Below, piece after piece: positions 1 through 64,000 of a DNA stretch of 64,000 nt. The stretch's first letter is position 1. Every line of letters starts with the position of its first letter. Under the pieces are notes generated by a model. That model had not been told where the DNA came from. It did no database searches and was given only the letters and a program-made list of their open reading frames with translations. The stretch is from NCBI RefSeq assembly GCF_000403845.2, contig NZ_KE159568.1, positions 186,001-250,000 of the forward strand. Reading direction: 5' to 3'. Source of the stretch: Eubacterium sp. 14-2. GTDB lineage: Bacteria > Bacillota > Clostridia > Lachnospirales > Lachnospiraceae. A program made the translations under genes and the position numbers.

Positions 1-1137
1 CCAAACTCCATCCACGATAAGTGTAATTGTTCCATCCGCATTTTTTGTATAGTCAACTACTTCTCCAAAAGGTGGGTATGGGCTGGCATAAATCGTCTTA
101 TATTCATAGCTGTTGCTGCTTTCATCATATCCACAATGCTCTCTCAGCTGTTCTACTGCTACCGGAAAGTAAGTGGTCATTATCCTTTCATATTCCTCTG
201 CCGGAATCTTCCAACCTTCCGTTTTCAGATTTTCGCCCGTAGAAATCCGATAAATATCCTCATACATACAAGGCATCAGAATATCCTCTACATTACTGCT
301 GTCCCAGTTTGTGACAAGCACATTGTAATTCACATAGCTCAGTTCTGATATGTATTCCTGCGTCAGTTCCCGGCAGTCTTCCGGAAGCGGTTCTATTCTC
401 CAATACTGTCTCAAACCTGCATGTGCAATCACATGTTCATATGCATAGATAAAATATCCTTTTTCCGTAAGTTTAATTTCAGCCACATTACTTACCGAAG
501 TTCCCTGTATCTTTGGCATACCGCCTTCCTTCCACCGAACTCCTGTGTAACAGGTCTGTAACTGCTCCTTCCGATAAATAAAAGTAACTGCTCCAATCAG
601 TCCATCTCTGTGCACCTCAAATACCGTAACCATGGAGTCCTGTCCATTCAGGTAATCTGCGTAAAACGTTTCTATCTTTTCAGGGTTCTGCATATTGGAA
701 TCTTCCTCAACGCTTACCAAACCTGCCTTTCCTAATTGCTCTACAACCGTTTTTCGTTGTTCGCCTGTAAATTCACTGACACCAGAAGAATAATTCGCAG
801 CATCTGCAATTACATTATCCTTATAGATTTCTCTGACGGATTCTGCTGCCGACAAAACTGTACTCTGCAGCTGTTCCTTTTCCTCTTCCGAAATAAGGCA
901 ATCACTGGATTGGGGAATAAACCAATATGCTGAATCTGTGGAAGTTTCCGTATTGTTTTCTTCTTCCATTACCGTTTCACTTTCCTCTGTTTCCACCGGG
1001 GGCTCCCATACTTCCTCTTCCACTTTCTTTTCTTCCGTATGCAGCCGCCCCCAACGAATCACCCCTGCTATTATCGCAATTAACAATATCAAAAGCAGAA
1101 ATCCCCATTTTTTCAATAGCCATTTTATATCTTCCAT
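1..1137 (-). CDS. membrane-anchored protein, paralogue of the adjacent lipoprotein (3' end outside window)
   Basis: The reading frame opens at an ATG at 1137 that overlaps the stop of the upstream lipoprotein gene (TAATG), so the two are translationally coupled. It stays open to the left window edge, so the C-terminus is missing. Residues 8-24 form a hydrophobic segment (LKKWGFLLLILLIAII) followed by a Glu-rich linker, which suggests an N-terminal membrane anchor with an extracytoplasmic body. The C-terminal part seen here carries a motif like NADGTITL that matches SDGTITL in the neighbour, so the two are tandem paralogues. Function unknown. From memory, similar proteins in Lachnospiraceae are annotated only as DUF families. 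Confidence 0.8.
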   Translation of the reverse strand, partial: MEDIKWLLKKWGFLLLILLIAIIAGVIRWGRLHTEEKKVEEEVWEPPVETEESETVMEEENNTETSTDSAYWFIPQSSDCLISEEEKEQLQSTVLSAAESVREIYKDNVIADAANYSSGVSEFTGEQRKTVVEQLGKAGLVSVEEDSNMQNPEKIETFYADYLNGQDSMVTVFEVHRDGLIGAVTFIYRKEQLQTCYTGVRWKEGGMPKIQGTSVSNVAEIKLTEKGYFIYAYEHVIAHAGLRQYWRIEPLPEDCRELTQEYISELSYVNYNVLVTNWDSSNVEDILMPCMYEDIYRISTGENLKTEGWKIPAEEYERIMTTYFPVAVEQLREHCGYDESSNSYEYKTIYASPYPPFGEVVDYTKNADGTITLIVDGVW

Positions 1138-2378
1138 TATTCGCCTCCGTACAATTCTTCCCATTCTTCTAACGTCAACCGTGGCGTATGCCAGGTTTCT
1201 CTGTAATTGTCTTCAGATGGTATCATTCGGTTAGATACATATTGTACCCCTCCATCCTCTGACGGGCGGACCACAACCTCATGAGCATATACCCTGGAAT
1301 CGCCTGCATAAGGGAATACTACATTAGCTGTAAGTGTAATTGTCCCATCGCTGTTTTCTGTAAAACCGACTACCTCTGAATATGGATATTCCGGGTATTC
1401 TACTTCTTCGAAGCCTCTCGGCTTATATTCATAAGTTGAATCCTCCGAACAATAGACTGTTTTTGATTGCAGCGTTTCACTGTCAATATTGAAATATTTC
1501 ATAATAATGCTTTCGAATTCCTCTTTTGGAATCTGATAAACCGCACTGACTGATAAGTTGTCATCAGCAACACAGGGAACATATTGACCGTTCACTTTTG
1601 GATAGAGAATGTCATACATATCATAGAAATTCAAATCTCCAAAATCATCCTCGCTCCAATCTACAATGAACATATTATTTTTCTCAAATCCGATTGGCCG
1701 GAGATATTTCCGACTCAGTTCCCTGTATGTTTCATCCAATGGCTGTACTCGTAATGCAGTATGCTCCTCTGCCCCACTCAATGTAAGCACATACAATTCT
1801 TCTGAAAACCAGACACCGGAAAACATCAGGTAACCTTCTTCTGTATAATTCCAATACTCCGCCTGATAGTTTCCGGTTACCTCTCTTTTCATACTTCCGT
1901 TTTCATATTTGTAATAGCTTCTGGCCACATCTACCTCTCCGTCTTTTGTGCGCAAATCGTATTTTACAAATCCGCCCAAATAACTGACTTCAAGAACTGT
2001 TATTTCCGCTTTTTCCTGTGCATCCACCTTTTCGCAAAATTGAACCACCTGCTCTGGTTCCGTCATATCAATCTGATTCTTACTGTCAACTGCCGAATAA
2101 CCATTTTCTCCAAGACGATTTACAATGCCTCCAATCGTTTCCAAATCAGCTAACTTATTTTCTTCTGCAGCCTTTTCATAAAGATCTGTACAGATGTTTA
2201 TAATTTCTTCTGCGTCCTCCTGTGATTCTTCCGGAATAGCATCAAAATCAATTACTGTTTCCGCAACTGTATTTTCTTCCGGAGGTGCATCACTGCACCC
2301 CGAAATACCAAGTATTAATACAAAACTAATTGCTGCCAGACCGTTCTTCCAGAACCAGGTTGTCTTTCTTAATAACAT
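1137..2378 (-). CDS. uncharacterised lipoprotein, 413 aa
   Basis: The start at 2378 has a clear ribosome site (AGGAAGAGGAT before ATG). Residues 14-28 are hydrophobic and end in a lipobox, LILGISGC, so the protein should be lipidated on Cys and held on the outer face of the membrane. The mature part is acidic and rich in Tyr and Glu, with no motif I can tie to an enzyme. It is the middle gene of a three-gene run: a small hydrophobic protein overlaps its start by 10 bases, and a paralogue overlaps its stop. Three similar sequence elements lie upstream (2629-2787). The family is probably restricted to Clostridia; function not known. Confidence 0.85.
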   Translation of the reverse strand: MLLRKTTWFWKNGLAAISFVLILGISGCSDAPPEENTVAETVIDFDAIPEESQEDAEEIINICTDLYEKAAEENKLADLETIGGIVNRLGENGYSAVDSKNQIDMTEPEQVVQFCEKVDAQEKAEITVLEVSYLGGFVKYDLRTKDGEVDVARSYYKYENGSMKREVTGNYQAEYWNYTEEGYLMFSGVWFSEELYVLTLSGAEEHTALRVQPLDETYRELSRKYLRPIGFEKNNMFIVDWSEDDFGDLNFYDMYDILYPKVNGQYVPCVADDNLSVSAVYQIPKEEFESIIMKYFNIDSETLQSKTVYCSEDSTYEYKPRGFEEVEYPEYPYSEVVGFTENSDGTITLTANVVFPYAGDSRVYAHEVVVRPSEDGGVQYVSNRMIPSEDNYRETWHTPRLTLEEWEELYGGE

Positions 2379-2608
2379 ATCCTCTTCCTTTCACATCTTC
2401 TTCCATGCTGATAATCAATACAGGACTCCCTCCAGGAAAAGTCCCTCGTTCTCAAAGCTGATAGTTCCTGCAACGGTATCGAAAGAAGTTCTTCCGGTGT
2501 CCTCCAGACATCTTCCTCTGTTGCCAACATTCCTGCCACGCATACTGCAGAAATTACCGCAGCTATCCCTGTAACAGCAATCCCCAGGATACTGCTTCCT
2601 GTTTTCAA
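2369..2608 (-). CDS. small hydrophobic protein, 79 aa, TTG start
   Basis: A TTG at 2608 follows GGAG by 10 bases. The first 30 residues form one hydrophobic segment (GIAVTGIAAVISAVCVAGML), then a short charged tail. It overlaps the lipoprotein start by 10 bases, which fits coupled translation. The C-terminal third looks less protein-like, and another frame opens at 2624 over the same bases, so a frameshift near 2460 is possible. No family recognised. Confidence 0.4.
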   Translation of the reverse strand: MKTGSSILGIAVTGIAAVISAVCVAGMLATEEDVWRTPEELLSIPLQELSALRTRDFSWRESCIDYQHGRRCERKRICY

Positions 2609-2628
2609 TGTACGTTATCTCCATAAAT

Positions 2629-2787
2629 ATTACATCTATAAGATTTTAGAGTAAAAAATTTGTATTGCCGGATATATCATATTTTCCATTCCTTCTTCCA
2701 TTTTTATTACATGTGTAAGATTTCAGAATAAAAAAATATATCCAGAACCTTCTGCACTTGTATAAATATTACATCAGTAAGATTTAG
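2629..2787. promoter_or_regulatory. three direct repeats ATTACATnnnTAAGATTT upstream of the lipoprotein operon
   Basis: Copies begin at 2629, 2706 and 2768 (offsets 77 and 62 bases). Each reads ATTACAT, three variable bases, then TAAGATTT, often followed by an A-rich run. The first and third also share the preceding TATAA. The central copy TTACATGTGTAA is nearly palindromic, as expected for a dimeric regulator. The regulator is unknown. Confidence 0.5.
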
Positions 2788-3153
2788 AAGTCAAGTTGTT
2801 TTTATAGAAAAAGGTTCCTGCCGGAAGGTATCATACATTTTCGCAGTGCGAAGCCTGCTTCAGTAAAAGTGATACCTTTTAGCAACAACCTGTTATTCAG
2901 CAGAGTTTCAAAACACCCCACTGCTACGATATTAAGTGGTTCATTCATAAAGCTATAAAACACACATTCATTTTCGTTTCTTACTATCCCACAAGCCCCA
3001 GACAATCAGGGTTTCTTTGAAAGCAGACAAACGATTTCCACTTACACTATTCTCCCCAGCATAGCTGGGGGATAGTATTTTCAATTATTCCCTTTAAAGC
3101 AATTTGTGAAATTTCACCAAAGAAAACGTCTAAGAACGACTTCAAACGAAAAC

Positions 3154-3216
3154 AACGCCCCTGAATTTTGTTGCGATAAAGTGAAACGGCAGAACGCAAC
3201 AAAATTCAGGAGCGTT
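3154..3216. repeat. long stem-loop: 22-bp inverted repeat with one mismatch
   Basis: The left arm 3154-3175 (AACGCCCCTGAATTTTGTTG...) pairs with the right arm 3195-3216, with one mismatch and a 19-base loop. There is no U-tract on either side, so it is not a plain terminator. I believe similar hairpins are dispersed in Lachnospiraceae genomes, but that is from memory. Confidence 0.7.
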
Positions 3217-3253
3217 ATCCCGGTCATACATACCCATATAACATTGAGGTAAG

Positions 3254-4219
3254 TCACTGCCGAATACGAACTGTGCACTTCCTATGGCTTTCATCACCAT
3301 TCCAGGAGTTTTCCAGGAAATGCCTGTTCCATTCCTCATAGTTTTTGAATTCCTTTTTACAACCTGAACAAATTACCGCTTCTACAGGATGTGAATAGTC
3401 ATCATCCCAGTCCTTAAAGCCGCATATATCGCAATAGTAATACCAAATCCAACTTTTATAAACGGTTTTACCGTCAGAAAAACCATTATGTACCGCCCAA
3501 TCCGGCGCCGGAAGACCATTCAATGTTGCTTCTAATAATATATCATCATATTCAAAGGCGTGCTGTTCCCATTCTTCCACAGTAGCAAAAACTTTTCCAC
3601 AGTAGCAAACTATACCAAATATATTTTCAGGTTGAGGGTCATCATACGCTGCCCAATGATGTTTGTGAGTATCCTTCACAACAACCTTACATTTCAGCGT
3701 CCTGTTATTTATTTTTGCAGTAATCACAGCAGAGCCTTTCTTCCTGGCAGTCACTTTTCCAGTTTTAGAAACAGTGGCAACTTTTGTATTAGAAGTCGTC
3801 CATTTAACTTTTTTTCTCGTGCCTGTGACTTTTAACTGAATGGTAGGATTTCCCTTTTGATTCGTCATAGTCAAAGTAACCTTAGTCTTATTCAACTTTG
3901 GCGTCATTTCTGCCTTAACTGTCACCTTGCATTTATAAGTCTTTTTATTCACTTTTGCAGTAATTACAGCAGAGCCTTCCTTCTTTCCAGTCACTTTACC
4001 ATTCTTCGATACAGTAGCGACTTGCTCATTACTGCTTTTCCACGTCACTTTTTTAGATGTGCCTTTGACCTTTAACTGGTATGATTCCTTTACGCTTACC
4101 GTGATTTTCGTCTTGTTCAGCTTTGACGTTGCCGCCTGTGCTGTCATAGGCATAACCAGTGTCAGAGTCATAGCAAGGATAAAGATAGTTGTGATTGACT
4201 TTTTGATGATGTTCTTCAT
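3254..4219 (-). CDS. secreted protein with two BIG2 Ig-like domains and a C-terminal Cys/His region
   Basis: The start is taken at 4219, not the upstream in-frame ATG at 4288, because GGGGGA precedes it and a signal peptide follows directly (Lys-rich start, hydrophobic core, MTAQAA cleavage region). Residues about 30-100 and 110-185 are two bacterial Ig-like BIG2 domains, each with the signature VATVSKNGKVTGKKEGSAVI or a close variant. The C-terminus has four Cys pairs in zinc-finger-like spacing (CYCGK, CDIC, CSGC) with nearby His. BIG2 domains are common in clostridial surface proteins. A role at the cell surface is likely; the ligand is unknown. Confidence 0.85.
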   Translation of the reverse strand: MKNIIKKSITTIFILAMTLTLVMPMTAQAATSKLNKTKITVSVKESYQLKVKGTSKKVTWKSSNEQVATVSKNGKVTGKKEGSAVITAKVNKKTYKCKVTVKAEMTPKLNKTKVTLTMTNQKGNPTIQLKVTGTRKKVKWTTSNTKVATVSKTGKVTARKKGSAVITAKINNRTLKCKVVVKDTHKHHWAAYDDPQPENIFGIVCYCGKVFATVEEWEQHAFEYDDILLEATLNGLPAPDWAVHNGFSDGKTVYKSWIWYYYCDICGFKDWDDDYSHPVEAVICSGCKKEFKNYEEWNRHFLENSWNGDESHRKCTVRIRQ

Positions 4220-4520
4220 AACGATTCCCCCTTCATATAATATATGCATATATTTTTTCTTTGCGAAATATCGGTCATTTTTCGACAAATTCCATCTAAT
4301 TAGAATTATACTCCCTGTTAGCAGTTTTGTCCATTTTTAATTCCGTTCCTTTCCATTTTTACTCCTGCACCCGATTTTTTTAACAGATAACTTAGAGCAT
4401 TAGACACCGAACAGGAAAAACAGATACAGAATCGGGGAACAAAAAGCAGGGGGTTCAAAGGGGCGTGGCAACACTCCCCTTGCAAAATTATCCATACTCT
4501 TTAGATATGGATGTATTTTG

Positions 4521-4991
4521 CTACACCGGACGGAAAGAGATACCTTTTCGGGAAAGCAAAAGCCTACCGCCACAGACAGCGCAACCTGGCAAAAGCCAGA
4601 AAATAACCGGAGAAAAAAATATAGAAAGAAAATTCAAAAAAACTTGACAAGGGATTGCATTATGAAAATTCCAATTTCTACAAATTCGTTCGTTAAGTGC
4701 AATATGACTATGCGTAATTAAACTTTTTTCAAATTCTTCATGTGTATCTAATTCAACTTTTTCCCAAAGTACCAATACAATTTTTTGCAGTCGTTCTATT
4801 CCTACAGATACATGATATAAAAAAGAAAATAACATTGAATCCTGATTTATCACCTCTATCTGATTGAGCATATGTACCCCATCATAAATAAATTCGCCTG
4901 CAATATCTAGCTCTGTAACCATATTAAAATTTTTATAGTTCCACAATTTATCAGGAAATAAAGAATTCAAAATGACTCTCCCTCCATTCAT
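4521..4991 (-). pseudogene. truncated gene of unknown, possibly HEPN-like, family
   Basis: About the first 105 residues read as a normal helical protein (ELDIAGEFIYDGVHMLNQ, then LVLWEKVELDTHEEFEKSL). After about 4680 the frame becomes Cys/Pro-rich and non-coding in character, so the gene seems cut off, perhaps by an insertion that brought in the sequence at 4380-4650. The start is uncertain: ATG at 4991, or TTG at 4970 that lies behind GGAGGGAG. The helical pattern recalls HEPN-type proteins, but this is a guess. Confidence 0.4.
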
Positions 4992-5019
4992 CCATAAAAC
5001 ACTAATAATCTATATCTAT

Positions 5020-5321
5020 TTATGTCATCCCAAAATGCTCCAAAGCATCCCTTATCGCTTCCACTTTCTCCGCTTTCGGATGTTTCCTCGGCTGTTTCAA
5101 TTCCTATACCGCATTAGGGGCATCATACATCGGCAATCCTAACTCCCTTTTTACCTCTGCGATATATGCGGTATGTACTTTGAAGCCGTATTTTGCTTCT
5201 ATGTACTCCTTAATCATCTTGTAGGTAACTCACTCTTTTAGATTGTACGCCTCAGCTCACATGACAATATTACCAGGTGACACTTTGCCCTCACCTTCAC
5301 CAGATTCCACTTTTACATTGA
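5020..5321 (-). pseudogene. decayed C-terminal module of the serine recombinase
   Basis: Read one base out of frame from the recombinase end, the sequence continues as GKTDSVINVKVESGEGEGKV, then VTYKMIKEYIEAKYGFKVHT, then PRKHPKAEKVEAIRDALEHF. That is a helical module I recall at the C-terminus of many Lachnospiraceae recombinases and RNA methyltransferases. Three in-frame stops interrupt it (near 5258, 5230 and 5104). The recombinase therefore lost this tail by frameshift, and the tail then decayed. Confidence 0.65.
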
Positions 5322-7010
5322 TTACGCTGTCGGTTTTTCCCGGGAAAGCAGACACACAACTTCCACGTGTTTATTATCTTCCAAACTCAAATTCATATCT
5401 TCCTCAATAATCGGAAGTCTGAATTTAATAGACTTCAGCCACTGTCCATTGGGCTTTCTGTCCTCATAAATCTGTATCTCAGAAATTAACGCCTCCATAA
5501 ACTGCCGCCGTTCTATCTCATTCATCACAGCATACAGTTTTTCAAAATAAATCAACACTTTATAGATATTATCTCCCGTTAGCTTCTCAGCTTCAATTGC
5601 CTGCTTCTTTGCCCTCGTTTCAATAAGTTGTGTTTCCACATTTTCTATCTTATCATACATTCGATAAAGGCGGTCATCAAGGTCTGCTTTTCGTTTGATA
5701 TAATGTCTGTCATCCGGATCAAGGGAATCAATTTCCTCCGCCAGTTTTAGCTTGACTGCATAATATTGCCGCAACTGCTTTTCAAAATCTGCAAGTTCTC
5801 CGTCTATTGTGACAGTATCCACTTTGCAGTTGATCTTTTCCTGCATCATTGCCGCAAACTTAGGATTGCCAACTAATTTTACAATGACTTCCGCCACCGC
5901 ATCGTCCAATAGTTCCTCCCGTATCTGCTTTTTATAATCACACTTATGTCCACGCGTCATGTTTCGATGCTTACAGCCATAGTAATAAAAATCCTTGTAT
6001 TTCGTTCCGTCCTTTTTGTGCTTGATACTCTTATTTCCATACATGCCTGCTCCGCAGACCGGACATTTTACAATACCGGAAAGAAGGTGTGTTTTGGTGT
6101 CCTTCCCTCTATTTACATGTTCATATTTCTTTGCATGTGAAATAAGTTTTACCTGTGCCGCCTGCCAAACATCTTCCTCAATAATCGCATCATGCTGTCC
6201 GTCCACCAGAATATAATTATCCTGCTCTACAAGATGATACTCATTCCGTGTTCCGTGAACCTTTTCTGTCTTTCTGCGTCCATAAGCGATTTTCCCGCAA
6301 TATACCGGATTTTTCAGAATAAGGCGAACCAAGTGCGCATCAAAAAGAGGATTTTTCCCATTCTGCCGCTGTATTTTATGGATGCCGTGGTTTTCAAGAT
6401 ATTTTGCCACACCGTTAGCGCCAATGTCTGTTTTCACATACTGTTCAAAGATTATGCTGATAGCTTTTGCTTCTTCTTCGTTAATCTGAAGTTTGCCCTC
6501 TACCAGTTGATAACCATATGGCGCAAATCCACCGTTCCATTTTCCCTCACGGGCTTTCTGAATACGCCCTTCCATTGTCTGCACACGAATATTCTCCCGT
6601 TCAATCTCTGCAACTGCTGACAGTACGGAAATCATCAGTTTCCCTGCATCCTTGGAAGAATCAATACCATCCTCCACGCAAATCAGATTTACCCCGAAAT
6701 CCTGCATAACCTGTAATGTAGAAAGTACGTCCGCCGCATTTCTGCCAAATCTGGATAACTTAAAAACAAGAACAAAGGAAATGCCGTCTTTCCCTGACTC
6801 GATATCCTCCATCATGCGGTTAAATTCTATCCGCCCCTCAATGGACTTTCCAGATTTTCCTGCATCCTCATATGTACCGACAATTTCATAATCATTATAG
6901 TCGGCATACGCTTTCATTCTGGCTTTCTGCGCATCCAAGGAGTAACCGTCTGTCTGCATGGCTGTAGATACTCTTGTATATGTGTAAACCTTTATTTTCT
7001 CGCTGTGCAT
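5322..7010 (-). CDS. large serine recombinase (resolvase/integrase family)
   Basis: Start chosen at 7010 (GGAGAGATGAT before ATG); the frame itself extends to 7091. The N-terminal resolvase domain shows YTRVSTAMQTDGYSLDAQ with the catalytic Ser, then FKLSRFGRNAADVL and the helix E region IERENIR. The middle is the Recombinase domain (GFAPYGYQLVEGKL), followed by a zinc ribbon (CPVCGAGMYGN, then C and CDY) and a coiled coil around residues 400-480. Such enzymes integrate and excise mobile elements. The C-terminal module is frameshifted away (see 5020-5321). It lies 77 bases after rhuM. No attachment sites were identified, so the element it serves is unknown. Confidence 0.9.
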   Translation of the reverse strand: MHSEKIKVYTYTRVSTAMQTDGYSLDAQKARMKAYADYNDYEIVGTYEDAGKSGKSIEGRIEFNRMMEDIESGKDGISFVLVFKLSRFGRNAADVLSTLQVMQDFGVNLICVEDGIDSSKDAGKLMISVLSAVAEIERENIRVQTMEGRIQKAREGKWNGGFAPYGYQLVEGKLQINEEEAKAISIIFEQYVKTDIGANGVAKYLENHGIHKIQRQNGKNPLFDAHLVRLILKNPVYCGKIAYGRRKTEKVHGTRNEYHLVEQDNYILVDGQHDAIIEEDVWQAAQVKLISHAKKYEHVNRGKDTKTHLLSGIVKCPVCGAGMYGNKSIKHKKDGTKYKDFYYYGCKHRNMTRGHKCDYKKQIREELLDDAVAEVIVKLVGNPKFAAMMQEKINCKVDTVTIDGELADFEKQLRQYYAVKLKLAEEIDSLDPDDRHYIKRKADLDDRLYRMYDKIENVETQLIETRAKKQAIEAEKLTGDNIYKVLIYFEKLYAVMNEIERRQFMEALISEIQIYEDRKPNGQWLKSIKFRLPIIEEDMNLSLEDNKHVEVVCLLSREKPTA

Positions 7011-7087
7011 ATCATCTCTCCATTTGTGCAACGCCCGTTGCACTTTTACATTTTGATAACCATATTCTTTTCGTAATCTGTAAATTC

Positions 7088-8098
7088 TCATTCTTTATCT
7101 GACTTTTTACCCAATATTTTTATTGAGTTTAAATAGTCTTGTTCCACATCACTTAAAGTACGCTCTTTATATTTCTTATATTCCCCAGTTGCTTTTTCCA
7201 CCGCCTGCTTATGCGTCACACTCCCGTTTCCTGACAATAACTGTTCGCCGCTCATTGTTAAAATCCGGTCTAAGTGCTTCGCCCAATCTTTCATGGTCAT
7301 AGCCTGTTCCCGCTCCGCCTGACGTTCTGCAAAATCCAAATATCCCGACACAAGCTGCCCCATTGCACGAAGTTCTTTTTCATTCAGATAGTTTTTGGCA
7401 ATGACAACTTCTCGCAAAGTCGGCTGATTTCCTGCAAATGTGGTAAGCCCCATAAATTCCTTTTCCGCATCCGCTCTTGTATAAATAACTTCCGCCGCCG
7501 TCTGCCCATGAATGGCATAATGAATTTTGTTCTGAACCTTCTGAAAAAACTGAATGGATATTTCCGCTTTTGGATCATAGTCAATGCTTGTGGCATAAAT
7601 TTCCAAAATCTGTCTGTAAAATACCTTTTCAGATGCACGAATGTCTCTGATCCGTTCAAGCAGTTCCTTAAAATATCCACCGCCGCCTAAGTTTTTCAGA
7701 CGTTCATCATCCAGTGCAAAACCTTTACGCATATACTCTTTCAAGATTCCGGTTGCCCATATTCTGAACTGTGTGCCGCGTTTTGATTTCACACGGTAGC
7801 CGACAGAAATGATTACATCGAGATTATAATAACAAATGCTGCGTTCTACCTGCCTGTTTCCTTCATTTTGAACTGTTGCAAAATATGCAACAGTTGCTTC
7901 CTGCACAAGTTCTTCTTCTGAATAAATATTTTTAATATGCCTTGAAATTGTTGATTTATCTCTCTGAAATAGTTCTGCCATTTGGTCAATAGACAGCCAC
8001 ACAGTATCCCCATCAAAAGTTGTTTCAATCTTAGACAAACCATCCTCTGTTGTATAGATTATAATATTTGATTTTCCCATTTCATCTCTGTAATCCAT
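7088..8098 (-). CDS. rhuM: RhuM family protein
   Basis: Start at 8098 is preferred (GAGGTGACT before ATG) over an in-frame GTG at 8125. The N-terminal half has the RhuM pattern: a helix-turn-helix-like VWLSIDQMAELFQRDKSTIS, then NLDVIISVGYRVKSKRGTQF and the RIWATGILKEYMRKGF segment. The C-terminal half is helical. RhuM was named from Salmonella pathogenicity island 3, but its molecular role is not settled; such genes are common on mobile islands and next to restriction or recombinase genes, as here. Confidence 0.9.
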   Translation of the reverse strand: MDYRDEMGKSNIIIYTTEDGLSKIETTFDGDTVWLSIDQMAELFQRDKSTISRHIKNIYSEEELVQEATVAYFATVQNEGNRQVERSICYYNLDVIISVGYRVKSKRGTQFRIWATGILKEYMRKGFALDDERLKNLGGGGYFKELLERIRDIRASEKVFYRQILEIYATSIDYDPKAEISIQFFQKVQNKIHYAIHGQTAAEVIYTRADAEKEFMGLTTFAGNQPTLREVVIAKNYLNEKELRAMGQLVSGYLDFAERQAEREQAMTMKDWAKHLDRILTMSGEQLLSGNGSVTHKQAVEKATGEYKKYKERTLSDVEQDYLNSIKILGKKSDKE

Positions 8099-8203
8099 AG
8101 TCACCTCATCTCCTTGTACTTTCACTCAAATATAAGCAAGTATGTTTTTCCAAATTTGGTTTGGACACACTTATCATGTTTATTATACATTATACACTTG
8201 CTA

Positions 8204-8362
8204 TTAGCAAGAAACATCTTGCCAGTCTTTTGTTGCCTTATTTTTTTCTTCCACATGATTATCTACTGTTATATCAGGTAAATTTTCTATATCCAAATCT
8301 GACGCATATTTTTCAATCAAATTTGCAAGCATATCTGCCAATCCGCTCCATTCATCAGTCAT
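8204..8362 (-). CDS. small acidic protein, 52 aa
   Basis: An ATG at 8362 sits behind a strong site (GGGAGGGATATTT). The product starts MTDEWSGLADMLANLIEKYA, is acidic, and ends in two stop codons in a row (TAA TAG). It lies 105 bases upstream of rhuM on the same strand and may belong to the same element. The ribosome site and the amphipathic helix support it; no family recognised. Confidence 0.5.
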   Translation of the reverse strand: MTDEWSGLADMLANLIEKYASDLDIENLPDITVDNHVEEKNKATKDWQDVSC

Positions 8363-9004
8363 AAATATCCCTCCCATATAAACGCAAAAAAAGACAGCTA
8401 TAAACTGTTACGTTCATAACTGCCCTTACGCTGTTTTCATTCTAAAAATTACAAATTTCCCGTCAATTTTTCCTTTACTTTAATCCATAAACCTACATAC
8501 AAGTGACAGGTCATTACGCTGCCCACATCGGAATCACACCGTCATTATATGACTGAATTTAAATCAAAAATTCAGAAGTATCATTATCACAGATATGCTT
8601 CATCGCCCCGCACAACTGCTGTGCATTTTGTCAGGTTTTTATCGCTCAATGCCTTCGCTTCAGAGGTTTGTTTTCCATTTCTTCACATTTGCCTGAAAAT
8701 GGATTAAAGCGAGCATATCATGGCGCACCTACATTGTGGCTACACATATCCTCACGTCCTGTACGCATATTGCAATATTCAGTTTTCAAACAGGCTTTTA
8801 TTTCATATGCCTTAAAGATTATTCTACATAGTAAATATGCAAAATTCCTTCCTATTTACAAAAACTTTTTCAAAATTTTTCTGTCAAAATGGGCGGCAAC
8901 ACTGGTATCGTTTTTGGACAGACTAACCATACAACTTAAAATCCATTTGTTCATCTCACCGAAACAGCAAGCACTCCCTGTGTCATGACACAGAGCATAA
9001 TAGC
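8363..9004. other. gene-free stretch between a small gene and IS66
   Basis: About 640 AT-rich bases. Open frames here lack ribosome sites and look random. I see no array, tRNA or strong terminator. It ends at the left terminal repeat of the IS66 element. Confidence 0.5.
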
Positions 9005-9079
9005 GTAAGCGCCAAATAATAATGCGGTCAGATATAAAATTACCCCAGCCCTTTGCGAGTTGGAGTAATTCACTATAAT

Positions 9080-10696
9080 TCACATGCGATTTTTGATAGA
9101 TTGGAGTTTTTCACTCCAGGGTGCAAGCTCTGCGAGCTGATTATCGGCCATCTCTTTCGTTGGCCGATGGTCCAACAGAAATTTCAGATATCCGTAAACA
9201 TTCAGGTCATGCGCCTTTGCCATCTCAACCATTGTATAAACTACAGCACTGGCATTGGCTCCTTCTACAGAATCACTGAACAGCCAGTTTTTGCGGCCGA
9301 CTGCAAACGGACGCATCGCGTTCTCGCTGAGATTGTTTGTGAAGCTGCAGCGGCCATCCTCCAGATAAGTCTGTGCTGTTTCCCGCCGGTTAAGGACATA
9401 ATTCACTGCTTTATCCATGCGGGTATTCCGGACTGGCTTTTGCTGCTCAAGCCATGACCAGAAAGCCTCCAGAACAGGTTTTTCCTTCTCGAGACGCAGC
9501 TGCTTACGCTTTTCATAATCACCGGGATATTTTTTGTGAATGGAATCCTCTATGGCAAACAGGCGGTTACAGTACTGGACTCCCTGTACTGCCGGCTGGC
9601 TGTAATCATACGGTTTCCCTTTGGGAACGGCGTCGATAAAGTACCGGCGGATATGTGCCCGGCAGGAACACCGCTTGATATCCGGCAGGCTGTTGTAGCC
9701 CTGATAACCATCCGTTTCCAGATACCCATGATAACCTTCCAGGAACTCTTTTGCATGGCTGCCACTCCTGGTTGGAGAATAGCCATATAAAATAATGGCA
9801 GGAAGACCGTCTTCGCCGCTGCGGAACAACCACATAAAAGATTGTGTCTGTGCCCGGCGTTCTTCTTCCTTCAGTACCTGGACCCGGGTCTCATCTGCCA
9901 TTGCGAAGCTGCGCTTCAGCAGTTCCCGGTGGAAGTAATCATACATTGGCTGGAAGTAATTCCTGGAGCAATAGATGATCCAGTTGGCAAGTGTCGTCCT
10001 GCTGATCCGGGCACCATACTGTTTCCAGTCTTTCTCCTGACGGTACAGGGGAAGTCCATTGGCGTACTTCTGATACATCGTCCATGCAACGGTGGATGCG
10101 GTCGCCGGTCCTTTTCCTACCAGAGCCTGTGGAACTTGGGACTTTACAATCACAGGTTTTTCCGTGTCTCCCAGTCCTTCCTTACAGGACGGGCATCCAT
10201 AACTCTGACTGTAGTATTCGATCACTTTGCATGTGGCCGGGATGAATTCCAGCTCACGGCGGACATACGCTTCGCCGATCAGCACCATCTGCGTACCGCA
10301 GACCGGGCAGACCTGATCTTCTTCCGGAAGAGGGATAACTGCTTTTTCAACCTTCAGCCCTTTGAAAAGCTCCTCATGGGTTGCTTTCTTCTTGCGGGCA
10401 TGCTCCCGGATCACGGTATCTTCTTCCAACAGGGATAGATCCTGTTCCACTTCGGCTTCATCAAAAAGGTTCTGCTGTCCTGGAATGTCATCGGTTCTTC
10501 TTTCACTGGAGGAACCGAAAAGCTTTTTGGTAAGATAGTCCACCTGTTCCTGAAGGGCTTTTTCGTGGCTGGTTTTTTCGTCAATAACAAGACGGAGAGA
10601 TCTGATCAGTTCCGTTTGCTCAGAGATCATTGTTTTCAGCCCGGTTATGGTGTCCTTCAGCTCTCGCAGCTGGATGTCTTTTGCACTGGAAGCCAT
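9080..10696 (-). CDS. tnpC: IS66 transposase TnpC
   Basis: Full-length IS66 DDE transposase, 538 aa, with AAGGAGAG before the ATG. It has an N-terminal coiled coil (residues 5-60) with the LTKKLFGSSSERR box, a zinc-finger region (CPVCGTQM, then CPSC), and the catalytic core with ADETRVQV (first Asp), LETDGYQGYN (second Asp) and NNLSENAMRPFAVGRKNWLF (Glu). All three acidic residues are present, so it may be active. Confidence 0.95.
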   Translation of the reverse strand: MASSAKDIQLRELKDTITGLKTMISEQTELIRSLRLVIDEKTSHEKALQEQVDYLTKKLFGSSSERRTDDIPGQQNLFDEAEVEQDLSLLEEDTVIREHARKKKATHEELFKGLKVEKAVIPLPEEDQVCPVCGTQMVLIGEAYVRRELEFIPATCKVIEYYSQSYGCPSCKEGLGDTEKPVIVKSQVPQALVGKGPATASTVAWTMYQKYANGLPLYRQEKDWKQYGARISRTTLANWIIYCSRNYFQPMYDYFHRELLKRSFAMADETRVQVLKEEERRAQTQSFMWLFRSGEDGLPAIILYGYSPTRSGSHAKEFLEGYHGYLETDGYQGYNSLPDIKRCSCRAHIRRYFIDAVPKGKPYDYSQPAVQGVQYCNRLFAIEDSIHKKYPGDYEKRKQLRLEKEKPVLEAFWSWLEQQKPVRNTRMDKAVNYVLNRRETAQTYLEDGRCSFTNNLSENAMRPFAVGRKNWLFSDSVEGANASAVVYTMVEMAKAHDLNVYGYLKFLLDHRPTKEMADNQLAELAPWSEKLQSIKNRM

Positions 10697-10838
10697 CGTT
10701 CTCTCCTTGGATTTGATACCTTTATTATACCAAAAATACAGCCATTCCTAAAGGAAAACAAGTGCTGAAAAACGCTGAATTTATAAGGAAATCTGCCATT
10801 TTTCTGTGCAGGATTTTTACCGGAATCCAGATGCTTTT

Positions 10839-11180
10839 TTACTCTGCTTTAATTGCTTTTGGCTGGTCGATATCAATTCCTGACATCAGCCAGTCGAACT
10901 CCCGCCAGGAAAGATTCCGGACTTCCGACTGCTTCCTTGGCCATTGATAGCCGCCCCGGACAGACAGCCGTTTATAGATCAGGACAAAGCCATCCGGTTC
11001 ACGGAACAGAGCTTTGATCCTGTCCCGTCTTCTTCCACAGAACAGGAAGAGCGCACTGGATGCCGGATCCATCTTAAGCTGGTCTTCGACAATGGCACAG
11101 AGACCATCGATCGATTTGCGCATATCCGTATAACCGCAGACAATGTAGATCTTTTCGAGACCGGAGATATCACCTAACAT
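10839..11180 (-). CDS. tnpB: IS66 accessory protein TnpB
   Basis: Matches the short IS66 Orf2 family: YIVCGYTDMRKSIDGLCAIV near the N-terminus and ALFLFCGRRRDRIKALF. It is needed for IS66 transposition, but its exact job is unclear. The start overlaps tnpA by 7 bases; tnpC follows after 142 bases. Confidence 0.93.
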   Translation of the reverse strand: MLGDISGLEKIYIVCGYTDMRKSIDGLCAIVEDQLKMDPASSALFLFCGRRRDRIKALFREPDGFVLIYKRLSVRGGYQWPRKQSEVRNLSWREFDWLMSGIDIDQPKAIKAE

Positions 11181-11584
11181 AAGGTCTCCCGGACCAGGCG
11201 GAGTGTCCTGGTGAGCAGGACAGGATCCGCATCATTGCTGATGCGGATTATCACATCATTCATGGACACTTCAATCGTATGGGAATTGTCAGGGTTCGTT
11301 TGGTGCATCTGCGATGCTGTATGCTGTTCCGTAAGGTGATCCGGAACAATGGCAATGGGAACCACGTCCTGCTTTGAACGCGGGATCTCACAATGACCAT
11401 AATTCGGTGCCGGAATCTGATCCGCTGCTGTTTTCCTGCAGCGGCTGACCCGGTTATAAAAAGTGCTTACAGCGATACCGTTTTCACGGCACCAGTCAGC
11501 ATCTGTCATGCCGCTTTGGCGGCATTCATTGATAAGCCGGATCTGTTCCGCCATCGGAACACGGGCTTTGCGTGTAGCTGCCAT
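11174..11584 (-). CDS. tnpA: IS66 accessory protein TnpA (HTH)
   Basis: 136 aa. The N-terminal half is a helix-turn-helix (IRLINECRQSGMTDADWCRE, then GIAVSTFYNRVSRCRK) as in IS66/IS3 Orf1 proteins, likely binding the element ends. The C-terminal half is the usual variable part. First gene of the IS66 operon, overlapping tnpB. Confidence 0.92.
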   Translation of the reverse strand: MAATRKARVPMAEQIRLINECRQSGMTDADWCRENGIAVSTFYNRVSRCRKTAADQIPAPNYGHCEIPRSKQDVVPIAIVPDHLTEQHTASQMHQTNPDNSHTIEVSMNDVIIRISNDADPVLLTRTLRLVRETLC

Positions 11585-11828
11585 AACCTATCCTCCGTAA
11601 TTGTAGTGAAATAGTCTAACTGTATTTCATTTACAATGATAGAGGAATCCAGAAGATTAGAAAATCCGCAGGAATATTTGGCGCTTACGAAAAAATTACA
11701 CCATCCACAAAACTGCAGGTGGTGTATATGCGATGGTATTTATTTCTGTATGAATGAGTGCTATAATGATAAAGAGCCAACTAAATGATGAGATTATTGT
11801 AAAAACTAGGCACTAGAGAGGAAGCATT

Positions 11829-12542
11829 ATGAATACTGATATAAAAAACACTTTATCTGTTATTGCATTTTTAGATATTTTGGGTGGGAAACATATTATA
11901 GAGCAAAATGCTGATGAATCATTAAATTTAGTATATAAATCTTATACAGAAGCTATAGCGAGATATAAAAACATGGCTGACCCCGACTTCGTATTACCTA
12001 ACATAAATATATTTTCTGATAACATAACTGTTTCATGTCAACTTGATGATAACTTTGATAACGCCCTTGAATGTATCATGAGTGTAATTTTATTTTGCAC
12101 TACACTAACAGCACAATTTTGGGCAAATGGTCTGCTAATTAGAGGCGGCATTACTATAGGATATTGCTTTTCTGATAATCTTATGGTTTGGGGGAAGGCA
12201 TTAGTTCGTGCTTATGAAATAGAAAGCACTATCGCAATATATCCCAGAATAGTAATCGACCCATTTGCCGATGAGTTATTTGATTTTTTATCAAATTCAA
12301 AATACAAAAAGATAATATGCAGGGATTTTGACGGATTATATTTTATTGATGTATTTTTTTCACCACAGGTTTCCAGTATTCTCCCATTCTTAGAATTTTT
12401 GATTGATGACAATACAAGACGCATCAATGACCTAGATGATAAAAATTTAAAAGAACGCCAAAAACTTAAATGGCTGCAAAACTACTATTATGAAAAATAT
12501 GACGATATAAAAAAATCTTTGAACAATCAACAAGCTTTATAG
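11829..12542 (+). CDS. nucleotidyl-cyclase-like protein of unknown function, 237 aa
   Basis: The motif order resembles class III nucleotidyl cyclases: a first strand with Asp (VIAFLDILGGK), a hairpin with a second Asp (NIFSDNITVSC), then LIRGGITIGYCF and VWGKALVRAYEIES, followed by YPRIVID. The two Asp residues would be the metal ligands. The Asn and Arg that canonical cyclases carry in the last helix (VNxAAR) are not visible, so activity is uncertain. It starts 141 bases beyond the IS66 end and is followed by a two-TM protein, a layout like Pycsar cyclase-effector pairs. AT-rich compared with the core genes, which suggests transfer. The fold assignment is inference. Confidence 0.6.
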   Translation: MNTDIKNTLSVIAFLDILGGKHIIEQNADESLNLVYKSYTEAIARYKNMADPDFVLPNINIFSDNITVSCQLDDNFDNALECIMSVILFCTTLTAQFWANGLLIRGGITIGYCFSDNLMVWGKALVRAYEIESTIAIYPRIVIDPFADELFDFLSNSKYKKIICRDFDGLYFIDVFFSPQVSSILPFLEFLIDDNTRRINDLDDKNLKERQKLKWLQNYYYEKYDDIKKSLNNQQAL

Positions 12543-12680
12543 CTCTCTACGAGAGAAAGATGAAAGAAGATGGCACTACAGTCTTAAGCTGGCATATGCC
12601 GAAATAAAGAAAATAGTAGGTCTGCTACTAAACCATTTTAAAGGGAGTAGACGGTGGCATTTGAAAAGGCGGTGGAGTAA

Positions 12681-13403
12681 ATGAAAAATAAAATTGAGAT
12701 GTCACGATTTGGAAAGAATCAATTAAAACGCAAAAAGAAAAAATGGATAAAGCCAGTTTTAATAGGTATCATTATTACTATTTTATTTGTGCTATTGTCC
12801 TTGAAATGTGAAGAGATGATACGATGTAGTATAGGAAAACTATCTGTTGATAACGATGCTAACGCAACATGGATTGGGTCACTGGCATCTTACTGGGGTG
12901 GTATCATTGGTGGTGTATTCTCTGGAACGATTGCGATTTTTGGGGTCTTTTACACAATACAGTTTACCCGTGAAGCTGATAGAAAAAAGGAAAGACAAAG
13001 TATTCAGCCATTTCTTAATGTGGAAATAGTAGGAATACCATCTGGAACTGTAAAAAGATTTCAAATCGCAGATGAGCAAAAATATGTAAACGGAAAAGCT
13101 ACACAAGAGTTTTATCCTATATATTTGTCTATTACAAATATAGGAAACGGATTTGCAAATACATTAACTTTTGGAACGGGCGAAAACTTAACTGGTGTAA
13201 ACTTTAAAGAAGTATTTACAGTAAATCAGAAAAAAGAAATATTACTAGATGTTCAAACATATAAAATGGGAAAAGGAGTCATATTTTTTATCTGGTTTAC
13301 TGACAGCATGACAAACGAATACATTCAATATTACGAATTAAAACGAAATGGAGATGGTGCAGGATACAATTTAGATGTAGGATATCCTAATTTAATAGAG
13401 TAA
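12681..13403 (+). CDS. two-TM membrane protein, possible partner of the cyclase-like protein
   Basis: GGTGGAGTAA precedes the ATG. After a basic N-terminus (QLKRKKKKWIKP) there are two membrane segments, about residues 25-43 and 66-90 (WGGIIGGVFSGTIAIFGVFY), then a charged stretch (READRKKERQS) and a C-terminal beta-rich domain (PFLNVEIVGIP ... LSITNIGNGFANTL). The topology puts the large domain in the cytosol. Small two-TM proteins with such a domain recur in defence islands, but I cannot name the family. It lies 138 bases after the cyclase-like gene on the same strand. Confidence 0.7.
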   Translation: MKNKIEMSRFGKNQLKRKKKKWIKPVLIGIIITILFVLLSLKCEEMIRCSIGKLSVDNDANATWIGSLASYWGGIIGGVFSGTIAIFGVFYTIQFTREADRKKERQSIQPFLNVEIVGIPSGTVKRFQIADEQKYVNGKATQEFYPIYLSITNIGNGFANTLTFGTGENLTGVNFKEVFTVNQKKEILLDVQTYKMGKGVIFFIWFTDSMTNEYIQYYELKRNGDGAGYNLDVGYPNLIE

Positions 13404-14113
13404 GAATATATCTTTTGGTCAGACTGTTATATATTAAAAAGGCATCCGCAATCTGTGGATGGATACGTATCACCGTATGTGCCATAGCGTACAGAAGAAG
13501 AGAAGTACAGGAATGTTGGAAAAGCTGTGGAATTTTTGAAACGCATTTCTTTACGCTGCAAAGCGGGGTAAATCAAGGGACATACGCTGTTACTGTCCTA
13601 CTGAATAGCTTACTGTCCTATCAACTGTCCTGTAAAATATCTATGGGACAGTGGGAATCAGCTCATAAATGAAGGTTTTCATGCTATTACTGGCTTACTG
13701 TCCTATAAAATGGCTCTTACTCTCTATATATACATATATTATATAAATAAAAAATTTTATACAATAATATTAAAAATGATAGTACAGTAGGACAGTAACC
13801 CTCCTTTTTCTGTACTTTTTTATTGATATATGAGGGATTGTCTCATCCACTGTCCTATCGCCTTTTTACAGGACAGTAACTATGCCTGATAGGACAGTAG
13901 GGCAATCATCCCCCTGTACTCCTTATATAGAATATACGAGGGGCATGCTAATATGTAAGAGGATTTGACCTATATGTATTTCAGGTATTACAAAATCAGT
14001 ACAAAGAAGATATTGAATTGATTGCAAATTATCGAATTTACGGACAAAAAAATTGTGAAGAAGGGAACTGAAGACATAGTTGTAAAGATTAGAAATTGAG
14101 AGGACAAATTATT
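13404..14113. other. intergenic region with an iteron-like repeat cluster and gene fragments
   Basis: About 710 bases without an intact gene. Short coding-looking fragments are present on the + strand: GKAVEFLKRISLRCKAG ending near 13573 (with a stop in frame ahead of it), and QNQYKEDIELIANYRIYGQK ending near 14070. Between them lie nine copies of a 10-base repeat (separate entry) and an AT-rich stretch at 13720-13785. This looks like the remains of a replication or regulatory region of a mobile element. Confidence 0.55.
13591..13900. repeat. iteron-like cluster of TACTGTCCTA, nine copies in both orientations
   Basis: Forward copies of (T)ACTGTCCT(A) begin at 13591, 13611, 13624, 13696 and 13849. 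Inverted copies (AGGACAGT or GGGACAGT) lie at 13645, 13789, 13871 and 13890. An AT-rich tract sits inside the cluster. Clusters of this kind bind replication initiators or dense regulators. No replication gene is intact nearby. Confidence 0.75.
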
Positions 14114-14947
14114 ATGAAAATCGGAAATAATGATTATAAAACTATTTTACTAGACACTAATGCTATTAGAGAAATCGTAACTAATGAGAATAACTCTGGG
14201 CGAGGATTCCTGGAAAATTTTATAGCATTCGGAAAATATGTTCCCTGTATTTCCCTTTATAATGTCATAGAATTAAAACCGTATGCTAATTTATATGACA
14301 AATTTATAGATTATTTTTCAATAATACCCTGCCTTGTCTTATATCCAGTCAAGTTCATTTTAGCTAAAGAATTAAATGCTGTACAAAATAACACTGAATT
14401 TGTTATTGACAATTCTATTGCGAATGCTTTTTCACCATTAGGTAAAGATGATACGTTTAATTGCCGTTCGTTTTTTGACAAACTTATGCAAAACCAAAAA
14501 TTAACAGCAATTATTAATCAAGAAATTAAAGAATTACCTCAAATTGCAACTGTTTGGGAAAATCAGAGGCAGGGAGCTTTTAGATTATTATCGAAAAACG
14601 GATATCCAAATAATATGATTGACATAAAATTTTTCAAATTTCAAGAAGAAAGCACGATTTTAAAAGATTTAAAAAATTGGGGAATATCTATTTCTCCGAG
14701 CATTAGTTACAAAAAATTTCCCGCTGCAAGAATAATGGCTTTTTCTCAATTTAATAGAGTGCATTTAACGAAAAAAATAATAAAACCTAATGATGTCATG
14801 GATACAAGCATTAGTGCAATTGTACCGCACGTAGATGCTGTGGTAACTGAAAAATACCAAACTAATGTATATAAAACAGCAAAAAGCTTCATACCTGAAA
14901 TGAAGCCTTTAGAGATATACACATTAAAAGATATCCGTATTTTTTAA
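14114..14947 (+). CDS. PIN-domain protein (putative ribonuclease)
   Basis: Start taken at the ATG at 14114; a TTG at 14096 is the alternative. The N-terminal KTILLDTNAIREIV gives the first PIN Asp. The C-terminal NDVMDTSISAIVPHVDAVVT gives the later acidic residues and the strand-helix pattern of PIN nucleases. The middle (residues 50-190) is a helical insertion, making it longer (about 277 aa) than small VapC toxins. No antitoxin-like gene adjoins it. It may be an RNA-cleaving defence or toxin protein; the target is unknown. AT-rich, like the cyclase-like gene nearby. Confidence 0.7.
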   Translation: MKIGNNDYKTILLDTNAIREIVTNENNSGRGFLENFIAFGKYVPCISLYNVIELKPYANLYDKFIDYFSIIPCLVLYPVKFILAKELNAVQNNTEFVIDNSIANAFSPLGKDDTFNCRSFFDKLMQNQKLTAIINQEIKELPQIATVWENQRQGAFRLLSKNGYPNNMIDIKFFKFQEESTILKDLKNWGISISPSISYKKFPAARIMAFSQFNRVHLTKKIIKPNDVMDTSISAIVPHVDAVVTEKYQTNVYKTAKSFIPEMKPLEIYTLKDIRIF

Positions 14948-15026
14948 AAGTAAATTAGAAGCAAAGTCCGCAAACCAGTATAAACGCTGGCTTTGCGGAT
15001 TTTAAACAACTCATCGAGCATCCAAC

Positions 15027-15453
15027 CTAAAGGCTGGATGCCGCAAGTTGCCTGCCATATTTTGAATAGTTCCTTTTCACGCCCTGTATCTGGATGCCTG
15101 TGCATTGCAGGATTCCGGCAATAATGCTCCGATGGCACAGCGTTTCATCAAGACAAAAGCAAACCAGACAGATTCTCTTCCCCTGCTTGTCCAGTTCAAC
15201 AAGTTCAGAAATCTTTCTTTGTGGTTCCATGCCCATCATTTCTTTTGAAAATGTTGGTACATAGATATTTCTGAACGCGTCCGCGTTCCATTGCCCTGTA
15301 TCCTTTAACTATATATCTTTGGAACAAATTCCAAGAAGGGGACAGCTCTGGAACATGCTTCATTCTCCCAGGATTTTTGAGTGAGCGAACAATCGCCCAC
15401 ACTTCATCGTATGCTGCATAGTTTACATTGCGGATGTCTGTGACAGTTACCAT
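15027..15453 (-). pseudogene. DUF488 family gene broken by a frameshift
   Basis: The start at 15453 has GGGAGGAAGATT before ATG (MVTVTDIRNVNYAAYD). The frame carries to about LFQRYI at 15310 and then goes wrong. One base away it resumes as KDTGQWNADAFRNIYVPTFS and runs to LVCFCLDETLCHRSIIAGIL, the conserved Cys/His motif of DUF488 proteins. The shift lies in TATATAGTTAAAGG near 15305. Removing one base would restore a protein of about 140 aa. Confidence 0.7.
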
Positions 15454-15599
15454 AATCTTCCTCCCTACAGTAATCTGATTTCTATGTTTCATCCATGCTC
15501 CCGTTTTTCTGCTGGCAGGCAGAAAAAATTTAAGCTGCCTACAATATGCGGACAGCTTAATATAGCAGCATTTAAATTGCAGACTGCGCAGCAAGGCTT

Positions 15600-16220
15600 C
15601 TATGTATGCATCGAATAATACGCCTTTTTCATATCCTCCTGCCCATGGAGAATCAGCCCGCCGGATATGCCAGCCTTCCCGTCTTTGATTTCCCGGAAGA
15701 AAAAGCTGTACGGCACAAAGTCATCGTAAATCTCAATTTCTTCAGAGTTCCCCCATCTGAACTGGTCACGCAGGAACCGGATAAGTTTACGCCGGATGAC
15801 GCCGTTTCCCAAAGCTGCATGTAAGTTCTTCCTGCTTTTGAATACAATCCTTGCCTGCCCCACGGAATCATCCACCGAAAGTGCCTTCCATACGATAGGC
15901 TTTCTTTCTGATACGCTTTCGTGCAGATGTTCCACCATTTCATCATAGGGCAGGATAATGGTATCCTGATAGCCGGAAAGGCTATTCTTATCGCCTCCAA
16001 GCCAGGTGAACGCAATCTCTAAGGTTCCCGCATAGGTGTCCCGGCGCAGTACGGCAAAGGAATGGATATCACAGGCGATAACCTCCGGCTTATGCTCCAG
16101 CTCTTCCAGCTTATTCCGGGAGATATAGAATCTGTGCGGGGATTTTTTGGAACGGCTGACCGTCCGCAGGCCAACATAATCTTCCCTGAATATCATATAC
16201 ACAAGTGTTCTCTTTTTCAT
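15600..16220 (-). CDS. hypothetical protein, 206 aa
   Basis: Start at 16220 (GGAGG and MKKRTLVYMIFREDY); the frame extends further upstream without a ribosome site. Mixed alpha/beta, basic, no membrane segment, Trp/Arg-rich C-terminal half (IRFLRDQFRWGNSEEIEIYD). I do not recognise a family. It lies between the broken DUF488 gene and a repeat cluster, in what looks like a mobile element. Confidence 0.7.
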   Translation of the reverse strand: MKKRTLVYMIFREDYVGLRTVSRSKKSPHRFYISRNKLEELEHKPEVIACDIHSFAVLRRDTYAGTLEIAFTWLGGDKNSLSGYQDTIILPYDEMVEHLHESVSERKPIVWKALSVDDSVGQARIVFKSRKNLHAALGNGVIRRKLIRFLRDQFRWGNSEEIEIYDDFVPYSFFFREIKDGKAGISGGLILHGQEDMKKAYYSMHT

Positions 16221-16731
16221 AACAGCAATGCCTCCTTTTTTTAATGCTCCCGCAGCCGCAGGGCTATTATAATCACAAACTGTTTCCATTTGCTTTATAC
16301 AAATAAAAAAGCAGGATTTCCGATTCATTTTTCAGACATACAGAAAAGGGATTTTTTACAGAACCATACAGAAGAAAATGTAAGAAAGTATGAAAGTTTG
16401 TAAGACTCTTAAAACATACTTTCATACGCCAAAAAGCCTTATAAATCAAGGAAAACACACTCTTGTAAGAATGTATGAAAGTTTTTTAAGTTAATTATAG
16501 AAAAAAATATATAAGTGTATCATATATGTGTATATGTATATTTTTTATATATATAAGGGTTGGAAAAACTTTCATACATTCTTACGCCCTTTAAAACCCT
16601 TGCCTGTATTGGGTTTTAAAGCAGGCATTTTTACACTTTCTTACACCCGCTAAAAAACCTCATAAACCAGGCTTTTTCTGTATGTCATTCCTGTACTTTC
16701 TTACAAATTTTCTTACAAACTTTCTTACACT
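16221..16731. other. intergenic region with a second repeat cluster
   Basis: About 510 AT-rich bases without a gene. It contains the GTAAGAAAGT repeat cluster and a purely AT tract at 16500-16560. It separates the 15600-16220 gene from a run of five small genes, all on the minus strand. Confidence 0.55.
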
Positions 16732-16733
16732 TT
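16380..16733. repeat. iteron-like cluster of ACTTTCTTAC / GTAAGAAAGT
   Basis: Forward ACTTTCTTAC or near copies lie at about 16568, 16634, 16695, 16708 and 16719. Inverted GTAAGAAAGT or near copies lie at 16381 and 16465. Several are extended by a second half TTTCATAC. Both orientations are spaced around a 60-base AT tract. The layout resembles a replication origin or a multi-site operator. Confidence 0.7.
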
Positions 16734-17010
16734 ATCCAGAATCTCCGCTGTAATAAAACCCGTCCATTACCTTTTCGCAGTCTTCTTTGCTCTGTAAACC
16801 ATAATGCCCATGGTTCAAGCTTTTCAGCTTCTGGTTCCAGCATGTCCAGACAGCGTATGTGCCATCGTCTTTTTTAGCTGCTGCCATGTAAAGATGTGAA
16901 TCGTCAGGATGGTACGATTTCTTTCTGATTTTCAGAACAGTGTACTTGGGAAGATTCTCTTTGAAGTAAATCCTCACCTGTTCCATAACTTCTAATAATC
17001 CGGTCTTCAT
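16732..17010 (-). CDS. small hypothetical protein, 92 aa
   Basis: AGAAGGAGAAGAATAAAT precedes the ATG. Soluble, basic, rich in Tyr/Lys (IRKKSYHPDDSHLYMAAAKK) with a Trp-containing strand pair (GTYAVWTCWNQ). Last gene of a run of five on this strand. Family not recognised; such genes are typical of integrated elements in Clostridia. Confidence 0.65.
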   Translation of the reverse strand: MKTGLLEVMEQVRIYFKENLPKYTVLKIRKKSYHPDDSHLYMAAAKKDDGTYAVWTCWNQKLKSLNHGHYGLQSKEDCEKVMDGFYYSGDSG

Positions 17011-17012
17011 AT

Positions 17013-17243
17013 TTATTCTTCTCCTTCTTCCAGGATTTCCACAAAATTATACAGTTCCAGATTTTCATACACCCATGAATCTGCTGTGTACTCCCCTACA
17101 AGTCCCACCCCGATATGCCGCCAATCCAGAGGACAGTTATGGGTGGATGCAAACTCATCCAGAATGTCTTTCACCCAGCGGATTAAATCAAAATTTCTTT
17201 CATCGTCTGCCTGTGCGATTATCTCCCTGATTGTTTGTTCCAT
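17013..17243 (-). CDS. small acidic hypothetical protein, 76 aa
   Basis: AAAGGAGCTGACAC precedes the ATG. Helical N-terminus (IREIIAQADDERNFDLIRWV), then LDWRHIGVGLVGEY and an acidic end. Two bases separate it from the next small gene, so they are co-transcribed. Function unknown. Confidence 0.65.
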   Translation of the reverse strand: MEQTIREIIAQADDERNFDLIRWVKDILDEFASTHNCPLDWRHIGVGLVGEYTADSWVYENLELYNFVEILEEGEE

Positions 17244-17259
17244 GTGTCAGCTCCTTTCG

Positions 17260-17457
17260 TTACAGTCCGAACATAAACCGTTTCTTTCCATCGCTACAGA
17301 CTGCTTTCATAAAAAGCAGTTTGCCATTTTCCTTTGCGTTTCTGATAACAGTTTCCGCCTGCTCCAATACCGGGGTTTTACCATAATATCTGCCGCTGTC
17401 TGTTGGGCATTGCGGAAACTCATAGATTTCATAATATAAAATCTTGTAATCTGCCAT
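17260..17457 (-). CDS. small hypothetical protein, 65 aa
   Basis: AAAGGAGCGACCAGGA precedes the ATG. Starts MADYKILYYEIYEFPQC and contains a helix (LEQAETVIRNAKENGKLLFM). It resembles short alpha/beta proteins of mobile elements. Function unknown; part of the five-gene run. Confidence 0.6.
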   Translation of the reverse strand: MADYKILYYEIYEFPQCPTDSGRYYGKTPVLEQAETVIRNAKENGKLLFMKAVCSDGKKRFMFGL

Positions 17458-17488
17458 TCCTGGTCGCTCCTTTCGCTCTGGCTTTTTC

Positions 17489-17785
17489 TTAGAAATTCCC
17501 GGAGAACCGGTCAGTAATATATCTATCGCGGCTTACGCCAGCCTGTTCCAATGTCTGGATGACAATGGATTCTGTCACATCAAGCAAATCACAATAAGCG
17601 CTGCCATACAGGCGGGCAGCATTGTCAGGCTCTTTCTCATCATCTTCCGGGCTGGTAAGCGTAATGTCCTGTTCATCAAGAACACTCTCGAAGTTCTCAA
17701 CAATCCGTGCCGCAATGTCATGTGTATAGACCTGTTCTGTTAGGGTAACTGTTTCTGTGGTGGATAATTCGGATTTTTCTATCAT
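17489..17785 (-). CDS. small acidic hypothetical protein, 98 aa
   Basis: The ATG at 17785 is preferred because the upstream GTG at 17797 sits too close to AAAGGAG. The protein is acidic, with a central disordered stretch (LTSPEDDEKEPDNAARLYGS) and a C-terminal helix (ESIVIQTLEQAGVSRDRY). Function unknown. Confidence 0.6.
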   Translation of the reverse strand: MIEKSELSTTETVTLTEQVYTHDIAARIVENFESVLDEQDITLTSPEDDEKEPDNAARLYGSAYCDLLDVTESIVIQTLEQAGVSRDRYITDRFSGNF

Positions 17786-17888
17786 ATTTCGTTGCACTCC
17801 TTTCGTTTGGCTAGTTTTATAGCAATCAAAAAGAGCCTGTTTTTACGACTGGCTCTAAAGTCGTTTTTTTAAGGTCATATGGCATATA

Positions 17889-18194
17889 TTATTCTTCAGC
17901 TTCAACGCCTTTTATCAGCCCCAGTGAAACGAGTATAATGACCGTATCTTTAATACCACACATGTATGAAATATCGGCATAGCGATGATTGACTGTTGAA
18001 GTACACGCTACATAATCATTTATGATTATTTTCTGCTCTTTGGTTAAGTCAAGGCTTTTATACCGCTGTTCCAATTCATTCTCATCCCTGCAGTCATTCA
18101 TATAGATTTCGTCTGCCCAGGCTAATGCATCCCTGCTCCTGTCCATGAAATTTCCCATGCCTTTTCTAATTAAATCATCAATCAGTTTATTCAT
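17889..18194 (-). CDS. small helical hypothetical protein, 101 aa
   Basis: AGGAGAGGCAA precedes the ATG. Mostly helical: a basic start (MNKLIDDLIRKGMGNFMDRS), then a helix pair ending in ISYMCGIKDTVIILVSLGLI. First gene of the five-gene run. The stretch after it (17835-17875) has an imperfect hairpin with GAGCC/GGCTC arms. Function unknown. Confidence 0.65.
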   Translation of the reverse strand: MNKLIDDLIRKGMGNFMDRSRDALAWADEIYMNDCRDENELEQRYKSLDLTKEQKIIINDYVACTSTVNHRYADISYMCGIKDTVIILVSLGLIKGVEAEE

Positions 18195-18300
18195 TTGCCT
18201 CTCCTTCCTGTATTATATTTCAAAAAATGCACCCGAATATTTTATTGTTGTTGATGGGGGAAGTATTTACGGTGAAATCCAAAGAGTAGAAAAAAGCAGA

Positions 18301-18329
18301 TTGCTGTTCAGCGTGAGATATGATATAAT
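18301..18329 (+). promoter_or_regulatory. promoter of the holin-like toxin gene
   Basis: TTGCTG at 18301-18306 and a perfect TATAAT at 18324-18329, with a 17-base spacer, 70 bases before the toxin ATG. Confidence 0.75.
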
Positions 18330-18398
18330 CTGCGCCAGAGTAGCCGTGTTACAAGGTGGTAGCCTCCCTAACTTCACAGAAGACGGGAGGTGATGCAT

Positions 18399-18497
18399 AT
18401 GAGTACATACGAAGTTTTAAGCCTGTTATTTTTTGGTGGTTCGTTTCTCGTTGCATTGCTTGCCTATTTAGACAATAGGAACAACAAGCGAAAATAA
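18399..18497 (+). CDS. putative holin-like toxin (type I toxin-antitoxin), 32 aa
   Basis: GGGAGGTGATGCAT precedes the ATG. The product begins MSTYEVLSLLFFGGSFLVAL, has one membrane helix and ends in a basic tail (NNKRK). This is the pattern of the small holin-like toxin family of Firmicutes (TxpA/BsrG-like), which damages the membrane when over-produced. These toxins are silenced by an antisense RNA overlapping the 3' end. The hairpin at 18500-18538 and the region beyond are where that RNA would start or end here. The promoter is seen directly; the antisense RNA is inferred from the family. Confidence 0.8.
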   Translation: MSTYEVLSLLFFGGSFLVALLAYLDNRNNKRK

Positions 18498-18499
18498 AT

Positions 18500-18538
18500 A
18501 AGCCTACCTTGTAATCTTGCCGGATGCAGGTAGGCTTA
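18500..18538. terminator. hairpin after the holin-like toxin gene
   Basis: AAGCCTACC ... GGTAGGCTT: a 9-bp perfect stem with a loop of about 20 bases, three bases after the stop codon. It likely ends the toxin mRNA and may lie within the antisense antitoxin RNA. Confidence 0.65.
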
Positions 18539-19108
18539 TGCTTTATCTTGTGGAAGCTAACCACTTTGTGGGCGGTTGCTCCTTTTCTATAATATAACAT
18601 TTCTGAATCTGAAAATCAATAACATATTTAACTGTCGTCAACAAAGGTATTTATAAGAATCACTCATTTTTCTTCAAGCAAGTAATGACACTTGCCTGTA
18701 TATATTCTGCATTGATGAACAAACACTTTCCCCTAGCTTCCTGTCGCTCATTCTTTGCCTTATAATCGTATGTAAAAATAGGAAGCACTGTTGGTAAGAT
18801 GCTCGAACAGGATGCATAGGTCTTAGTCGCTACAGTGGCACAAAACTTCTAAAAAATAATTACTAAAAAGACAGCAACGGGAACAAATCTCAAAAAATTC
18901 GAAATCCTTTGTTATCATAATATATTTTTTCTTTGCCACCCTGTTACCTTTTTTCTGCTATAACATATTTTTACCGAGAGAAAAAAGGGACTGGACAGGA
19001 AAACCACTATATTCTAAAGAAAAAAGAACCCATGAAGATGCTGTAACTATAAACATTTTCATGGGGGTTCTATTTGCACATTAATTGCATTTATTCGCTA
19101 TTCTCTAT
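18539..19108. other. gene-free stretch between the toxin gene and the CRISPR array
   Basis: No credible gene. A second weak hairpin lies at 18553-18585 (AACCAC/GTGG). Towards 19100 there are sequences faintly like the CRISPR repeat (ATCAATGC at 19111), perhaps the worn trailer end of the array. Confidence 0.45.
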
Positions 19109-19196
19109 CCATCAATGCAGATTCATGCTTTCATGTGCTTTTAGATTATTTCTATCCTCATCAACTCAAAAAATATTTATCCAAAACAATATTATG

Positions 19197-19767
19197 GTAT
19201 CAATGCCATTAATCGGGAATTCTTCCTTTCTACTATCTTTATCGTCCAATTTTCCAACAAGGAGACATAATGTCAATGCCCTTTTTCGGGCTTACTTCCT
19301 ACTCAATAATTTTAAAGAATTAAAGGGAAGGCAATTGGCGTATCAATGCCCTTAGGCGGGCTATCATCTTTTTTACTTTGGTCAGGGGTAGATTTTGAAA
19401 CTCGTAAACCTGTGTCAATGCCCTCAGGCGGGCTATTCTCATTTCAACAGACAACTTGGACATTTAAATGTCGGAATAAGGATGTATGTCAATGCCCTCC
19501 TTCGGGCTATCTTCTTTTCTACAAAATACACCAAATTTAAAGAGACCAATATCTATTATGTGTCAATGCCCTCCTTCGGGCTTCTGTTATTTCTATATCC
19601 AACGACGTTTCTGTTCGAACTAATGGGACAGAGTGTCAATGCCCTCCTTCGGGCTTCTTCCTTTTCTACATTAATTGATATTTGTATCAATCGTTATGAG
19701 GGAAAAAAAGTTGTAGATAACTACATCAACGTATCAATACCCTTTTCCGGGTCTCTTCCATTTTTAC
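19197..19767 (-). CRISPR. CRISPR array 1: 8 degenerate repeats, 7 spacers
   Basis: Repeats are 37 bases: 19197-19233, 19270-19302 (4 bases short), 19340-19376, 19412-19448, 19486-19522, 19560-19596, 19633-19669 and 19731-19767. The conserved core on the minus strand is AGCCCGAAGGAGGGCATTGA, followed by CAC or TAC. That gives an ATTGACAC-like 5' handle, so transcription should run on the minus strand from a leader at the right. Spacers are 35-37 bases except the leader-proximal one (19670-19730, 61 bases). Most repeats differ from each other. The 19597-19632 spacer recurs in array 2. Confidence 0.92.
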
Positions 19768-19880
19768 TGTTACCCTCGAACCCTTTATAATAAAAACCTT
19801 CAAAAAAATCTTTGTAAACAGATGCCTTTTTTCAGCATTCGAATGGTTCTGTCCAACTTATCTGATTCTGATGTTCCTCT
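19768..19880 (-). promoter_or_regulatory. leader of CRISPR array 1
   Basis: AT-rich sequence on the handle side of the last repeat. Its first 60 bases resemble the flank of array 2 at 27192-27260 (shared blocks CTCGAA, CCTTTA, and T-rich runs at matching offsets), so it is a conserved leader. TTTACA at 19813-19818 (minus strand) could be a -35 box. Confidence 0.55.
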
Positions 19881-20185
19881 TTCTATCTTGAAATCAGCAT
19901 GATACCAATAGAACTTACGCCCATTGACCCCAGCCATGTTCTTACAGACATGTTCATTGCGGTCCACATAATATTATAATCCAGAATATGGCAAAACGTC
20001 CCAAACAAGGCACATACTGGCCAAAACACTCCTGATTTTTCACTGGATTTCTTATTGACTACCACGTCAGGCAGCATCTTGGCATAATCCTTCCTGATGA
20101 TACATGCCAGGGACAGCAACAGGCTGTCTACACGATTTTCCCCATAGAAAAGCACACTGAACCGGTTTCCATTACCCTTTTTGAA
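19840..20185 (-). pseudogene. gene remnant after cas6, possibly a RAMP-type cas gene
   Basis: Two coding-looking segments lie in different frames. The first reads RFSVLFYGENRVDSLLLSLA and KSSEKSGVFWPVCALFGTF. The second, from about 19974, reads DRNEHVCKNMAGVNGRKFYW and ERGTSESDKLDRTIRMLKKG. The second resembles the GRKFYWHH ... TIR..K.G pattern I recall from the TIGR03986-type RAMP proteins of type III loci. A small deletion near 19970 would explain the shift. It follows cas6 by about 30 bases and runs into the leader of array 1. Coding character is fairly clear; the identity is a guess. Confidence 0.4.
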
Positions 20186-20216
20186 TTATATGCCAGTGTC
20201 CTTCCTTAACTTCCTC

Positions 20217-21182
20217 TCACTGAATCACATACCTTCCAAACCCAAAGCTAGTATTTTTCCCAATATGTATCAGTTCCCCCACAATCAATATCTGCCAGAC
20301 ATCCTCCGTCAGTTCCGGCAGCAATGCCTGACCTTTTATCCCTTTCAGAATCATCTTTTCATTCTTTCTTGCAGAATAACGGCATACACGAACCGGATGA
20401 TGCTCCTGCTGTAAAAACTCTGGGACTATGATGTCCCCATAATTATATTTTTCATATATATCACTCTCTATCCCTTCAAAACAGTCCAGCATATAAATCC
20501 TGCGGACAACAGCATTCACAATTGCATTCAGCTGGAACTCCTGCAGGAATTCATTCCGGTATTTCAATGTCAGCGGACTCTCGAATACTATCCTGCTCCC
20601 CCTTCCCGGCATGCCAGACCACATATTGCGGAATAGAATATAATCATACAGGACATGCACGATGCATTTTCTCATATCTAGGATATTTTTTTCCAGAACA
20701 GACTGCCCTTCTGTATTTTGTATATCGGCAATCTGAAATCGAGCATGGCTCTTTCCAATCCCATTTTGCATACCCATTTCCCGGAATGCCTGCACGAACT
20801 GGTTCAAGTACACAATCGTCTTTCCAAATAATATTAGGTAAAAACTTAATCTCTCACCTTCCCTAAAATGTCCCCTGCCGTCCTCACACTCTAAGACATA
20901 ACCAATGCTCCCGCCCATCGTAACAAATTCCGGCGTTTTCTCAAACTTGGAATACATAGTTCTCTGCACAATGCATTCCGATTCAAAATCACAGGATTCA
21001 CACTGCCGGTCACGGATACAGTTTATGCGCAGGAGCATCTCCCCCATCCCGCCCCTAATGGCAGAGACTTTATCTTCCGGCAGCTGGCTGTCCTGTAAAA
21101 ATGCAACAGTAAATCGTAGCTTTATAAAACGCACCTGCAATGCGTCATACAATCCCTTTTCCATTCTACATACTATCTCCAT
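20217..21182 (-). CDS. cas6: CRISPR pre-crRNA endoribonuclease Cas6
   Basis: 321 aa, of the Cas6 type that accompanies type III loci. The C-terminal domain shows GHFREGERLSFYLILFGKTI, then a FREMGMQNGIG stretch and the closing GKNTSFGFGRYVI glycine-rich loop. An N-terminal Cys cluster (CIRDRQCESCDFESEC) may bind a metal. Cas6 cuts the array transcript within each repeat, leaving an 8-base handle. It is last in the operon, 148 bases after csm4, and nearest to array 1. Start 21182; an ATG at 21164 with GGAG upstream is the alternative. Confidence 0.9.
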   Translation of the reverse strand: MEIVCRMEKGLYDALQVRFIKLRFTVAFLQDSQLPEDKVSAIRGGMGEMLLRINCIRDRQCESCDFESECIVQRTMYSKFEKTPEFVTMGGSIGYVLECEDGRGHFREGERLSFYLILFGKTIVYLNQFVQAFREMGMQNGIGKSHARFQIADIQNTEGQSVLEKNILDMRKCIVHVLYDYILFRNMWSGMPGRGSRIVFESPLTLKYRNEFLQEFQLNAIVNAVVRRIYMLDCFEGIESDIYEKYNYGDIIVPEFLQQEHHPVRVCRYSARKNEKMILKGIKGQALLPELTEDVWQILIVGELIHIGKNTSFGFGRYVIQ

Positions 21183-21330
21183 CTATACTAAAATGTCATT
21201 TAAAACATATATTTCCATTAACCAGATAAACCAGAATCCATATTCCCATTCCTTGCAAGAAAATATTTTTAAACGCCTAACCCAGTTTAACCAAAAGCAA
21301 AACTTTGCCGCATTTCGAAAAAAATCACTG

Positions 21331-22290
21331 TTAAGCATCTAAACAGCAGGGAACGGCAATGGTATATGCGCCAATAATGATGTCGTCAGACACAGAGCCA
21401 TTCTTTAGCGCAATATGTTCCACACAGGAGCCGTAAAACTCTTTTACAGGGTGTGCTTGGAAGACACTGCCTGCCTGTAGAAATATAATTGGCTTTTTAA
21501 AGGGGGAATCTTCCGGCTTCTCCGTATAACTCACTTTCGGATATTTCACAAATGCTTTATAGCTCCCCTCCGTCGGGTCCCCCCGCTGCGGCACAAAATT
21601 AGAAAGCGCCACAAACCCATTTGGGTCCGACGGGCACTGGAATCCCTGGAAGGGTTCCACTTCACCTTCCAGATGGAATCCCCCTTTTCCAACAGAGCGC
21701 TGCGCTCCAATCCCATAGCTGAACATTTTTGCCAGGACATCTTTCAGCATTACCGGAGCAAATGCCGAATACAGATAAATATCAAACGAGCCCTCTGTAA
21801 AAAACTGTTCCACCTCAAACAAACTGCTTGCGCCATCTATATTTTCCACAGTATCCGTTTCCCGGCTTACCATATTCCTCCATTCCAGCTGCGGTTCTTC
21901 CCTTGGTTCTGGGCTACACCCATTGTCCGGTTCTGCCGCCTCGTGTCTGCCGTTTATGATATCATTAAACCCATCCAATGAAACCGTTGCCGCCTGCTTC
22001 CGGCTCTTATCTGCAATATATTTCTTATACTTTTCCTGCTTTGTTTCCAGCAATGCAGTTCCCTTCATGGATTCATCCAACCCGACAGGCATAGGCAACC
22101 GGCCAGATGGAAATGCATTAGAAAATATAATGTCCGGCATACCGCTTTTATAATTACTTATCAGCTTTTGCAGCGCGCTTTCTCCATATCCATATAAATA
22201 GCTCCAGCAAAATGCCCCAAATAAAGTGTCACTCTGCAAGGGCGAACAATAAGAAGAAATTGGCTTAATTGTAATCTTAAATAAATTCAT
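21331..22290 (-). CDS. csm4: type III-A CRISPR RAMP protein Csm4 (Cas5 group)
   Basis: 319 aa. The N-terminus has the Csm4 signature SDTLFGAFCWSYLYGYGE, the middle RLPMPVGLDE, and the C-terminal half the glycine-rich GIGAQRSVGKGGFHLEGEVE. Csm4 caps the Csm complex, binds the crRNA handle and contacts Cas10. A proline-rich insertion (residues about 115-140) is variable in the family. It starts 2 bases after csm3. The gene that normally follows, csm5, is absent: 148 bases without a gene separate it from cas6. Confidence 0.92.
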   Translation of the reverse strand: MNLFKITIKPISSYCSPLQSDTLFGAFCWSYLYGYGESALQKLISNYKSGMPDIIFSNAFPSGRLPMPVGLDESMKGTALLETKQEKYKKYIADKSRKQAATVSLDGFNDIINGRHEAAEPDNGCSPEPREEPQLEWRNMVSRETDTVENIDGASSLFEVEQFFTEGSFDIYLYSAFAPVMLKDVLAKMFSYGIGAQRSVGKGGFHLEGEVEPFQGFQCPSDPNGFVALSNFVPQRGDPTEGSYKAFVKYPKVSYTEKPEDSPFKKPIIFLQAGSVFQAHPVKEFYGSCVEHIALKNGSVSDDIIIGAYTIAVPCCLDA

Positions 22291-22292
22291 CT

Positions 22293-23009
22293 CTACGCTT
22301 CCCCTGAAACTGGCTGCCCATTTTCTGCATCTTCATAGCCCACAATATCATAGTCAAATCTGACTTGACCGGAGCCCCTTGAACCGCTCCCGCCAAGATA
22401 GGAAGATTCCACTGCTTCCAGCCCTTCCTTCACAAACGCAAGCATCTTTCCTTCTTCATCGCCTTCGAAAATTTTTAAAATAATTTCAAAATCAAAGGAC
22501 ATCCCAGCCGGTACACGTTCTATTGTCCGTGGAGAATCTGCGGTTCCAATGTCACGCTTTATGATATTTTCCACTTTTCTTTCCACATAACTTCTGTTTG
22601 CAAGAGGAAGTGATTTAATCATTTCTTTTGATTCTTCTGAAAGCATGGCATCCCTGACGATAATCCTCGTTGGGGCAGACTTTGCATTCTGCTTTTTATG
22701 CGCTCCGAAAACACTGCAAACCAGGCAGTCCTTGTTCCCACAGCCGCATGGTTCCCTTTCTTCACTTTCCAAAACCATTTTTCCCATTTCCGATTTATTC
22801 CATTTTTTGCTCCCATATCTCTTTTCTAATTCCGAACGCATTTTCCCTTTCAGGCTGGAACCTGGTATGTAAGGTTCTTTGGTAATCGGGTTTTTAATAA
22901 CTTCCTGGCTGACCCCGCCTATTTCCAAAGCATTCGAAGAACCGCCTATGCACAGTCCTGTAACGCAATAAATTTTACCTGCAATTGTAATGCTCCGTTT
23001 TAATTTCAT
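22293..23009 (-). CDS. csm3: type III-A backbone protein Csm3 (Cas7 group) with the catalytic Asp replaced
   Basis: 238 aa. Clear Csm3: TGLCIGGSSNALEIGGVSQE, then PYIPGSSLKGKMRSELE, and GGSGSRGSGQVRF at the C-terminus. Csm3 forms the backbone on the crRNA and, in known systems, cuts target RNA with an Asp in the motif IGxxD (Asp32 in S. epidermidis, Asp33 in S. thermophilus). Here the aligned residue is Ser34 (IGGVS), and the His after TGL is Cys20. So target RNA cleavage is probably lost. A CGCGNKDCLVC motif may bind zinc. AAGGAGACG precedes the ATG. Confidence 0.93.
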   Translation of the reverse strand: MKLKRSITIAGKIYCVTGLCIGGSSNALEIGGVSQEVIKNPITKEPYIPGSSLKGKMRSELEKRYGSKKWNKSEMGKMVLESEEREPCGCGNKDCLVCSVFGAHKKQNAKSAPTRIIVRDAMLSEESKEMIKSLPLANRSYVERKVENIIKRDIGTADSPRTIERVPAGMSFDFEIILKIFEGDEEGKMLAFVKEGLEAVESSYLGGSGSRGSGQVRFDYDIVGYEDAENGQPVSGEA

Positions 23010-23023
23010 CTTTTATCGTCTCC

Positions 23024-23440
23024 TTACTTCTGGTTTTCTCTTGGCAAATATGCAATCAATGCCTGAAAATGTTTTATAAACGCATCCAAATCTTCCATTT
23101 TTTGAACTTTTGAAACATTTTCATTAATAAAATCTTTAAATACGGGCGTAACCATGCTTCTATTTAATGCAGATTCGACTATCGGCTGCATCATATCCAA
23201 TTCCGCTTCTGACACAGCGAAAGGCATCCCTCGATGCTCCAGGTTATCCTGTATCCTTCTGGCATGCTCGTAAAATTTCCATATCTGTGACAGCTTATTT
23301 TTATTACGGTCTTTTAAGCCCTTTGCTATTTCCTTTGGGTATTTCACTATAAATTCAGGCTTCATGCATTCTTTCCCATCCACAATTCTGTAATAGCCAT
23401 CTTTTAAATCCTCCAAATACTCCTTTGGCAGTTTATCCAT
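23024..23440 (-). CDS. csm2: type III-A small subunit Csm2
   Basis: 138 aa, helical, basic. The LKDRNKNKLSQIWKFYEHAR region and the closing FIKHFQALIAYLPRENQK match the helical Csm2 (Cas11) family that lines the target strand. It overlaps cas10 by 8 bases and is followed by csm3 after 14, as expected for a Csm operon. Assigned from position and pattern; Csm2 is weakly conserved. Confidence 0.85.
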   Translation of the reverse strand: MDKLPKEYLEDLKDGYYRIVDGKECMKPEFIVKYPKEIAKGLKDRNKNKLSQIWKFYEHARRIQDNLEHRGMPFAVSEAELDMMQPIVESALNRSMVTPVFKDFINENVSKVQKMEDLDAFIKHFQALIAYLPRENQK

Positions 23441-25685
23441 GCTTCCTGTCCTCCTTTGTCAAATTTAACGCATATTTCACACTAACCTCCGCAAAATAAA
23501 CCTCCTTTTTTAGCTTTCGGTAATCCGAAGCTTCCCGATACAAATCATTGCAATACTCCCTAAACCACTTATTCCGTCCTATCAAATCAAAGTTCCTCTG
23601 CATGTCATAATCAAACATTGGCAGGAACATAAGGCTGTCCACATCCATACTTTCCTGGTATTTCTGATACATCCGGCTGTAATCCCCAATCCTCCTCACT
23701 GCTGCGGCTCCCACATCAGCATATGCCCTCGCCAATTTTCTTCCCGTTTCAACCTGGACTTCAAAATCCTCCCACGACATGAATTCATCCAGGAAATAAA
23801 CCCCATTCCTCCCTCCTTTGTCCGGATATACCACAGGATTTATTCTTTTCTTGACCTGGCTTAATTTTTGCTCACAATATCCAGCCAGCGTGGAAATATG
23901 CCCGTTTCCGTTTGTTGTACAGATTGCTGCTGACAACGTAGCGCACGGATTGAACCCCGTATATTCATGGAACTTTTTATTGATTTCAATAGCAAGCTCC
24001 GGCATCTCATTCCAAGGCCCTAATAGGAACAAGTCATCCCCGCCTGCAAAAACGCAATATACATTTTTGTATTTTGTCGCGATTATTTCATGGAGATACC
24101 CATTAAAAAACAACTCCAGCATCCGTGATAATGTATTGACTCTTGCAATTGTCCCCATATTCCTGTCTTCGCTTTGCAGGCCTTCTGTAAACAAAAACCC
24201 CAGTGTGTCTACATCTGCCTTTAAAATCCCTATTTTCTTGCAGCCTTTGGAACCATCGGCTATCTCGTCAAATGTTTTTACTTCAAAAAAACTTCTTTGC
24301 CCCTTAGTTCCCGATTCTTTCACTGGCACGTTATTTACGGCATGGTATATGGTTACAGGCATGCTGTACATCCCGCTTATGTCAGAATCATTCAGCCTCA
24401 TAACCAGATAAGGCTCCGTCGTATCCTCATCCAAGTTCAAGTAATACCCTTCAATCAATTCATACTGCCCTTTCCCTCTGCTAAAGGAAAACTGCTTGAT
24501 TTTCGGCAGCTTCCCACCCATTTCCGTATCATTCTCACAATTAGGGCACATATCCTCCCCTTCGTCCACCAAGGCACTCCTGCATGAGGTACACATGGAT
24601 TTATGGAACAATTCATCATAAACAAGGAAGCGTTCCGGATTCCACTGTTCTTTTTCTGTCAATACAGTTTTCAATAATTGGTTCTTCTTTCTGTCAATTG
24701 CGACAGAAAGGTTGGTAATTGTGCTACTGTAATTATAAATCCCCGCATCTCCTATTTTTTCCCAAACAAGTTCAAAGGACAAATTCCCTCTGAATTTTTT
24801 ATACAAAAATTCTGTTACATCTTCCTCAATCGCCTGTAATATCCGTCCCGTGACATCCGTATTTGGAAGAAGGATATAGAACTTTCCTCCTGTCAGCATG
24901 AGGATATTTGTTAATGGCAATCCGAATTTATGTACGATGCAATGCGCAAGGGCACTGATTGTTGCATTGACGTAAAAAGAGCGGGAACGGAGCCTTTTGG
25001 CAACTCCGCCAGACCCAACTTTTGAAACCAGGAATATATATTTCTGGATGCCGGAAAAATGCCCTGCTGCCATTACATAGGGCCTGTCCCTGTTTTCTGA
25101 CTTTAATAACGCTGCTGTGATTGCCGTTGCTGTTTTTATATAATCATAAAGCGAAACATCTTCCTGCTCATTCTGTGTTGCTGGAATGCCCCATAGATAT
25201 TTCTTCATCAAAGTGTCAAGCACGGTAAGGAAATCCTCAAAGCTGTCTGGGAAACTTTGCTGCAGCAAATCCAGCTCATGGAAGAACTGCTCCCTTACTT
25301 TCTTATAATCACAGTCTTTTATCCGCCCAGCTGAAAGAGGGATTATATTTTCCATAGATAATTCTGCCGGGGCATAATACATTTTTTTCTTTGGGTAATT
25401 GCCGTCAAGGCTTAAATTTGAAAAAACACTGCATAATGGATTCATGGTTTTCCTTTCCCTATGCGGGTCTTCACCACCTAATGCCAGCTTTTTTGCCCTT
25501 TGAATGATTTCCTGGCATTCCCCCTGTACACCATTTTCCAGCAATCCCTTTAAAGCTGGCAGGTCTGCATAGCTCCTGAATAATTTCTCATACCTCTGCA
25601 AAAACTCAAACCCCGGTACTGCGAAAAATACGGAAAGTTCCGTAATCACTGTGCCTAAAATAGTTTCTCTCCATAATTCCATCAT
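23433..25685 (-). CDS. cas10: type III-A Cas10/Csm1: cyclase motif intact, no HD nuclease motif
   Basis: 750 aa from the ATG at 25685 (AGGAG 8 bases ahead). First Palm-like domain with HFSGIQKYIF (residues about 209-218); zinc ribbon CTSC ... CPNC (365-383); second Palm with KADVDTLG (about 490) and AGGDD (about 547-551), the cyclic-oligoadenylate synthase motif. The N-terminus, which in active Csm1 has an HD nuclease with LHDIGK, shows no such motif, and LYDYIKTATA stands where many have a His. So DNA cleavage seems lost and signalling kept. It starts 5 bases after the membrane protein gene stops. Confidence 0.93.
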   Translation of the reverse strand: MMELWRETILGTVITELSVFFAVPGFEFLQRYEKLFRSYADLPALKGLLENGVQGECQEIIQRAKKLALGGEDPHRERKTMNPLCSVFSNLSLDGNYPKKKMYYAPAELSMENIIPLSAGRIKDCDYKKVREQFFHELDLLQQSFPDSFEDFLTVLDTLMKKYLWGIPATQNEQEDVSLYDYIKTATAITAALLKSENRDRPYVMAAGHFSGIQKYIFLVSKVGSGGVAKRLRSRSFYVNATISALAHCIVHKFGLPLTNILMLTGGKFYILLPNTDVTGRILQAIEEDVTEFLYKKFRGNLSFELVWEKIGDAGIYNYSSTITNLSVAIDRKKNQLLKTVLTEKEQWNPERFLVYDELFHKSMCTSCRSALVDEGEDMCPNCENDTEMGGKLPKIKQFSFSRGKGQYELIEGYYLNLDEDTTEPYLVMRLNDSDISGMYSMPVTIYHAVNNVPVKESGTKGQRSFFEVKTFDEIADGSKGCKKIGILKADVDTLGFLFTEGLQSEDRNMGTIARVNTLSRMLELFFNGYLHEIIATKYKNVYCVFAGGDDLFLLGPWNEMPELAIEINKKFHEYTGFNPCATLSAAICTTNGNGHISTLAGYCEQKLSQVKKRINPVVYPDKGGRNGVYFLDEFMSWEDFEVQVETGRKLARAYADVGAAAVRRIGDYSRMYQKYQESMDVDSLMFLPMFDYDMQRNFDLIGRNKWFREYCNDLYREASDYRKLKKEVYFAEVSVKYALNLTKEDRKHG

Positions 25686-25689
25686 CTGC

Positions 25690-26607
25690 CTACTCCTGCG
25701 TAAAATATAAAACACTGTTAATACGTTCTAATAACGTGGCCCCAAAATTTACAGAACTCACATAGAAAGGAAAATTACAGTTCTCCAAATTAATCCGCTT
25801 GCCTCCTACACAATAAAAAATTCCATAGATTCCTTTTTCATTGCATTGTCTTGCAATTTTCTCATAATTTTTTTCTTCATTCGCTCCCGTTTCCGTATTG
25901 TTAATCCCTGCTGCTTGTCTACCAACCCGCGTATTCTTTTCATACTCTGATTGGCCTACCTGATAAATTATCACATTATATTTTTTTATTAAACGGTTTA
26001 TTTTCTTTTCCTCTACAGATTCCTTTATTACTTCTTCCTCTACACAATATTCTTGTTTTTCCAGAAAGTCATATATTTTTTCGAAATCTTCATCCTTCTT
26101 CTTTTGCTTTAAAAATAATATTTTTTTCTTCTTCGCCTGTTCTTCTTTTTCAATACATCTTATCAGATATTCCTCCCGGTCCACACCTCCAATGAATCTT
26201 GTTATTTCATCTTTTACCAGTTTAACGTACTGCTCCTGAAACATATCTGAAATGTTCTTTCTGCTTTCAAATCCCAGAAAAGCCATAAGCGCCAAGAACG
26301 CTGCTCCAACCACTCCTAAGAGCCAAATCAGATATTCCTGCTGCTCCTGGATAAATTCCCTGTATTTTGCAGTTTCATTTTCTATAAACTCAACCGCTTT
26401 CATATATTCTGTCTGGTCGGTGTTCTTTGAAGAAGGCTGTATCTGGATTTCCATATCTGCAATCTTTGCTTCTGATTCCTGTATGCGCCTATTCATGGAT
26501 TTCATTTTAAAATATCCAAATAATACCGTGACACAAACAATAAAAAGGATAAGAACTGCAATAATTATTACAGCGTTATGATTATATTTATGAATTTTTT
26601 TCTTCAT
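25690..26607 (-). CDS. two-TM coiled-coil protein with Rossmann-like C-terminus; candidate CRISPR effector
   Basis: 305 aa, AGAGGGGACGAT before the ATG. TM1 is residues 12-33, a coiled coil follows (36-90), TM2 is 92-113, and the rest is cytosolic. The C-terminal half alternates strands and helices: KILFLKQ, DEDFEKIYDFLEKQ, KKINRLIKKYNVIIYQVG, then EKIARQCNEKGIYGIFYCVG and FYVSSVNFGATLLERINSVL. This looks Rossmann-like, as CARF and receiver domains do, but no known motif fixes it. It is the first large gene of the cas operon, 4 bases before cas10. With no csm6 in view, it is the candidate second-messenger effector. Comparable in layout to Csx23 and Cam1. Confidence 0.75.
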   Translation of the reverse strand: MKKKIHKYNHNAVIIIAVLILFIVCVTVLFGYFKMKSMNRRIQESEAKIADMEIQIQPSSKNTDQTEYMKAVEFIENETAKYREFIQEQQEYLIWLLGVVGAAFLALMAFLGFESRKNISDMFQEQYVKLVKDEITRFIGGVDREEYLIRCIEKEEQAKKKKILFLKQKKKDEDFEKIYDFLEKQEYCVEEEVIKESVEEKKINRLIKKYNVIIYQVGQSEYEKNTRVGRQAAGINNTETGANEEKNYEKIARQCNEKGIYGIFYCVGGKRINLENCNFPFYVSSVNFGATLLERINSVLYFTQE

Positions 26608-26750
26608 ATCGTCCCCTCTTTTATTCTTCTTTTTGCTATTTTCAAAATTCTTTTGTAAATTTCCACATAGGCTGAAACATTATTCTCGCGCAACAGATGC
26701 AGTAATACCATGGTCATTTCCCTTTGATAAGATGTCACATCTAAGAACAT
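26604..26750 (-). CDS. possible 48-aa protein coupled to the membrane effector
   Basis: An ATG at 26750 opens a frame that ends in TGA overlapping the next start (ATGA at 26604-26607). The product starts MFLDVTSYQREMTMVLLHLL and is helical and very basic at its end (ILKIAKRRIKEG). The ribosome site (AATAGAG) is weak. The coupling argues for it; it could also be the 3' end of a lost longer gene. Confidence 0.4.
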   Translation of the reverse strand: MFLDVTSYQREMTMVLLHLLRENNVSAYVEIYKRILKIAKRRIKEGTI

Positions 26751-26809
26751 CTCTATTTTTTTAATTATTTCTACTTAATAAGAAAACGAGAAACAATTAA
26801 CCAACTGCT

Positions 26810-27191
26810 GTGCCAATGCCCTTCCTCGAACTTCTTTCGTTTCTACATCATAAACGTAGCCTTATTGACAATTATATACACATTTCAATGCCCTTCTTCG
26901 GGCTCTTCCTCTTTACTATCTTGTGCCTGGTTTTGGCTAAATGAACCAAAAATGATGTATTAATGCCCCTTCGGGCTTTCCTCTTTTCTGCTACCAGCAT
27001 AAAATCTTACGCCAACCCCAGAAAAGCATACTTTCTTTATTTTTACATCCAACGACGTTTCTGTTCGAACTAATGGAATAAGAGTGTCAATGCCTATCTT
27101 CGAACCTCCTTATTTCTAAGATTTTGAGCCAACAAGTTGCAGTGAAGTATATGGATGTCAATACCCTTCCTCGGATTCCCTTCATTTTTAT
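26810..27191 (-). CRISPR. CRISPR array 2: 6-7 strongly degenerate repeats
   Basis: Repeats of the same family as array 1: 26810-26846, 26882-26916, 26957-26990, a very worn one at about 27010-27046, 27084-27120 and 27155-27191. A worn repeat may also precede 26810. Spacers are 34-40 bases where clear. The spacer at 27047-27083 begins ATCCAACGACGTTTCTGTTC and matches array 1 spacer 19597-19632 over its first 30 bases. Handle orientation again points to minus-strand transcription from the right flank. It is close to the start of the cas operon. Confidence 0.85.
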
Positions 27192-27567
27192 GGTTTCCTT
27201 CTCGAATCCTTTAACATCAAGACCTCTTGAGAACTTTTTTGCAAGCAATTTACAGAATATTCTGAAAACAATATATTTCAACACTTTTTCTGTCTGTTCA
27301 TAGTTTAGACATATTTTGTTCTTCTATGTTCGATTAACCTGAACTTTATTCCAATAAATATCTTCCAGTCATCCCACCTATTTCTGCATTTCCCTTTCTC
27401 TGAAATGTCCCTTGCAGTCGAGGTACACACTATCTACCATTTACAACAAATAATCAGGCTATCTTGGTTTCATTATACAAAAAAACCATCCTATATTCAA
27501 GGATGATTCCTTACTGGTTTATAGTATGGCTACAGTCCAGCCGAAAAGCTGAACTGCAACGATTATC
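27192..27567. other. leader of array 2 and decayed sequence
   Basis: 27192-27260 is the leader-like flank similar to that of array 1. At 27395-27445 the minus strand reads VYLDCKGHFRERE, which recalls LECEDGRGHFREGERL in Cas6, so this may be a trace of a second cas6. Hairpins lie at 27486-27508 (CCATCCT/AGGATG) and 27533-27560 (CAGTTCAGC/GGCTGGACTG) and could serve as terminators for rlmD. Confidence 0.4.
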
Positions 27568-27853
27568 TCATATCATATTAAAATGCTTAAATGCTGCCAT
27601 AATAACTTTTTCTTTCTCCGGCGGACATTTCGGCACACGGCTTTTATTATCGCCTACATTGTAATTCAGACGTTTCTCAATACCGCATTTGTTTTTTATC
27701 TGTGCTACATACAGTGACGATACCTTTAAACCATACTCCGACATTATCCATTCTTTAATTTCCGTATAGGTCGCACAGCCTTTTACATCCTTTAGATATT
27801 CATTATCTTTTGGCTCATAATCCACATACGCATAGACTGTTTCAGCGGTGTTA
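27568..27853 (-). pseudogene. C-terminal module separated from rlmD by a frameshift
   Basis: Directly after the rlmD stop, one base out of frame, the sequence reads NSNTAETVYAYVDYEPKDNE, then ATYTEIKEWIMSEYGLKVSS and PPEKEKVIMAAFKHFNMI, with no internal stop. It is the same kind of module found decayed behind the serine recombinase at 5020-5321. It is not expressed as part of RlmD unless a shift occurs. Its intact frame suggests that the event is recent, or that it is a fragment moved here. Confidence 0.6.
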
Positions 27854-29296
27854 CTATTTCCTACCCAAAAGGACGCACGTCTCAATATTGGCCGTAGCCG
27901 GAAACATGTCCACACAGCAAATCCGCTCTGCCATATACCCTTTTGCCTGCAGCACCTCCAAATCTCTGGCCAGGCTGGTAGGTTTACAGGAAATGTATAC
28001 CATCTGTTCCACCCCATAATGGATAATCCGCTCCAAAGCCTTTGGATGAATTCCTTCCCTGGGAGGATCCAGTACGATAAAATCCGGTTTCTCTTCAATC
28101 TCATCCAGTACCTTCAGCACATCTCCTGCCAGAAATTCACAGTTATTCAGTCCATTTAACCGTGCATTCTCCCTGGCTGCTCCTACTGCTTCTTCCACAA
28201 TCTCCACACCAATTACTTTTTTTGCCACAGGAGCCAGAATCTGAGCAATCGTTCCAGTTCCGCTGTACAAATCGTATACTACCTTTCCCGTTCCGGCATC
28301 TGCAATGTATGTCCTTGCTGTATCGTACAAAACCTCAGCCCCCAGTGAATTCGTCTGAAAAAAAGAAAAGGGCGAAATCCGAAAACGCAGCCCCAGCAGT
28401 TCCTCATAAAAATAATCCACACCAGACAAAATCCTGGTTCCCTGATTAATAACAGCATCCGCCAGGCTGTCATTATGTGTGTTCAGAATTCCCACAATCT
28501 TTCCTTTTAGTTCCAGATTAAGCAGTGCCGTACAAAATCCCTCTAATACCTTCTGTTCTGCTGCTTGTTCCATTTGTGTGGTAGTAACCAGATCTACCAG
28601 AATTTCTCCTGTTTTTGCTGCCTTTCGCACCAGAAGATGTCTGAGATAGCCGGTATGGCGCATTTTATGGTAATATGGAATACCTTTTTCACTTCCTGTT
28701 TCCCCCATGGGATTTTCACAGTTCTGGAACCAGGATAATGCTGCCAATAAAATATCAGAAAAATCCTTATCTGCTATTTTGCAGCCGGATACGGTTACAA
28801 TATCATGAAAACTTCCTCTTTTATGCATACCCAATGAAAGCGGTCCGTCTTTATAGCTGTCTCCAAAAGAAAATTCCATTTTATTTCGATATTCAAATTG
28901 TCCAGGACTTCTCCGAATTCCCTCAAATCGCTCTTCAAAAGGCGCCAGGCCATATTCCTGTTCATAAGGGGCGCATACTGGCTCCAGCAGTTCTCGAACC
29001 TGCTGCTCTTTTAACTCCAGCTGTTTTTCATAAGCAAGGTTTAAAAATGTACATCCTCCGCAGATTCCAAAATGCTCACAGGGTACATGTTCCAGCTCCA
29101 TGGGAGATTTTTCCAGAATCTCCAGCAGTCTTCCCTCACCTCTCCCTTTCCTTACCTTAGTGACGGAAAAAGAAATCTTCTGTCCCGGCACTACATTTTT
29201 CACCACAACTGTGCGGCCATCGTCCACCCTGATTATTCCCTTATTTGGAAACACTACTTTTTCCACCAGTCCCTCATATATCTGTCCCTTTTTCAT
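27854..29296 (-). CDS. rlmD: 23S rRNA (uracil-C5)-methyltransferase, RlmD/RumA family
   Basis: 480 aa. N-terminal TRAM domain (residues 5-60), then the Fe-S cluster motif CEHFGICGGC (about 73-82), the class I SAM fold with LYSGTGTIAQ, DPPREGIHPKAL, and the catalytic Cys in YISCKPTSLARD. It methylates U1939-type uridines of 23S rRNA with SAM. The body ends NIETCVLLGRK at a normal place for the enzyme, so it should be functional despite the separated tail. Clostridia often have two or three paralogues, so the exact target is not certain. Confidence 0.93.
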   Translation of the reverse strand: MKKGQIYEGLVEKVVFPNKGIIRVDDGRTVVVKNVVPGQKISFSVTKVRKGRGEGRLLEILEKSPMELEHVPCEHFGICGGCTFLNLAYEKQLELKEQQVRELLEPVCAPYEQEYGLAPFEERFEGIRRSPGQFEYRNKMEFSFGDSYKDGPLSLGMHKRGSFHDIVTVSGCKIADKDFSDILLAALSWFQNCENPMGETGSEKGIPYYHKMRHTGYLRHLLVRKAAKTGEILVDLVTTTQMEQAAEQKVLEGFCTALLNLELKGKIVGILNTHNDSLADAVINQGTRILSGVDYFYEELLGLRFRISPFSFFQTNSLGAEVLYDTARTYIADAGTGKVVYDLYSGTGTIAQILAPVAKKVIGVEIVEEAVGAARENARLNGLNNCEFLAGDVLKVLDEIEEKPDFIVLDPPREGIHPKALERIIHYGVEQMVYISCKPTSLARDLEVLQAKGYMAERICCVDMFPATANIETCVLLGRK

Positions 29297-29366
29297 TATA
29301 TAACCTCATTTCTGTGCATACTGTTCATCATACGGAATTTTCTGTTCGCCCCAGTGCGGTCAGAGC

Positions 29367-29432
29367 TTTTTATTCTACAGGAAAACATTTTCATGCTTTA
29401 AAATGACAGGGGATTTCCTGTAGAATAAAAAA
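29367..29432. repeat. dispersed stem-loop, copy A
   Basis: 18-bp arms (TTTTTATTCTACAGGAAA and its complement) around a loop of about 30 bases. Related to copies at 29498, 46095 and probably 49035. Confidence 0.7.
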
Positions 29433-29497
29433 GAATGCGCCATGCGCATTCTCGCGCGCGAGCGGATTGCGCAGCAATAAACATCCCCCCCCGCGAG

Positions 29498-29560
29498 CTG
29501 CGCATCATTGTTTTTTCATTCTATAGGAAATCCAGAGGAATTTCCTATAGAATGAAAAAA
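29498..29560. repeat. dispersed stem-loop, copy B
   Basis: Starts CTGCGCATCATTGTTTTT, then a stem with arms ATTCTATAGGAAA / TTTCCTATAGAAT. Nearly identical over 62 bases to 46095-46156. Confidence 0.8.
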
Positions 29561-29581
29561 CTCCCGCATTTCATGCGGGAG
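29553..29581 (-). terminator. terminator of the 85-aa membrane protein gene
   Basis: Stem CTCCCGCAT/ATGCGGGAG with a 3-base loop, followed on the minus strand by TTTTTT. Confidence 0.8.
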
Positions 29582-29597
29582 TCCAGACATCTGATTC

Positions 29598-29855
29598 TTA
29601 TTCTTCTGTTTCCTCATCCTCATCATCAAAGAAATCATCTTCGAAATCCTCGTCAAAGTCATCTTCGAAATCTTCCAGATAATCCGGTGTAAAGAAACGA
29701 TAGATACCATAAGCAATTGCTGCCACTGCCACAACTGCTCCTGCAATTGCGCATACCCAGAGTACCTTTGATTTTTTCTTTTCCTCTTCCTGTCTGTGTA
29801 ACAGGTCATTCAGTTTTACTGTGCTTAACAATTCATCAATCTTTTCTCTATTCAT
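29598..29855 (-). CDS. small membrane protein with a highly acidic tail, 85 aa
   Basis: Start at 29855 (AAGGAGCGGTAATC before ATG), not the longer frame. Layout: charged helix (NREKIDELLSTVKLNDLLHR), one membrane segment (VLWVCAIAGAVVAVAAIAYG), then a tail made almost wholly of Asp, Glu and Phe (DFEDDFDEDFEDDFFDDEDE). Likely a bitopic protein with the tail on one side. Family not recognised. Its own terminator lies just downstream. Confidence 0.75.
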   Translation of the reverse strand: MNREKIDELLSTVKLNDLLHRQEEEKKKSKVLWVCAIAGAVVAVAAIAYGIYRFFTPDYLEDFEDDFDEDFEDDFFDDEDEETEE

Positions 29856-29957
29856 GATTACCGCTCCTTCTCCTCTTTTTTGTGGCTGGACTCCCAACCA
29901 GTTGTTGTTATAAGTATAACACATATTTACCCATTAGCATACCGGTTTTTTGAAATT

Positions 29958-32207
29958 TTATACTTTTTTTAGTTTTGCAAAAGAGGCAAACATTTTTTTC
30001 GTTCCCACCCGGTCAAAATCCACCGTTATCTCGTAGTCTCTGCCCCCTTCCACAATATTTGTCACCGTACCTTCCCCAAATTTCACATGTTTTACCCGGT
30101 CCCCACTGGTATATTCCAGCGTGATTTTTCCTGTGCTGCTGCTGGAAAAAGAAGTGCTCTGATACGGATTTGTCTGATATTTATTTCTGGTACTGAACAC
30201 CGGATTTACTCTGGAAGCCGCCTGACGAAAAGATTTTTCCTGCGTTCCGCCCAAAGCAGAATCTGTTTCTTTTTTCCTTACCATTCCTCCCAGCAGGCTG
30301 ACCGGAATCTCTTTTACAAAACGCGATACTTTATTATACTGGGTTTCCCCCCGTATCATGCGCTGTCTTGCGCAGGTAACTGACAAATTTGTCATGGCAC
30401 GGGTAATTCCCACATAGCAGAGTCTTCGTTCTTCTTCTATTTCAGAAGGGTCGTCTGATACAATAGACATATAACCGGGAAAAATCCCATCCTCCATACC
30501 AGTAAGATATACATTGGGAAATTCCAGTCCTTTTGCACTATGTAATGTCATCAAAACTACATATTCGCTGCCCTCCTGCAGTGAATCAATATCTGCCACC
30601 AGGGCCACCTCTTCCAGAAATCCGCTTAAAGTGGGTGTTTCCTCAGACTCCTCATAAGCTACCGTCTTGCTGATTAATTCATCAATATTCTCAATACGTG
30701 CCTGGGCTTCATCTGAACTCTCTGCCTCCAGCTCTGCCACATATCCGGTTTCCTCAATAATTTCCTGTAAAAGCCCGGAAACGCCCAGATATTCCAGTTT
30801 ACTCCGCATGGCCTGAATAAAATTCACAAATGGCTTTATTTTTGCTCCCGCTTTTCCAATGGATGGTATATCATCCGCCTGTCTGAGAGCATCATAAAAA
30901 CTCAGATTATTTTCATCTGCATAAGTCTGTACACGTCCCAGCGTGGTAGCTCCGATTCCACGCTTTGGCACATTGATAATACGCCGGACTGCAAGGTCAT
31001 CCTTCCCGTTATCTATGGTTTTCAGATAGGCAAGCAAATCCTTAATTTCTTTTCGTGCATAAAAATTAATACCGCCCACAATCCGGTAGGGTATATTCGA
31101 CACTACAAATTTTTCCTCAAATAATCTGGACTGAGCATTGGTCCGGTAAAGAATAGCACAGTCTCCATAACTGCAGCTTCCCTCCCGTACCTTTCTCTGT
31201 ATTTCTCCTGCAATATACTCTGCTTCCTCATATCCTGTCTCAAACTGACTGAAATTAATTTTTTCTCCCTCGTCGTTATCCGTCCACAGTTTTTTTGATT
31301 TTCTGCCCACATTATTGGCAATGACACCATTTGCCGCATTCAGGATATTCTGCGTGGAACGGTAATTCTGTTCCAGCTTAATCACTTTTGCTTCCGGGTA
31401 AACCTCCTCAAAACTCAGTATATTTCTGATATTGGCTCCCCGGAATTTATAGATAGACTGGTCATCATCTCCCACCACACAAAGATTCTGATATTTTTCA
31501 GCCAGAAGTTTAATCAGTTGAAACTGCGCTGTATTCGTGTCCTGATACTCGTCCACCATAATATACCGAAATCTCTCCTGATAAGAATTCAGCACTTCTC
31601 CACTGCTTTTGAACAGTTCTACTGTCTTTACAATCAGATCATCAAAATCCAGTGCATTATTCTTACGAAGAGCCGCCTGATACTCCCGGTATACCGCAGC
31701 CTGCCTTTCTTTTACAAAATCACCCGCTGCACGGAGAGTAAATTCCTCCGGAGACACCAGCTCGTCCTTGGCAGAAGAAATTATTCCAAGAAAACTTTTT
31801 TCTTTGTAAATTTTGGTGTCTATCTGCAGCCGTTTACACACATCCTTCATCAGTACCTTCTGATCGTCCGCATCATAAATGGTAAAATTCGTATCATACC
31901 CCAGACAATCAATATAACGTCTTAAAATCCTCACACAGGTAGAATGGAAAGTGGAAACCCAGATACTTTCCGAGCCGAATCCCACCATTTTATCAATACG
32001 CTCCCGCATCTCTCCCGCAGCTTTATTGGTAAAGGTAATTGCCATAATATGATACGGATTCACTCCCCGTTCCCCGATCAGATAAGCAACTCTGTGGGTC
32101 AGCACCCTGGTCTTTCCTGAACCGGCTCCTGCCAGAATCAGCAAAGGCCCTTCCGTATGCAGCACAGCCTCCTGCTGCATGGGATTTAACTTATCGTACA
32201 TACTCAT
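29958..32207 (-). CDS. pcrA: ATP-dependent DNA helicase PcrA (UvrD/Rep family)
   Basis: 749 aa from the ATG at 32207 (GAGAGGAAAGAAT ahead). All superfamily 1 motifs are visible: LILAGAGSGKTRVLTHR (Walker A), VDEYQDTNTAQFQ, VVGDDDQSIYKFRGAN, EQNYRST, MTLHSAKGLEFPNVYLTG and LCYVGITRAMTNL. The C-terminus ends in the PcrA tail (GDRVKHVKFGEGTVTNIVEG) that binds RNA polymerase. It unwinds DNA in repair and in plasmid rolling-circle replication. Confidence 0.97.
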   Translation of the reverse strand: MSMYDKLNPMQQEAVLHTEGPLLILAGAGSGKTRVLTHRVAYLIGERGVNPYHIMAITFTNKAAGEMRERIDKMVGFGSESIWVSTFHSTCVRILRRYIDCLGYDTNFTIYDADDQKVLMKDVCKRLQIDTKIYKEKSFLGIISSAKDELVSPEEFTLRAAGDFVKERQAAVYREYQAALRKNNALDFDDLIVKTVELFKSSGEVLNSYQERFRYIMVDEYQDTNTAQFQLIKLLAEKYQNLCVVGDDDQSIYKFRGANIRNILSFEEVYPEAKVIKLEQNYRSTQNILNAANGVIANNVGRKSKKLWTDNDEGEKINFSQFETGYEEAEYIAGEIQRKVREGSCSYGDCAILYRTNAQSRLFEEKFVVSNIPYRIVGGINFYARKEIKDLLAYLKTIDNGKDDLAVRRIINVPKRGIGATTLGRVQTYADENNLSFYDALRQADDIPSIGKAGAKIKPFVNFIQAMRSKLEYLGVSGLLQEIIEETGYVAELEAESSDEAQARIENIDELISKTVAYEESEETPTLSGFLEEVALVADIDSLQEGSEYVVLMTLHSAKGLEFPNVYLTGMEDGIFPGYMSIVSDDPSEIEEERRLCYVGITRAMTNLSVTCARQRMIRGETQYNKVSRFVKEIPVSLLGGMVRKKETDSALGGTQEKSFRQAASRVNPVFSTRNKYQTNPYQSTSFSSSSTGKITLEYTSGDRVKHVKFGEGTVTNIVEGGRDYEITVDFDRVGTKKMFASFAKLKKV

Positions 32208-32306
32208 ATTCTTTCCTCTCAAATTCAAACGTATGTTTATTATAGTAAATATTTCTCCACATTTCAACCTGTTTTCCTCTATATTTCAGAAAAACTCACA
32301 AAACAC

Positions 32307-32335
32307 TTGTTATCTGGTTTTTAATACTATATAAT
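32307..32335 (+). promoter_or_regulatory. sigma-A type promoter of the DUF1836 gene
   Basis: TTGTTA at 32307-32312, a 17-base spacer and TATAAT at 32330-32335, only 19 bases before the ATG. Confidence 0.75.
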
Positions 32336-32354
32336 GTACTTTGAGGTGAAACAA

Positions 32355-32990
32355 ATGACAATAGATGAAAAAGATTTACTGAACAGTATCCTGGAAAGTC
32401 TGGCACGTATTGATTACATCAAGCCGGAAGAACTTCCCAATATAGATTTGTATATGGATCAGGTCACAACCTTTATGGATGCTCAGCTCTCTGTGTCCAA
32501 ACGCCGTCCGGAAGACAAAGTGCTTACCAAGACAATGATTAATAATTATGCCAAGAACAACCTGCTTCCGCCTCCGGTAAAAAAGAAATATTCCAAAGAA
32601 CATCTGCTTGCCCTGATATTCATTTATTATTTTAAAAATATTCTGAGTATCGGCGATATACAGGCCATATTGAATCCTGTCACGGAACGTTATTTTGCCT
32701 CAGATTCAAAGCCGGATCTGGAAGATATTTATTCCGAGGTATTCCGCCTGGAAGAAGCTGAAATACGGAACCTGCAGAAAGACATTACCAAAAAATATCA
32801 CACCAGCCAGCAGACCTTTCCTGACGCTTCTCCGGAAGAAGCAGAATCTCTGCAGCACTTTGCCTTTATATGTATGCTGAGTTTTGATGTCTATATCAAA
32901 AAGCAGTTAATTGAAAAACTTATCGACGCAAAAAGCAGAAAAAATGAGAAACCCGCAGGAAAACATTCCAAAAATACTGAAAGCAACTGA
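32355..32990 (+). CDS. DUF1836 protein (predicted HTH regulator)
   Basis: Start at 32355 (GAGGTGAAACAA before ATG). The N-terminal half has MINNYAKNNLLPPPVKKKYS and LALIFIYYFKNILSIGDIQA, the MerR-like winged helix seen in DUF1836. The C-terminal half is helical. Such proteins are thought to bind DNA; targets unknown. It diverges from pcrA and ends at a strong two-way hairpin. Confidence 0.85.
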   Translation: MTIDEKDLLNSILESLARIDYIKPEELPNIDLYMDQVTTFMDAQLSVSKRRPEDKVLTKTMINNYAKNNLLPPPVKKKYSKEHLLALIFIYYFKNILSIGDIQAILNPVTERYFASDSKPDLEDIYSEVFRLEEAEIRNLQKDITKKYHTSQQTFPDASPEEAESLQHFAFICMLSFDVYIKKQLIEKLIDAKSRKNEKPAGKHSKNTESN

Positions 32991-33000
32991 TTTATTATGA

Positions 33001-33044
33001 GGATGCTGCAAATTCTGCCATACTTTGCAGAATTTGCAGCATCC
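33001..33044. terminator. bidirectional terminator between DUF1836 and yerC
   Basis: Perfect 18-bp stem (GGATGCTGCAAATTCTGC and its complement) with an 8-base loop, between two convergent genes. Confidence 0.85.
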
Positions 33045-33075
33045 TCCTTTCATCTTCCTGCAGATTCCTTCCCTG

Positions 33076-33390
33076 TTACACTCCAGATTCTTTTTCTTCC
33101 GTTCCCATGCCTGTCCTTGTAAACACCATATCATATCCGTCATTCCCGTAATTCAGGGAACGATTTACCCTGCTGATGGTTGCTGTGGAAGCACCTGTTT
33201 TCTCCGCAATGTCCAGATACGTCTTCTGAGCCCGAAGCATCCTTGCCACTTCAAAGCGCTGAGATAAAGACAGCAGTTCATTTACCGTACATACATCTTC
33301 AAAAAATGTATAACATTCCTCTTTATTTTCCAGACTTAATATTGCTTCAAATAAATGGTCTACGGCTTCTGTCCTTAATTTTTTGCTCAT
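33076..33390 (-). CDS. yerC: TrpR-like regulator, YerC/YecD family
   Basis: 104 aa. LNLENKEECYTFFEDVCT-like start followed by ELLSLSQRFEVARMLRAQKT and the helix-turn-helix TGASTATISRVNRSLNYGND, matching the TrpR-related YerC/YecD family. DNA-binding; ligand unknown. AGGAGAAGGGCAT precedes the ATG. Confidence 0.92.
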   Translation of the reverse strand: MSKKLRTEAVDHLFEAILSLENKEECYTFFEDVCTVNELLSLSQRFEVARMLRAQKTYLDIAEKTGASTATISRVNRSLNYGNDGYDMVFTRTGMGTEEKESGV

Positions 33391-33496
33391 ATGCCCTTCT
33401 CCTTTATGTATTACTTCTTTATAATCATATCTTATAAATAATCCTGTAGTGATTTTAACATACTAAAGTTATGAAGTAAACACATATTTTTATGTT

Positions 33497-34213
33497 TTAT
33501 ACTATTCTGTTAAGATACCCTTTCAACAGTTCACTGTGGTAATTCACCACCAGCTCTTCCGGAAATTTCACCATATCCAGCATCTTTCTGGCATAACCAT
33601 GTTCTCCCACCTGTATGTCCGCATGAGCATCTGAATTCATAACAATCGGAACCTGGTATTCTGCGCAAAGCCCCAGCATTTCTCTGTATCGTTCCACCGG
33701 ATCTCCCCGAAAACTCCCCGGCGACAGAGAGGCATTGTTTACCTCCAGAAGAACATGATATTTCTTTGCCCCCTGAACAAGTTTTTCATAATCCACCGGA
33801 TAGCGCTCATCATCCGGGTGGGCAATAATATTGACATAAGGATTTTTCATGGCGCCAATATATGCATTCGTATTTTCCTCTCTGGTACCTGATACATAAC
33901 ATGGCGTATGAAGGCTGGCCAGCGTCAGATCCACTCCCTTTAATATATGTTCCGGCAAATCCACATGTCCCTGATAATCCAGGATATTCAGTTCCGCCCC
34001 GTACAATACTGTCATATTCCCATATTTTCGTGGCAGCACCCGGTAATTCATAAAATACATGTTGTGGCAGCTTCCGGGCATGGCAGGTGCATGTTCTGTA
34101 ATCGCATAGATTTCAAGTCCCTTTTCTTCTGCCGCTTTTATCATTTCATTCCTTGTATTATAAGCATGTCCGCTCATAATTGTATGGGTATGCAAATCTA
34201 TTTTATCCAACAT
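33497..34213 (-). CDS. PHP-domain phosphatase (YcdX-like)
   Basis: Start at 34213 (GAGGAAAGAT before ATG). PHP metal motifs: KIDLHTHTIMSGHAYN, ITEHAPAMPGSCH, YGAELNIL, SLHTPCYV, IIAHPDDERYPVDYE, and VMNSDAHADIQVGEHG. This set fits the YcdX-type branch of PHP phosphoesterases with three metals. Substrate unknown; the histidinol-phosphatase role is possible but less likely. Confidence 0.9.
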   Translation of the reverse strand: MLDKIDLHTHTIMSGHAYNTRNEMIKAAEEKGLEIYAITEHAPAMPGSCHNMYFMNYRVLPRKYGNMTVLYGAELNILDYQGHVDLPEHILKGVDLTLASLHTPCYVSGTREENTNAYIGAMKNPYVNIIAHPDDERYPVDYEKLVQGAKKYHVLLEVNNASLSPGSFRGDPVERYREMLGLCAEYQVPIVMNSDAHADIQVGEHGYARKMLDMVKFPEELVVNYHSELLKGYLNRIV

Positions 34214-34447
34214 ATCTTTCCTCTTTTCCAACTACTGTCTGTTTTTCTGTCTCACGCCATTATTTTAGCTGTTTTACACAGAAATTGCAAGCAGGTCAGA
34301 TAAACAAAGTCTTCCCTCCATTCGTTAATTTTCCATGAAAGCATGGCTGTTTTCCCTGCTGCACATAGTTAGAAAGACTCTGCACACACTTTTTCTCTTT
34401 TCACATATTTTATAAAAAAGAAAACTGCATACTATATGGAGGATATT

Positions 34448-35467
34448 ATGAAAAAACATTTATCACGCTTTATGGCGCTGGCTTTATGCCTTACAGGGGT
34501 ACTGATTACCTTTGCAGGATGCGGAAATTCCGAAAAGAAAGAAACAAAAGATACTATGGAAAACGTAATCTTAAATGAAGTGGCCCATTCCATCTTCTAC
34601 GCTCCCATGTACGTTGCCATAGAAGAGGGATATTTTAAAGAAGAAGGCATTAATCTGGAACTGGTTACGGGATTTGGCGCCGATAAGACCATGACCGCTG
34701 TTCTCTCCGGTGAAGCGGACATTGGATTTATGGGGCCGGAAACCACAGTTTATACCCGCAATGAAGGTTCCGAAGACTATGTGGTCAATTTTGCCCAGCT
34801 TACGCAGCGGGCCGGCAATTTTCTGGTAGCCCGCGAAGAGCTTCCGGATTTCACCTGGGATGACCTGCGCGGAACAGAAGTGCTTGGAGGCAGAAAAGGC
34901 GGAATGCCGGAAATGGTGTTCGAATATATTTTAAGACAGAACAACATTGACCCTGCCAATGATCTGTCTATTGATCAGAGTATTGACTTTGGCTCTACTG
35001 CCGCAGCATTTTCCGGCGGAAAAGGCGATTTTTCCGTTGAATTTGAGCCGGGAGCCACCGCACTGGAAACAGAAGGGGACGGGTACGTGGTGGCTTCCCT
35101 TGGAGTAGACTCCGGTTACGTTCCCTATACTGCTTTCAGTGCAAAATCCAGCTATATGGAAAAGAATCCTGATGTGATACAGAAATTTACCAATGCTCTG
35201 CAAAAAGGACTGGAGTATACCCTCTCCCACACACCGGAAGAAATTGCAGAGGTAATCTCTCCCCAGTTCAAAGAAACAGACATGGACACTCTCACCACCA
35301 TCGTTTCCAGATACCATGAACAGGAAACCTGGAAAGAAAATCTGATTTTTGAAGAATCCTCTTATAACCTGCTTCTTGATATTCTCTCAGAATCAGGAGA
35401 ACTGACTGACAGACCTGCCTATAAAGATTTGATTGATTCCTCCTTTGCTGAGAAATCCACAAAATAG
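34448..35467 (+). CDS. ABC transporter substrate-binding lipoprotein (SsuA/THI5-like)
   Basis: Start at 34448 (GGAGGATATT before ATG). Signal peptide with lipobox (LITFAGCGNS). The mature protein is NMT1/SsuA-like: NEVAHSIFYAPMYVAIEEGY, LSGEADIGFMGPETTV and RKGGMPEMVFEYILRQ. Such proteins bind sulfonates, thiamine precursors or similar. No permease or ATPase gene adjoins it, so it is an orphan, and the ligand cannot be named. It ends at a strong terminator. Confidence 0.92.
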   Translation: MKKHLSRFMALALCLTGVLITFAGCGNSEKKETKDTMENVILNEVAHSIFYAPMYVAIEEGYFKEEGINLELVTGFGADKTMTAVLSGEADIGFMGPETTVYTRNEGSEDYVVNFAQLTQRAGNFLVAREELPDFTWDDLRGTEVLGGRKGGMPEMVFEYILRQNNIDPANDLSIDQSIDFGSTAAAFSGGKGDFSVEFEPGATALETEGDGYVVASLGVDSGYVPYTAFSAKSSYMEKNPDVIQKFTNALQKGLEYTLSHTPEEIAEVISPQFKETDMDTLTTIVSRYHEQETWKENLIFEESSYNLLLDILSESGELTDRPAYKDLIDSSFAEKSTK

Positions 35468-35477
35468 TATACAGCCT

Positions 35478-35515
35478 GGCCTGACAGACCGGATACGGTC
35501 TGCCGGGCCTTTTTT
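35478..35515. terminator. terminator after the substrate-binding protein gene
   Basis: Stem GGCCTGACAGACC / GGTCTGCCGGGCC followed by TTTTTT on the + strand. It may also help end the convergent surface-protein mRNA. Confidence 0.85.
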
Positions 35516-35544
35516 CGGCCCGGACAATACCCGGATCCGTCCGG

Positions 35545-38500
35545 CTATCTCTGCTGACGGCAGCGTGAAAACCGGGTCTGAAATTCCTGATTCGCCTCCT
35601 GTCCGAATTTCCAGCTTCCATTTTCCGTTATCCATTCCTGCACATCCTGTACATCTTCATGTGTGAATTTCCAGATTTCCACAGGCGTTTCATTCCTGAG
35701 AATTTCCCTGAGATATACATAATTTTCCGGCTCTCTCCAGGCTGAATTTATCTCCAGCGTATCCAGATATTTATCTGAAATATAACGAACATAATACCGG
35801 GGAAGTTCTGCCACAAGGGCATCTTCATCCATAACCCTGAGTTTAACAGTCCTGTATGTGGTCTTTTTGTAAGCATCCGTTACCTGATAAGTAAGATCAA
35901 ACTCTGCCCTGGCTTCTGTCTGCATTTTCAGAATCTGAGCATCGAAATCCTTAAGCTGCAGTTTTCCGGTCAGATTCCCGTCTTCCACATCTTCTGCCGA
36001 AGCGCGCCCCGCAAGGGCATCTGACGTAATCTCTCCGCGGTTGGCCTCTTCTTTCAGATAATAAAGAATTTCCTCACTGTGAATCTCCGGATAGTTATTA
36101 TATTTAATTTTCACCGGAAATTCTTCCTCTGTGGTGTTTCCGTTCCTGTCTGTAACTGCAAATCTGATACGGACAGTAACATTCTCATCCTGTTCCAGTT
36201 TCAGGTAATAGGTATCCAGAAGAAAATCTTCCGGAACATCATTATCGTATACTTTTTCATAAGCCTCCTGACTTCCATTTTCTGATTTCGGATACATAAT
36301 CTCAACAATTCGGATTTTATCATTCAAATCCGGAAGATACGGCTGATTTTCTTTTCCGTTGTCTTCTTCATCATGAGCCGTCAAACAGGCAGTCAGATCC
36401 TCCTTTTTCACATCCTCCCCTTCATAAAATTCCAGACTGCTTCCCGGCGTTACCACAATTGTGGGAAACGCATTCCATTCCGCCCGGAAATTGACATATG
36501 GAGATTCGGAAGCTGCCTGTCTGTTTCCTGCTGTCAGAACCGGTTCCACAGGCTGATAAGTTGCTGCCGGCTCCAGAGGCTTATCAGAAACACCATGCAC
36601 TTCTTCTGCTTCCCTGTAAATATATGCTGCAAAATCCTGCTGATGCTCCTGATATGTTCTGCTCTGAGGCAGGTTCCACCCCTCAAAACTGTATTTCACC
36701 TGACAGTCATAAGGCTTCCCATCCTGGGTAAATTTCCTCTGATTCTCTTCTCTGACAAACTCATTTTTCCGGAACTGATAAAGATCTTCCATGGATATGC
36801 CATATTCTATCTTATTGGTTCCGGAAGTGGCTCCATTTCCGCTGTAAGCCATATTGATATCCCGGTAGCGGAAATAGCGGTACACTATGCCAGGTCTCTG
36901 TACATTTTTAAGGCTGGTGCAGCCTGTATACCGATACAGGGAATAAGCACTGTCCTCTGTTCCCCATGCAGCCCCTGAAATTTCACTTCCCCGCGCAGCT
37001 TCTTTTTTTCCTTTTTCTCCCAGTTTCACAAGAGTACGGAAACGCCCGTTCTTAAAATACACAGCTCTCTGAAACTGTATATTCCCCTGTTCAGCCACCT
37101 GAAGCTGATATGCGGCTCCCTCCTGAGGCACTATGGACAATTCCGCAGTCTGTGCTGCTCCAAAAGAAGCTGAGGCTGAACTGCCTGAAATTACGGACTC
37201 AAACTGCCCGATTTTTGTACCGGCAGGCAGACCGATAAGTGATACTGCTGTCCCCGGCTTACCGTTCCTGGCAGTTACCTGTCTCCGCTCCCTGTCAAAA
37301 GACAGCAGCACTCCCGTATATTCTCTGGAATCTCCTGCTGTTTTTTCAAAATCACAGGGAATATCCCCATAATCTTCACAGGATACCAGACAGTTATAAC
37401 TTGCATACCAGGTAGTATCTCCTAACTGTCTGTAATCTGCAATTCCGGCCTCTGTCAGTTTTCCCTCTGCTGTAATCATCTGAGTGCCTCCAACCGGAGC
37501 ATCGTCATACCCCTGAAACACATATCCTGTTTTTTGTGGAATCACAATATTTCCCGTCTGGTCCCCTTCTTTTAAAATACCGGTGCATTCCCGGTTCAGG
37601 TACCATCCATGTTCGTATTTTTCGTAAATTGCATCTGTTCCCGCTGTTTCCGGGGTATCCAGGCATCTGTCAAGGTTCACCCTGTATACATTCGGCATCC
37701 ATTGGGCATACAGCGTAACTGCCCCATGTTGTATTTCCGTAAGGTTTTTCACACTCTGTCCGCTCTGATAATATCTTCCAAAGGTCTGCAGGCCCCAGCC
37801 CATAAACGTATATCCTGGTCTGGTAAACTGATTATCTTTCAGAGTAAATGCCTTATCATAGACTGCGGATTGGTCTTCCATGGTTCCGGTTCCTCCATTT
37901 GCATGATATTTCACAGTATACTGATTCGGAACCATTTTAAATCCAAACACAGAATTATGAAATTCCCCGGAAGCGCCATAATTGGTTATTCCTGTATTAT
38001 TGGTATCTATGGCAAATTTAAAATATCCGTCTCCTGTCCAGGACGCTTCCCCCTCTTTCAGTTTATCATCCGGTTTCTGTATCCGTTTATTTTCCTCTTC
38101 AATGTCAAACCCGGCCATATCCTCATAAATACTGTCATCAAATCGAATCTGATACCCCCGGTAACCAAACAGGAATTTCCCGCACAGCTTAAAATAATAT
38201 CCATTATCATGGTCAGGAACACCAGCTGAGCCCAGAATGGGGGAAGCGCCTGCTCCATTCTGCCCGGTTTTTTCCCATTTCTTTCCCGTTTCCACATCAA
38301 AGGAAAAGGGATCATGCAGTTTTATTACAGTATCGGAAGTCCATTCCCAGTTATCAATACCGGAAATATCCCCTTTCTGTTTTTTCAGATACAGCAGACT
38401 CCAGGAAATGTTCTGGCTTTTATAGGAAGACAGAGATTTCATGCTCATGTTAATCCTGTACCACCTTCCCTTTTCTACTTTATCTCCTTCTTTTCTCAGA

Positions 38501-38832
38501 AATATATAAAAATAACCATCCTTTTTCCTGTAATCCTGCTGTTGGGCATAATATTCTTCCTTTGTATTATACCGTTCGGCCGATATCACCTCTTTTTCTG
38601 ATAAATCCGGAATATCTTCTTTTCTGTCCGGCTCCTGTCTTTCTCTCATTCCTTCTGTCTCCGGCTCCTGTCTTTCTCTCATTCCTTCCGCCATTGGCTC
38701 TTTACCAGATTCCTCTTCCATACTTTTCTGCTGCTCCCGTCCGGAAAGCTCATATGCCTCGGCCATTTGTTCCGAAGCCTTCAGATTCCCTGTCAACAGT
38801 ACAAATGACAGCAGTATGCAGGCAATTCTCAA
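35545..38832 (-). CDS. large secreted surface protein with InlB-type repeats
   Basis: About 1095 aa. TTG at 38832 is the best start (AGGAGG 7 bases ahead); GTG at 38838 is nearly as close. Signal peptide (IACILLSFVLLTG), then a Glu-rich segment with a direct repeat (MRERQEPETEG and MRERQEPDRKE). InlB B-repeat near residues 305-385: YTVKYHANGGTGTMEDQSAV ... YTFMGWG ... VTLYAQW. Later parts contain Ig-like segments (IRFAVTDRNGNTTEEEFPVK, LTYQVTDAYKKTTYRTVKLR). No LPXTG or membrane anchor is seen at the C-terminus. It ends the pilus locus and is likely displayed by or secreted through it. Confidence 0.85.
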   Translation of the reverse strand: MRIACILLSFVLLTGNLKASEQMAEAYELSGREQQKSMEEESGKEPMAEGMRERQEPETEGMRERQEPDRKEDIPDLSEKEVISAERYNTKEEYYAQQQDYRKKDGYFYIFLRKEGDKVEKGRWYRINMSMKSLSSYKSQNISWSLLYLKKQKGDISGIDNWEWTSDTVIKLHDPFSFDVETGKKWEKTGQNGAGASPILGSAGVPDHDNGYYFKLCGKFLFGYRGYQIRFDDSIYEDMAGFDIEEENKRIQKPDDKLKEGEASWTGDGYFKFAIDTNNTGITNYGASGEFHNSVFGFKMVPNQYTVKYHANGGTGTMEDQSAVYDKAFTLKDNQFTRPGYTFMGWGLQTFGRYYQSGQSVKNLTEIQHGAVTLYAQWMPNVYRVNLDRCLDTPETAGTDAIYEKYEHGWYLNRECTGILKEGDQTGNIVIPQKTGYVFQGYDDAPVGGTQMITAEGKLTEAGIADYRQLGDTTWYASYNCLVSCEDYGDIPCDFEKTAGDSREYTGVLLSFDRERRQVTARNGKPGTAVSLIGLPAGTKIGQFESVISGSSASASFGAAQTAELSIVPQEGAAYQLQVAEQGNIQFQRAVYFKNGRFRTLVKLGEKGKKEAARGSEISGAAWGTEDSAYSLYRYTGCTSLKNVQRPGIVYRYFRYRDINMAYSGNGATSGTNKIEYGISMEDLYQFRKNEFVREENQRKFTQDGKPYDCQVKYSFEGWNLPQSRTYQEHQQDFAAYIYREAEEVHGVSDKPLEPAATYQPVEPVLTAGNRQAASESPYVNFRAEWNAFPTIVVTPGSSLEFYEGEDVKKEDLTACLTAHDEEDNGKENQPYLPDLNDKIRIVEIMYPKSENGSQEAYEKVYDNDVPEDFLLDTYYLKLEQDENVTVRIRFAVTDRNGNTTEEEFPVKIKYNNYPEIHSEEILYYLKEEANRGEITSDALAGRASAEDVEDGNLTGKLQLKDFDAQILKMQTEARAEFDLTYQVTDAYKKTTYRTVKLRVMDEDALVAELPRYYVRYISDKYLDTLEINSAWREPENYVYLREILRNETPVEIWKFTHEDVQDVQEWITENGSWKFGQEANQEFQTRFSRCRQQR

Positions 38833-38853
38833 TCCCACTACCTCCTTTATTTT

Positions 38854-39441
38854 TCATTCAAACACCGCCTCCAGCGTAAGGTTTTCTTCCACTGTCCCAT
38901 GGACTGGATCCCATTCCTGGCCCTCTCCCTGTTTTACCCAGCAGCGAAAGGTTTTTCCATCTTTCCGGGGTGTTTCCGGCAGAACAGTTTTTCCGCCTTC
39001 ATACAGAGAATATCTGGCATACAGCGCGCCTTCCGACAGGAAGGTAACCGTATGATATGTCTTCTTTTCAGAATACTCTTCCAGAATTACAGATTTCCGG
39101 CAGACAGCTTTCTCCTCTTTCCCCAGAATATTACGATACGTCTCTGTAATCCTCACATCCAGAACTCCTTTTTCCACGTCTGCATTCAGAATCTCAACCT
39201 GCAGTTCAGAATCCGATTCCATCTGCATAAGCAGAAGCTGATTAAACCGGGCAATCAGATCCTGTGGAGATTCTGAATTTCCCCTTTCACTCTGAAACTG
39301 CTCCAGAGCCTGTTCAACGGCTGTATTCAGCGATGTTTCCATTTCATTTTTCCGCACATGTTTCCCGCTGACTGCCAGTGTAATGGTCACAACCAACATT
39401 GCAGCAACAGCCAGTGCTATGCCATATACCGTGTGTTTCAT
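38854..39441 (-). CDS. membrane-anchored pseudopilin-like protein with an InlB-like tail
   Basis: 195 aa, GGGAGGAAT before ATG. N-terminal membrane segment (GIALAVAAMLVVTITLAVSG) followed by a helix, as in TadE/TadF-type minor pilins. The C-terminal 65 residues (YHTVTFLSEGALYARYSLYE ... GKTFRCWVKQ ... LTLEAVFE) read like one InlB B-repeat. The next gene encodes a protein with the same repeat, so the two may interact. Function inferred. Confidence 0.7.
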   Translation of the reverse strand: MKHTVYGIALAVAAMLVVTITLAVSGKHVRKNEMETSLNTAVEQALEQFQSERGNSESPQDLIARFNQLLLMQMESDSELQVEILNADVEKGVLDVRITETYRNILGKEEKAVCRKSVILEEYSEKKTYHTVTFLSEGALYARYSLYEGGKTVLPETPRKDGKTFRCWVKQGEGQEWDPVHGTVEENLTLEAVFE

Positions 39442-39914
39442 ATTCCTCCCTGTCTGTAATCTGCCAGCAGCATAAATTTCCTGACAGCAGATTTCTTCTG
39501 TCCATCTGTGGTCTTAAGCTCCAGCAGATACATGCCCCGTTCTGAAAACACCACTTTATGCTCTGCACTGTCGTAGCACTCCATCCTGCTGGCTCCTCTT
39601 TCATCCTGAATATCCAGCACTTTAATTTCTGTCTGCAGCCCTTCTGCGTCTGTTCCCTCAAACACATGGGTAATCCTGATTTCTTCTCCCGGCTTCCAGA
39701 CTTTAGAGGTCCGGCGGATTATTTCAGGAGATTTTCGACTGCAGATTTCCCTGATTTTCCTGGCGTCCCCGTAGTCTTCATAACGTTCTTCCGGTATATC
39801 CATATGTTCTCCCAGCCTGTCTGTAAATGACAGAGCAGATATCCCTGCAAATATTGCTGCAAATACCAGCCCGGCCAGAAACAGTCCGGCCATAATTCTG
39901 TAACTTTCTTTCAT
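39438..39914 (-). CDS. membrane-anchored extracytoplasmic protein of the pilus locus
   Basis: 158 aa, AAAAAGGAGCGGAA before ATG. N-terminal anchor (IMAGLFLAGLVFAAIFAGIS), then a beta-rich domain (EEIRITHVFEGTDAEG, MYLLELKTTDGQKK). It overlaps the next gene by 4 bases. No family recognised; from its place it is a minor pilus or assembly component. Confidence 0.75.
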   Translation of the reverse strand: MKESYRIMAGLFLAGLVFAAIFAGISALSFTDRLGEHMDIPEERYEDYGDARKIREICSRKSPEIIRRTSKVWKPGEEIRITHVFEGTDAEGLQTEIKVLDIQDERGASRMECYDSAEHKVVFSERGMYLLELKTTDGQKKSAVRKFMLLADYRQGGI

Positions 39915-39926
39915 TTCCGCTCCTTT

Positions 39927-40070
39927 TTAACAGATACTCCGGGAGAAAGACAGAATAATCTCATGTAAACCTGCCCCGCCCAGTACAAATTCTGACGCCA
40001 TTCCCAATATTGTCACAGCTGCTATTCCGCCCACCAGAATTCCTGCATATTCATCTATTATTTCTCTCAT
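39927..40070 (-). CDS. small Flp-like pilin without a leader, 47 aa
   Basis: CGGAGGAATTAAT precedes the ATG at 40070. MREIIDEYAGILVGGIAAVT: an acidic/aromatic pair (EY) followed at once by a hydrophobic helix. That matches the mature N-terminus of Flp pilins (xxxxEYG plus hydrophobic stretch), but the leader normally cut off by TadV is missing. One of three such genes in the locus. Confidence 0.65.
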   Translation of the reverse strand: MREIIDEYAGILVGGIAAVTILGMASEFVLGGAGLHEIILSFSRSIC

Positions 40071-40101
40071 ATTAATTCCTCCGATTCTTCTTTGGCTGTG
40101 T

Positions 40102-40203
40102 TTACACAACCATCATTAATATATAACAGAAGATCCCCACAAAACCGCCTCCGGCGATTACATAAACAATAGATCCTCCGAATTCTTCCAAAACTGTTCT
40201 CAT
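40102..40203 (-). CDS. small Flp-like pilin without a leader, 33 aa
   Basis: AGGAGGCAGT precedes the ATG at 40203. MRTVLEEFGGSIVYVIAGGG continues to a short hydrophobic end. Same start pattern (EEFGG) as the 47-aa and 53-aa proteins of this locus. Too short for automatic gene calls, but ribosome site and position support it. Confidence 0.6.
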   Translation of the reverse strand: MRTVLEEFGGSIVYVIAGGGFVGIFCYILMMVV

Positions 40204-40211
40204 ACTGCCTC

Positions 40212-40547
40212 CTATCTTGCAAATCCCCGTACTTCATGGTCTGACACCAGATTTAACACAGGGATGGCATACTCAAAAGAAAGTATCACTTCTGCCATCT
40301 GCTGCCGCTGTTCCCCATCATACACCAGCTCTGCAACGGTCAGTTCATACCCTTTGCTGCCGGCCTGGCTCTCACAGGCCGCAATAACACCGGGATTAAA
40401 ATTACTGCATTCAATTTCACTGATTACATCTGCATGATAACTTCTGGCTGCCGCCGCTTCCATTCCTGCCGCCACCACACCGATTCCCACAAGACCCATC
40501 AGCAGCAGAAAAAACAGCCCCAGATAGGTTTTCAATACCTGTCCCAT
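40212..40547 (-). CDS. TadE-like minor pseudopilin, 111 aa
   Basis: One N-terminal membrane segment (YLGLFFLLLMGLVGIGVVAA) followed by a helix and a small beta domain (ELTVAELVYDGEQRQQMAEV). This is the usual build of TadE/DUF4320-type pseudopilins in clostridial Tad loci. It follows the TadB/C gene by 16 bases. Confidence 0.7.
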   Translation of the reverse strand: MGQVLKTYLGLFFLLLMGLVGIGVVAAGMEAAAARSYHADVISEIECSNFNPGVIAACESQAGSKGYELTVAELVYDGEQRQQMAEVILSFEYAIPVLNLVSDHEVRGFAR

Positions 40548-40563
40548 TTTTCTCTCCTTTCCC

Positions 40564-42087
40564 TCAAATCTGCAGCTGTCTCAGAAAGACCACCATAAAT
40601 ACCACCATATTGACGATGGCATGAAAAGATACGGTAACCTGAGGAAGATAAAAAATACCGTTGATTCCCGCAAGGCTTTTCTCATTGGTATACTTTTCTG
40701 CCTTATCCAGCATTTTACTGTTACGCTGTACCAGCATCTGAATCTGGGTCTGGGCATCCCCGCTTCCTGACTCTGAAATGGCATAGAGCATTTTCATGGA
40801 AGACTGCACCGAAGAAATCCGGAACTTTTTCAGGAAATTCAGATAAGGTTCCATAGAATCCGGCTTTCTTTTTAAATGCTCCGACAGCATCTGCAACTCT
40901 TCCTTCAATACTGCCGGTGCATGTTCTATGGTCTTTTCGATGGACACCTGTACATTATTCCCCTGCATCAGCAATGCCATTTCCATAAGCCAGGCCGGAA
41001 ACACACGATTGATTTCCTTCACTACCCTGTCATATGCCAGCCGATAACCCATTTTATGCTGATTGGCCAGTAACCCTCCTGCCGCAGCTGCCGGCAGTGC
41101 TGCCAGAGGATGTCCTGATATCCAGGCCGCAGCTCCTGCCAGGCAGAAACAGCCGCCATAAATCAAACTTTTCTTTCGTTCTTCTTTTTCATCAAATTCC
41201 ATCACCATATGGTAATAGCGGAGCCACTTTTCCTCCTCCTGCGGGTTTTCCTGTACCATCCAGCTTCCTGCAATCTCCCGGCTGGTTCTTCGGAAAATCA
41301 GAATATTCAGCAGCAGATAAACCGTAGTGCTGATTTGGGTAACCGGATGTTCCACAATTCCATACTGCTGCGGCATGGAGCGATAAACACTGTGAAAAAT
41401 AACAGCCAGCGCCATGGTTACTGCCAGAGAAAAAATAACTCTGGTGCGGGCCGCCCTTTTATCCTCCTGCAGCAGCAAAACATTGTCCGCCCATACAGCC
41501 TTATCCTGAAGCAGCAGGTCAATGCCTTCTGTGCAGGAACCGCCATTGCTCTCCACTGACTGCAGATACCCGTGAACAGCAGGCAGACGGTTGGCCGGAT
41601 ACTCCTGTTCAATCAGTGCAAACGCCTCACGGTACAGCTCCTTCTGATACTTTCCCTGTTCAATATAGTCAACAGCCTGACCTATCACCATGTACATGCG
41701 CCCGTTCTCAAACAAAGCCCAGGTTTCCCTCAATGCACCGATAATTTTCTGATTTGTACGAAAAGAGTACAAAAGCTGCTCCATATAATCAGACACATCC
41801 AGAAAACGTTTATGCTCATACATCTGTTTATATCCGTCCAGAATCAGAAACGGCAGAGTTGCAGCACATACCGCACCGGTCAGTACCATAAAGTACCAGT
41901 GCAGCGAAAACATCATGCCGCACCCCACAGTTCCTGCCACAGCAGTCAGAACGAACAGCACATATCTCCCCATGGAAAAATGATAGCCATAACTGTCAAT
42001 CTGTTTCTGCAAATCCGCAGGACGAAACAGCAGGGAAATTCCCATCCCATGGGAAAGATTTTTCTTCTTTTTCAGATTCTGCTTCAT
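40564..42087 (-). CDS. tadC: Tad platform protein (TadB/TadC-like, GspF family), 507 aa
   Basis: Two GspF-like halves in one chain: an N-terminal TM pair (VLFVLTAVAGTVGCGMMFSL) with a cytosolic helical part (LDVSDYMEQLLYSFRTNQKI), then TM helices near 235-280, and a second block (INRVFPAWLMEMALLMQGNN) with TM segments near 310-345 and at the C-terminus. Tad systems normally use separate TadB and TadC; here one long protein seems to cover both. It overlaps tadA (ATGA) and would sit in the membrane beneath the pilus. Confidence 0.8.
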   Translation of the reverse strand: MKQNLKKKKNLSHGMGISLLFRPADLQKQIDSYGYHFSMGRYVLFVLTAVAGTVGCGMMFSLHWYFMVLTGAVCAATLPFLILDGYKQMYEHKRFLDVSDYMEQLLYSFRTNQKIIGALRETWALFENGRMYMVIGQAVDYIEQGKYQKELYREAFALIEQEYPANRLPAVHGYLQSVESNGGSCTEGIDLLLQDKAVWADNVLLLQEDKRAARTRVIFSLAVTMALAVIFHSVYRSMPQQYGIVEHPVTQISTTVYLLLNILIFRRTSREIAGSWMVQENPQEEEKWLRYYHMVMEFDEKEERKKSLIYGGCFCLAGAAAWISGHPLAALPAAAAGGLLANQHKMGYRLAYDRVVKEINRVFPAWLMEMALLMQGNNVQVSIEKTIEHAPAVLKEELQMLSEHLKRKPDSMEPYLNFLKKFRISSVQSSMKMLYAISESGSGDAQTQIQMLVQRNSKMLDKAEKYTNEKSLAGINGIFYLPQVTVSFHAIVNMVVFMVVFLRQLQI

Positions 42088-43184
42088 ATTTCCTTCCCTT
42101 CCGCTTTTCTGACAGTTTTCACCAGTTCCACATCCAGAGGTTCATAAGGGCAGGTTTCCGGACATTGAAAGGGCTCTGAAATTCCCGCCCGCACCATCCG
42201 TTTTAATATATCTCCCGGAATATTTTTGGAAATCAGCTTTCCGTCTTCCACCAGCATATAAATATCATTTTTACCGTTCAGACGGTCGTAAAAGCACATC
42301 TGGTCAATATACCGCTCCAGCATTCCCTGTTCATTTTCATACTGGCGGAGCAGCACGCCCACACTGATAAACTCATAGATGTAGTTCTCCAGCCGGTCCG
42401 CATCCCTGGATCTTCCAATCATATTCATAATTCTGTCCGGCAGATTGCGCAGATCATCCAGGTGCAGAGTGGTAAATCCATACACACCGGTAGACCACTG
42501 CTCCAGCAGATATTGCACCTCTGTGGACCTGGCTTCTGACAGGATAATCCATTTTGGATTCTGTCTGAGACACAGTTTGATGGCATCCGTATAACTCAGT
42601 TCTTTACTTACCTGCAGCTCCACGCAGTCGTTTTCCGGATTAATTTCATGGAAATGCATTTCCAGATTATCCTCAATGGTAATCGCTCTCTGATTTTCCG
42701 GAATAAAACGGGAAAAGAATTTGGCGCATTCTGTCTTTCCCACGCCTGGCTCTCCGCAGAAAGCAAAATTCATCTTCGCTTTCACACAATTGATTAACAA
42801 GCTCAGCACCTCCAGGGAACAGTAGCCGCTCTCCAGCATACTCTCTACGGTATGGCGCACTTTTGGCAGAGATTTACGGATACAGATACTGCGCCCGGAC
42901 ACTGCCGCTGATTCATGCACAATGCTGATGCGAAGCTCGTTTGTCTCTGCTTCCAGCACGTTACTGGCTCTGTTAAAAGGTTTGTTCACCCGATTGGCAA
43001 TCCGATGGGTAAACCGCTCTACAAATTCTTCTGTTATATCTGCTCTGGCCCGATATCTTCCCTTTTTCAGATCTGCAATCCACAGCGTTTTCCCGTTATA
43101 ATCAATATCTGTCACGTTTTTATCCTGAATATAGGGATAAAAAGGGCCAAATTCAGCTTCTGTCAATTCCCAGCTATATTTCAT
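42084..43184 (-). CDS. tadA: Tad pilus ATPase TadA/CpaF
   Basis: 366 aa, GGAGGAATGA before ATG. Secretion ATPase core: NFAFCGEPGVGKTECAKFFS (Walker A), RAITIEDNLEMHFHE (Asp box), KWIILSEARSTEVQYLLEQW (Walker B region) and YGFTTLHLDDLRNLPDRIMN (His box). It powers assembly of Flp-type pili. First large gene of the locus after a small pilin gene and a hairpin. Confidence 0.93.
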   Translation of the reverse strand: MKYSWELTEAEFGPFYPYIQDKNVTDIDYNGKTLWIADLKKGRYRARADITEEFVERFTHRIANRVNKPFNRASNVLEAETNELRISIVHESAAVSGRSICIRKSLPKVRHTVESMLESGYCSLEVLSLLINCVKAKMNFAFCGEPGVGKTECAKFFSRFIPENQRAITIEDNLEMHFHEINPENDCVELQVSKELSYTDAIKLCLRQNPKWIILSEARSTEVQYLLEQWSTGVYGFTTLHLDDLRNLPDRIMNMIGRSRDADRLENYIYEFISVGVLLRQYENEQGMLERYIDQMCFYDRLNGKNDIYMLVEDGKLISKNIPGDILKRMVRAGISEPFQCPETCPYEPLDVELVKTVRKAEGKEI

Positions 43185-43314
43185 TCATTCCTCCAATCTG
43201 TTATATAAGGACGGGATCTGCCGCAAAATGTAAAAATTAGCAATATAAATCTGCCCACCGGCATCGTGTATGTCATATACGTCAGAAATCCGGCACTTTG
43301 CAGCAGCCCCCGTC

Positions 43315-43358
43315 ATTGCCGAAGGGCTTCTGTTACCAGAACCCGCGCCTTCGGCAAT
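43315..43358 (-). terminator. hairpin between the 53-aa pilin-like gene and tadA
   Basis: Arms ATTGCCGAAGG (43315-43325) and CCTTCGGCAAT (43348-43358), without a U-tract. A partial terminator or mRNA-stabilising hairpin would give more pilin than ATPase, a common arrangement. Confidence 0.6.
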
Positions 43359-43382
43359 AAACATTCAGCCACACTGCGGCAC

Positions 43383-43544
43383 TCAGGATACACTTGCTTT
43401 TGCAAATAACGTATTGATAAGATTTACGAAAGCTGTATGCACCGGCCCTTCTGCCGCCAGCAGAAGCCCTACTACTGCAATCAGAGCAATAATGGCAACT
43501 GCTGTAATAATAATGCCGCTGTACTCCTCGAAAATGACTTTCAT
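43383..43544 (-). CDS. small Flp-like pilin without a leader, 53 aa; probably the major subunit
   Basis: AAAGGAGGGAATAAGT precedes the ATG at 43544. MKVIFEEYSGIIITAVAIIA, then VVGLLLAAEG and an amphipathic end. EEYSG plus hydrophobic helix matches the mature Flp pilin start. First gene of the locus and separated from tadA by a hairpin, as expected for a highly expressed subunit. No prepilin peptidase gene is in the window. Confidence 0.7.
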   Translation of the reverse strand: MKVIFEEYSGIIITAVAIIALIAVVGLLLAAEGPVHTAFVNLINTLFAKASVS

Positions 43545-43874
43545 ACTTATTCCCTCCTTTCTGCGGACAGAATAATCCACGATTTTACTGTACATTTCAT
43601 GCATTGGTAATCGGCGAAATTAAATGCCAATTGATTAAGAACAACCATCTGTCATTCTTATGCAGAAATTAAAAGATTGTGATGTGCCGGTACAGAATTA
43701 CCGACGGTAAGATAATAATGTAATAAGTTGTAACCAGAATTGCTTCTGTGATGGTATTGTAACCCCTGTTTCCTGAAATTGCAATTATGCATTTTTTACA
43801 AAATTTTTCTGCTGACAAAAAGCCCTGGGAAAGGAAACCCGCTTTCCACAAGGCTTTTTATACGTCAAAAGACT
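43545..43874. other. promoter region of the pilus locus and terminator of mrp
   Basis: No gene. A stem at 43818-43862 (AAAAAGCC ... GGCTTTTT with an inner GGAAA/TTTCC part) ends mrp and is two-way. The AT-rich remainder probably holds the promoter of the pilus locus; I cannot place it with confidence. Confidence 0.55.
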
Positions 43875-44723
43875 TTATAAATTCTCTATTTTTTTCACTG
43901 CTTCTTCCAGATAAGGATTTTCTGTTTTGTGGAAATTTCCTTCATCTGCCAGCCTGGCGTACTCCGGTTCCAGAGGCATTTTACCCAAAACCGGTAAATC
44001 AAGGTCTGCTGCCGCTTCTTCAATGCGGCTTTCTCCGAATATTTTAATCTCTTTTCCACAGTCCGGACATTTCAGGAAACTGTAATTCTCCACAATGCCA
44101 AGCACCGGAATATCCATCATTCCCGCCATATTGATTGCTTTTTTTACAATAAGCTGCACCAGTTCCTGAGGAGACGTCACGATTACAATTCCATCCACAG
44201 GAAGGGACTGGAACACCGTCAGAGGAACATCTCCGGTTCCCGGAGGCATGTCCACAAACAGATAATCCAAATCTCCCCAGTACACGTCATGCCAGAACTG
44301 TTTTACTGTGGATGCAATCACCGGTCCCCGCCAGACTACGGGAGATTCCTCATCATCCACCAGCAGATTCAGGGACATGATCTTCGTGCCGTCCTGAGCA
44401 GGTATGGGAAACAGTCCCATATCATTTCCCTCTGCAGGACCGTGAACCCCGAACATTTTCGGAATGGAAGGCCCGGTAATATCCGCGTCTAAAATTCCCA
44501 CTTCATATCCCTGTTTTCTCATCGCCGCCGCCAGAGATGCGGTAACAAAAGATTTTCCCACACCGCCTTTGCCGCTGACAACGCCAATCACTTTTTTCAC
44601 ACTGGAAAAAGGATTCAGTTCCTCCAGGAAACTCTGAGGCGCCCCTCCGTTCTGGCTGGGACATCCTTCACAGCTTTCTCTTGAACACCCCGATGCGCTG
44701 CTGCACTCCTTATTCTCTGCCAT
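43875..44723 (-). CDS. mrp: Mrp/NBP35 family Fe-S carrier ATPase
   Basis: 282 aa from the ATG at 44723 (GGAGGAATCAGA ahead). N-terminal Cys-rich segment (CSSASGCSRESCEGC), then the P-loop VVSGKGGVGKSFVTASLAAA, YLFVDMPPGTGDVPLTVFQS and, near the end, the CPDC pair (FLKCPDCGKEIKIFG) that holds a bridging Fe-S cluster. It loads Fe-S clusters on target proteins. A separate unit from cbiMN upstream. Confidence 0.93.
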   Translation of the reverse strand: MAENKECSSASGCSRESCEGCPSQNGGAPQSFLEELNPFSSVKKVIGVVSGKGGVGKSFVTASLAAAMRKQGYEVGILDADITGPSIPKMFGVHGPAEGNDMGLFPIPAQDGTKIMSLNLLVDDEESPVVWRGPVIASTVKQFWHDVYWGDLDYLFVDMPPGTGDVPLTVFQSLPVDGIVIVTSPQELVQLIVKKAINMAGMMDIPVLGIVENYSFLKCPDCGKEIKIFGESRIEEAAADLDLPVLGKMPLEPEYARLADEGNFHKTENPYLEEAVKKIENL

Positions 44724-44876
44724 TCTGATTCCTCCTGTACTGTAAATTTCTTTTTCTTTCATAAATTCTTTCAACAAACTATATTATAATCATATCCAGG
44801 GAATAAGTACACTATTTTTTCATTTTTACAGCAGTTCGTACCCCTCAGTAAGGACAAATCGTACCCATCGGATGAA

Positions 44877-45194
44877 TCATGTTTCCATACGGTCCTTCCA
44901 TTTCTTTCGCTCCACCATGCGCCCCATGCAAAAAGCAATGATTCCCACGCCGATTCCGGTCTGAACACAGAATATCAGGCTTTCCACCTCTCCTGGTATT
45001 TCCCCGCCGATCAATGCTTCCAGCACCGGTGTAAACCATGGTTCGTAATCTTCCTGAATTGCCTCCACCACCTTGCTTCCCGCATCATCCGAACCGCCAA
45101 ACTCCGCTCCTTTTAAAACCAGCAGAGGCATTACTACAAGTAAGACTACAGCTGCCAGAAGAATTACAGTTATCTTTTTATCCCTCTTTTTCAT
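44877..45194 (-). CDS. cbiN: cobalt ECF transporter subunit CbiN
   Basis: 105 aa. Two membrane helices (ITVILLAAVVLLVVMPLLVL and a C-terminal one, TGIGVGIIAFCMGRMVE) flank an external loop with YEPWFTPVLE, the CbiN pattern. It works with CbiM as the metal-binding part of the cobalt importer. It follows cbiM by 2 bases. Confidence 0.93.
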   Translation of the reverse strand: MKKRDKKITVILLAAVVLLVVMPLLVLKGAEFGGSDDAGSKVVEAIQEDYEPWFTPVLEALIGGEIPGEVESLIFCVQTGIGVGIIAFCMGRMVERKKWKDRMET

Positions 45195-45196
45195 GT

Positions 45197-45973
45197 TTAA
45201 CCCTCCTGTACCTTTTCTCTCCCGGCTTTTCCTTTTTCCAGATATCCCACACTTTCCAGCTCCGGCCGGGCATAATTTTCCAGTGTAATTATAATCACAG
45301 TGGTGAGGAAACCTTCAATCAGCGCAAGAGGAAGCTGGGTTGGCGCAAATACACCCAAAAACTTGCCGGCAGACGCCAGAATCCCCCCCTGCTCAGAGGG
45401 ATACGCCAGGGCCAGTTGAAAACTGGTCACACAATAAGTAAAAAGATCTCCCAGAGCAGCCGCCAGAAATACGCTGACTCTGCGGTTCACCTTACATTTC
45501 CTGCACAGTCCGTAAACACCCCAGGACAGCACGGGTCCTGCAATCGCCATGGAAAAGGTATTGGCCCCCAGGCTGGTCAGCCCGCCGTGGGCAAGCAGAA
45601 CCGCCTGAAAAACCAGTACAATAATTCCCAGAATACTTACTGCGCCCGGTCCGAACAAAATAGCTCCCAGTCCTGTTCCTGTCATATGAGAGCAGCTTCC
45701 CGTAACAGAAGGGATTTTCAGGGAAGATATTACAAAAATAAAAGCCCCTGACATGGCCAGTATGGTAATATTCTTTCGATTTTCCTTCAGTTTTTTCTGA
45801 ATGGAAAAAAATCCTCCCGTTAAAAAGGGAATACACACAATCCCCCATGCAATGCAGAATCCTATGGGCAGATACCCTTCCATAATATGCATGGCGTTTA
45901 CTTCAGGCACCACTGCAAATACTGCCGCAAAGGCACTGATAAAAATCAATAGTTTCTTCTGTTTCTTTGTCAT
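45197..45973 (-). CDS. cbiM: cobalt ECF transporter subunit CbiM
   Basis: 258 aa from the ATG at 45973 (AAAAGGAGAAAGACT ahead); the longer frame upstream reads through a dispersed repeat and is not real. Signal peptide ending VNA, then MHIMEGYLPIGFCIAWGIVC with the metal-binding N-terminal MHI, and SVTGSCSHMTGTGLGAILFG. It is the S component of the cobalt importer. Controlled by the cobalamin riboswitch about 345 bases upstream. Confidence 0.95.
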   Translation of the reverse strand: MTKKQKKLLIFISAFAAVFAVVPEVNAMHIMEGYLPIGFCIAWGIVCIPFLTGGFFSIQKKLKENRKNITILAMSGAFIFVISSLKIPSVTGSCSHMTGTGLGAILFGPGAVSILGIIVLVFQAVLLAHGGLTSLGANTFSMAIAGPVLSWGVYGLCRKCKVNRRVSVFLAAALGDLFTYCVTSFQLALAYPSEQGGILASAGKFLGVFAPTQLPLALIEGFLTTVIIITLENYARPELESVGYLEKGKAGREKVQEG

Positions 45974-46094
45974 AGTCTTTCTCCTTTTCTGCAGACGAGA
46001 GAGAATACCGTCTGTGAGTTTCCCGCACCTGACACGTTTCTTCCGTGTGACGTTTTCCATTCGCATAAGTACCCTCGCTTCGCTGGGGCAGACC

Positions 46095-46156
46095 CTGCGC
46101 ATCATTGTTTTTAATTCTATAGGAAATCCGGAGGAATTTCCTATAGAATTAAAAAA
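46095..46156. repeat. dispersed stem-loop, copy C, within the cbiM leader
   Basis: CTGCGCATCATTGTTTTT followed by arms ATTCTATAGGAAA / TTTCCTATAGAAT; nearly identical to 29498-29560. It lies between the riboswitch and the cbiM start, so it is within the leader mRNA. Confidence 0.8.
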
Positions 46157-46318
46157 TACCGTATTTCCTGCATTTTTTACAGCAAACCGGTATCTTCTGC
46201 AATCTTCTGCTCTGACACAAAAAACCGCATCGGGAAAATCCATTCCGAAAAATCTTTCCCCAACACTCTTTCGGAACAGGTAATCTGCAACCAGTTATCT
46301 CTCGTAACTTTTTGCATT

Positions 46319-46515
46319 CCTTTACAAAAGGCAGGTCTTCTGACTCAAGCTTCTTCATTTTCTTCCACCTTCCCGGTTTCCCAGTGGTATCTGACAATGC
46401 ATCTGAACCATACGCTGTCTGCGAAAGAAAACTCCACTTTTACAGTGGCGGGACCGTATGAGATTCTCACTCATTTCCCTATTATCCTGCAGTCCTGCAG
46501 GCACCTTCTGTAATT
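46319..46515 (-). promoter_or_regulatory. cobalamin riboswitch upstream of cbiMN
   Basis: On the minus strand: P1 arm TTACAGAAGGTGCC, the core GGGAAATGAGTGAGAATCTC, CGGTCCCGCCACTGT, and the closing B12 box GAGTCAGAAGACCTGCC with P1 partner CCTTTTGTAA. All conserved blocks of the AdoCbl class are present in order. High cobalamin should switch off cbiMN. Confidence 0.93.
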
Positions 46516-46553
46516 AAATTTTCTGATACTGTTCAACTCTCCAGTATTTTATA

Positions 46554-46582
46554 ATCATAGCACAACCATGAAAAAATGTCCA
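46554..46582 (-). promoter_or_regulatory. promoter of the riboswitch-cbiMN unit
   Basis: Minus strand TGGACA (46577-46582), a 17-base spacer, and TATGAT (46554-46559), about 40 bases ahead of the riboswitch. Confidence 0.7.
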
Positions 46583-46635
46583 GAACTTTTCCTTTTACCA
46601 TATATACCGGAAAGCAGGCAAAAATGGCAAAAGGA

Positions 46636-47280
46636 TTATGGGACATCAAAATAAGGGCTTCCGATCATCAAATCCTCAGCCAGCGTATCTGCGAATTCTG
46701 CTGCCACCCGCTTTTTTTCTTCCCAGAATTTTCTGGCCTTTTCCGTCACCATGGGATTGGGCTCCTCTTTATTGGAATTCTCCATGATGTGATAATATGC
46801 TGCTCCATAGCTGGAGGCATGTATATTTCCCATGGCCATACAGTCCCACACAATTCCCATGGCTCCTTCTTCGTCCAGTAAATCTGCCTCCATCAGCAAA
46901 ATCAATTCCAGACTGGTATCCTTCTTTTTCAGCAGGGCTTTATTGGAATGGGCATAAATCAGGCGTTCCACTTTTTCACGAAATGCTTCTTCCATGCAAC
47001 AGCACACCGCATATTCATGAAACGCCTTTCCGCTCCGCACTGCATGACGGTCATTATCCCGATTCATATAACCAATATCATGAAAAACAGCTGCTGTATA
47101 CAGAGCATCCTTATCCACATTTTCCATGCCTTCCGTCAGACGAAAACACCAGTGCAGCACCCGGATGGTATGCTGAAACCGGGAACGAAAGGGATGTCTG
47201 GGATTGGGTGAATCAATGCCATGATTTCTGGTAAGATATTCCTTCACATAAATCAGATATTCCATATATTTTTCATTCAT
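46636..47280 (-). CDS. HD-domain phosphohydrolase
   Basis: 214 aa, AGGAGGTATA before ATG. HD motifs: FQHTIRVLHWC (His), AAVFHDIGYMNRDNDRHAV (His-Asp) and MEADLLDEEGAMGI (last Asp). Likely a metal-dependent phosphohydrolase of small nucleotides or sugar phosphates. It sits after cbiO and before the riboswitch, so it is probably co-transcribed with cbiQO; whether it has to do with cobalt is unknown. Confidence 0.85.
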   Translation of the reverse strand: MNEKYMEYLIYVKEYLTRNHGIDSPNPRHPFRSRFQHTIRVLHWCFRLTEGMENVDKDALYTAAVFHDIGYMNRDNDRHAVRSGKAFHEYAVCCCMEEAFREKVERLIYAHSNKALLKKKDTSLELILLMEADLLDEEGAMGIVWDCMAMGNIHASSYGAAYYHIMENSNKEEPNPMVTEKARKFWEEKKRVAAEFADTLAEDLMIGSPYFDVP

Positions 47281-47316
47281 TATACCTCCTGCCCTCCCTG
47301 TATGATATGGATATTT

Positions 47317-48147
47317 TTATAAGTCCATGGCTTCTGCCAGTTCTTCCGCCTGCCTGGGAAAACTGTTTTCCCGTATCAGCCCCTTTTCCAGAAGTACCTC
47401 ATATACGGTCAGCAATTCAGGCTTTTTCAGATGTGCCCGCTCCAGAACAGCTTCCTCCTGAAATACAGACAATACTTCTCCGTCTGCTATAACCTGCCCC
47501 TGGTCAAAAACCAGCACCCGCTCCGCCCAACGGTATGCAAAATCCACATCATGAGTGGAAACAAGCAGGGCTTTCCCCTCTCCGGACAGCTTCTCCAGAA
47601 CTTCCTCTAACATGTCTGCACTCAGGGGATCAAGGGCTGCTGTGGGTTCATCAAACAATATCACCTCCGAATGCATGGCAATGATATCTGCAATACTGAC
47701 CCGCTTTTTCTCCCCTCCGCTTAAATAGTGAGGCGGCCTGGACCTGTAGGCCTGCAAATCCATATACTCCAGCGCCTGATCTACCCGCTCTCTTACTTCT
47801 TCTTTAGACAGTTTCAGATTCATGGGGCCAAAAGCCACTTCCGCCTGGACGCTGGAAGCAATAATCTGACTGTCTGCATCCTGAAATACAAAGCCCACAT
47901 GCCTGCGCAGTTCATTCAGATTCTTCTTCCCTGTTTTCTGTCCCTTATAAAAAATCTCTCCTGTTTCTGCCTGCAGCACTCCATTCAGATTCAGAAAAAA
48001 AGTGGATTTTCCCGCGCCATTTGCTCCCATCACTGCCACTTTTTCCCCTTTTCGGACAGAAACGCTCACATCCTTCAACACGGGATTTCCGGGATGATAT
48101 CCATATGATAAATGCTGTACCTGTAAAATTATATCTCCGGATTCCAA
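47317..48147 (-). CDS. cbiO: cobalt ECF transporter ATPase CbiO
   Basis: 276 aa, TTG start with AGGAGGAAGTT ahead. ABC ATPase: VMGANGAGKSTFFLNLNGVL (Walker A), the Q loop VFQDADSQI, signature HYLSGGEKKRVSIADIIA, Walker B VILFDEPTAALDPLSADML and the switch His in LLVSTHDVDF. Together with CbiQ it drives CbiMN. Confidence 0.93.
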   Translation of the reverse strand: MESGDIILQVQHLSYGYHPGNPVLKDVSVSVRKGEKVAVMGANGAGKSTFFLNLNGVLQAETGEIFYKGQKTGKKNLNELRRHVGFVFQDADSQIIASSVQAEVAFGPMNLKLSKEEVRERVDQALEYMDLQAYRSRPPHYLSGGEKKRVSIADIIAMHSEVILFDEPTAALDPLSADMLEEVLEKLSGEGKALLVSTHDVDFAYRWAERVLVFDQGQVIADGEVLSVFQEEAVLERAHLKKPELLTVYEVLLEKGLIRENSFPRQAEELAEAMDL

Positions 48148-48197
48148 AACTTCCTCCTCTCAAAAATCTTCACGCTTCGTTTTTTATCGTCAGCCTT

Positions 48198-48998
48198 TCA
48201 AAGGAACACAGACAGCATAATCAGGCTGATTTCATAAACCAACAGCAGCCCAATCTGCCATAATTTCAGCTGCTTCTCTTCTTCCCAGAAAGGCAGTTCT
48301 CCCTCGTAGCCCCTTGAAATCATGGCATCATAACAGGCATTTGCTTTTTTCAGGGAAATCAGAAACAGATTTCCTCCTGTCTGTCCAAAAGAATAACAGG
48401 AGGTTTTAAAATCCACATATCCCAGTCGTGAGGCGGCTGCTGTTTTCATCCTGCCCTGTACCTCTGTCAAAATAAAAATGAAGCGGTAAATCATGTCCAT
48501 CAGTTCCACAATAATTCGGGGAACATGGGCCTTTTTCAGCACGCCTGTCAGTTCATTTGCCGGAGTAGACAATGCCAGAAAGTACATGGCGCTCACTGCA
48601 CCCATTGCCTTCAGAAACAGTTCTGCCGCCTCTTTTATTCTTTTCCCTGTTGTATACACATAAAACCAGTTCAGTGAAATCCTGAAATCTCCTGCCGGAG
48701 ACCGGGATATACCGCAGGCAATTGCCGCACTTCCCAGTATCAGAAAGGCAACGGGAATTTTCAGAAATCCTGTATAATCAGAAAAAGACACGCCATTTGC
48801 CTTTATATTCACAAATCCCATGGTAAAAATCACTGTAATGGAAACTACCGGCTGATTCAAAAGAATGCACAGCAGCAGGATACTGCAGGCGGATATTACT
48901 TTATAGCTGTCATTCCAGTGGCATATTCCCGACTGGCTGGCGTAATAGTCCATACTGTTTACTCTGTGGGAATGGCGTCTGTGACGATGAAATGTCAT
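48198..48998 (-). CDS. cbiQ: cobalt ECF transporter permease CbiQ
   Basis: 266 aa, GGAGGGCCGCAC before ATG. His-rich N-terminus (FHRHRRHSHRV), several TM helices, and the EcfT coupling motifs ASRLGYVDF and ISRGYEGELPF with the Ala-Arg-Gly-type signature. Followed by cbiO after 50 bases. In this genome cbiQO come before cbiMN in transcription order and are separated from them by the HD gene and the riboswitch. Confidence 0.93.
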   Translation of the reverse strand: MTFHRHRRHSHRVNSMDYYASQSGICHWNDSYKVISACSILLLCILLNQPVVSITVIFTMGFVNIKANGVSFSDYTGFLKIPVAFLILGSAAIACGISRSPAGDFRISLNWFYVYTTGKRIKEAAELFLKAMGAVSAMYFLALSTPANELTGVLKKAHVPRIIVELMDMIYRFIFILTEVQGRMKTAAASRLGYVDFKTSCYSFGQTGGNLFLISLKKANACYDAMISRGYEGELPFWEEEKQLKLWQIGLLLVYEISLIMLSVFL

Positions 48999-49034
48999 GT
49001 GCGGCCCTCCAATTGCAAGCTGAGATAAAAATCC

Positions 49035-49071
49035 TTATCATACAGGGCAACCGGAATTTCCCTATATGATG
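49035..49071. repeat. dispersed stem-loop, probable copy D
   Basis: TTATCATACAGGG ... CCCTATATGATGA with the same CCGGAATTTCC loop region as copies B and C. Confidence 0.5.
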
Positions 49072-49075
49072 AAAA

Positions 49076-49104
49076 AGAGAACTGCTGCTTTGCAACAGTT
49101 CTCT
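49076..49104 (-). terminator. terminator of the FliD-like gene
   Basis: Stem AGAGAACTG / CAGTTCTCT with an 11-base loop, followed on the minus strand by TTTTTC. Confidence 0.8.
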
Positions 49105-49126
49105 CAACTTATCAAACTCTGATCTC

Positions 49127-49900
49127 TTAAAAATAGCTGTTATAATTACTTCCATAAGAATAATTATAATTGTATGCTCCATTGCGTCCATAGGTGTTTG
49201 CTTTACTTGCCTCATTCTGTGCATAGTAATCTACCATGGAAGCCTTCGTAGATACGGAGTAGCCGTAAGAACCATTCCCATTAAAAAGCCCTTTCACCAG
49301 ATCCATATCTGCCTTCATGAAAGTCTCCTTATCGAGACGCAGCGTATCATCTTCTGCGATGGAAATACCAATCTTATCCAGTGTCTTTTCATTGGTGTCT
49401 GTCAGATGAGTCAACTGCCGCACAGCCCGGTCGATGGTTCCGGTATTGGTATCTTCCGCATTACTTATCAGGGCATTATAATCATCCACAAAAGATTTTA
49501 TCTTATCATAAATAGCGTTTCTGTCATAATCCTTCTTCACAGTGCCGTCTTCCTGCTTCACATCTACCTTCCGGAACACATTTTTATTCCCTCTGGTAAG
49601 CAGTGCATCTGCTGAACTCTTCAGATCATCCGCACTGTTCTCTATTTTGGTCAGCTTCTTTGTAGAATCTTTGGAAACAGATGTGGATGTGGAAGGACGC
49701 TTTACCTGTGATGTATCGGAAGGATTCTGTCGGTTGGAATGGGTTCCATAATATGCCTTCAGCAGCTTATAATACCCACCATTGCGAATGCTCGCATAAT
49801 CAGCCAGAATATTCCCGGAACCAAATCCGGACGCCCCTGAATTCAGGCTGGAAAACAATGTGTTTACTGAATTTGCGTTATTTAATCCAAAAAATGCCAT
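49127..49900 (-). CDS. FliD-like protein of unknown role, 257 aa
   Basis: Start at 49900 (AGGAGTGAGGTTT before ATG). The C-terminal half resembles the FliD flagellar cap C-terminal region: YDKIKSFVDDYNALISNAED, then LDKIGISIAEDDTLRLDKET and DLVKGLFNGNGSYGYSVSTK. The N-terminal half is Ser/Thr/Asn-rich. No flagellar gene is nearby and no signal peptide is seen. Ends in a Tyr/Asn/Gly-rich tail. Similar proteins occur singly in many non-motile Lachnospiraceae; role unknown. Confidence 0.75.
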   Translation of the reverse strand: MAFFGLNNANSVNTLFSSLNSGASGFGSGNILADYASIRNGGYYKLLKAYYGTHSNRQNPSDTSQVKRPSTSTSVSKDSTKKLTKIENSADDLKSSADALLTRGNKNVFRKVDVKQEDGTVKKDYDRNAIYDKIKSFVDDYNALISNAEDTNTGTIDRAVRQLTHLTDTNEKTLDKIGISIAEDDTLRLDKETFMKADMDLVKGLFNGNGSYGYSVSTKASMVDYYAQNEASKANTYGRNGAYNYNYSYGSNYNSYF

Positions 49901-50092
49901 AAACCTCACTCCTTTGAATCGGGCGGACTTCCCTGTCTCTTCCCCTGCTTACAACTTTTTTACTGTCCGGAACTTTTATTCCATATTACTTACAGCCATA
50001 AAAATTCCTTTTACAGATTATTTAGATGTATTATACCATTTTTCACCGATTTTGGCAATATTTTTCTGAAAATCCATCCGTTTTTTTAAAGT

Positions 50093-50767
50093 TTAAAGGT
50101 CTTCAATCTGCCAGTCTATCGGTTCAGCTCCATTGGCCTGAAGGAATTCATTGGCCTGGCTGAAATGTTTACAGCCGAAAAATCCCCGGTATGCCGACAG
50201 CGGACTGGGATGGGGCGCTTTCAAAATCAAATGTTTCGGATTGGTCAGAATAGAGCCTTTGTTCTGAGCCGGTCTTCCCCACAGCATGGACACAATGGGC
50301 CTGTCCTGTGCATTTACTGCATGGATAATTGCATCCGTAAACTGTTCCCAGCCCTGTCCCTGATGGGAATTGGCCTGATGGGCCCGGACGGTAAGCACCG
50401 TATTCAGCATAAGTACGCCCTGCTCCGCCCATTTTACCAGATATCCGTTATTCGGAATCCGGCATCCCAGATCCTCATGCAGCTCTTTATAAATATTTCC
50501 CAGAGAAGGGGGCGCTTCTACCCCCGGTTTTACCGAAAAACAAAGGCCATGGGCCTGCCCTTCATTATGATAAGGGTCCTGCCCCAGAATCAATACTTTT
50601 ATTCTGCTTAAAGGGGTCAGATGCAAAGCATTGAATATGTCGTCTGCCGGAGGATAAATAACCCTTGTATTATATTCTTCTCTGACAAATTTATAAAGTT
50701 TCGCATAGTAAGGCTTCTTAAATTCCTCTCCAATTGCCTCTACCCAGTCGTTCACCAGCATTCCCAT
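50093..50767 (-). CDS. ung: uracil-DNA glycosylase
   Basis: 224 aa, full length. Family 1 motifs: LILGQDPYHNEGQAHGLCFS with the catalytic Asp, LLNTVLTVRAHQANSHQGQG, and HPSPLSAYRGFFGCKHF. It removes uracil from DNA in base excision repair. GGAGGTTATTTACG precedes the ATG. Confidence 0.97.
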   Translation of the reverse strand: MGMLVNDWVEAIGEEFKKPYYAKLYKFVREEYNTRVIYPPADDIFNALHLTPLSRIKVLILGQDPYHNEGQAHGLCFSVKPGVEAPPSLGNIYKELHEDLGCRIPNNGYLVKWAEQGVLMLNTVLTVRAHQANSHQGQGWEQFTDAIIHAVNAQDRPIVSMLWGRPAQNKGSILTNPKHLILKAPHPSPLSAYRGFFGCKHFSQANEFLQANGAEPIDWQIEDL

Positions 50768-50813
50768 CGTAAATAACCTCCACTGTTTCCTTTTCCAGAC
50801 AGCGGCCGCACCG

Positions 50814-51575
50814 CTATATTCTCATGGGCACACCTTTCTGTGCCAGATACTCTTTTAAATCCATAATTTCCAGTTCTTTATAATGGAACAGAGAAGCCGC
50901 CAGCGCCGCGTCTGCACCGCCTTCTGTCAGCGCCTCATAAAAATGCTCTTTTGTACCTGCACCGCCGGATGCAATCACCGGTATGGAAACCTGTTTTGCA
51001 ATGGCGCTGGTCAGTTCCAGATCATAACCGGCTTTTGTACCGTCGCAGTCCATACTGGTAAGGAGAATTTCCCCTGCGCCCAGTTCACATGCCCGGACTG
51101 CCCATGCCACCGCATCCAGTCCCATATCAATCCGGCCGCCATTTTTATAGACATTCCAGCCGCTGCCGTCCGCCCTTCTTTTGGCATCTATGGCAACCAC
51201 CACACACTGACTGCCGAATTTGTCCGCCGCCTCCTGTATCAGATTCGGTGTATTGAGAGCAGAAGAATTTATGGAAATCTTGTCTGCTCCTTCCCGAAGC
51301 AATACTCGAAAGTCCTCCACTGTACGGATGCCTCCGCCTACCGTAAAGGGAATGAACACCGTCTCCGCCACTCTGCGGACCATGCCAACAACAGTATTTC
51401 TGGCATCAGAAGATGCGGTAATGTCCAGGAAAACCACCTCATCCGCTCCTGCCCGGTCATAGGCCGCTGCAATTTCCACCGGGTCCCCGGCATCTTTCAG
51501 GTTTACAAAATTAACTCCTTTTACCACCCGCCCGTTATGTACGTCCAGACAGGGAATAATTCTCTTCGTAAACAT
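50814..51575 (-). CDS. hisF: imidazole glycerol phosphate synthase, cyclase subunit
   Basis: 253 aa TIM barrel: [20 protein letters not shown] (Asp11 type catalytic residue), [36 protein letters not shown] (second Asp), and [17 protein letters not shown]. With HisH it makes IGP and AICAR in histidine synthesis. Start at 51575 (AGGAAAGGATTGAAT ahead); it overlaps hisH at the stop. The other his genes are not in the window. Confidence 0.97.
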
Positions 51576-51577
51576 AT

Positions 51578-52192
51578 TCAATCCTTTCCTGTCCCGGCAA
51601 AATTCCGCAGAATCTGCAAACCCACAGAACTGCTTTTTTCCGGATGAAACTGGCAGGCAAATACATTCCCCTGCTCTACGGATGCATGAATATTCACACT
51701 GTAATCAGTGGACGCTTTCACAATTTCTTCTTTCTCTGCTTTCAGATAAAAAGAATGGACAAAATATACAAACGCTCCTTCCGCTATTCCTTCAAACAGT
51801 CTGCCCTGATTCTGAAGATGCAGGGAATTCCAGCCGATATGAGGAATTTTCAGTCCGGGACTGTCCGGTATTTTTAAAATTTTACCGTCCAGAACGCAAA
51901 GCCCTTCCACACCGTCATTCTCTTCGCTTCCTTCAAACAGCAGCTGCAGACCCAGGCAGATACCCAGAAAGGGCGTCTGCCTGTCAGTTATTTCGCGTAT
52001 TACTTTGTCCAGTTCATATTTTTTCAGGTGCTCCATTGCCACTCCAAAAGCGCCGACTCCCGGAAGAATCACTTTATCTGCTTTCAGAATTTCCCTGAAA
52101 TCTCCGGTGACAATACTTTCCTCTCCCAGAAATTTCAGAGCTTTTTCCACACTTTTCAGATTTCCTGCATCGTAATCTATGACTGCTATCAT
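51578..52192 (-). CDS. hisH: imidazole glycerol phosphate synthase, glutamine amidotransferase subunit
   Basis: 204 aa. Class I amidotransferase: [39 protein letters not shown] (nucleophile Cys) and [19 protein letters not shown] (His-Glu). It supplies ammonia to HisF. AGGAGCAGTGAT precedes the ATG. Confidence 0.97.
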
Positions 52193-52213
52193 ATCACTGC
52201 TCCTGTCTTTCGC

Positions 52214-53863
52214 CTATTCGGAAAGCCCCAGGCTGTCAATCACATCATACAGAGCATATGTATAATCTTCTTTTTCATGGATTGCATACAGTGTCCTGGC
52301 CTGTTCCAATGTCATACTGTAATTTTCGGATAACAGTTTTTCCAGTTCCATCAGCATCTTGTCAAATTCCGCTGTGGCTCCGGCCTTCACTGCATCGGAA
52401 ACATTTTTGTCATATCTGCCCAGACCGCAGATCAGGGCATTCAGGGCCTCCGGATGCATATTCTGTTCTCTGTACATATAATAATTCCGGAACTGCTGCT
52501 GCACATAAGCAGTATATTTTGCCTTGTTATACAGTTCCTCATCTGCTGCTTTTACTTTTGCGCCCTGTGTAAAACAGGTATAGGCTTCCACATAATCTCC
52601 CTGTTCATAATATTTCTTCGCATCTGCCACATCCATGGTATAGCCCACCTGGGTGGTAATCAGATTAATCAGAATAACCAGGGAAACGCCTACCAGCATA
52701 ATGAGAAATACCGGCTTTTTGGGCAGCGGTTTGGTTTTTACCACTACTTTTGGTTCTTTTACCTTCTTTTCCTTCTTTGGCTTTGCCGCCTTTTCTTTTT
52801 CTTTCTGGGCCTTCTTTTCTGCTTTTTCTTTCTTTTTCTGAGCTTTCTTTTCTGCCTTTTCCTTTTTCTTCTGAGCTTTCCGGGCTTTGGCGTCATCCTC
52901 TGATTTCCCCTTCTTCCCTTCCATCTCCCTCAGAATATCAATATTTTCGTCAGAAATGTTCTCTATATCACCGATTTCCGGAATCTTTTCCTCATCGCTG
53001 ACCACAACTTCCTCTTCTCCGAACAAAGCCATGGACAGACGTTTGAAAAATCCCGTTTTCTTATCGCCGTTTTCTCCCTTTTTTTCTTTTTTCTTCTTTT
53101 TGCCTTTCCCAGGCTCTTCGTCCTCTTCAGACAGAACTTCGTCCAGTTTTTCCTGATCCTGAGCGCTTTTTTTACTGGTTTTCCCGCTCTCTTCCATCTC
53201 ATCCAGTCCAAGATCATCAATTTCTCTGGCCAGTTCCATAGCCATGGATTCCATCTCATCCATCGGCATTCCGCTCTCCCCCAAATCTCCGTTTTCCGGC
53301 AGTTCTGCTTCCCCATCTTCCAGTCCCGGAATCATATCATCCATATCTTCTGTGCCAAAGGACTCATCATCCATGGTATTGATCATAAATTCCGGTTCTC
53401 CGCTTTCAAAATCCGTGCTGATTCCATCCAGATTTGATTCCTCTTCCGAAAAATTCTCCAGAGACTCCTCTATGGGCAGATCATCTCCTCCCAGAGTATC
53501 CACTTCTCCTGGCTCATCCTCTCCCCCGAAAGTATCCAAATCCCCGAACGTATCCAGGTCTCCGAAAGTATCAGAAGCGCCAAAGGTATCTGCTTCCTCC
53601 GGTTCATCCATGGTATTGTTTTTGACATTGTTCACAATATGGTCAATATCTTCCATATCGAAATCCATGCTTTCATCCGCTGTAAAATCTGCTTCCGGTT
53701 TATTCCTGCTTTTCTCAAATTCCATCAGAAAATCGTTTTCATCATCTTCTGAAAAGGAATTATTAAATTCATCTAAAAAATCTTCCTCTGTTTCCTGAAT
53801 ATCTTCCGGACTATCTTCCACTCCCCGCAACAATCTGTCCAGGTAATCTTCTCTCTCGTTCAA
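52214..53863 (-). CDS. acidic/Lys-rich membrane protein with TPR-like C-terminus
   Basis: About 549 aa from TTG at 53863 (GGAGG 8 bases ahead); the ATG at 53887 has no ribosome site. Residues 1-250 are very acidic with a short repeat (DTFGDLDTFGDLDTFGG). Residues 255-380 are Lys/Glu/Ala repeats (KKKEKAEKKAQKKKEKAEKK). One membrane helix follows (VFLIMLVGVSLVILINLITT), then about 130 residues of TPR-like helices (AKKYYEQGDYVEAYTCFTQG). So the charged part is cytosolic and the TPR part external. Family unclear; a scaffold role is possible. Confidence 0.75.
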   Translation of the reverse strand: MNEREDYLDRLLRGVEDSPEDIQETEEDFLDEFNNSFSEDDENDFLMEFEKSRNKPEADFTADESMDFDMEDIDHIVNNVKNNTMDEPEEADTFGASDTFGDLDTFGDLDTFGGEDEPGEVDTLGGDDLPIEESLENFSEEESNLDGISTDFESGEPEFMINTMDDESFGTEDMDDMIPGLEDGEAELPENGDLGESGMPMDEMESMAMELAREIDDLGLDEMEESGKTSKKSAQDQEKLDEVLSEEDEEPGKGKKKKKEKKGENGDKKTGFFKRLSMALFGEEEVVVSDEEKIPEIGDIENISDENIDILREMEGKKGKSEDDAKARKAQKKKEKAEKKAQKKKEKAEKKAQKEKEKAAKPKKEKKVKEPKVVVKTKPLPKKPVFLIMLVGVSLVILINLITTQVGYTMDVADAKKYYEQGDYVEAYTCFTQGAKVKAADEELYNKAKYTAYVQQQFRNYYMYREQNMHPEALNALICGLGRYDKNVSDAVKAGATAEFDKMLMELEKLLSENYSMTLEQARTLYAIHEKEDYTYALYDVIDSLGLSE

Positions 53864-53977
53864 AGATTCCACCTCCGGTGCTTTCATTATTTATAGGGCA
53901 TAAAATATCAAAGCCCATACGGGCGTATAATATTCTTCAATATTATATCATAACCCTTCTCATTATACAAATTTTTT

Positions 53978-55342
53978 TTAGTTCTTAAAGCTGTGCACCG
54001 GAGCAGGTATTCTGCCGCCGCGGCTGATAAATGCTTCACATCCGAATTTATTGACGGGCATCACAGGCGCATGGCCCAGAAGTCCGCCGAATTCCACGGT
54101 ATCTCCCACATTTTTTCCGATTACGGGAATCAGACGCACTGCAGTGGTTTTCTGATTAATCATTCCGATAGCCATTTCATCGGCAATGATACCGGAAATT
54201 ACGGAGGGAGGCACGTCTCCGGGAATGGCTATCATATCAAGTCCCACAGAACATACGCAGGTCATGGCTTCCAGTTTTTCCAGTGTCAGAGCTCCGGCTT
54301 CCACCGCATCAATCATTCCCTGGTCCTCACTGACCGGAATAAAAGCCCCGCTTAATCCCCCCACATAGGAGGACGCCATAATTCCACCTTTTTTTACCTG
54401 ATCGTTCAGAAGGGCCAGAGCGGCTGTGGTACCGGGAGCTCCTGCATATTCCAGACCGATTTCTTCCAGTATTTCCGCCACCGAATCACCAATTGCCGGC
54501 GTGGGCGCCAGAGATAAATCTATAATCCCAAAGGGAATTCCCATTCTTCTGCTGGCTTCCTGAGCCACAAGCTGCCCTACGCGGGTAATCTTAAAGGCTG
54601 TCTTTTTGATGGTTTCACAGAGCACTTCAAAATTCTCATTCCGTACCTGCTCTAACGCCTTCTTCACAACACCCGGCCCGGAAACTCCCACGTTGATAAT
54701 GGCGTCTGCCTCTGTCACTCCATGGAATGCCCCGGCCATAAAGGGATTGTCATCAGGCGCATTGCAGAAAATTACCAGCTTTGCACAGCCCAGAGAATCA
54801 TTTTCTTTCGTATATTCTGCTGTCTGAAGCACAATTTCGCCCATGAGCTTTACCGCATCCATATTAATACCGGTTTTGGTGGAGCCCACATTGATGGAAC
54901 TGCAGACACGTTCTGTCTCAGCAAGGGCCATTGGAATGGAACGAATCAGATTTTCATCTCCCTTTGTCATTCCTTTTGACACCAGTGCAGAATAGCCGCC
55001 GATAAAATTTACCCCCACTGCTTTGGCAGCTCTGTCCAGGGTTCTGGCTATTGTCACAAAATCCTCCGGCGTCTGGCAGGCTGTCTGGCCCACCAGTGCA
55101 ACGGGAGTTACAGAAATCCTTTTATTTACAATGGGAATACAGTAATTGCGTTGAATTTCTTCTCCTGTCTCCACCAGGTCCGCAGCTGTTGCGGTGATTT
55201 TATTATAGATATTTTCATTTAATTTTTCCAGATCAGAATCCATACAGTCCAGCAGGCTGATACCCAGAGTAATGGTGCGGACATCCAGATTTTCCTGCTC
55301 TATCATTTTGTTGGTTTCTTTTACTTCCCAGATATTTATCAT
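53978..55342 (-). CDS. UPF0210 family protein (PFL-like)
   Basis: 454 aa, AAGGAGCGGCACA before ATG. Matches UPF0210/DUF711: [74 protein letters not shown] and [20 protein letters not shown]. Function not known, but it is nearly always next to a UPF0237 ACT protein, as here. Probably a metabolic enzyme with an ACT partner. Confidence 0.95.
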
Positions 55343-55353
55343 TGTGCCGCTCC

Positions 55354-55638
55354 TTAAATTCTGTGCATTTTATTGAAAATTTCTTCCCTCTGACATTTGA
55401 TGGACACGCCGATTTTCTCCCCAACCTGCTCTAACTCTCCGGCACACTGGTCAAAAGAACCGGTTGCCTTACTCATATCCACAATCATCATCATATTAAA
55501 AAATCCCTGTACTATGGTCTGGCTGATGTCCAGTATATTGATGTCGTGTTCCGCCAGATAAGTACACACCCCGGCAATGATTCCCACAGTATCTTTTCCT
55601 ACTACTGTAATAATTGTTCTGTCTGTTTTATTTTCCAT
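55354..55638 (-). CDS. ACT-domain protein, UPF0237 family
   Basis: 94 aa, CTGGAGGAAAGA before ATG. One ACT domain: [20 protein letters not shown], then [21 protein letters not shown] domains bind amino acids or related ligands. It precedes the UPF0210 gene by 11 bases. Confidence 0.95.
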
Positions 55639-55653
55639 TCTTTCCTCCAGTTT

Positions 55654-56451
55654 TTAACATTCAATGATATCGGAAACCATGTCGCGTCTGGCCACATAAA
55701 TGGGAAAATCTCCTGCATGATAGGGATTATCCGCCAGATCTATCTCCAGGCGTACCGTTTCATAGGCCAGCTTCTCGTAATTATTTTCCTTACTTAAATG
55801 CCCCAGTATCACTGCTTTAAAATTATCGTGGAGCACCTCGCTTAACAGCCGCCCGGACAGTTCATTTGACAGATGCCCCCGGTCTCCCAGAATCCGCTGC
55901 TTTAAATTGTAAGGATACGTCCCCACCTGCAGCATATGTACATCATGATTGGCTTCCAGCAGCAGCACATCCAGATGCTGCAGTCTTTCTATAATATAAT
56001 CGTCATATCTTCCCAAATCTGTCATAACCGCCATGGATTTTTGCCCATGGCGGAGAATAAAGGCAGTGGGCATTGCGGCATCGTGGGAAACGGCTACCGG
56101 ATTTATTCTGATATCCCCAAGGATAAACTCCTGATCCGGCTCAATCTCCCGAAACAGTTCTTCCGGCATCTGTCCTGTGGTTTTACATTTTAAAATAGCC
56201 TCCCAGGTTCCCTTTGTGGTATAAATGGGAATCCCGTACCGCCTGGATATCACTCCAAGGCCGCTGATATGGTCAGAATGCTCATGGGTAATCAGGATCC
56301 CATCCATTTCTTTTGCAGTATGTCCGATTTCATTCAGTCCCTGTTCCACCCGCTTCCCGCTGATTCCGGTATCAATCAGCAGGCTGGTGGTATCTGTTCC
56401 TGCAAATATACAGTTTCCGCTGCTGCCGCTGGCAATGCTGCACAGTTTCAT
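55654..56451 (-). CDS. walJ: metallo-beta-lactamase fold hydrolase, YycJ/WalJ family
   Basis: 265 aa. CSIASGSSGNCIFAGTDTTS and the metal motif ILITHEHSDHISGLGVISRR, with LLEANHD and VILGHLSKENN later. YycJ-type exonuclease-like proteins take part in DNA repair and cell-wall control in Firmicutes. Coupled to the coaE-ftsA-like gene, whose end carries its ribosome site. Confidence 0.93.
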   Translation of the reverse strand: MKLCSIASGSSGNCIFAGTDTTSLLIDTGISGKRVEQGLNEIGHTAKEMDGILITHEHSDHISGLGVISRRYGIPIYTTKGTWEAILKCKTTGQMPEELFREIEPDQEFILGDIRINPVAVSHDAAMPTAFILRHGQKSMAVMTDLGRYDDYIIERLQHLDVLLLEANHDVHMLQVGTYPYNLKQRILGDRGHLSNELSGRLLSEVLHDNFKAVILGHLSKENNYEKLAYETVRLEIDLADNPYHAGDFPIYVARRDMVSDIIEC

Positions 56452-56456
56452 GTTTT

Positions 56457-59400
56457 CTAATCCTCCCAGTAAATTTCAATCACATCTCCATACTGGAGAG
56501 GAGCGGTATAAGATGGCATTGCATTATTCAGTCTGGTAACAATGGCTCTTCCGTTTCCTGCATTCAAATCAAAGGATATGGCGTCAAATACATCTACAAA
56601 CACATAAGATGATTTTCCGGTAAGGGTAACTGCCGCATTGTTTACGATTACCTGCAGAGAAACTGTTTCCGGTTTCGCCTTTACTGTTTTCACTTCCGGC
56701 TTCTTTATAACAGTAGGACGGATATCGCTTTCCGCTGTCTGCTGGGACTGAATAAATTTTTCTTCAAGTTCTTCCTGCGACAGTTCCGGTTCTTCCGTAA
56801 GAGACTCTGGTTCCTCTGCTTTCACCGGTTCCGGCTGAGACTGAGCTTTTGCTTCCTCCTCTTTTACCGGTTTTGGCTGAGGCTTCGGTTCTTCTGCCTT
56901 TATGGGTTCCGGCTGAGGCTGAGTTTTTTTTGCTTCCTCTTTTACCGGTTTTGGCTGAGGCTTCGGTTCTTCTGCCTTTACCGGTTCCGGCTGAGGCTGA
57001 ACCTTTGCTTCTTCCTCTTTCACCGGTTTTGGTTCTTCTGCGGGCTCCGGTTCTGAAACTGCCTCTTCCTCCATTACCAGCGGTTCCGAACGTTTGTACA
57101 CGTTCTCAATTTCTGAGGGCGGCGTCCGATAGGTAATCACATCCCATTCCACAGAAAAATTTTCATAAACCATGGTATCCAGATCTGCCGGCTTGTTATT
57201 TACCAGAATCTCGCTGTCCATATCAATTTCCACGTCCATAAACTCCATAATCTGAGCTACCGTGTAAAAATTGCGCATCTCCACCCAGTCATTTTCCTGT
57301 ATTTCATAATAAGGAGGCTCCAGACTTCCGTTTACCTCTGCAAATCTGGGACAGGTAATCATCCTTCCATTTACTTCAAATGTGATTACTACCCTTCCGT
57401 ATTCTTCCAGTTCTTCCAGCCGGCACACTGCCGCCTCACCCATAGTAGAAGGCTCAATCACAATATCACTGTTGGGTTCCAGTGTGGCATTGATACTGGT
57501 CACTCTGCCATTGACCCGGACCACTGCAGATTCTCCCGGTTCTCCGCGCACAATCCGCTTTTTCCCGTTTACATAGAAATTGATTTCCCTGCCTCTGCGC
57601 GGGAAAAGCTGTTCATTGGGGAACCCGGCCCGCAAAGCGGCATCCACAATTGTCAGCTTATTATTGTCATATAATTTAATCCGTTCACCGTTAAACCGCA
57701 CAAACACAAAATTATTTTTCTGGTCATAATAACTGATACAGATACCAATGGGCGTTACCAGCAGGGGGTCCTTTCTGATATCCTGCTGTTCAAAGTGAAT
57801 TTCCTGCAGCACTTCCTCACCCCGCAGCGCCACACGCTCCAGCGGCAGTTCCAGTTCTTCCGCCAGATGTTCCACAAATCCATGGACTTTTCCGCCGCCG
57901 CCTACCACAAAGGTAGCGCTTACGGTTTCTCCACCGTTAAGCTCTTTGATTTTGGCTGCAATATCTTCTGTCAGATTGTACACCAGAGGCTGAATCAGAT
58001 CCCATACTTCTTCTGCAGTCACTGTATGTTTTATCATCATAATATCCTGATATTCAATTTCTTTCTCTGTGGTGGAGCTGAGCTTGATATGTTCCGCAGT
58101 CTTAAAATCCACCAGATAATGCTGTACCAGCAGCTCTGTAATCTCATCTCCGGCACAGGGTATCATGCCGTAGGCGATAATACTTCCGTCTCTTGTCACG
58201 GAAATATCACTGGTTCCCGCTCCCACATCCACCAGGGCAATATTCAGCATCCGGAATGTTTCCGGAATGGCCACATTGATGGCCGCAATAGGCTCCAGCG
58301 TAAGGCTGGCCACTTTCAGTCCTGCAAGGCCCACTGCCGAATACAGACCGTCCACCACGTCTTCCGGCAGGAATGTCACAATAATATCCGCACTGATTAC
58401 TTCTGCTTTATGGCCTTCCAGATTGGAGAAAATATCTCCGTTCAGGTAATATTTTACTACGGAATATCCCACGCAGTAAAATTTAAAATTGGTGTCATTA
58501 TTTTCATTTAAAATCTGCTGGGCCTTTTCAATTCCCAGTAAATCCAGGGTATGCACATCTTCTCCTGTCACCACGATTTCTTCCGGAAAACTGTATTCCA
58601 CGGTAGTGGTAACTGTTTTCAGCACACGTCCAGCGGCCGCAATACAGACTTCATTTAAGGAAAGGCGGCTCTGTTCTTCCAGCTCCTTTTTCACTTCATT
58701 GATGGTACGTCCTACCCGGCCGATATCATGAATCTGTCCGTCTAACATGGAACGTGTGGCGTGTTCCTTTACATACTGGGCTACCACGTAAAAATCGTCA
58801 TCTTCTTTATAACCTACGGTACCTACCACATTTCTGGTGCCGATATCCAGTCCAAATACCAATGGAACTCCGTCTAACTGCTGCTCCATTTTATTTAACT
58901 CCCCTTTTTCTTTTATAGCCTGAGCCACCTGATAAAAAGTTTCTTCTCTGGTTCCGTTATTTTCAATAATCACCTGACAGTTTTTCCGGTATTCTTCATC
59001 AGAAAGCTGGCTTGCAAACATCTGTTCCACCTGTTCCTGCGTATAGCCTCTTGAGCGCATCAGACGTTTCTTCCTTACCTCCTCCGAAGTGCGCACATAC
59101 CAGAGTTCATCACAGATTTCATCGTAATTATCTTCAATCAGAAGGGCCGCCTCTATCACCACAAAATCCAGAAGGCCCATGCGCTTCTGTTCTTCAATCT
59201 GAGCCAGAATATATTCCTTCACCACCGGATGCATCACATCATTTACGCGTTTCCGCAAATCCTCAGAAGTAAAGATTGCCGCAGCCAGTGCGGAACGATT
59301 AATACTTTCATCTTCGTTATACACTTCCACCGGAAGAAATTTCAGCAACTTCCGGTAACATTCGCTTCCCGGCTCCATCATCATCCGTGCAATTTTGTCT

Positions 59401-59495
59401 GCAATCAGATTTTTTACTCTGTAATTCTGCTCCAGATACTCCAGAATAGCAGATTTACCTGCTCCTACTCCGCCTGTAATTCCAATTACCTGCAT
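56457..59495 (-). CDS. coaE: fused dephospho-CoA kinase (CoaE) and FtsA-like actin-fold protein, 1012 aa
   Basis: Residues 1-198 are CoaE: VIGITGGVGAGKSAILEYLE (P loop), ARMMMEPGSECYRK, VVIEAALLIEDNYDEICDEL and VRTSEEVRKKRLMRSRGYTQ. After a linker (KEKGELNK) comes an FtsA/PilM-like ATPase from Met203: PLVFGLDIGTRNVVGTVGYK, LNIALVDVGAGTSDISVTRD and FVVGGGGKVHGFVEHL. The C-terminal part has Glu/Pro/Lys repeats (EPVKAEEPKPQPKPVKEE, three to four copies). No stop lies between the two. An internal site GGGGAG, 9 bases before the Met203 ATG at 58889, could give the second protein separately. Confidence 0.92.
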   Translation of the reverse strand: MQVIGITGGVGAGKSAILEYLEQNYRVKNLIADKIARMMMEPGSECYRKLLKFLPVEVYNEDESINRSALAAAIFTSEDLRKRVNDVMHPVVKEYILAQIEEQKRMGLLDFVVIEAALLIEDNYDEICDELWYVRTSEEVRKKRLMRSRGYTQEQVEQMFASQLSDEEYRKNCQVIIENNGTREETFYQVAQAIKEKGELNKMEQQLDGVPLVFGLDIGTRNVVGTVGYKEDDDFYVVAQYVKEHATRSMLDGQIHDIGRVGRTINEVKKELEEQSRLSLNEVCIAAAGRVLKTVTTTVEYSFPEEIVVTGEDVHTLDLLGIEKAQQILNENNDTNFKFYCVGYSVVKYYLNGDIFSNLEGHKAEVISADIIVTFLPEDVVDGLYSAVGLAGLKVASLTLEPIAAINVAIPETFRMLNIALVDVGAGTSDISVTRDGSIIAYGMIPCAGDEITELLVQHYLVDFKTAEHIKLSSTTEKEIEYQDIMMIKHTVTAEEVWDLIQPLVYNLTEDIAAKIKELNGGETVSATFVVGGGGKVHGFVEHLAEELELPLERVALRGEEVLQEIHFEQQDIRKDPLLVTPIGICISYYDQKNNFVFVRFNGERIKLYDNNKLTIVDAALRAGFPNEQLFPRRGREINFYVNGKKRIVRGEPGESAVVRVNGRVTSINATLEPNSDIVIEPSTMGEAAVCRLEELEEYGRVVITFEVNGRMITCPRFAEVNGSLEPPYYEIQENDWVEMRNFYTVAQIMEFMDVEIDMDSEILVNNKPADLDTMVYENFSVEWDVITYRTPPSEIENVYKRSEPLVMEEEAVSEPEPAEEPKPVKEEEAKVQPQPEPVKAEEPKPQPKPVKEEAKKTQPQPEPIKAEEPKPQPKPVKEEEAKAQSQPEPVKAEEPESLTEEPELSQEELEEKFIQSQQTAESDIRPTVIKKPEVKTVKAKPETVSLQVIVNNAAVTLTGKSSYVFVDVFDAISFDLNAGNGRAIVTRLNNAMPSYTAPLQYGDVIEIYWED

Positions 59496-59563
59496 ACCAC
59501 AAAACTCCTTTATCTTTGATTAATGGCAACAGTCCAGCCTGCGCCACCTGCAAACCTGTTAAT

Positions 59564-62290
59564 TTAATGTGCCTCATACCAGTCTTTTCCCAGTTTCATA
59601 TCAATCTCCAGCTTTACGGAAAGGTCAGCGGCCGTTTCCATTTCCTGTTCCAGAATGGCTTTTACCTGCTGGATTTCCTCTTCCCAGGTTTCGATGAGAA
59701 GCTCATCATGTACCTGCAGAATCAGCCGGGATCGAAGCCCCTGCTCTTTCAGCCTTTCACTGACACGTATCATGGCAATCTTAATAATATCTGCCGCAGT
59801 TCCCTGAATGGGGGAATTCATGGCCACCCGTTCTCCAAAGGACCGCTGCATGAAATTTCCGGAAGACAGCTCCGGCACCGGGCGTCTCCTGCCGAACATG
59901 GTGGTGACATGGCCCTGTTCCCTGGCCTCTTTCACCTGCCGGTCCAGAAATTCCTTCACTCCGGGATAAGTCTCAAAATAAGATTCAATATACTGCGCCG
60001 CCTCTTTTCTGGTAATGCTTAAATCCTGACTTAATCCAAAGGAACTGATACCATAAACAATGCCGAAATTCACTGCCTTGGCATTTCTCCGCTGCAGAGA
60101 AGTCACTTCCTCAAAAGGCACATGAAATACCTGGGAGGCGGTAATCCGATGGATATCCTGTGCTTTCCGATAAGCCTCAATAAGATTCTCATCTCCGGAC
60201 ATGTGGGCCAGAACACGCAGCTCAATCTGAGAATAGTCCGCGTCAATGAGCACGCAGCCTTCCCTGGGAATAAATACTTTTCGAATCTGCCTTCCCAGTT
60301 CCATCCGGATTGGGATATTCTGCAGATTCGGCTCCGTACTGCTGATTCTTCCCGTAGCTGTAATGGTCTGGTGGAACGTGGAGCGGATTCTTCCGTCTTC
60401 CTCAATATAACCTGCAAGTCCGTCCGCATAGGTGGATTTCAGCTTTGTCAGCTGACGGTATTCCAGAATATCTGACACCAGAGGATAATCCCCCGCCAGC
60501 TTGTCCAGCACATCCGCCGCTGTGGAATATCCTGTTTTCGTTTTCTTTCCATAGGGCATTTTCAGCTTGTCAAATAAAATAACCCCTAACTGTTTCGGAG
60601 AGTTGATATTAAATTCCTCTCCTGCCTTCTGATAAATCTCCTGTTCCAGTTCTCTGATTTTGCCGGAAAGATTTTCCCCATAGGTTTTCAGCGCTTCTCC
60701 GTCTACCTGGACTCCTTCCCGCTCCATTTCATACAGGGTATAGACCAGAGGCATCTCAATATCCCAAAAAAGCCCCTCCATACCGGTATCTTTCAGTTTT
60801 TTAAAGAGGATTTTTGCCGCCTGAAATCCTGCGGCGGCCATAAAACAGCCATACCGGAACAGTTCTTCCGGCTTTTCCCTGGCTGCCTGGGCCAGAGAAA
60901 GTTTGCCCAGCAAATCTGTCCGGGAGGGCACCATCCAGTCCAGATGTTCCTTCGCCACATGGTCAAAGGCATAATCATTTTTCAGAGGATTCAGAAGATA
61001 GGCCCCCAGCAGCAGATCTCCGGTCTTATTCCTCTCTTCCCGGCCCAATGAAAGCCAGGGAAGCTGCTGCTTCAAATCAAAAGTTGCTGCCCAGGACGTC
61101 TGTTTTACTAAGTCAGCCACTGCTTCCGTCAGCCAGGCTCCCGTCACCTCGGGGCCTGTTTTTACAAAAAATATCTGTTCTTCCCCGAAAGAAACCGCCG
61201 CTCCCAGAACCTGTTCCCCGCGTCGGGACGCCTCCTGTTCTTCCGGTGTCTTAAGAAGGCTGTCCATGGAAATCTGGCCTTCCTGCTCCATCTGCGCTTC
61301 CGGGTCTGCTAACAGCCCAAATCCAACGCCTTCCGCCTTTGCGGCTTCTGCAAACAGCTTCCGGGCCTGCGAAAGCTCTGTTACCTCCTGAAAATACTGC
61401 TCTGCAGAGGCTTTCGGCGCCTCTACCTGAAAACGTCCCAGCATATTCTGAAATTCCAGCTTTTTCATCCACACATAGGCTTCCGGTGTAAACAGATCCC
61501 CCAGCACCGCCTCTTCCAGACTGTATGTGATGGGTGCGTTTACCTCAATGGTGGCAAGGGTCTTGCTCATCTGCGCCTGTTCATAAAACTCCCGCAGATT
61601 ATTTCTGGCTCTGGGCGGTTTGAGTTCCTCCAGATGCTCATAGGCATTTTCAATGCTTCCGTAAGCTGCAATTAAGGCGGTAGCTGTTTTTTCCCCGATT
61701 CCCGGCACTCCTGGAATATTATCGGCAGTATCTCCCATCAGGGCCTTTACATCTATAAATTCTCTGGGTGTAACCTGATATTTTTCCTTTACATCTGCCT
61801 CATAATAATCTTCGATTTCTGTCCCGGTACGCCTGGTTTTGGGAATGCGAATCTTAATGTGTTCACTGGCAAGCTGCAGCAGATCCCGATCCCCGGATAC
61901 CAGAGACACCTCCAGTCCTTCCTGCTGGCTGCGGACGGCTATGGTTCCCAGAATATCGTCGGCTTCGTAGCCCTCCTGCTCCACAATGGCAATTCCCATG
62001 GATTTCAGAACTTCCTTAATCACCGGCACCTGCTGGCGCAGTTCTTCCGCCATGGGCTTTCTGGTCCCTTTATAATCCGCGTACATTCTGTGCCGGAATG
62101 TGGGCGCGTGCACATCAAAGGCCACCGTCAGATATTCCGGCTTTTCTTCTTCCAGGATTCGGAACATGATATTCAGGAACCCATACACCGCATTGGTATG
62201 GAGCCCTTCTGTGTTGGTAAGATCCGGAATTCCGAAAAAAGCCCTGTTCAGAATACTGTGTCCGTCAATTAAAACTATTTTTTTACTCAT
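59564..62290 (-). CDS. polA: DNA polymerase I
   Basis: 908 aa. N-terminal 5'-3' exonuclease (KIVLIDGHSILNRAFFGIPD, DKARQ-type FAVKALMGDTADNIPGVPG region), a middle domain in which I do not see the proofreading DxE motif, and the polymerase domain (DADYSQIELRVLAHMSGDEN, RRNAKAVNFGIVYGISSFGL, LILQVHDELLIE). It fills gaps and removes RNA primers. The lack of the proofreading motif is usual for this group. Confidence 0.97.
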   Translation of the reverse strand: MSKKIVLIDGHSILNRAFFGIPDLTNTEGLHTNAVYGFLNIMFRILEEEKPEYLTVAFDVHAPTFRHRMYADYKGTRKPMAEELRQQVPVIKEVLKSMGIAIVEQEGYEADDILGTIAVRSQQEGLEVSLVSGDRDLLQLASEHIKIRIPKTRRTGTEIEDYYEADVKEKYQVTPREFIDVKALMGDTADNIPGVPGIGEKTATALIAAYGSIENAYEHLEELKPPRARNNLREFYEQAQMSKTLATIEVNAPITYSLEEAVLGDLFTPEAYVWMKKLEFQNMLGRFQVEAPKASAEQYFQEVTELSQARKLFAEAAKAEGVGFGLLADPEAQMEQEGQISMDSLLKTPEEQEASRRGEQVLGAAVSFGEEQIFFVKTGPEVTGAWLTEAVADLVKQTSWAATFDLKQQLPWLSLGREERNKTGDLLLGAYLLNPLKNDYAFDHVAKEHLDWMVPSRTDLLGKLSLAQAAREKPEELFRYGCFMAAAGFQAAKILFKKLKDTGMEGLFWDIEMPLVYTLYEMEREGVQVDGEALKTYGENLSGKIRELEQEIYQKAGEEFNINSPKQLGVILFDKLKMPYGKKTKTGYSTAADVLDKLAGDYPLVSDILEYRQLTKLKSTYADGLAGYIEEDGRIRSTFHQTITATGRISSTEPNLQNIPIRMELGRQIRKVFIPREGCVLIDADYSQIELRVLAHMSGDENLIEAYRKAQDIHRITASQVFHVPFEEVTSLQRRNAKAVNFGIVYGISSFGLSQDLSITRKEAAQYIESYFETYPGVKEFLDRQVKEAREQGHVTTMFGRRRPVPELSSGNFMQRSFGERVAMNSPIQGTAADIIKIAMIRVSERLKEQGLRSRLILQVHDELLIETWEEEIQQVKAILEQEMETAADLSVKLEIDMKLGKDWYEAH

Positions 62291-62444
62291 AAAAACCGAT
62301 TCCTCTTATTTTCCAGCATTCAAATTCATAATCATTCTCTATTTTACACCATATGGGCCTGTTTTAAAAGTTATAAATTTACAAAAAATATATTCCTTTT
62401 TCTTTTTTTGTAAAATGTGTTCCTGCAGTGATTCCGTAAAACAG

Positions 62445-62491
62445 AATCCGGTACCGTCATAAAACACTGTTTCATGGTACGGTACCGGATT
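62445..62491 (-). terminator. terminator of smpB
   Basis: Stem AATCCGGTACCGTCAT / ATGGTACGGTACCGGATT around a loop of about 12 bases, four bases after smpB ends. A bulge and no long U-tract, so moderate strength. Confidence 0.75.
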
Positions 62492-62494
62492 ATC

Positions 62495-62962
62495 TCAGTA
62501 CAGGTTTTTCACCTTAAATTCCCGCTCAGATTCCCTGCGCATATCCTTCTTCGCAATATCCTGACGTTTATCGTAGAGCTTTTTGCCCCGTGCCAGGGCA
62601 ATTTCCACTTTTACCAGACTTCCTTTGAAATACACCTGCAGAGGTACCACCGTGTAACCCTTTTCCGCCATTTTTCCGGCTATTTTATGGATTTCATGGC
62701 GGTGCAGCAAAAGTTTCCGGGTACGAAGGGGATCCTTGTTGAAAATATTTCCTTTTTCATAGGGACTGATGTGCATCCCGTAAATATAAACTTCCCCGTT
62801 TTCAACACGGATAAAGGATTCTTTGACGGAGCACTTGCCCATACGCAGGGATTTTACTTCTGTGCCTGCCAGGCTGATGCCTGCTTCATATTTATCTTCT
62901 ATAAAATAATCATGATATGCTTTTTTATTATTGGCTATTAATTTTACACTTTCCCTTCCCAT
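62495..62962 (-). CDS. smpB: tmRNA-binding protein SmpB
   Basis: 155 aa. [40 protein letters not shown] and [20 protein letters not shown] match SmpB, which brings tmRNA to stalled ribosomes. The ribosome site AAAAGGAGTTGTAG lies in the end of rnr. The ssrA gene itself is not in the window. Confidence 0.97.
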
Positions 62963-64000
62963 CTACAACTCCTTTTCTTCCTGCTGTCCTTCTGATTCCG
63001 GCGTCACATCCAGTCCGAACTTTTCCGCATCCTGGGGCAGCACAAAATTAATGGTGCGCAGCATCCGGTCCGTGTCTGCCACCACAATCTGTATTTTCTG
63101 TCCCAGCCGGTAACGTGTTCCGGTGGCTTCCCCCACAAGCTCACAGGTATCTTCATGATAGTGGTAGTAATCGCCTTTCAGGCTGGTTACATGAATCATG
63201 CCTTCTATTGTATTGGACAGCTCCACATACATTCCCCAGGCGGTAACGCTGGAAATCACTCCTTCAAAGGTTTCCCCGATATGCTCTGACATGTATTCCA
63301 CCTTTTTCAGCTTTTCTGTCTCACGCTCTGCTTCGTCTGCCCGCCGCTCCATCTGACTGGAACGTGCCGCAACCTCCGGCAGAAGCTCTTCATAATGGGT
63401 AATCCGTTTCTCTGTCATCTTCCCTCTGAGGGTTTCCTTGATAATCCGGTGAATCTGCAAATCGGGATAACGCCGGATAGGAGAGGTAAAATGACAGTAA
63501 TACTGGGTGGCAAGTCCAAAATGCCCGGTATTGACCGTGGTGTATCTGGCCTGCTTCATGGAACGCAGCGTCAGCCGGCTGATCAGAGGTTCTTCCGGGG
63601 TATCTTCGATTTTATCCAGCAGCTTCTGGAGCTCTTTGGGATGAATATCCTCCTGGCTGATTCTGATGGAATAACCGAAATTGTTTATAAAAAGTCCCAG
63701 CTTCTGAATTTTCTCGGAATCGGGAGTATCATGGGTCCGGTATACAAAGGGAAGTTCCTGCCAGAAAAAGTCCTGGGCCACGGTTTCGTTTGCCAGCAGC
63801 ATGAAATCTTCGATAATCCTGGTGGCCACATTGCGCTCATAAGGTTTGATTTCCAGCGGCCTGCCCTGCCTGTCCAGAATAATTTTCGTCTCCGGAAAAT
63901 CAAAATCAATGGAGCCGCGTTTTCTGCGCTTTTCTCTCAGTATGGCAGCCAGTTCTTCCATTCTTTCAAACATGGGAATCAGCTCCTGGTATTCCGCCCG
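62963..64000 (-). CDS. rnr: ribonuclease R, C-terminal part (5' end outside window)
   Basis: The frame is open to the right edge (RAEYQELIPM before the first internal Met at 63973). RNB domain: RGSIDFDFPETKIILDRQGR, FGLATQYYCHFTSPIRRYPD; then the S1 domain GETFEGVISSVTAWGMYVEL. RNase R is a 3'-5' exonuclease working with SmpB and tmRNA, which agrees with smpB following directly. Confidence 0.95.
   Translation of the reverse strand, partial: RAEYQELIPMFERMEELAAILREKRRKRGSIDFDFPETKIILDRQGRPLEIKPYERNVATRIIEDFMLLANETVAQDFFWQELPFVYRTHDTPDSEKIQKLGLFINNFGYSIRISQEDIHPKELQKLLDKIEDTPEEPLISRLTLRSMKQARYTTVNTGHFGLATQYYCHFTSPIRRYPDLQIHRIIKETLRGKMTEKRITHYEELLPEVAARSSQMERRADEAERETEKLKKVEYMSEHIGETFEGVISSVTAWGMYVELSNTIEGMIHVTSLKGDYYHYHEDTCELVGEATGTRYRLGQKIQIVVADTDRMLRTINFVLPQDAEKFGLDVTPESEGQQEEKEL

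Follow-up and report, generated by a model that had tools for sequence, protein, structure and literature searches.

In the 64,000-nucleotide stretch of DNA from Eubacterium sp. 14-2, a member of the Lachnospiraceae, analysed here (the window), the operon at 20217-26607 on the minus strand is a CRISPR system of a known type in a novel combination: it has neither an HD motif in Cas10 nor the RNase Asp in Csm3, keeps the cyclase motif, and includes a membrane partner. We regard it as probably, though far from certainly, a csm5-less effector complex of III-A descent that has turned sensor and signals to a membrane effector. Cas6 would free guides from two old arrays, and Cas10, Csm2, Csm3, Csm4 and a guide would together bind a matching foreign transcript, turning on the cyclase of Cas10 at its GGDD motif; the resulting second messenger would be cyclic oligoadenylate, or possibly a different Cas10 product. 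The membrane protein may sense this messenger through its alpha/beta domain and disturb the membrane, upon which growth would stop, and with a target bound the complex would be expected to remain active longer than related complexes do.

The six genes of the operon, all on the minus strand, are that of the membrane protein (305 aa, 25690-26607), cas10/csm1 (750 aa, 23433-25685), csm2 (Cas11, 23024-23440), csm3 (Cas7, 22293-23009), csm4 (Cas5, 21331-22290), and cas6 (20217-21182). None of the ORFs contains an internal stop, and most are preceded, by reading, by ribosome-binding-like sequences. The first five are separated by 4, -8, 14, and 2 nt, with 148 nt between csm4 and cas6. We infer that the operon is expressed; scans for promoters and terminators gave no signal above shuffles. 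Families were called by scores against NCBIfam and Pfam cut-offs, and four subunits passed the NCBIfam cut-offs for III-A: Cas10/Csm1 (TIGR02578, 471 bits against 170), Csm2 (TIGR01870, 31.7 against 30.6), Csm3 (TIGR02582, 206 against 90), and Csm4 (TIGR01903, 95 against 55). Cas6 passed the Pfam cut-off (PF10040, 42 against 25) and failed that of NCBIfam (TIGR01877, 16 against 59). A search of the locus found no csm5, csm6, cas1, or cas2, as the sequence-only reading had also stated.

The likeliest start codon of Cas10 is the ATG at 25685, which gives 750 aa and agrees with the start of the relative in L029, and not the GTG at 25715. The GGDD of Cas10 lies at residue 548 (24033-24044), as had been claimed, and the claimed loss of the HD motif likewise holds: alignment with HD-bearing Cas10 proteins shows no intact HD residues, the positions of HD, of the next His, and of HH being lost or deleted. 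With HD absent, the complex should not cut DNA. HD is common in type III-A Cas10 and is not required there, a census reporting it for 65% of III-A loci, and for 39% when type III loci of every kind are counted (PMC11229360). The terminal branch of the window Cas10 is as long as that of L029 (both 0.39; 0.51 for L030) and thus gives no sign of faster decay. A second, weak Cas10 match lies in a protein that has, by reading, a GGDEF-like C-terminus and was rejected as a CRISPR gene.

Csm3 carries Ser34 (codon AGC at 22908-22910), which the alignment places, as the sequence-only reading had it, at the position of the RNase Asp. One search matched 45 of 388 genomes, and Csm3 was examined from the 30 of these for which loci were given, the other 15 being weaker matches; seven duplicate loci (L114, L146, L155, L158, L159, L165, and L166) were left out. 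Among the 89 Csm3 sequences examined, this position is Asp in 85, Glu in two and Lys in one (together L122, L150, and L095), and Ser in the window alone. All four nearest relatives have Asp, encoded by GAC or GAT, aligned with the AGC codon; the exchange needs at least two base changes, which makes a single base-call error unlikely. With three partial Csm3 sequences dropped, 39 positions are conserved at 90% or more, and the window differs at one of them, the catalytic Asp; most other Csm3 proteins differ at 0-3 of these places, so the test points to a specific site and not to unusual conservation overall. The sequence with a cut end, L039, differs at nine.

Given Ser34, RNA cutting by the complex should be poor, if it occurs at all. 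Substitution of the corresponding Asp is reported to have severely impaired RNA cleavage while increasing DNase activity in LdCsm3 (D34A; PMC7214462), to have abolished knock-down in SthCsm3 (D33A; PMC10497410), and to have slowed target RNA cleavage without ending it in B. fragilis BfrCmr4 (D27A; PMC10600005). The LdCsm complex is described as making no cOA, so D34A is silent on signalling. We also considered Csm3 His20, since its Ala mutant loses DNase activity in LdCsm (PMC7214462). The five HD-less loci of the clade described below have Cys or Ser at this position, and a link to HD loss fails because HD-bearing relatives also do without His (Cys in L144 and L145, of L167 and L168, and Arg in L115, of L169).

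Target RNA cleavage in type III systems could itself be the defence, or it could be a timer that shuts Cas10 down, and one study argues for the timer (PMC6053304). In the S. solfataricus Csm complex described there, the cyclase stops once the RNA has been cleaved and released, and the sequence-only reading expected a complex that does not cleave to continue messenger synthesis. In S. thermophilus Csm, however, activity is reported to last for more than 1 hour after cleavage because the RNA ends stay bound (PMC11040160; a DNase readout). A bolder version, which we hold tentatively and consider doubtful, is a natural "latched" alarm in which one residue change ended RNA cleavage, the bound transcript sustains the messenger, the output belongs to an undescribed family of membrane effectors, and the arrays gain no new spacers. 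If true, nature would here have produced a type III complex without any nuclease of its own. The window and its close relatives L029 and L030, which keep the Asp, offer a ready natural comparison for the timer question.

All eight loci of one Cas10 clade (tree support 99/97) are without csm5, three of them keeping HD and five lacking it; the absence across the whole clade, HD-bearing members included, indicates an old lineage trait. For the tree, six long or partial rows were dropped and the first 110 residues were used only for five short rows. A Csm5 profile built here was run on 47 loci. It found the protein in 26 (full in 25, a fragment in one) and matched neither the five HD-less clade loci nor the five loci with a short Cas10; for the other 11, by reading, the contig or the retrieved sequence stops short of where csm5 would lie. 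Elsewhere in the genome of the window, the RAMP model PF03787 matched Csm3 alone; it also misses the window Csm4 and is therefore a fair but incomplete test for a distant csm5. Within the clade, L167 combines HD with GGNE in place of GGDD, and the group of five retains GGDD but not HD, such that the activities separate along one branch and the window loses the RNase residue on top. The earlier description of the locus as an unusual III-A variant thus stands for Ser34, which no other Csm3 protein examined has, and falls for csm5 and HD, whose lack is common to clade relatives.

The membrane protein is the candidate output, and no other was seen in the operon, in keeping with the sequence-only reading. 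Hydropathy predicts hydrophobic segments at residues 12-30 and 93-111, about 60 residues apart, and a low-confidence structure model (pLDDT 55 for the whole, 70 for the C-terminal domain) places helices between the putative transmembrane segments and an alpha/beta domain from about residue 155. Foldseek returned weak, mixed matches. A single PDB entry, 4cvh, scored below E 0.001 (TMq 0.43), and behind it came cobalamin-binding, receiver, and flavodoxin-like folds. One full-length homologue was found (L029:9169-9993, 37-40% identity), 7 nt upstream of cas10. Matches outside the window's own genome and G148 were weak (E 8e-5 to 0.01) and mostly short stretches, and were set aside; PADLOC 2023 gave no match, and searches of viral contigs and plasmids for relatives of this protein, and of viral contigs for relatives of Cas10, found none. 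In L030, the side of cas10 that carries the membrane gene in L029 holds two CARF-HEPN proteins, one fused to Csx20, and a TIR-SAVED protein lies downstream; in L028 and L032, Csm6 follows csm4. Clade relatives thus swap effector genes, and the membrane protein holds that place in the window and L029. It probably acts on the alarm molecule of Cas10, and could point the way to another family of type III effectors. Among 15 tested genes of or near the operon, none was recognised as a ring nuclease, which would be odd for a long-lived signal.

Two CRISPR arrays on the minus strand, which the sequence-only reading did not mention, flank the operon, with 13 repeats of 67% mean identity between them, against 94% for the ten repeats of L028. 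Array A (19197-19767) has eight recognisable, strongly diverged 37-nt repeats, and array B (26810-27191) has five; one 62-nt interval in A and one 92-nt interval in B each hold, by reading, an apparent decayed repeat. The putative leader of array B (27192-27225) resembles that of array A (19768-19799), with 74% identity over a span that includes the first repeat. The two arrays share one spacer core of 30 nt without a difference (19597-19626 in A and 27047-27076 in B). We take repeat ends such as ATTGACAC to resemble the crRNA 5′ tag, and guides may still be made from these diverged repeats. Across 15 repeats (13 from the window and two from L030), 56 of 60 cells of the repeat stem are paired (93%), far above slid controls; among 500 shuffles, 29 reached the covariation score and 69 the paired percentage, so we make no claim of selection on the stem. 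No array was found beside the L029 operon, and L030 has just two repeat remnants. A pattern of the window repeat, which fits seven of the 13 window repeats and misses the L030 remnants, was absent from the genomes of L029, L030, and L032, a weak test.

No convincing protospacer emerged from the tests made on phages, plasmids, viral contigs, and genomes. Against phages, array A gave two matches at E 0.2, one on a repeat and the other, at 80% identity, overlapping a spacer in part, and array B gave none; neither array matched plasmids. Exact cores of the shared spacer (at two lengths) and of three other spacers were absent from viral contigs. In five genomes including its own, the shared core with up to three mismatches occurs solely in the two arrays, and array A has nothing below E 0.5 in its own genome outside the arrays. 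That genome also gave no match to the Csm6 HEPN, a weak test given that 14 control genomes likewise gave none. Its single cas1 lies ~630 kb away and adjoins a 1133-aa ORF that we read as a putative Cas9, which would make it a type II locus.

The serious rival, which we consider rather unlikely, is that the locus is decaying: the adaptation genes would be gone, the arrays old and eroding, and Ser34 an early inactivating change in a system that no longer provides useful defence. The search of the locus that found no cas1 or cas2 and the divergence of the window repeats relative to those of L028 fit this account, as do the failed protospacer searches, the search that found no array beside the L029 operon, and the mere repeat remnants in L030. 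However, all six ORFs are intact and most have ribosome-binding-like sequences, GGDD is kept on a Cas10 branch that is not lengthened, and decay should scatter changes, whereas Csm3 departs from its conserved positions only at the catalytic one. A Csm3 that still cleaves target RNA despite Ser34, through other residues or the RNA 2′-OH, would make the system an ordinary III-A derivative without HD that switches off in the normal way; we think this improbable in view of the D33A and D34A effects in two Csm complexes and the predominance of Asp among the Csm3 proteins examined, although BfrCmr4 D27A retains activity and three other Csm3 proteins have Glu or Lys. We give very little credence to the idea that the arrays are frozen guide sets against a fixed target, which might be a host transcript or an element resident in the genome, and that both arrays retain one guide in common: the shared core does sit between diverged repeats, but elsewhere in its own genome the core has no match with up to three mismatches, and array A none below E 0.5.

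The signalling complex is favoured by the intact ORFs, by the tight spacing from the membrane protein gene through csm4, and by the kept GGDD. The unlengthened Cas10 branch, the 38 of 39 conserved Csm3 positions that remain, and the mutant effects in two Csm complexes point the same way, as do effector exchange in the clade and precedents for HD-less complexes and membrane effectors. It is weakened by the unsuccessful protospacer search, the diverged repeats, and a stem covariation not clearly above that of shuffles, and also by the single full-length homologue found and low-confidence fold of the membrane protein, the lack of a recognised ring nuclease among the genes tested, and the slow cutting by BfrCmr4 D27A.

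Among known systems, the window most resembles type III-A (Csm) in its Cas10/Csm1, Csm2, Csm3, Csm4, and Cas6, its operon order, its tag-like repeat ends, and its arrays with similar leaders, though its repeats are strongly diverged; it differs in being without csm5, HD, the catalytic Csm3 Asp, and cas1/cas2 in the locus. HD-less signalling is described for the Cmr complexes of B. fragilis (SAM-AMP, CorA) and V. metoecus (NucC) (PMC10600005, PMC11014256, PMC12669027), which, like the window, keep the cyclase and rely on a separate effector for output, in B. fragilis a membrane protein as in our candidate. Unlike the window, both belong to III-B; Cmr4 of B. fragilis, with Asp27 in place, is reported to cut RNA very fast, and V. 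metoecus Cmr is described as slow. Membrane effectors of type III systems include CorA, Cam1, Csx23, and Cap1 (PMC12669027, PMC11229360, PMC12642688). Cam2, a predicted membrane effector with a REC-like domain found in loci with a cyclase but with neither HD nor a known effector (PMC11229360), resembles our protein in architecture only, with an N-terminal transmembrane region and a C-terminal alpha/beta domain that in our case gave weak receiver-type Foldseek matches; the comparison is with its description, and ours has two predicted transmembrane segments about 60 residues apart and a low-confidence fold. The III-A effector Cap1, described in a preprint as a cA4-gated pore with TM1/TM2 and a CARF-like domain (PMC12642688), similarly has two transmembrane segments followed by a soluble domain, but in Cap1 a sharp turn connects the two segments, and the protein contains DUF4579. 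III-A2 is likewise a III-A variant without one usual subunit and with predicted signalling (PMC12669027), although there it is Cas11 that is not identifiable, whereas the window has Csm2 (Cas11) and lacks Csm5. Finally, the Cas7 catalytic Asp is also reported as not conserved in III-G and III-H (PMC12669027), which are otherwise a mirror image of the system described here: HD persists in them beside an inactivated cyclase, whereas the window keeps the cyclase motif and has lost HD.

The operon of Eubacterium sp. 14-2 considered here (window 20217-26607, minus strand) belongs to a 3.99-Mb genome, of whose contig C2 the window covers positions 186001-250000. In minus-strand order the locus consists of array B (26810-27191), a gene for a 305-aa membrane protein, cas10 (750 aa), csm2, csm3, csm4, cas6 and array A (19197-19767). 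All six ORFs from the membrane protein gene to cas6 are intact, and the first five are spaced by 4, -8, 14 and 2 nt. HMM searches of Pfam, NCBIfam and PADLOC gave concordant identities for the Cas genes, with Cas6 falling below the NCBIfam cut-off, and gave no convincing match for the membrane protein. Neither cas1 nor cas2 was found in the locus. Downstream of the operon, window 1137-10696 holds mobile-element genes (for a serine recombinase, RhuM, an IS66 transposase and a DUF6070 protein). The same contig carries, at about 840 kb, a type II-like CRISPR locus with Cas1 and a 1133-aa ORF that reads as Cas9-like.

The gene content and residues of this operon point to a complex that would bind RNA and signal. 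The initial reading had held that Cas10 keeps GGDD and lacks the HD motif, and both observations were confirmed: the window protein and its four nearest relatives have a shortened N-terminus and lack three features of HD-bearing Cas10, namely the HD motif, the His that follows it and the HH pair. HD absence is by itself common, since 17 of 47 Cas10 proteins searched lack the motif (two of these, L082 and L047, being cut at the start), 29 carry it and one (L086) has a variant HD. This agrees with the presence of HD in 65% of III-A loci given in PMC11229360. The rarer feature is Ser34 of Csm3, which does occupy the RNase Asp position and is not conserved in relatives, all four of the nearest having Asp. 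At this column a first set of 43 Csm3, including that of the window, has 41 Asp, one Ser and one Lys, and 46 further Csm3 from phylum and order samples have 44 Asp and two Glu. Among 40 full-length Csm3, the window protein differs at one of the 39 positions that are at least 90% conserved in the others, namely Asp34; the other proteins depart at 0-3 such positions, except that of locus L039 (nine). This single departure, together with Asp in the four nearest relatives and nearly all other Csm3, argues that the change is specific and, within the sample examined, private to the window. The Lys belongs to L095 (L095:9155-9826, genome G015), a III-A locus with csm5, an HD motif (HDVGR) and an ORF that reads as Csm6-like, and thus Asp has been lost elsewhere too, rarely. 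In published experiments, Csm3 mutants D33A and D34A lost knock-down or most cleavage (PMC10497410, PMC7214462), and Bacteroides fragilis Cmr4 D27A was only slowed in cleavage (PMC10600005); these substitutions are to Ala, whereas the window has Ser. Longer signalling would depend on the system: the Sulfolobus solfataricus Csm complex loses its activity with the cutting of the RNA (PMC6053304), whereas that of Streptococcus thermophilus is still active after cleavage (PMC11040160).

The absence of csm5 also held. Five canonical loci served to build a Csm5 profile, which after three rounds of extension matched 26 of the 47 loci. It found no Csm5 in the window locus, in four further HD-less loci (L028, L029, L030 and L032) or in five short-Cas10 loci (L039, L040, L041, L043 and L051); for the other 11, by reading, the csm5 place lies beyond the end of the contig or of the stretch fetched. 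The short-Cas10 group consists of MAGs of Binatota, Rhodothermota, Acidobacteriota and Latescibacterota whose Cas10 (about 490-530 aa) has GGDD and no HD, and L040 and L043 have TIGR02710-type CARF proteins after csm4. Three relatives found via Csm3 (L167, L168 and L169) are likewise without csm5 and are all HD-bearing; the L169 locus includes a CARF-HEPN protein and an array in which the repeat occurs 63 times, and that of L167 a cas1 gene and an array of 14 repeats. In a Cas10 tree computed without the HD region, L167, L168 and L169 fall with the five HD-less loci in one clade (support 99/97), within which the HD-less loci group together (86/68) and the window joins L029 and L030 (100/100). 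The 86/68 grouping makes a single HD loss likely, not certain. The simplest order of events is that csm5 was lost first, in active-looking systems, HD second and the Csm3 Asp last, in the window only. The opposite loss is seen in L167, whose Cas10 (L167:6457-8814, genome G888) has HDIGK and, in place of GGDD, GGNE; with HD kept and the cyclase probably dead, it is the mirror image of the window protein. Close to the csm5-less III-A locus L168 lies a 2055-aa ORF, parts of which resemble methyltransferases and helicases (L168:6258-12425, genome G977).

The main rival to a signalling complex is that the locus is on its way out, and it draws its support from the state of the arrays. Their thirteen 37-nt repeats, of which 10 end in ATTGAYAY and 8 have an exact GCCC/GGGC stem, share a mean identity of 67% (range 49-86%), so that copies differ by one third, compared with 94% identity across 10 repeats in L028; two remnants of the window's repeat type persist at L030, and no array was found beside the L029 operon. 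Such divergence, with no cas1 or cas2 in the locus, is consistent with spacer acquisition having ceased long ago. Decay is harder to reconcile with intact ORFs, a Cas10 branch that is not lengthened and the precision of the Csm3 change. One 30-nt spacer core, which contains the palindrome GTTCGAAC, is identical in both arrays (window 19597-19626 and 27047-27076) beside diverged repeats; array-to-array exchange, repeated acquisition and selection for the guide are tentative explanations.

The putative output genes differ among relatives. L028 and L032 have Csm6 after csm4. In L030 a pair of CARF-HEPN proteins, one of them fused to Csx20, is encoded upstream of cas10, and a TIR-SAVED gene (L030:13003-14322) closely follows cas6 on the opposite strand. 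The window and L029 share the membrane protein (37-40% identity), whose gene precedes cas10 by 4 and 7 nt, respectively. The protein contains two hydrophobic segments; its C-terminal part is modelled, with low confidence, as a domain of alternating strands and helices (pLDDT 55 for the whole protein; pLDDT 70 and pTM 0.69 for the domain alone). Foldseek matches were weak and mixed: the best was 4cvh, an isoprenoid synthase domain protein (E 7e-4, TMq 0.43), followed by cobalamin-binding, receiver (3H5I fusions) and flavodoxin-like domains, and a viral library gave a nucleoside deoxyribosyltransferase (E 5e-4) and, lower down, a CAP12/Pycsar TIR-domain protein and receiver domains. The C-terminal domain also matches (E 2.4e-7) a 195-aa protein with one transmembrane segment in another genome (L057:1249-1836, G148), which adjoins ORFs that read as an HNH protein and a DUF1016 nuclease in an apparent defence-gene neighbourhood; no CRISPR genes were recognised within the 3.3 kb read, so the domain also occurs outside CRISPR loci. 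Hoikkala et al. (PMC11229360) predicted Cam2, with transmembrane helices and a REC-like domain, from loci with a cyclase and without HD or a known effector, the same profile as the window locus. Judged by its architecture, the membrane protein could be related to Cam2.

Neither type III systems that signal without HD nor membrane effectors of type III are new. In the literature searched, which included parts of PMC12669027 and PMC11229360 and left supplements and most subscription papers outside, we found no account of a III-A branch without csm5, nor of a III-A Csm3 that naturally lacks the Asp in combination with HD loss. In types III-G and III-H, as described in PMC12669027, the Cas7 Asp is likewise missing, but HD is retained and it is the cyclase that is inactivated, whereas the window locus has lost HD and keeps GGDD.
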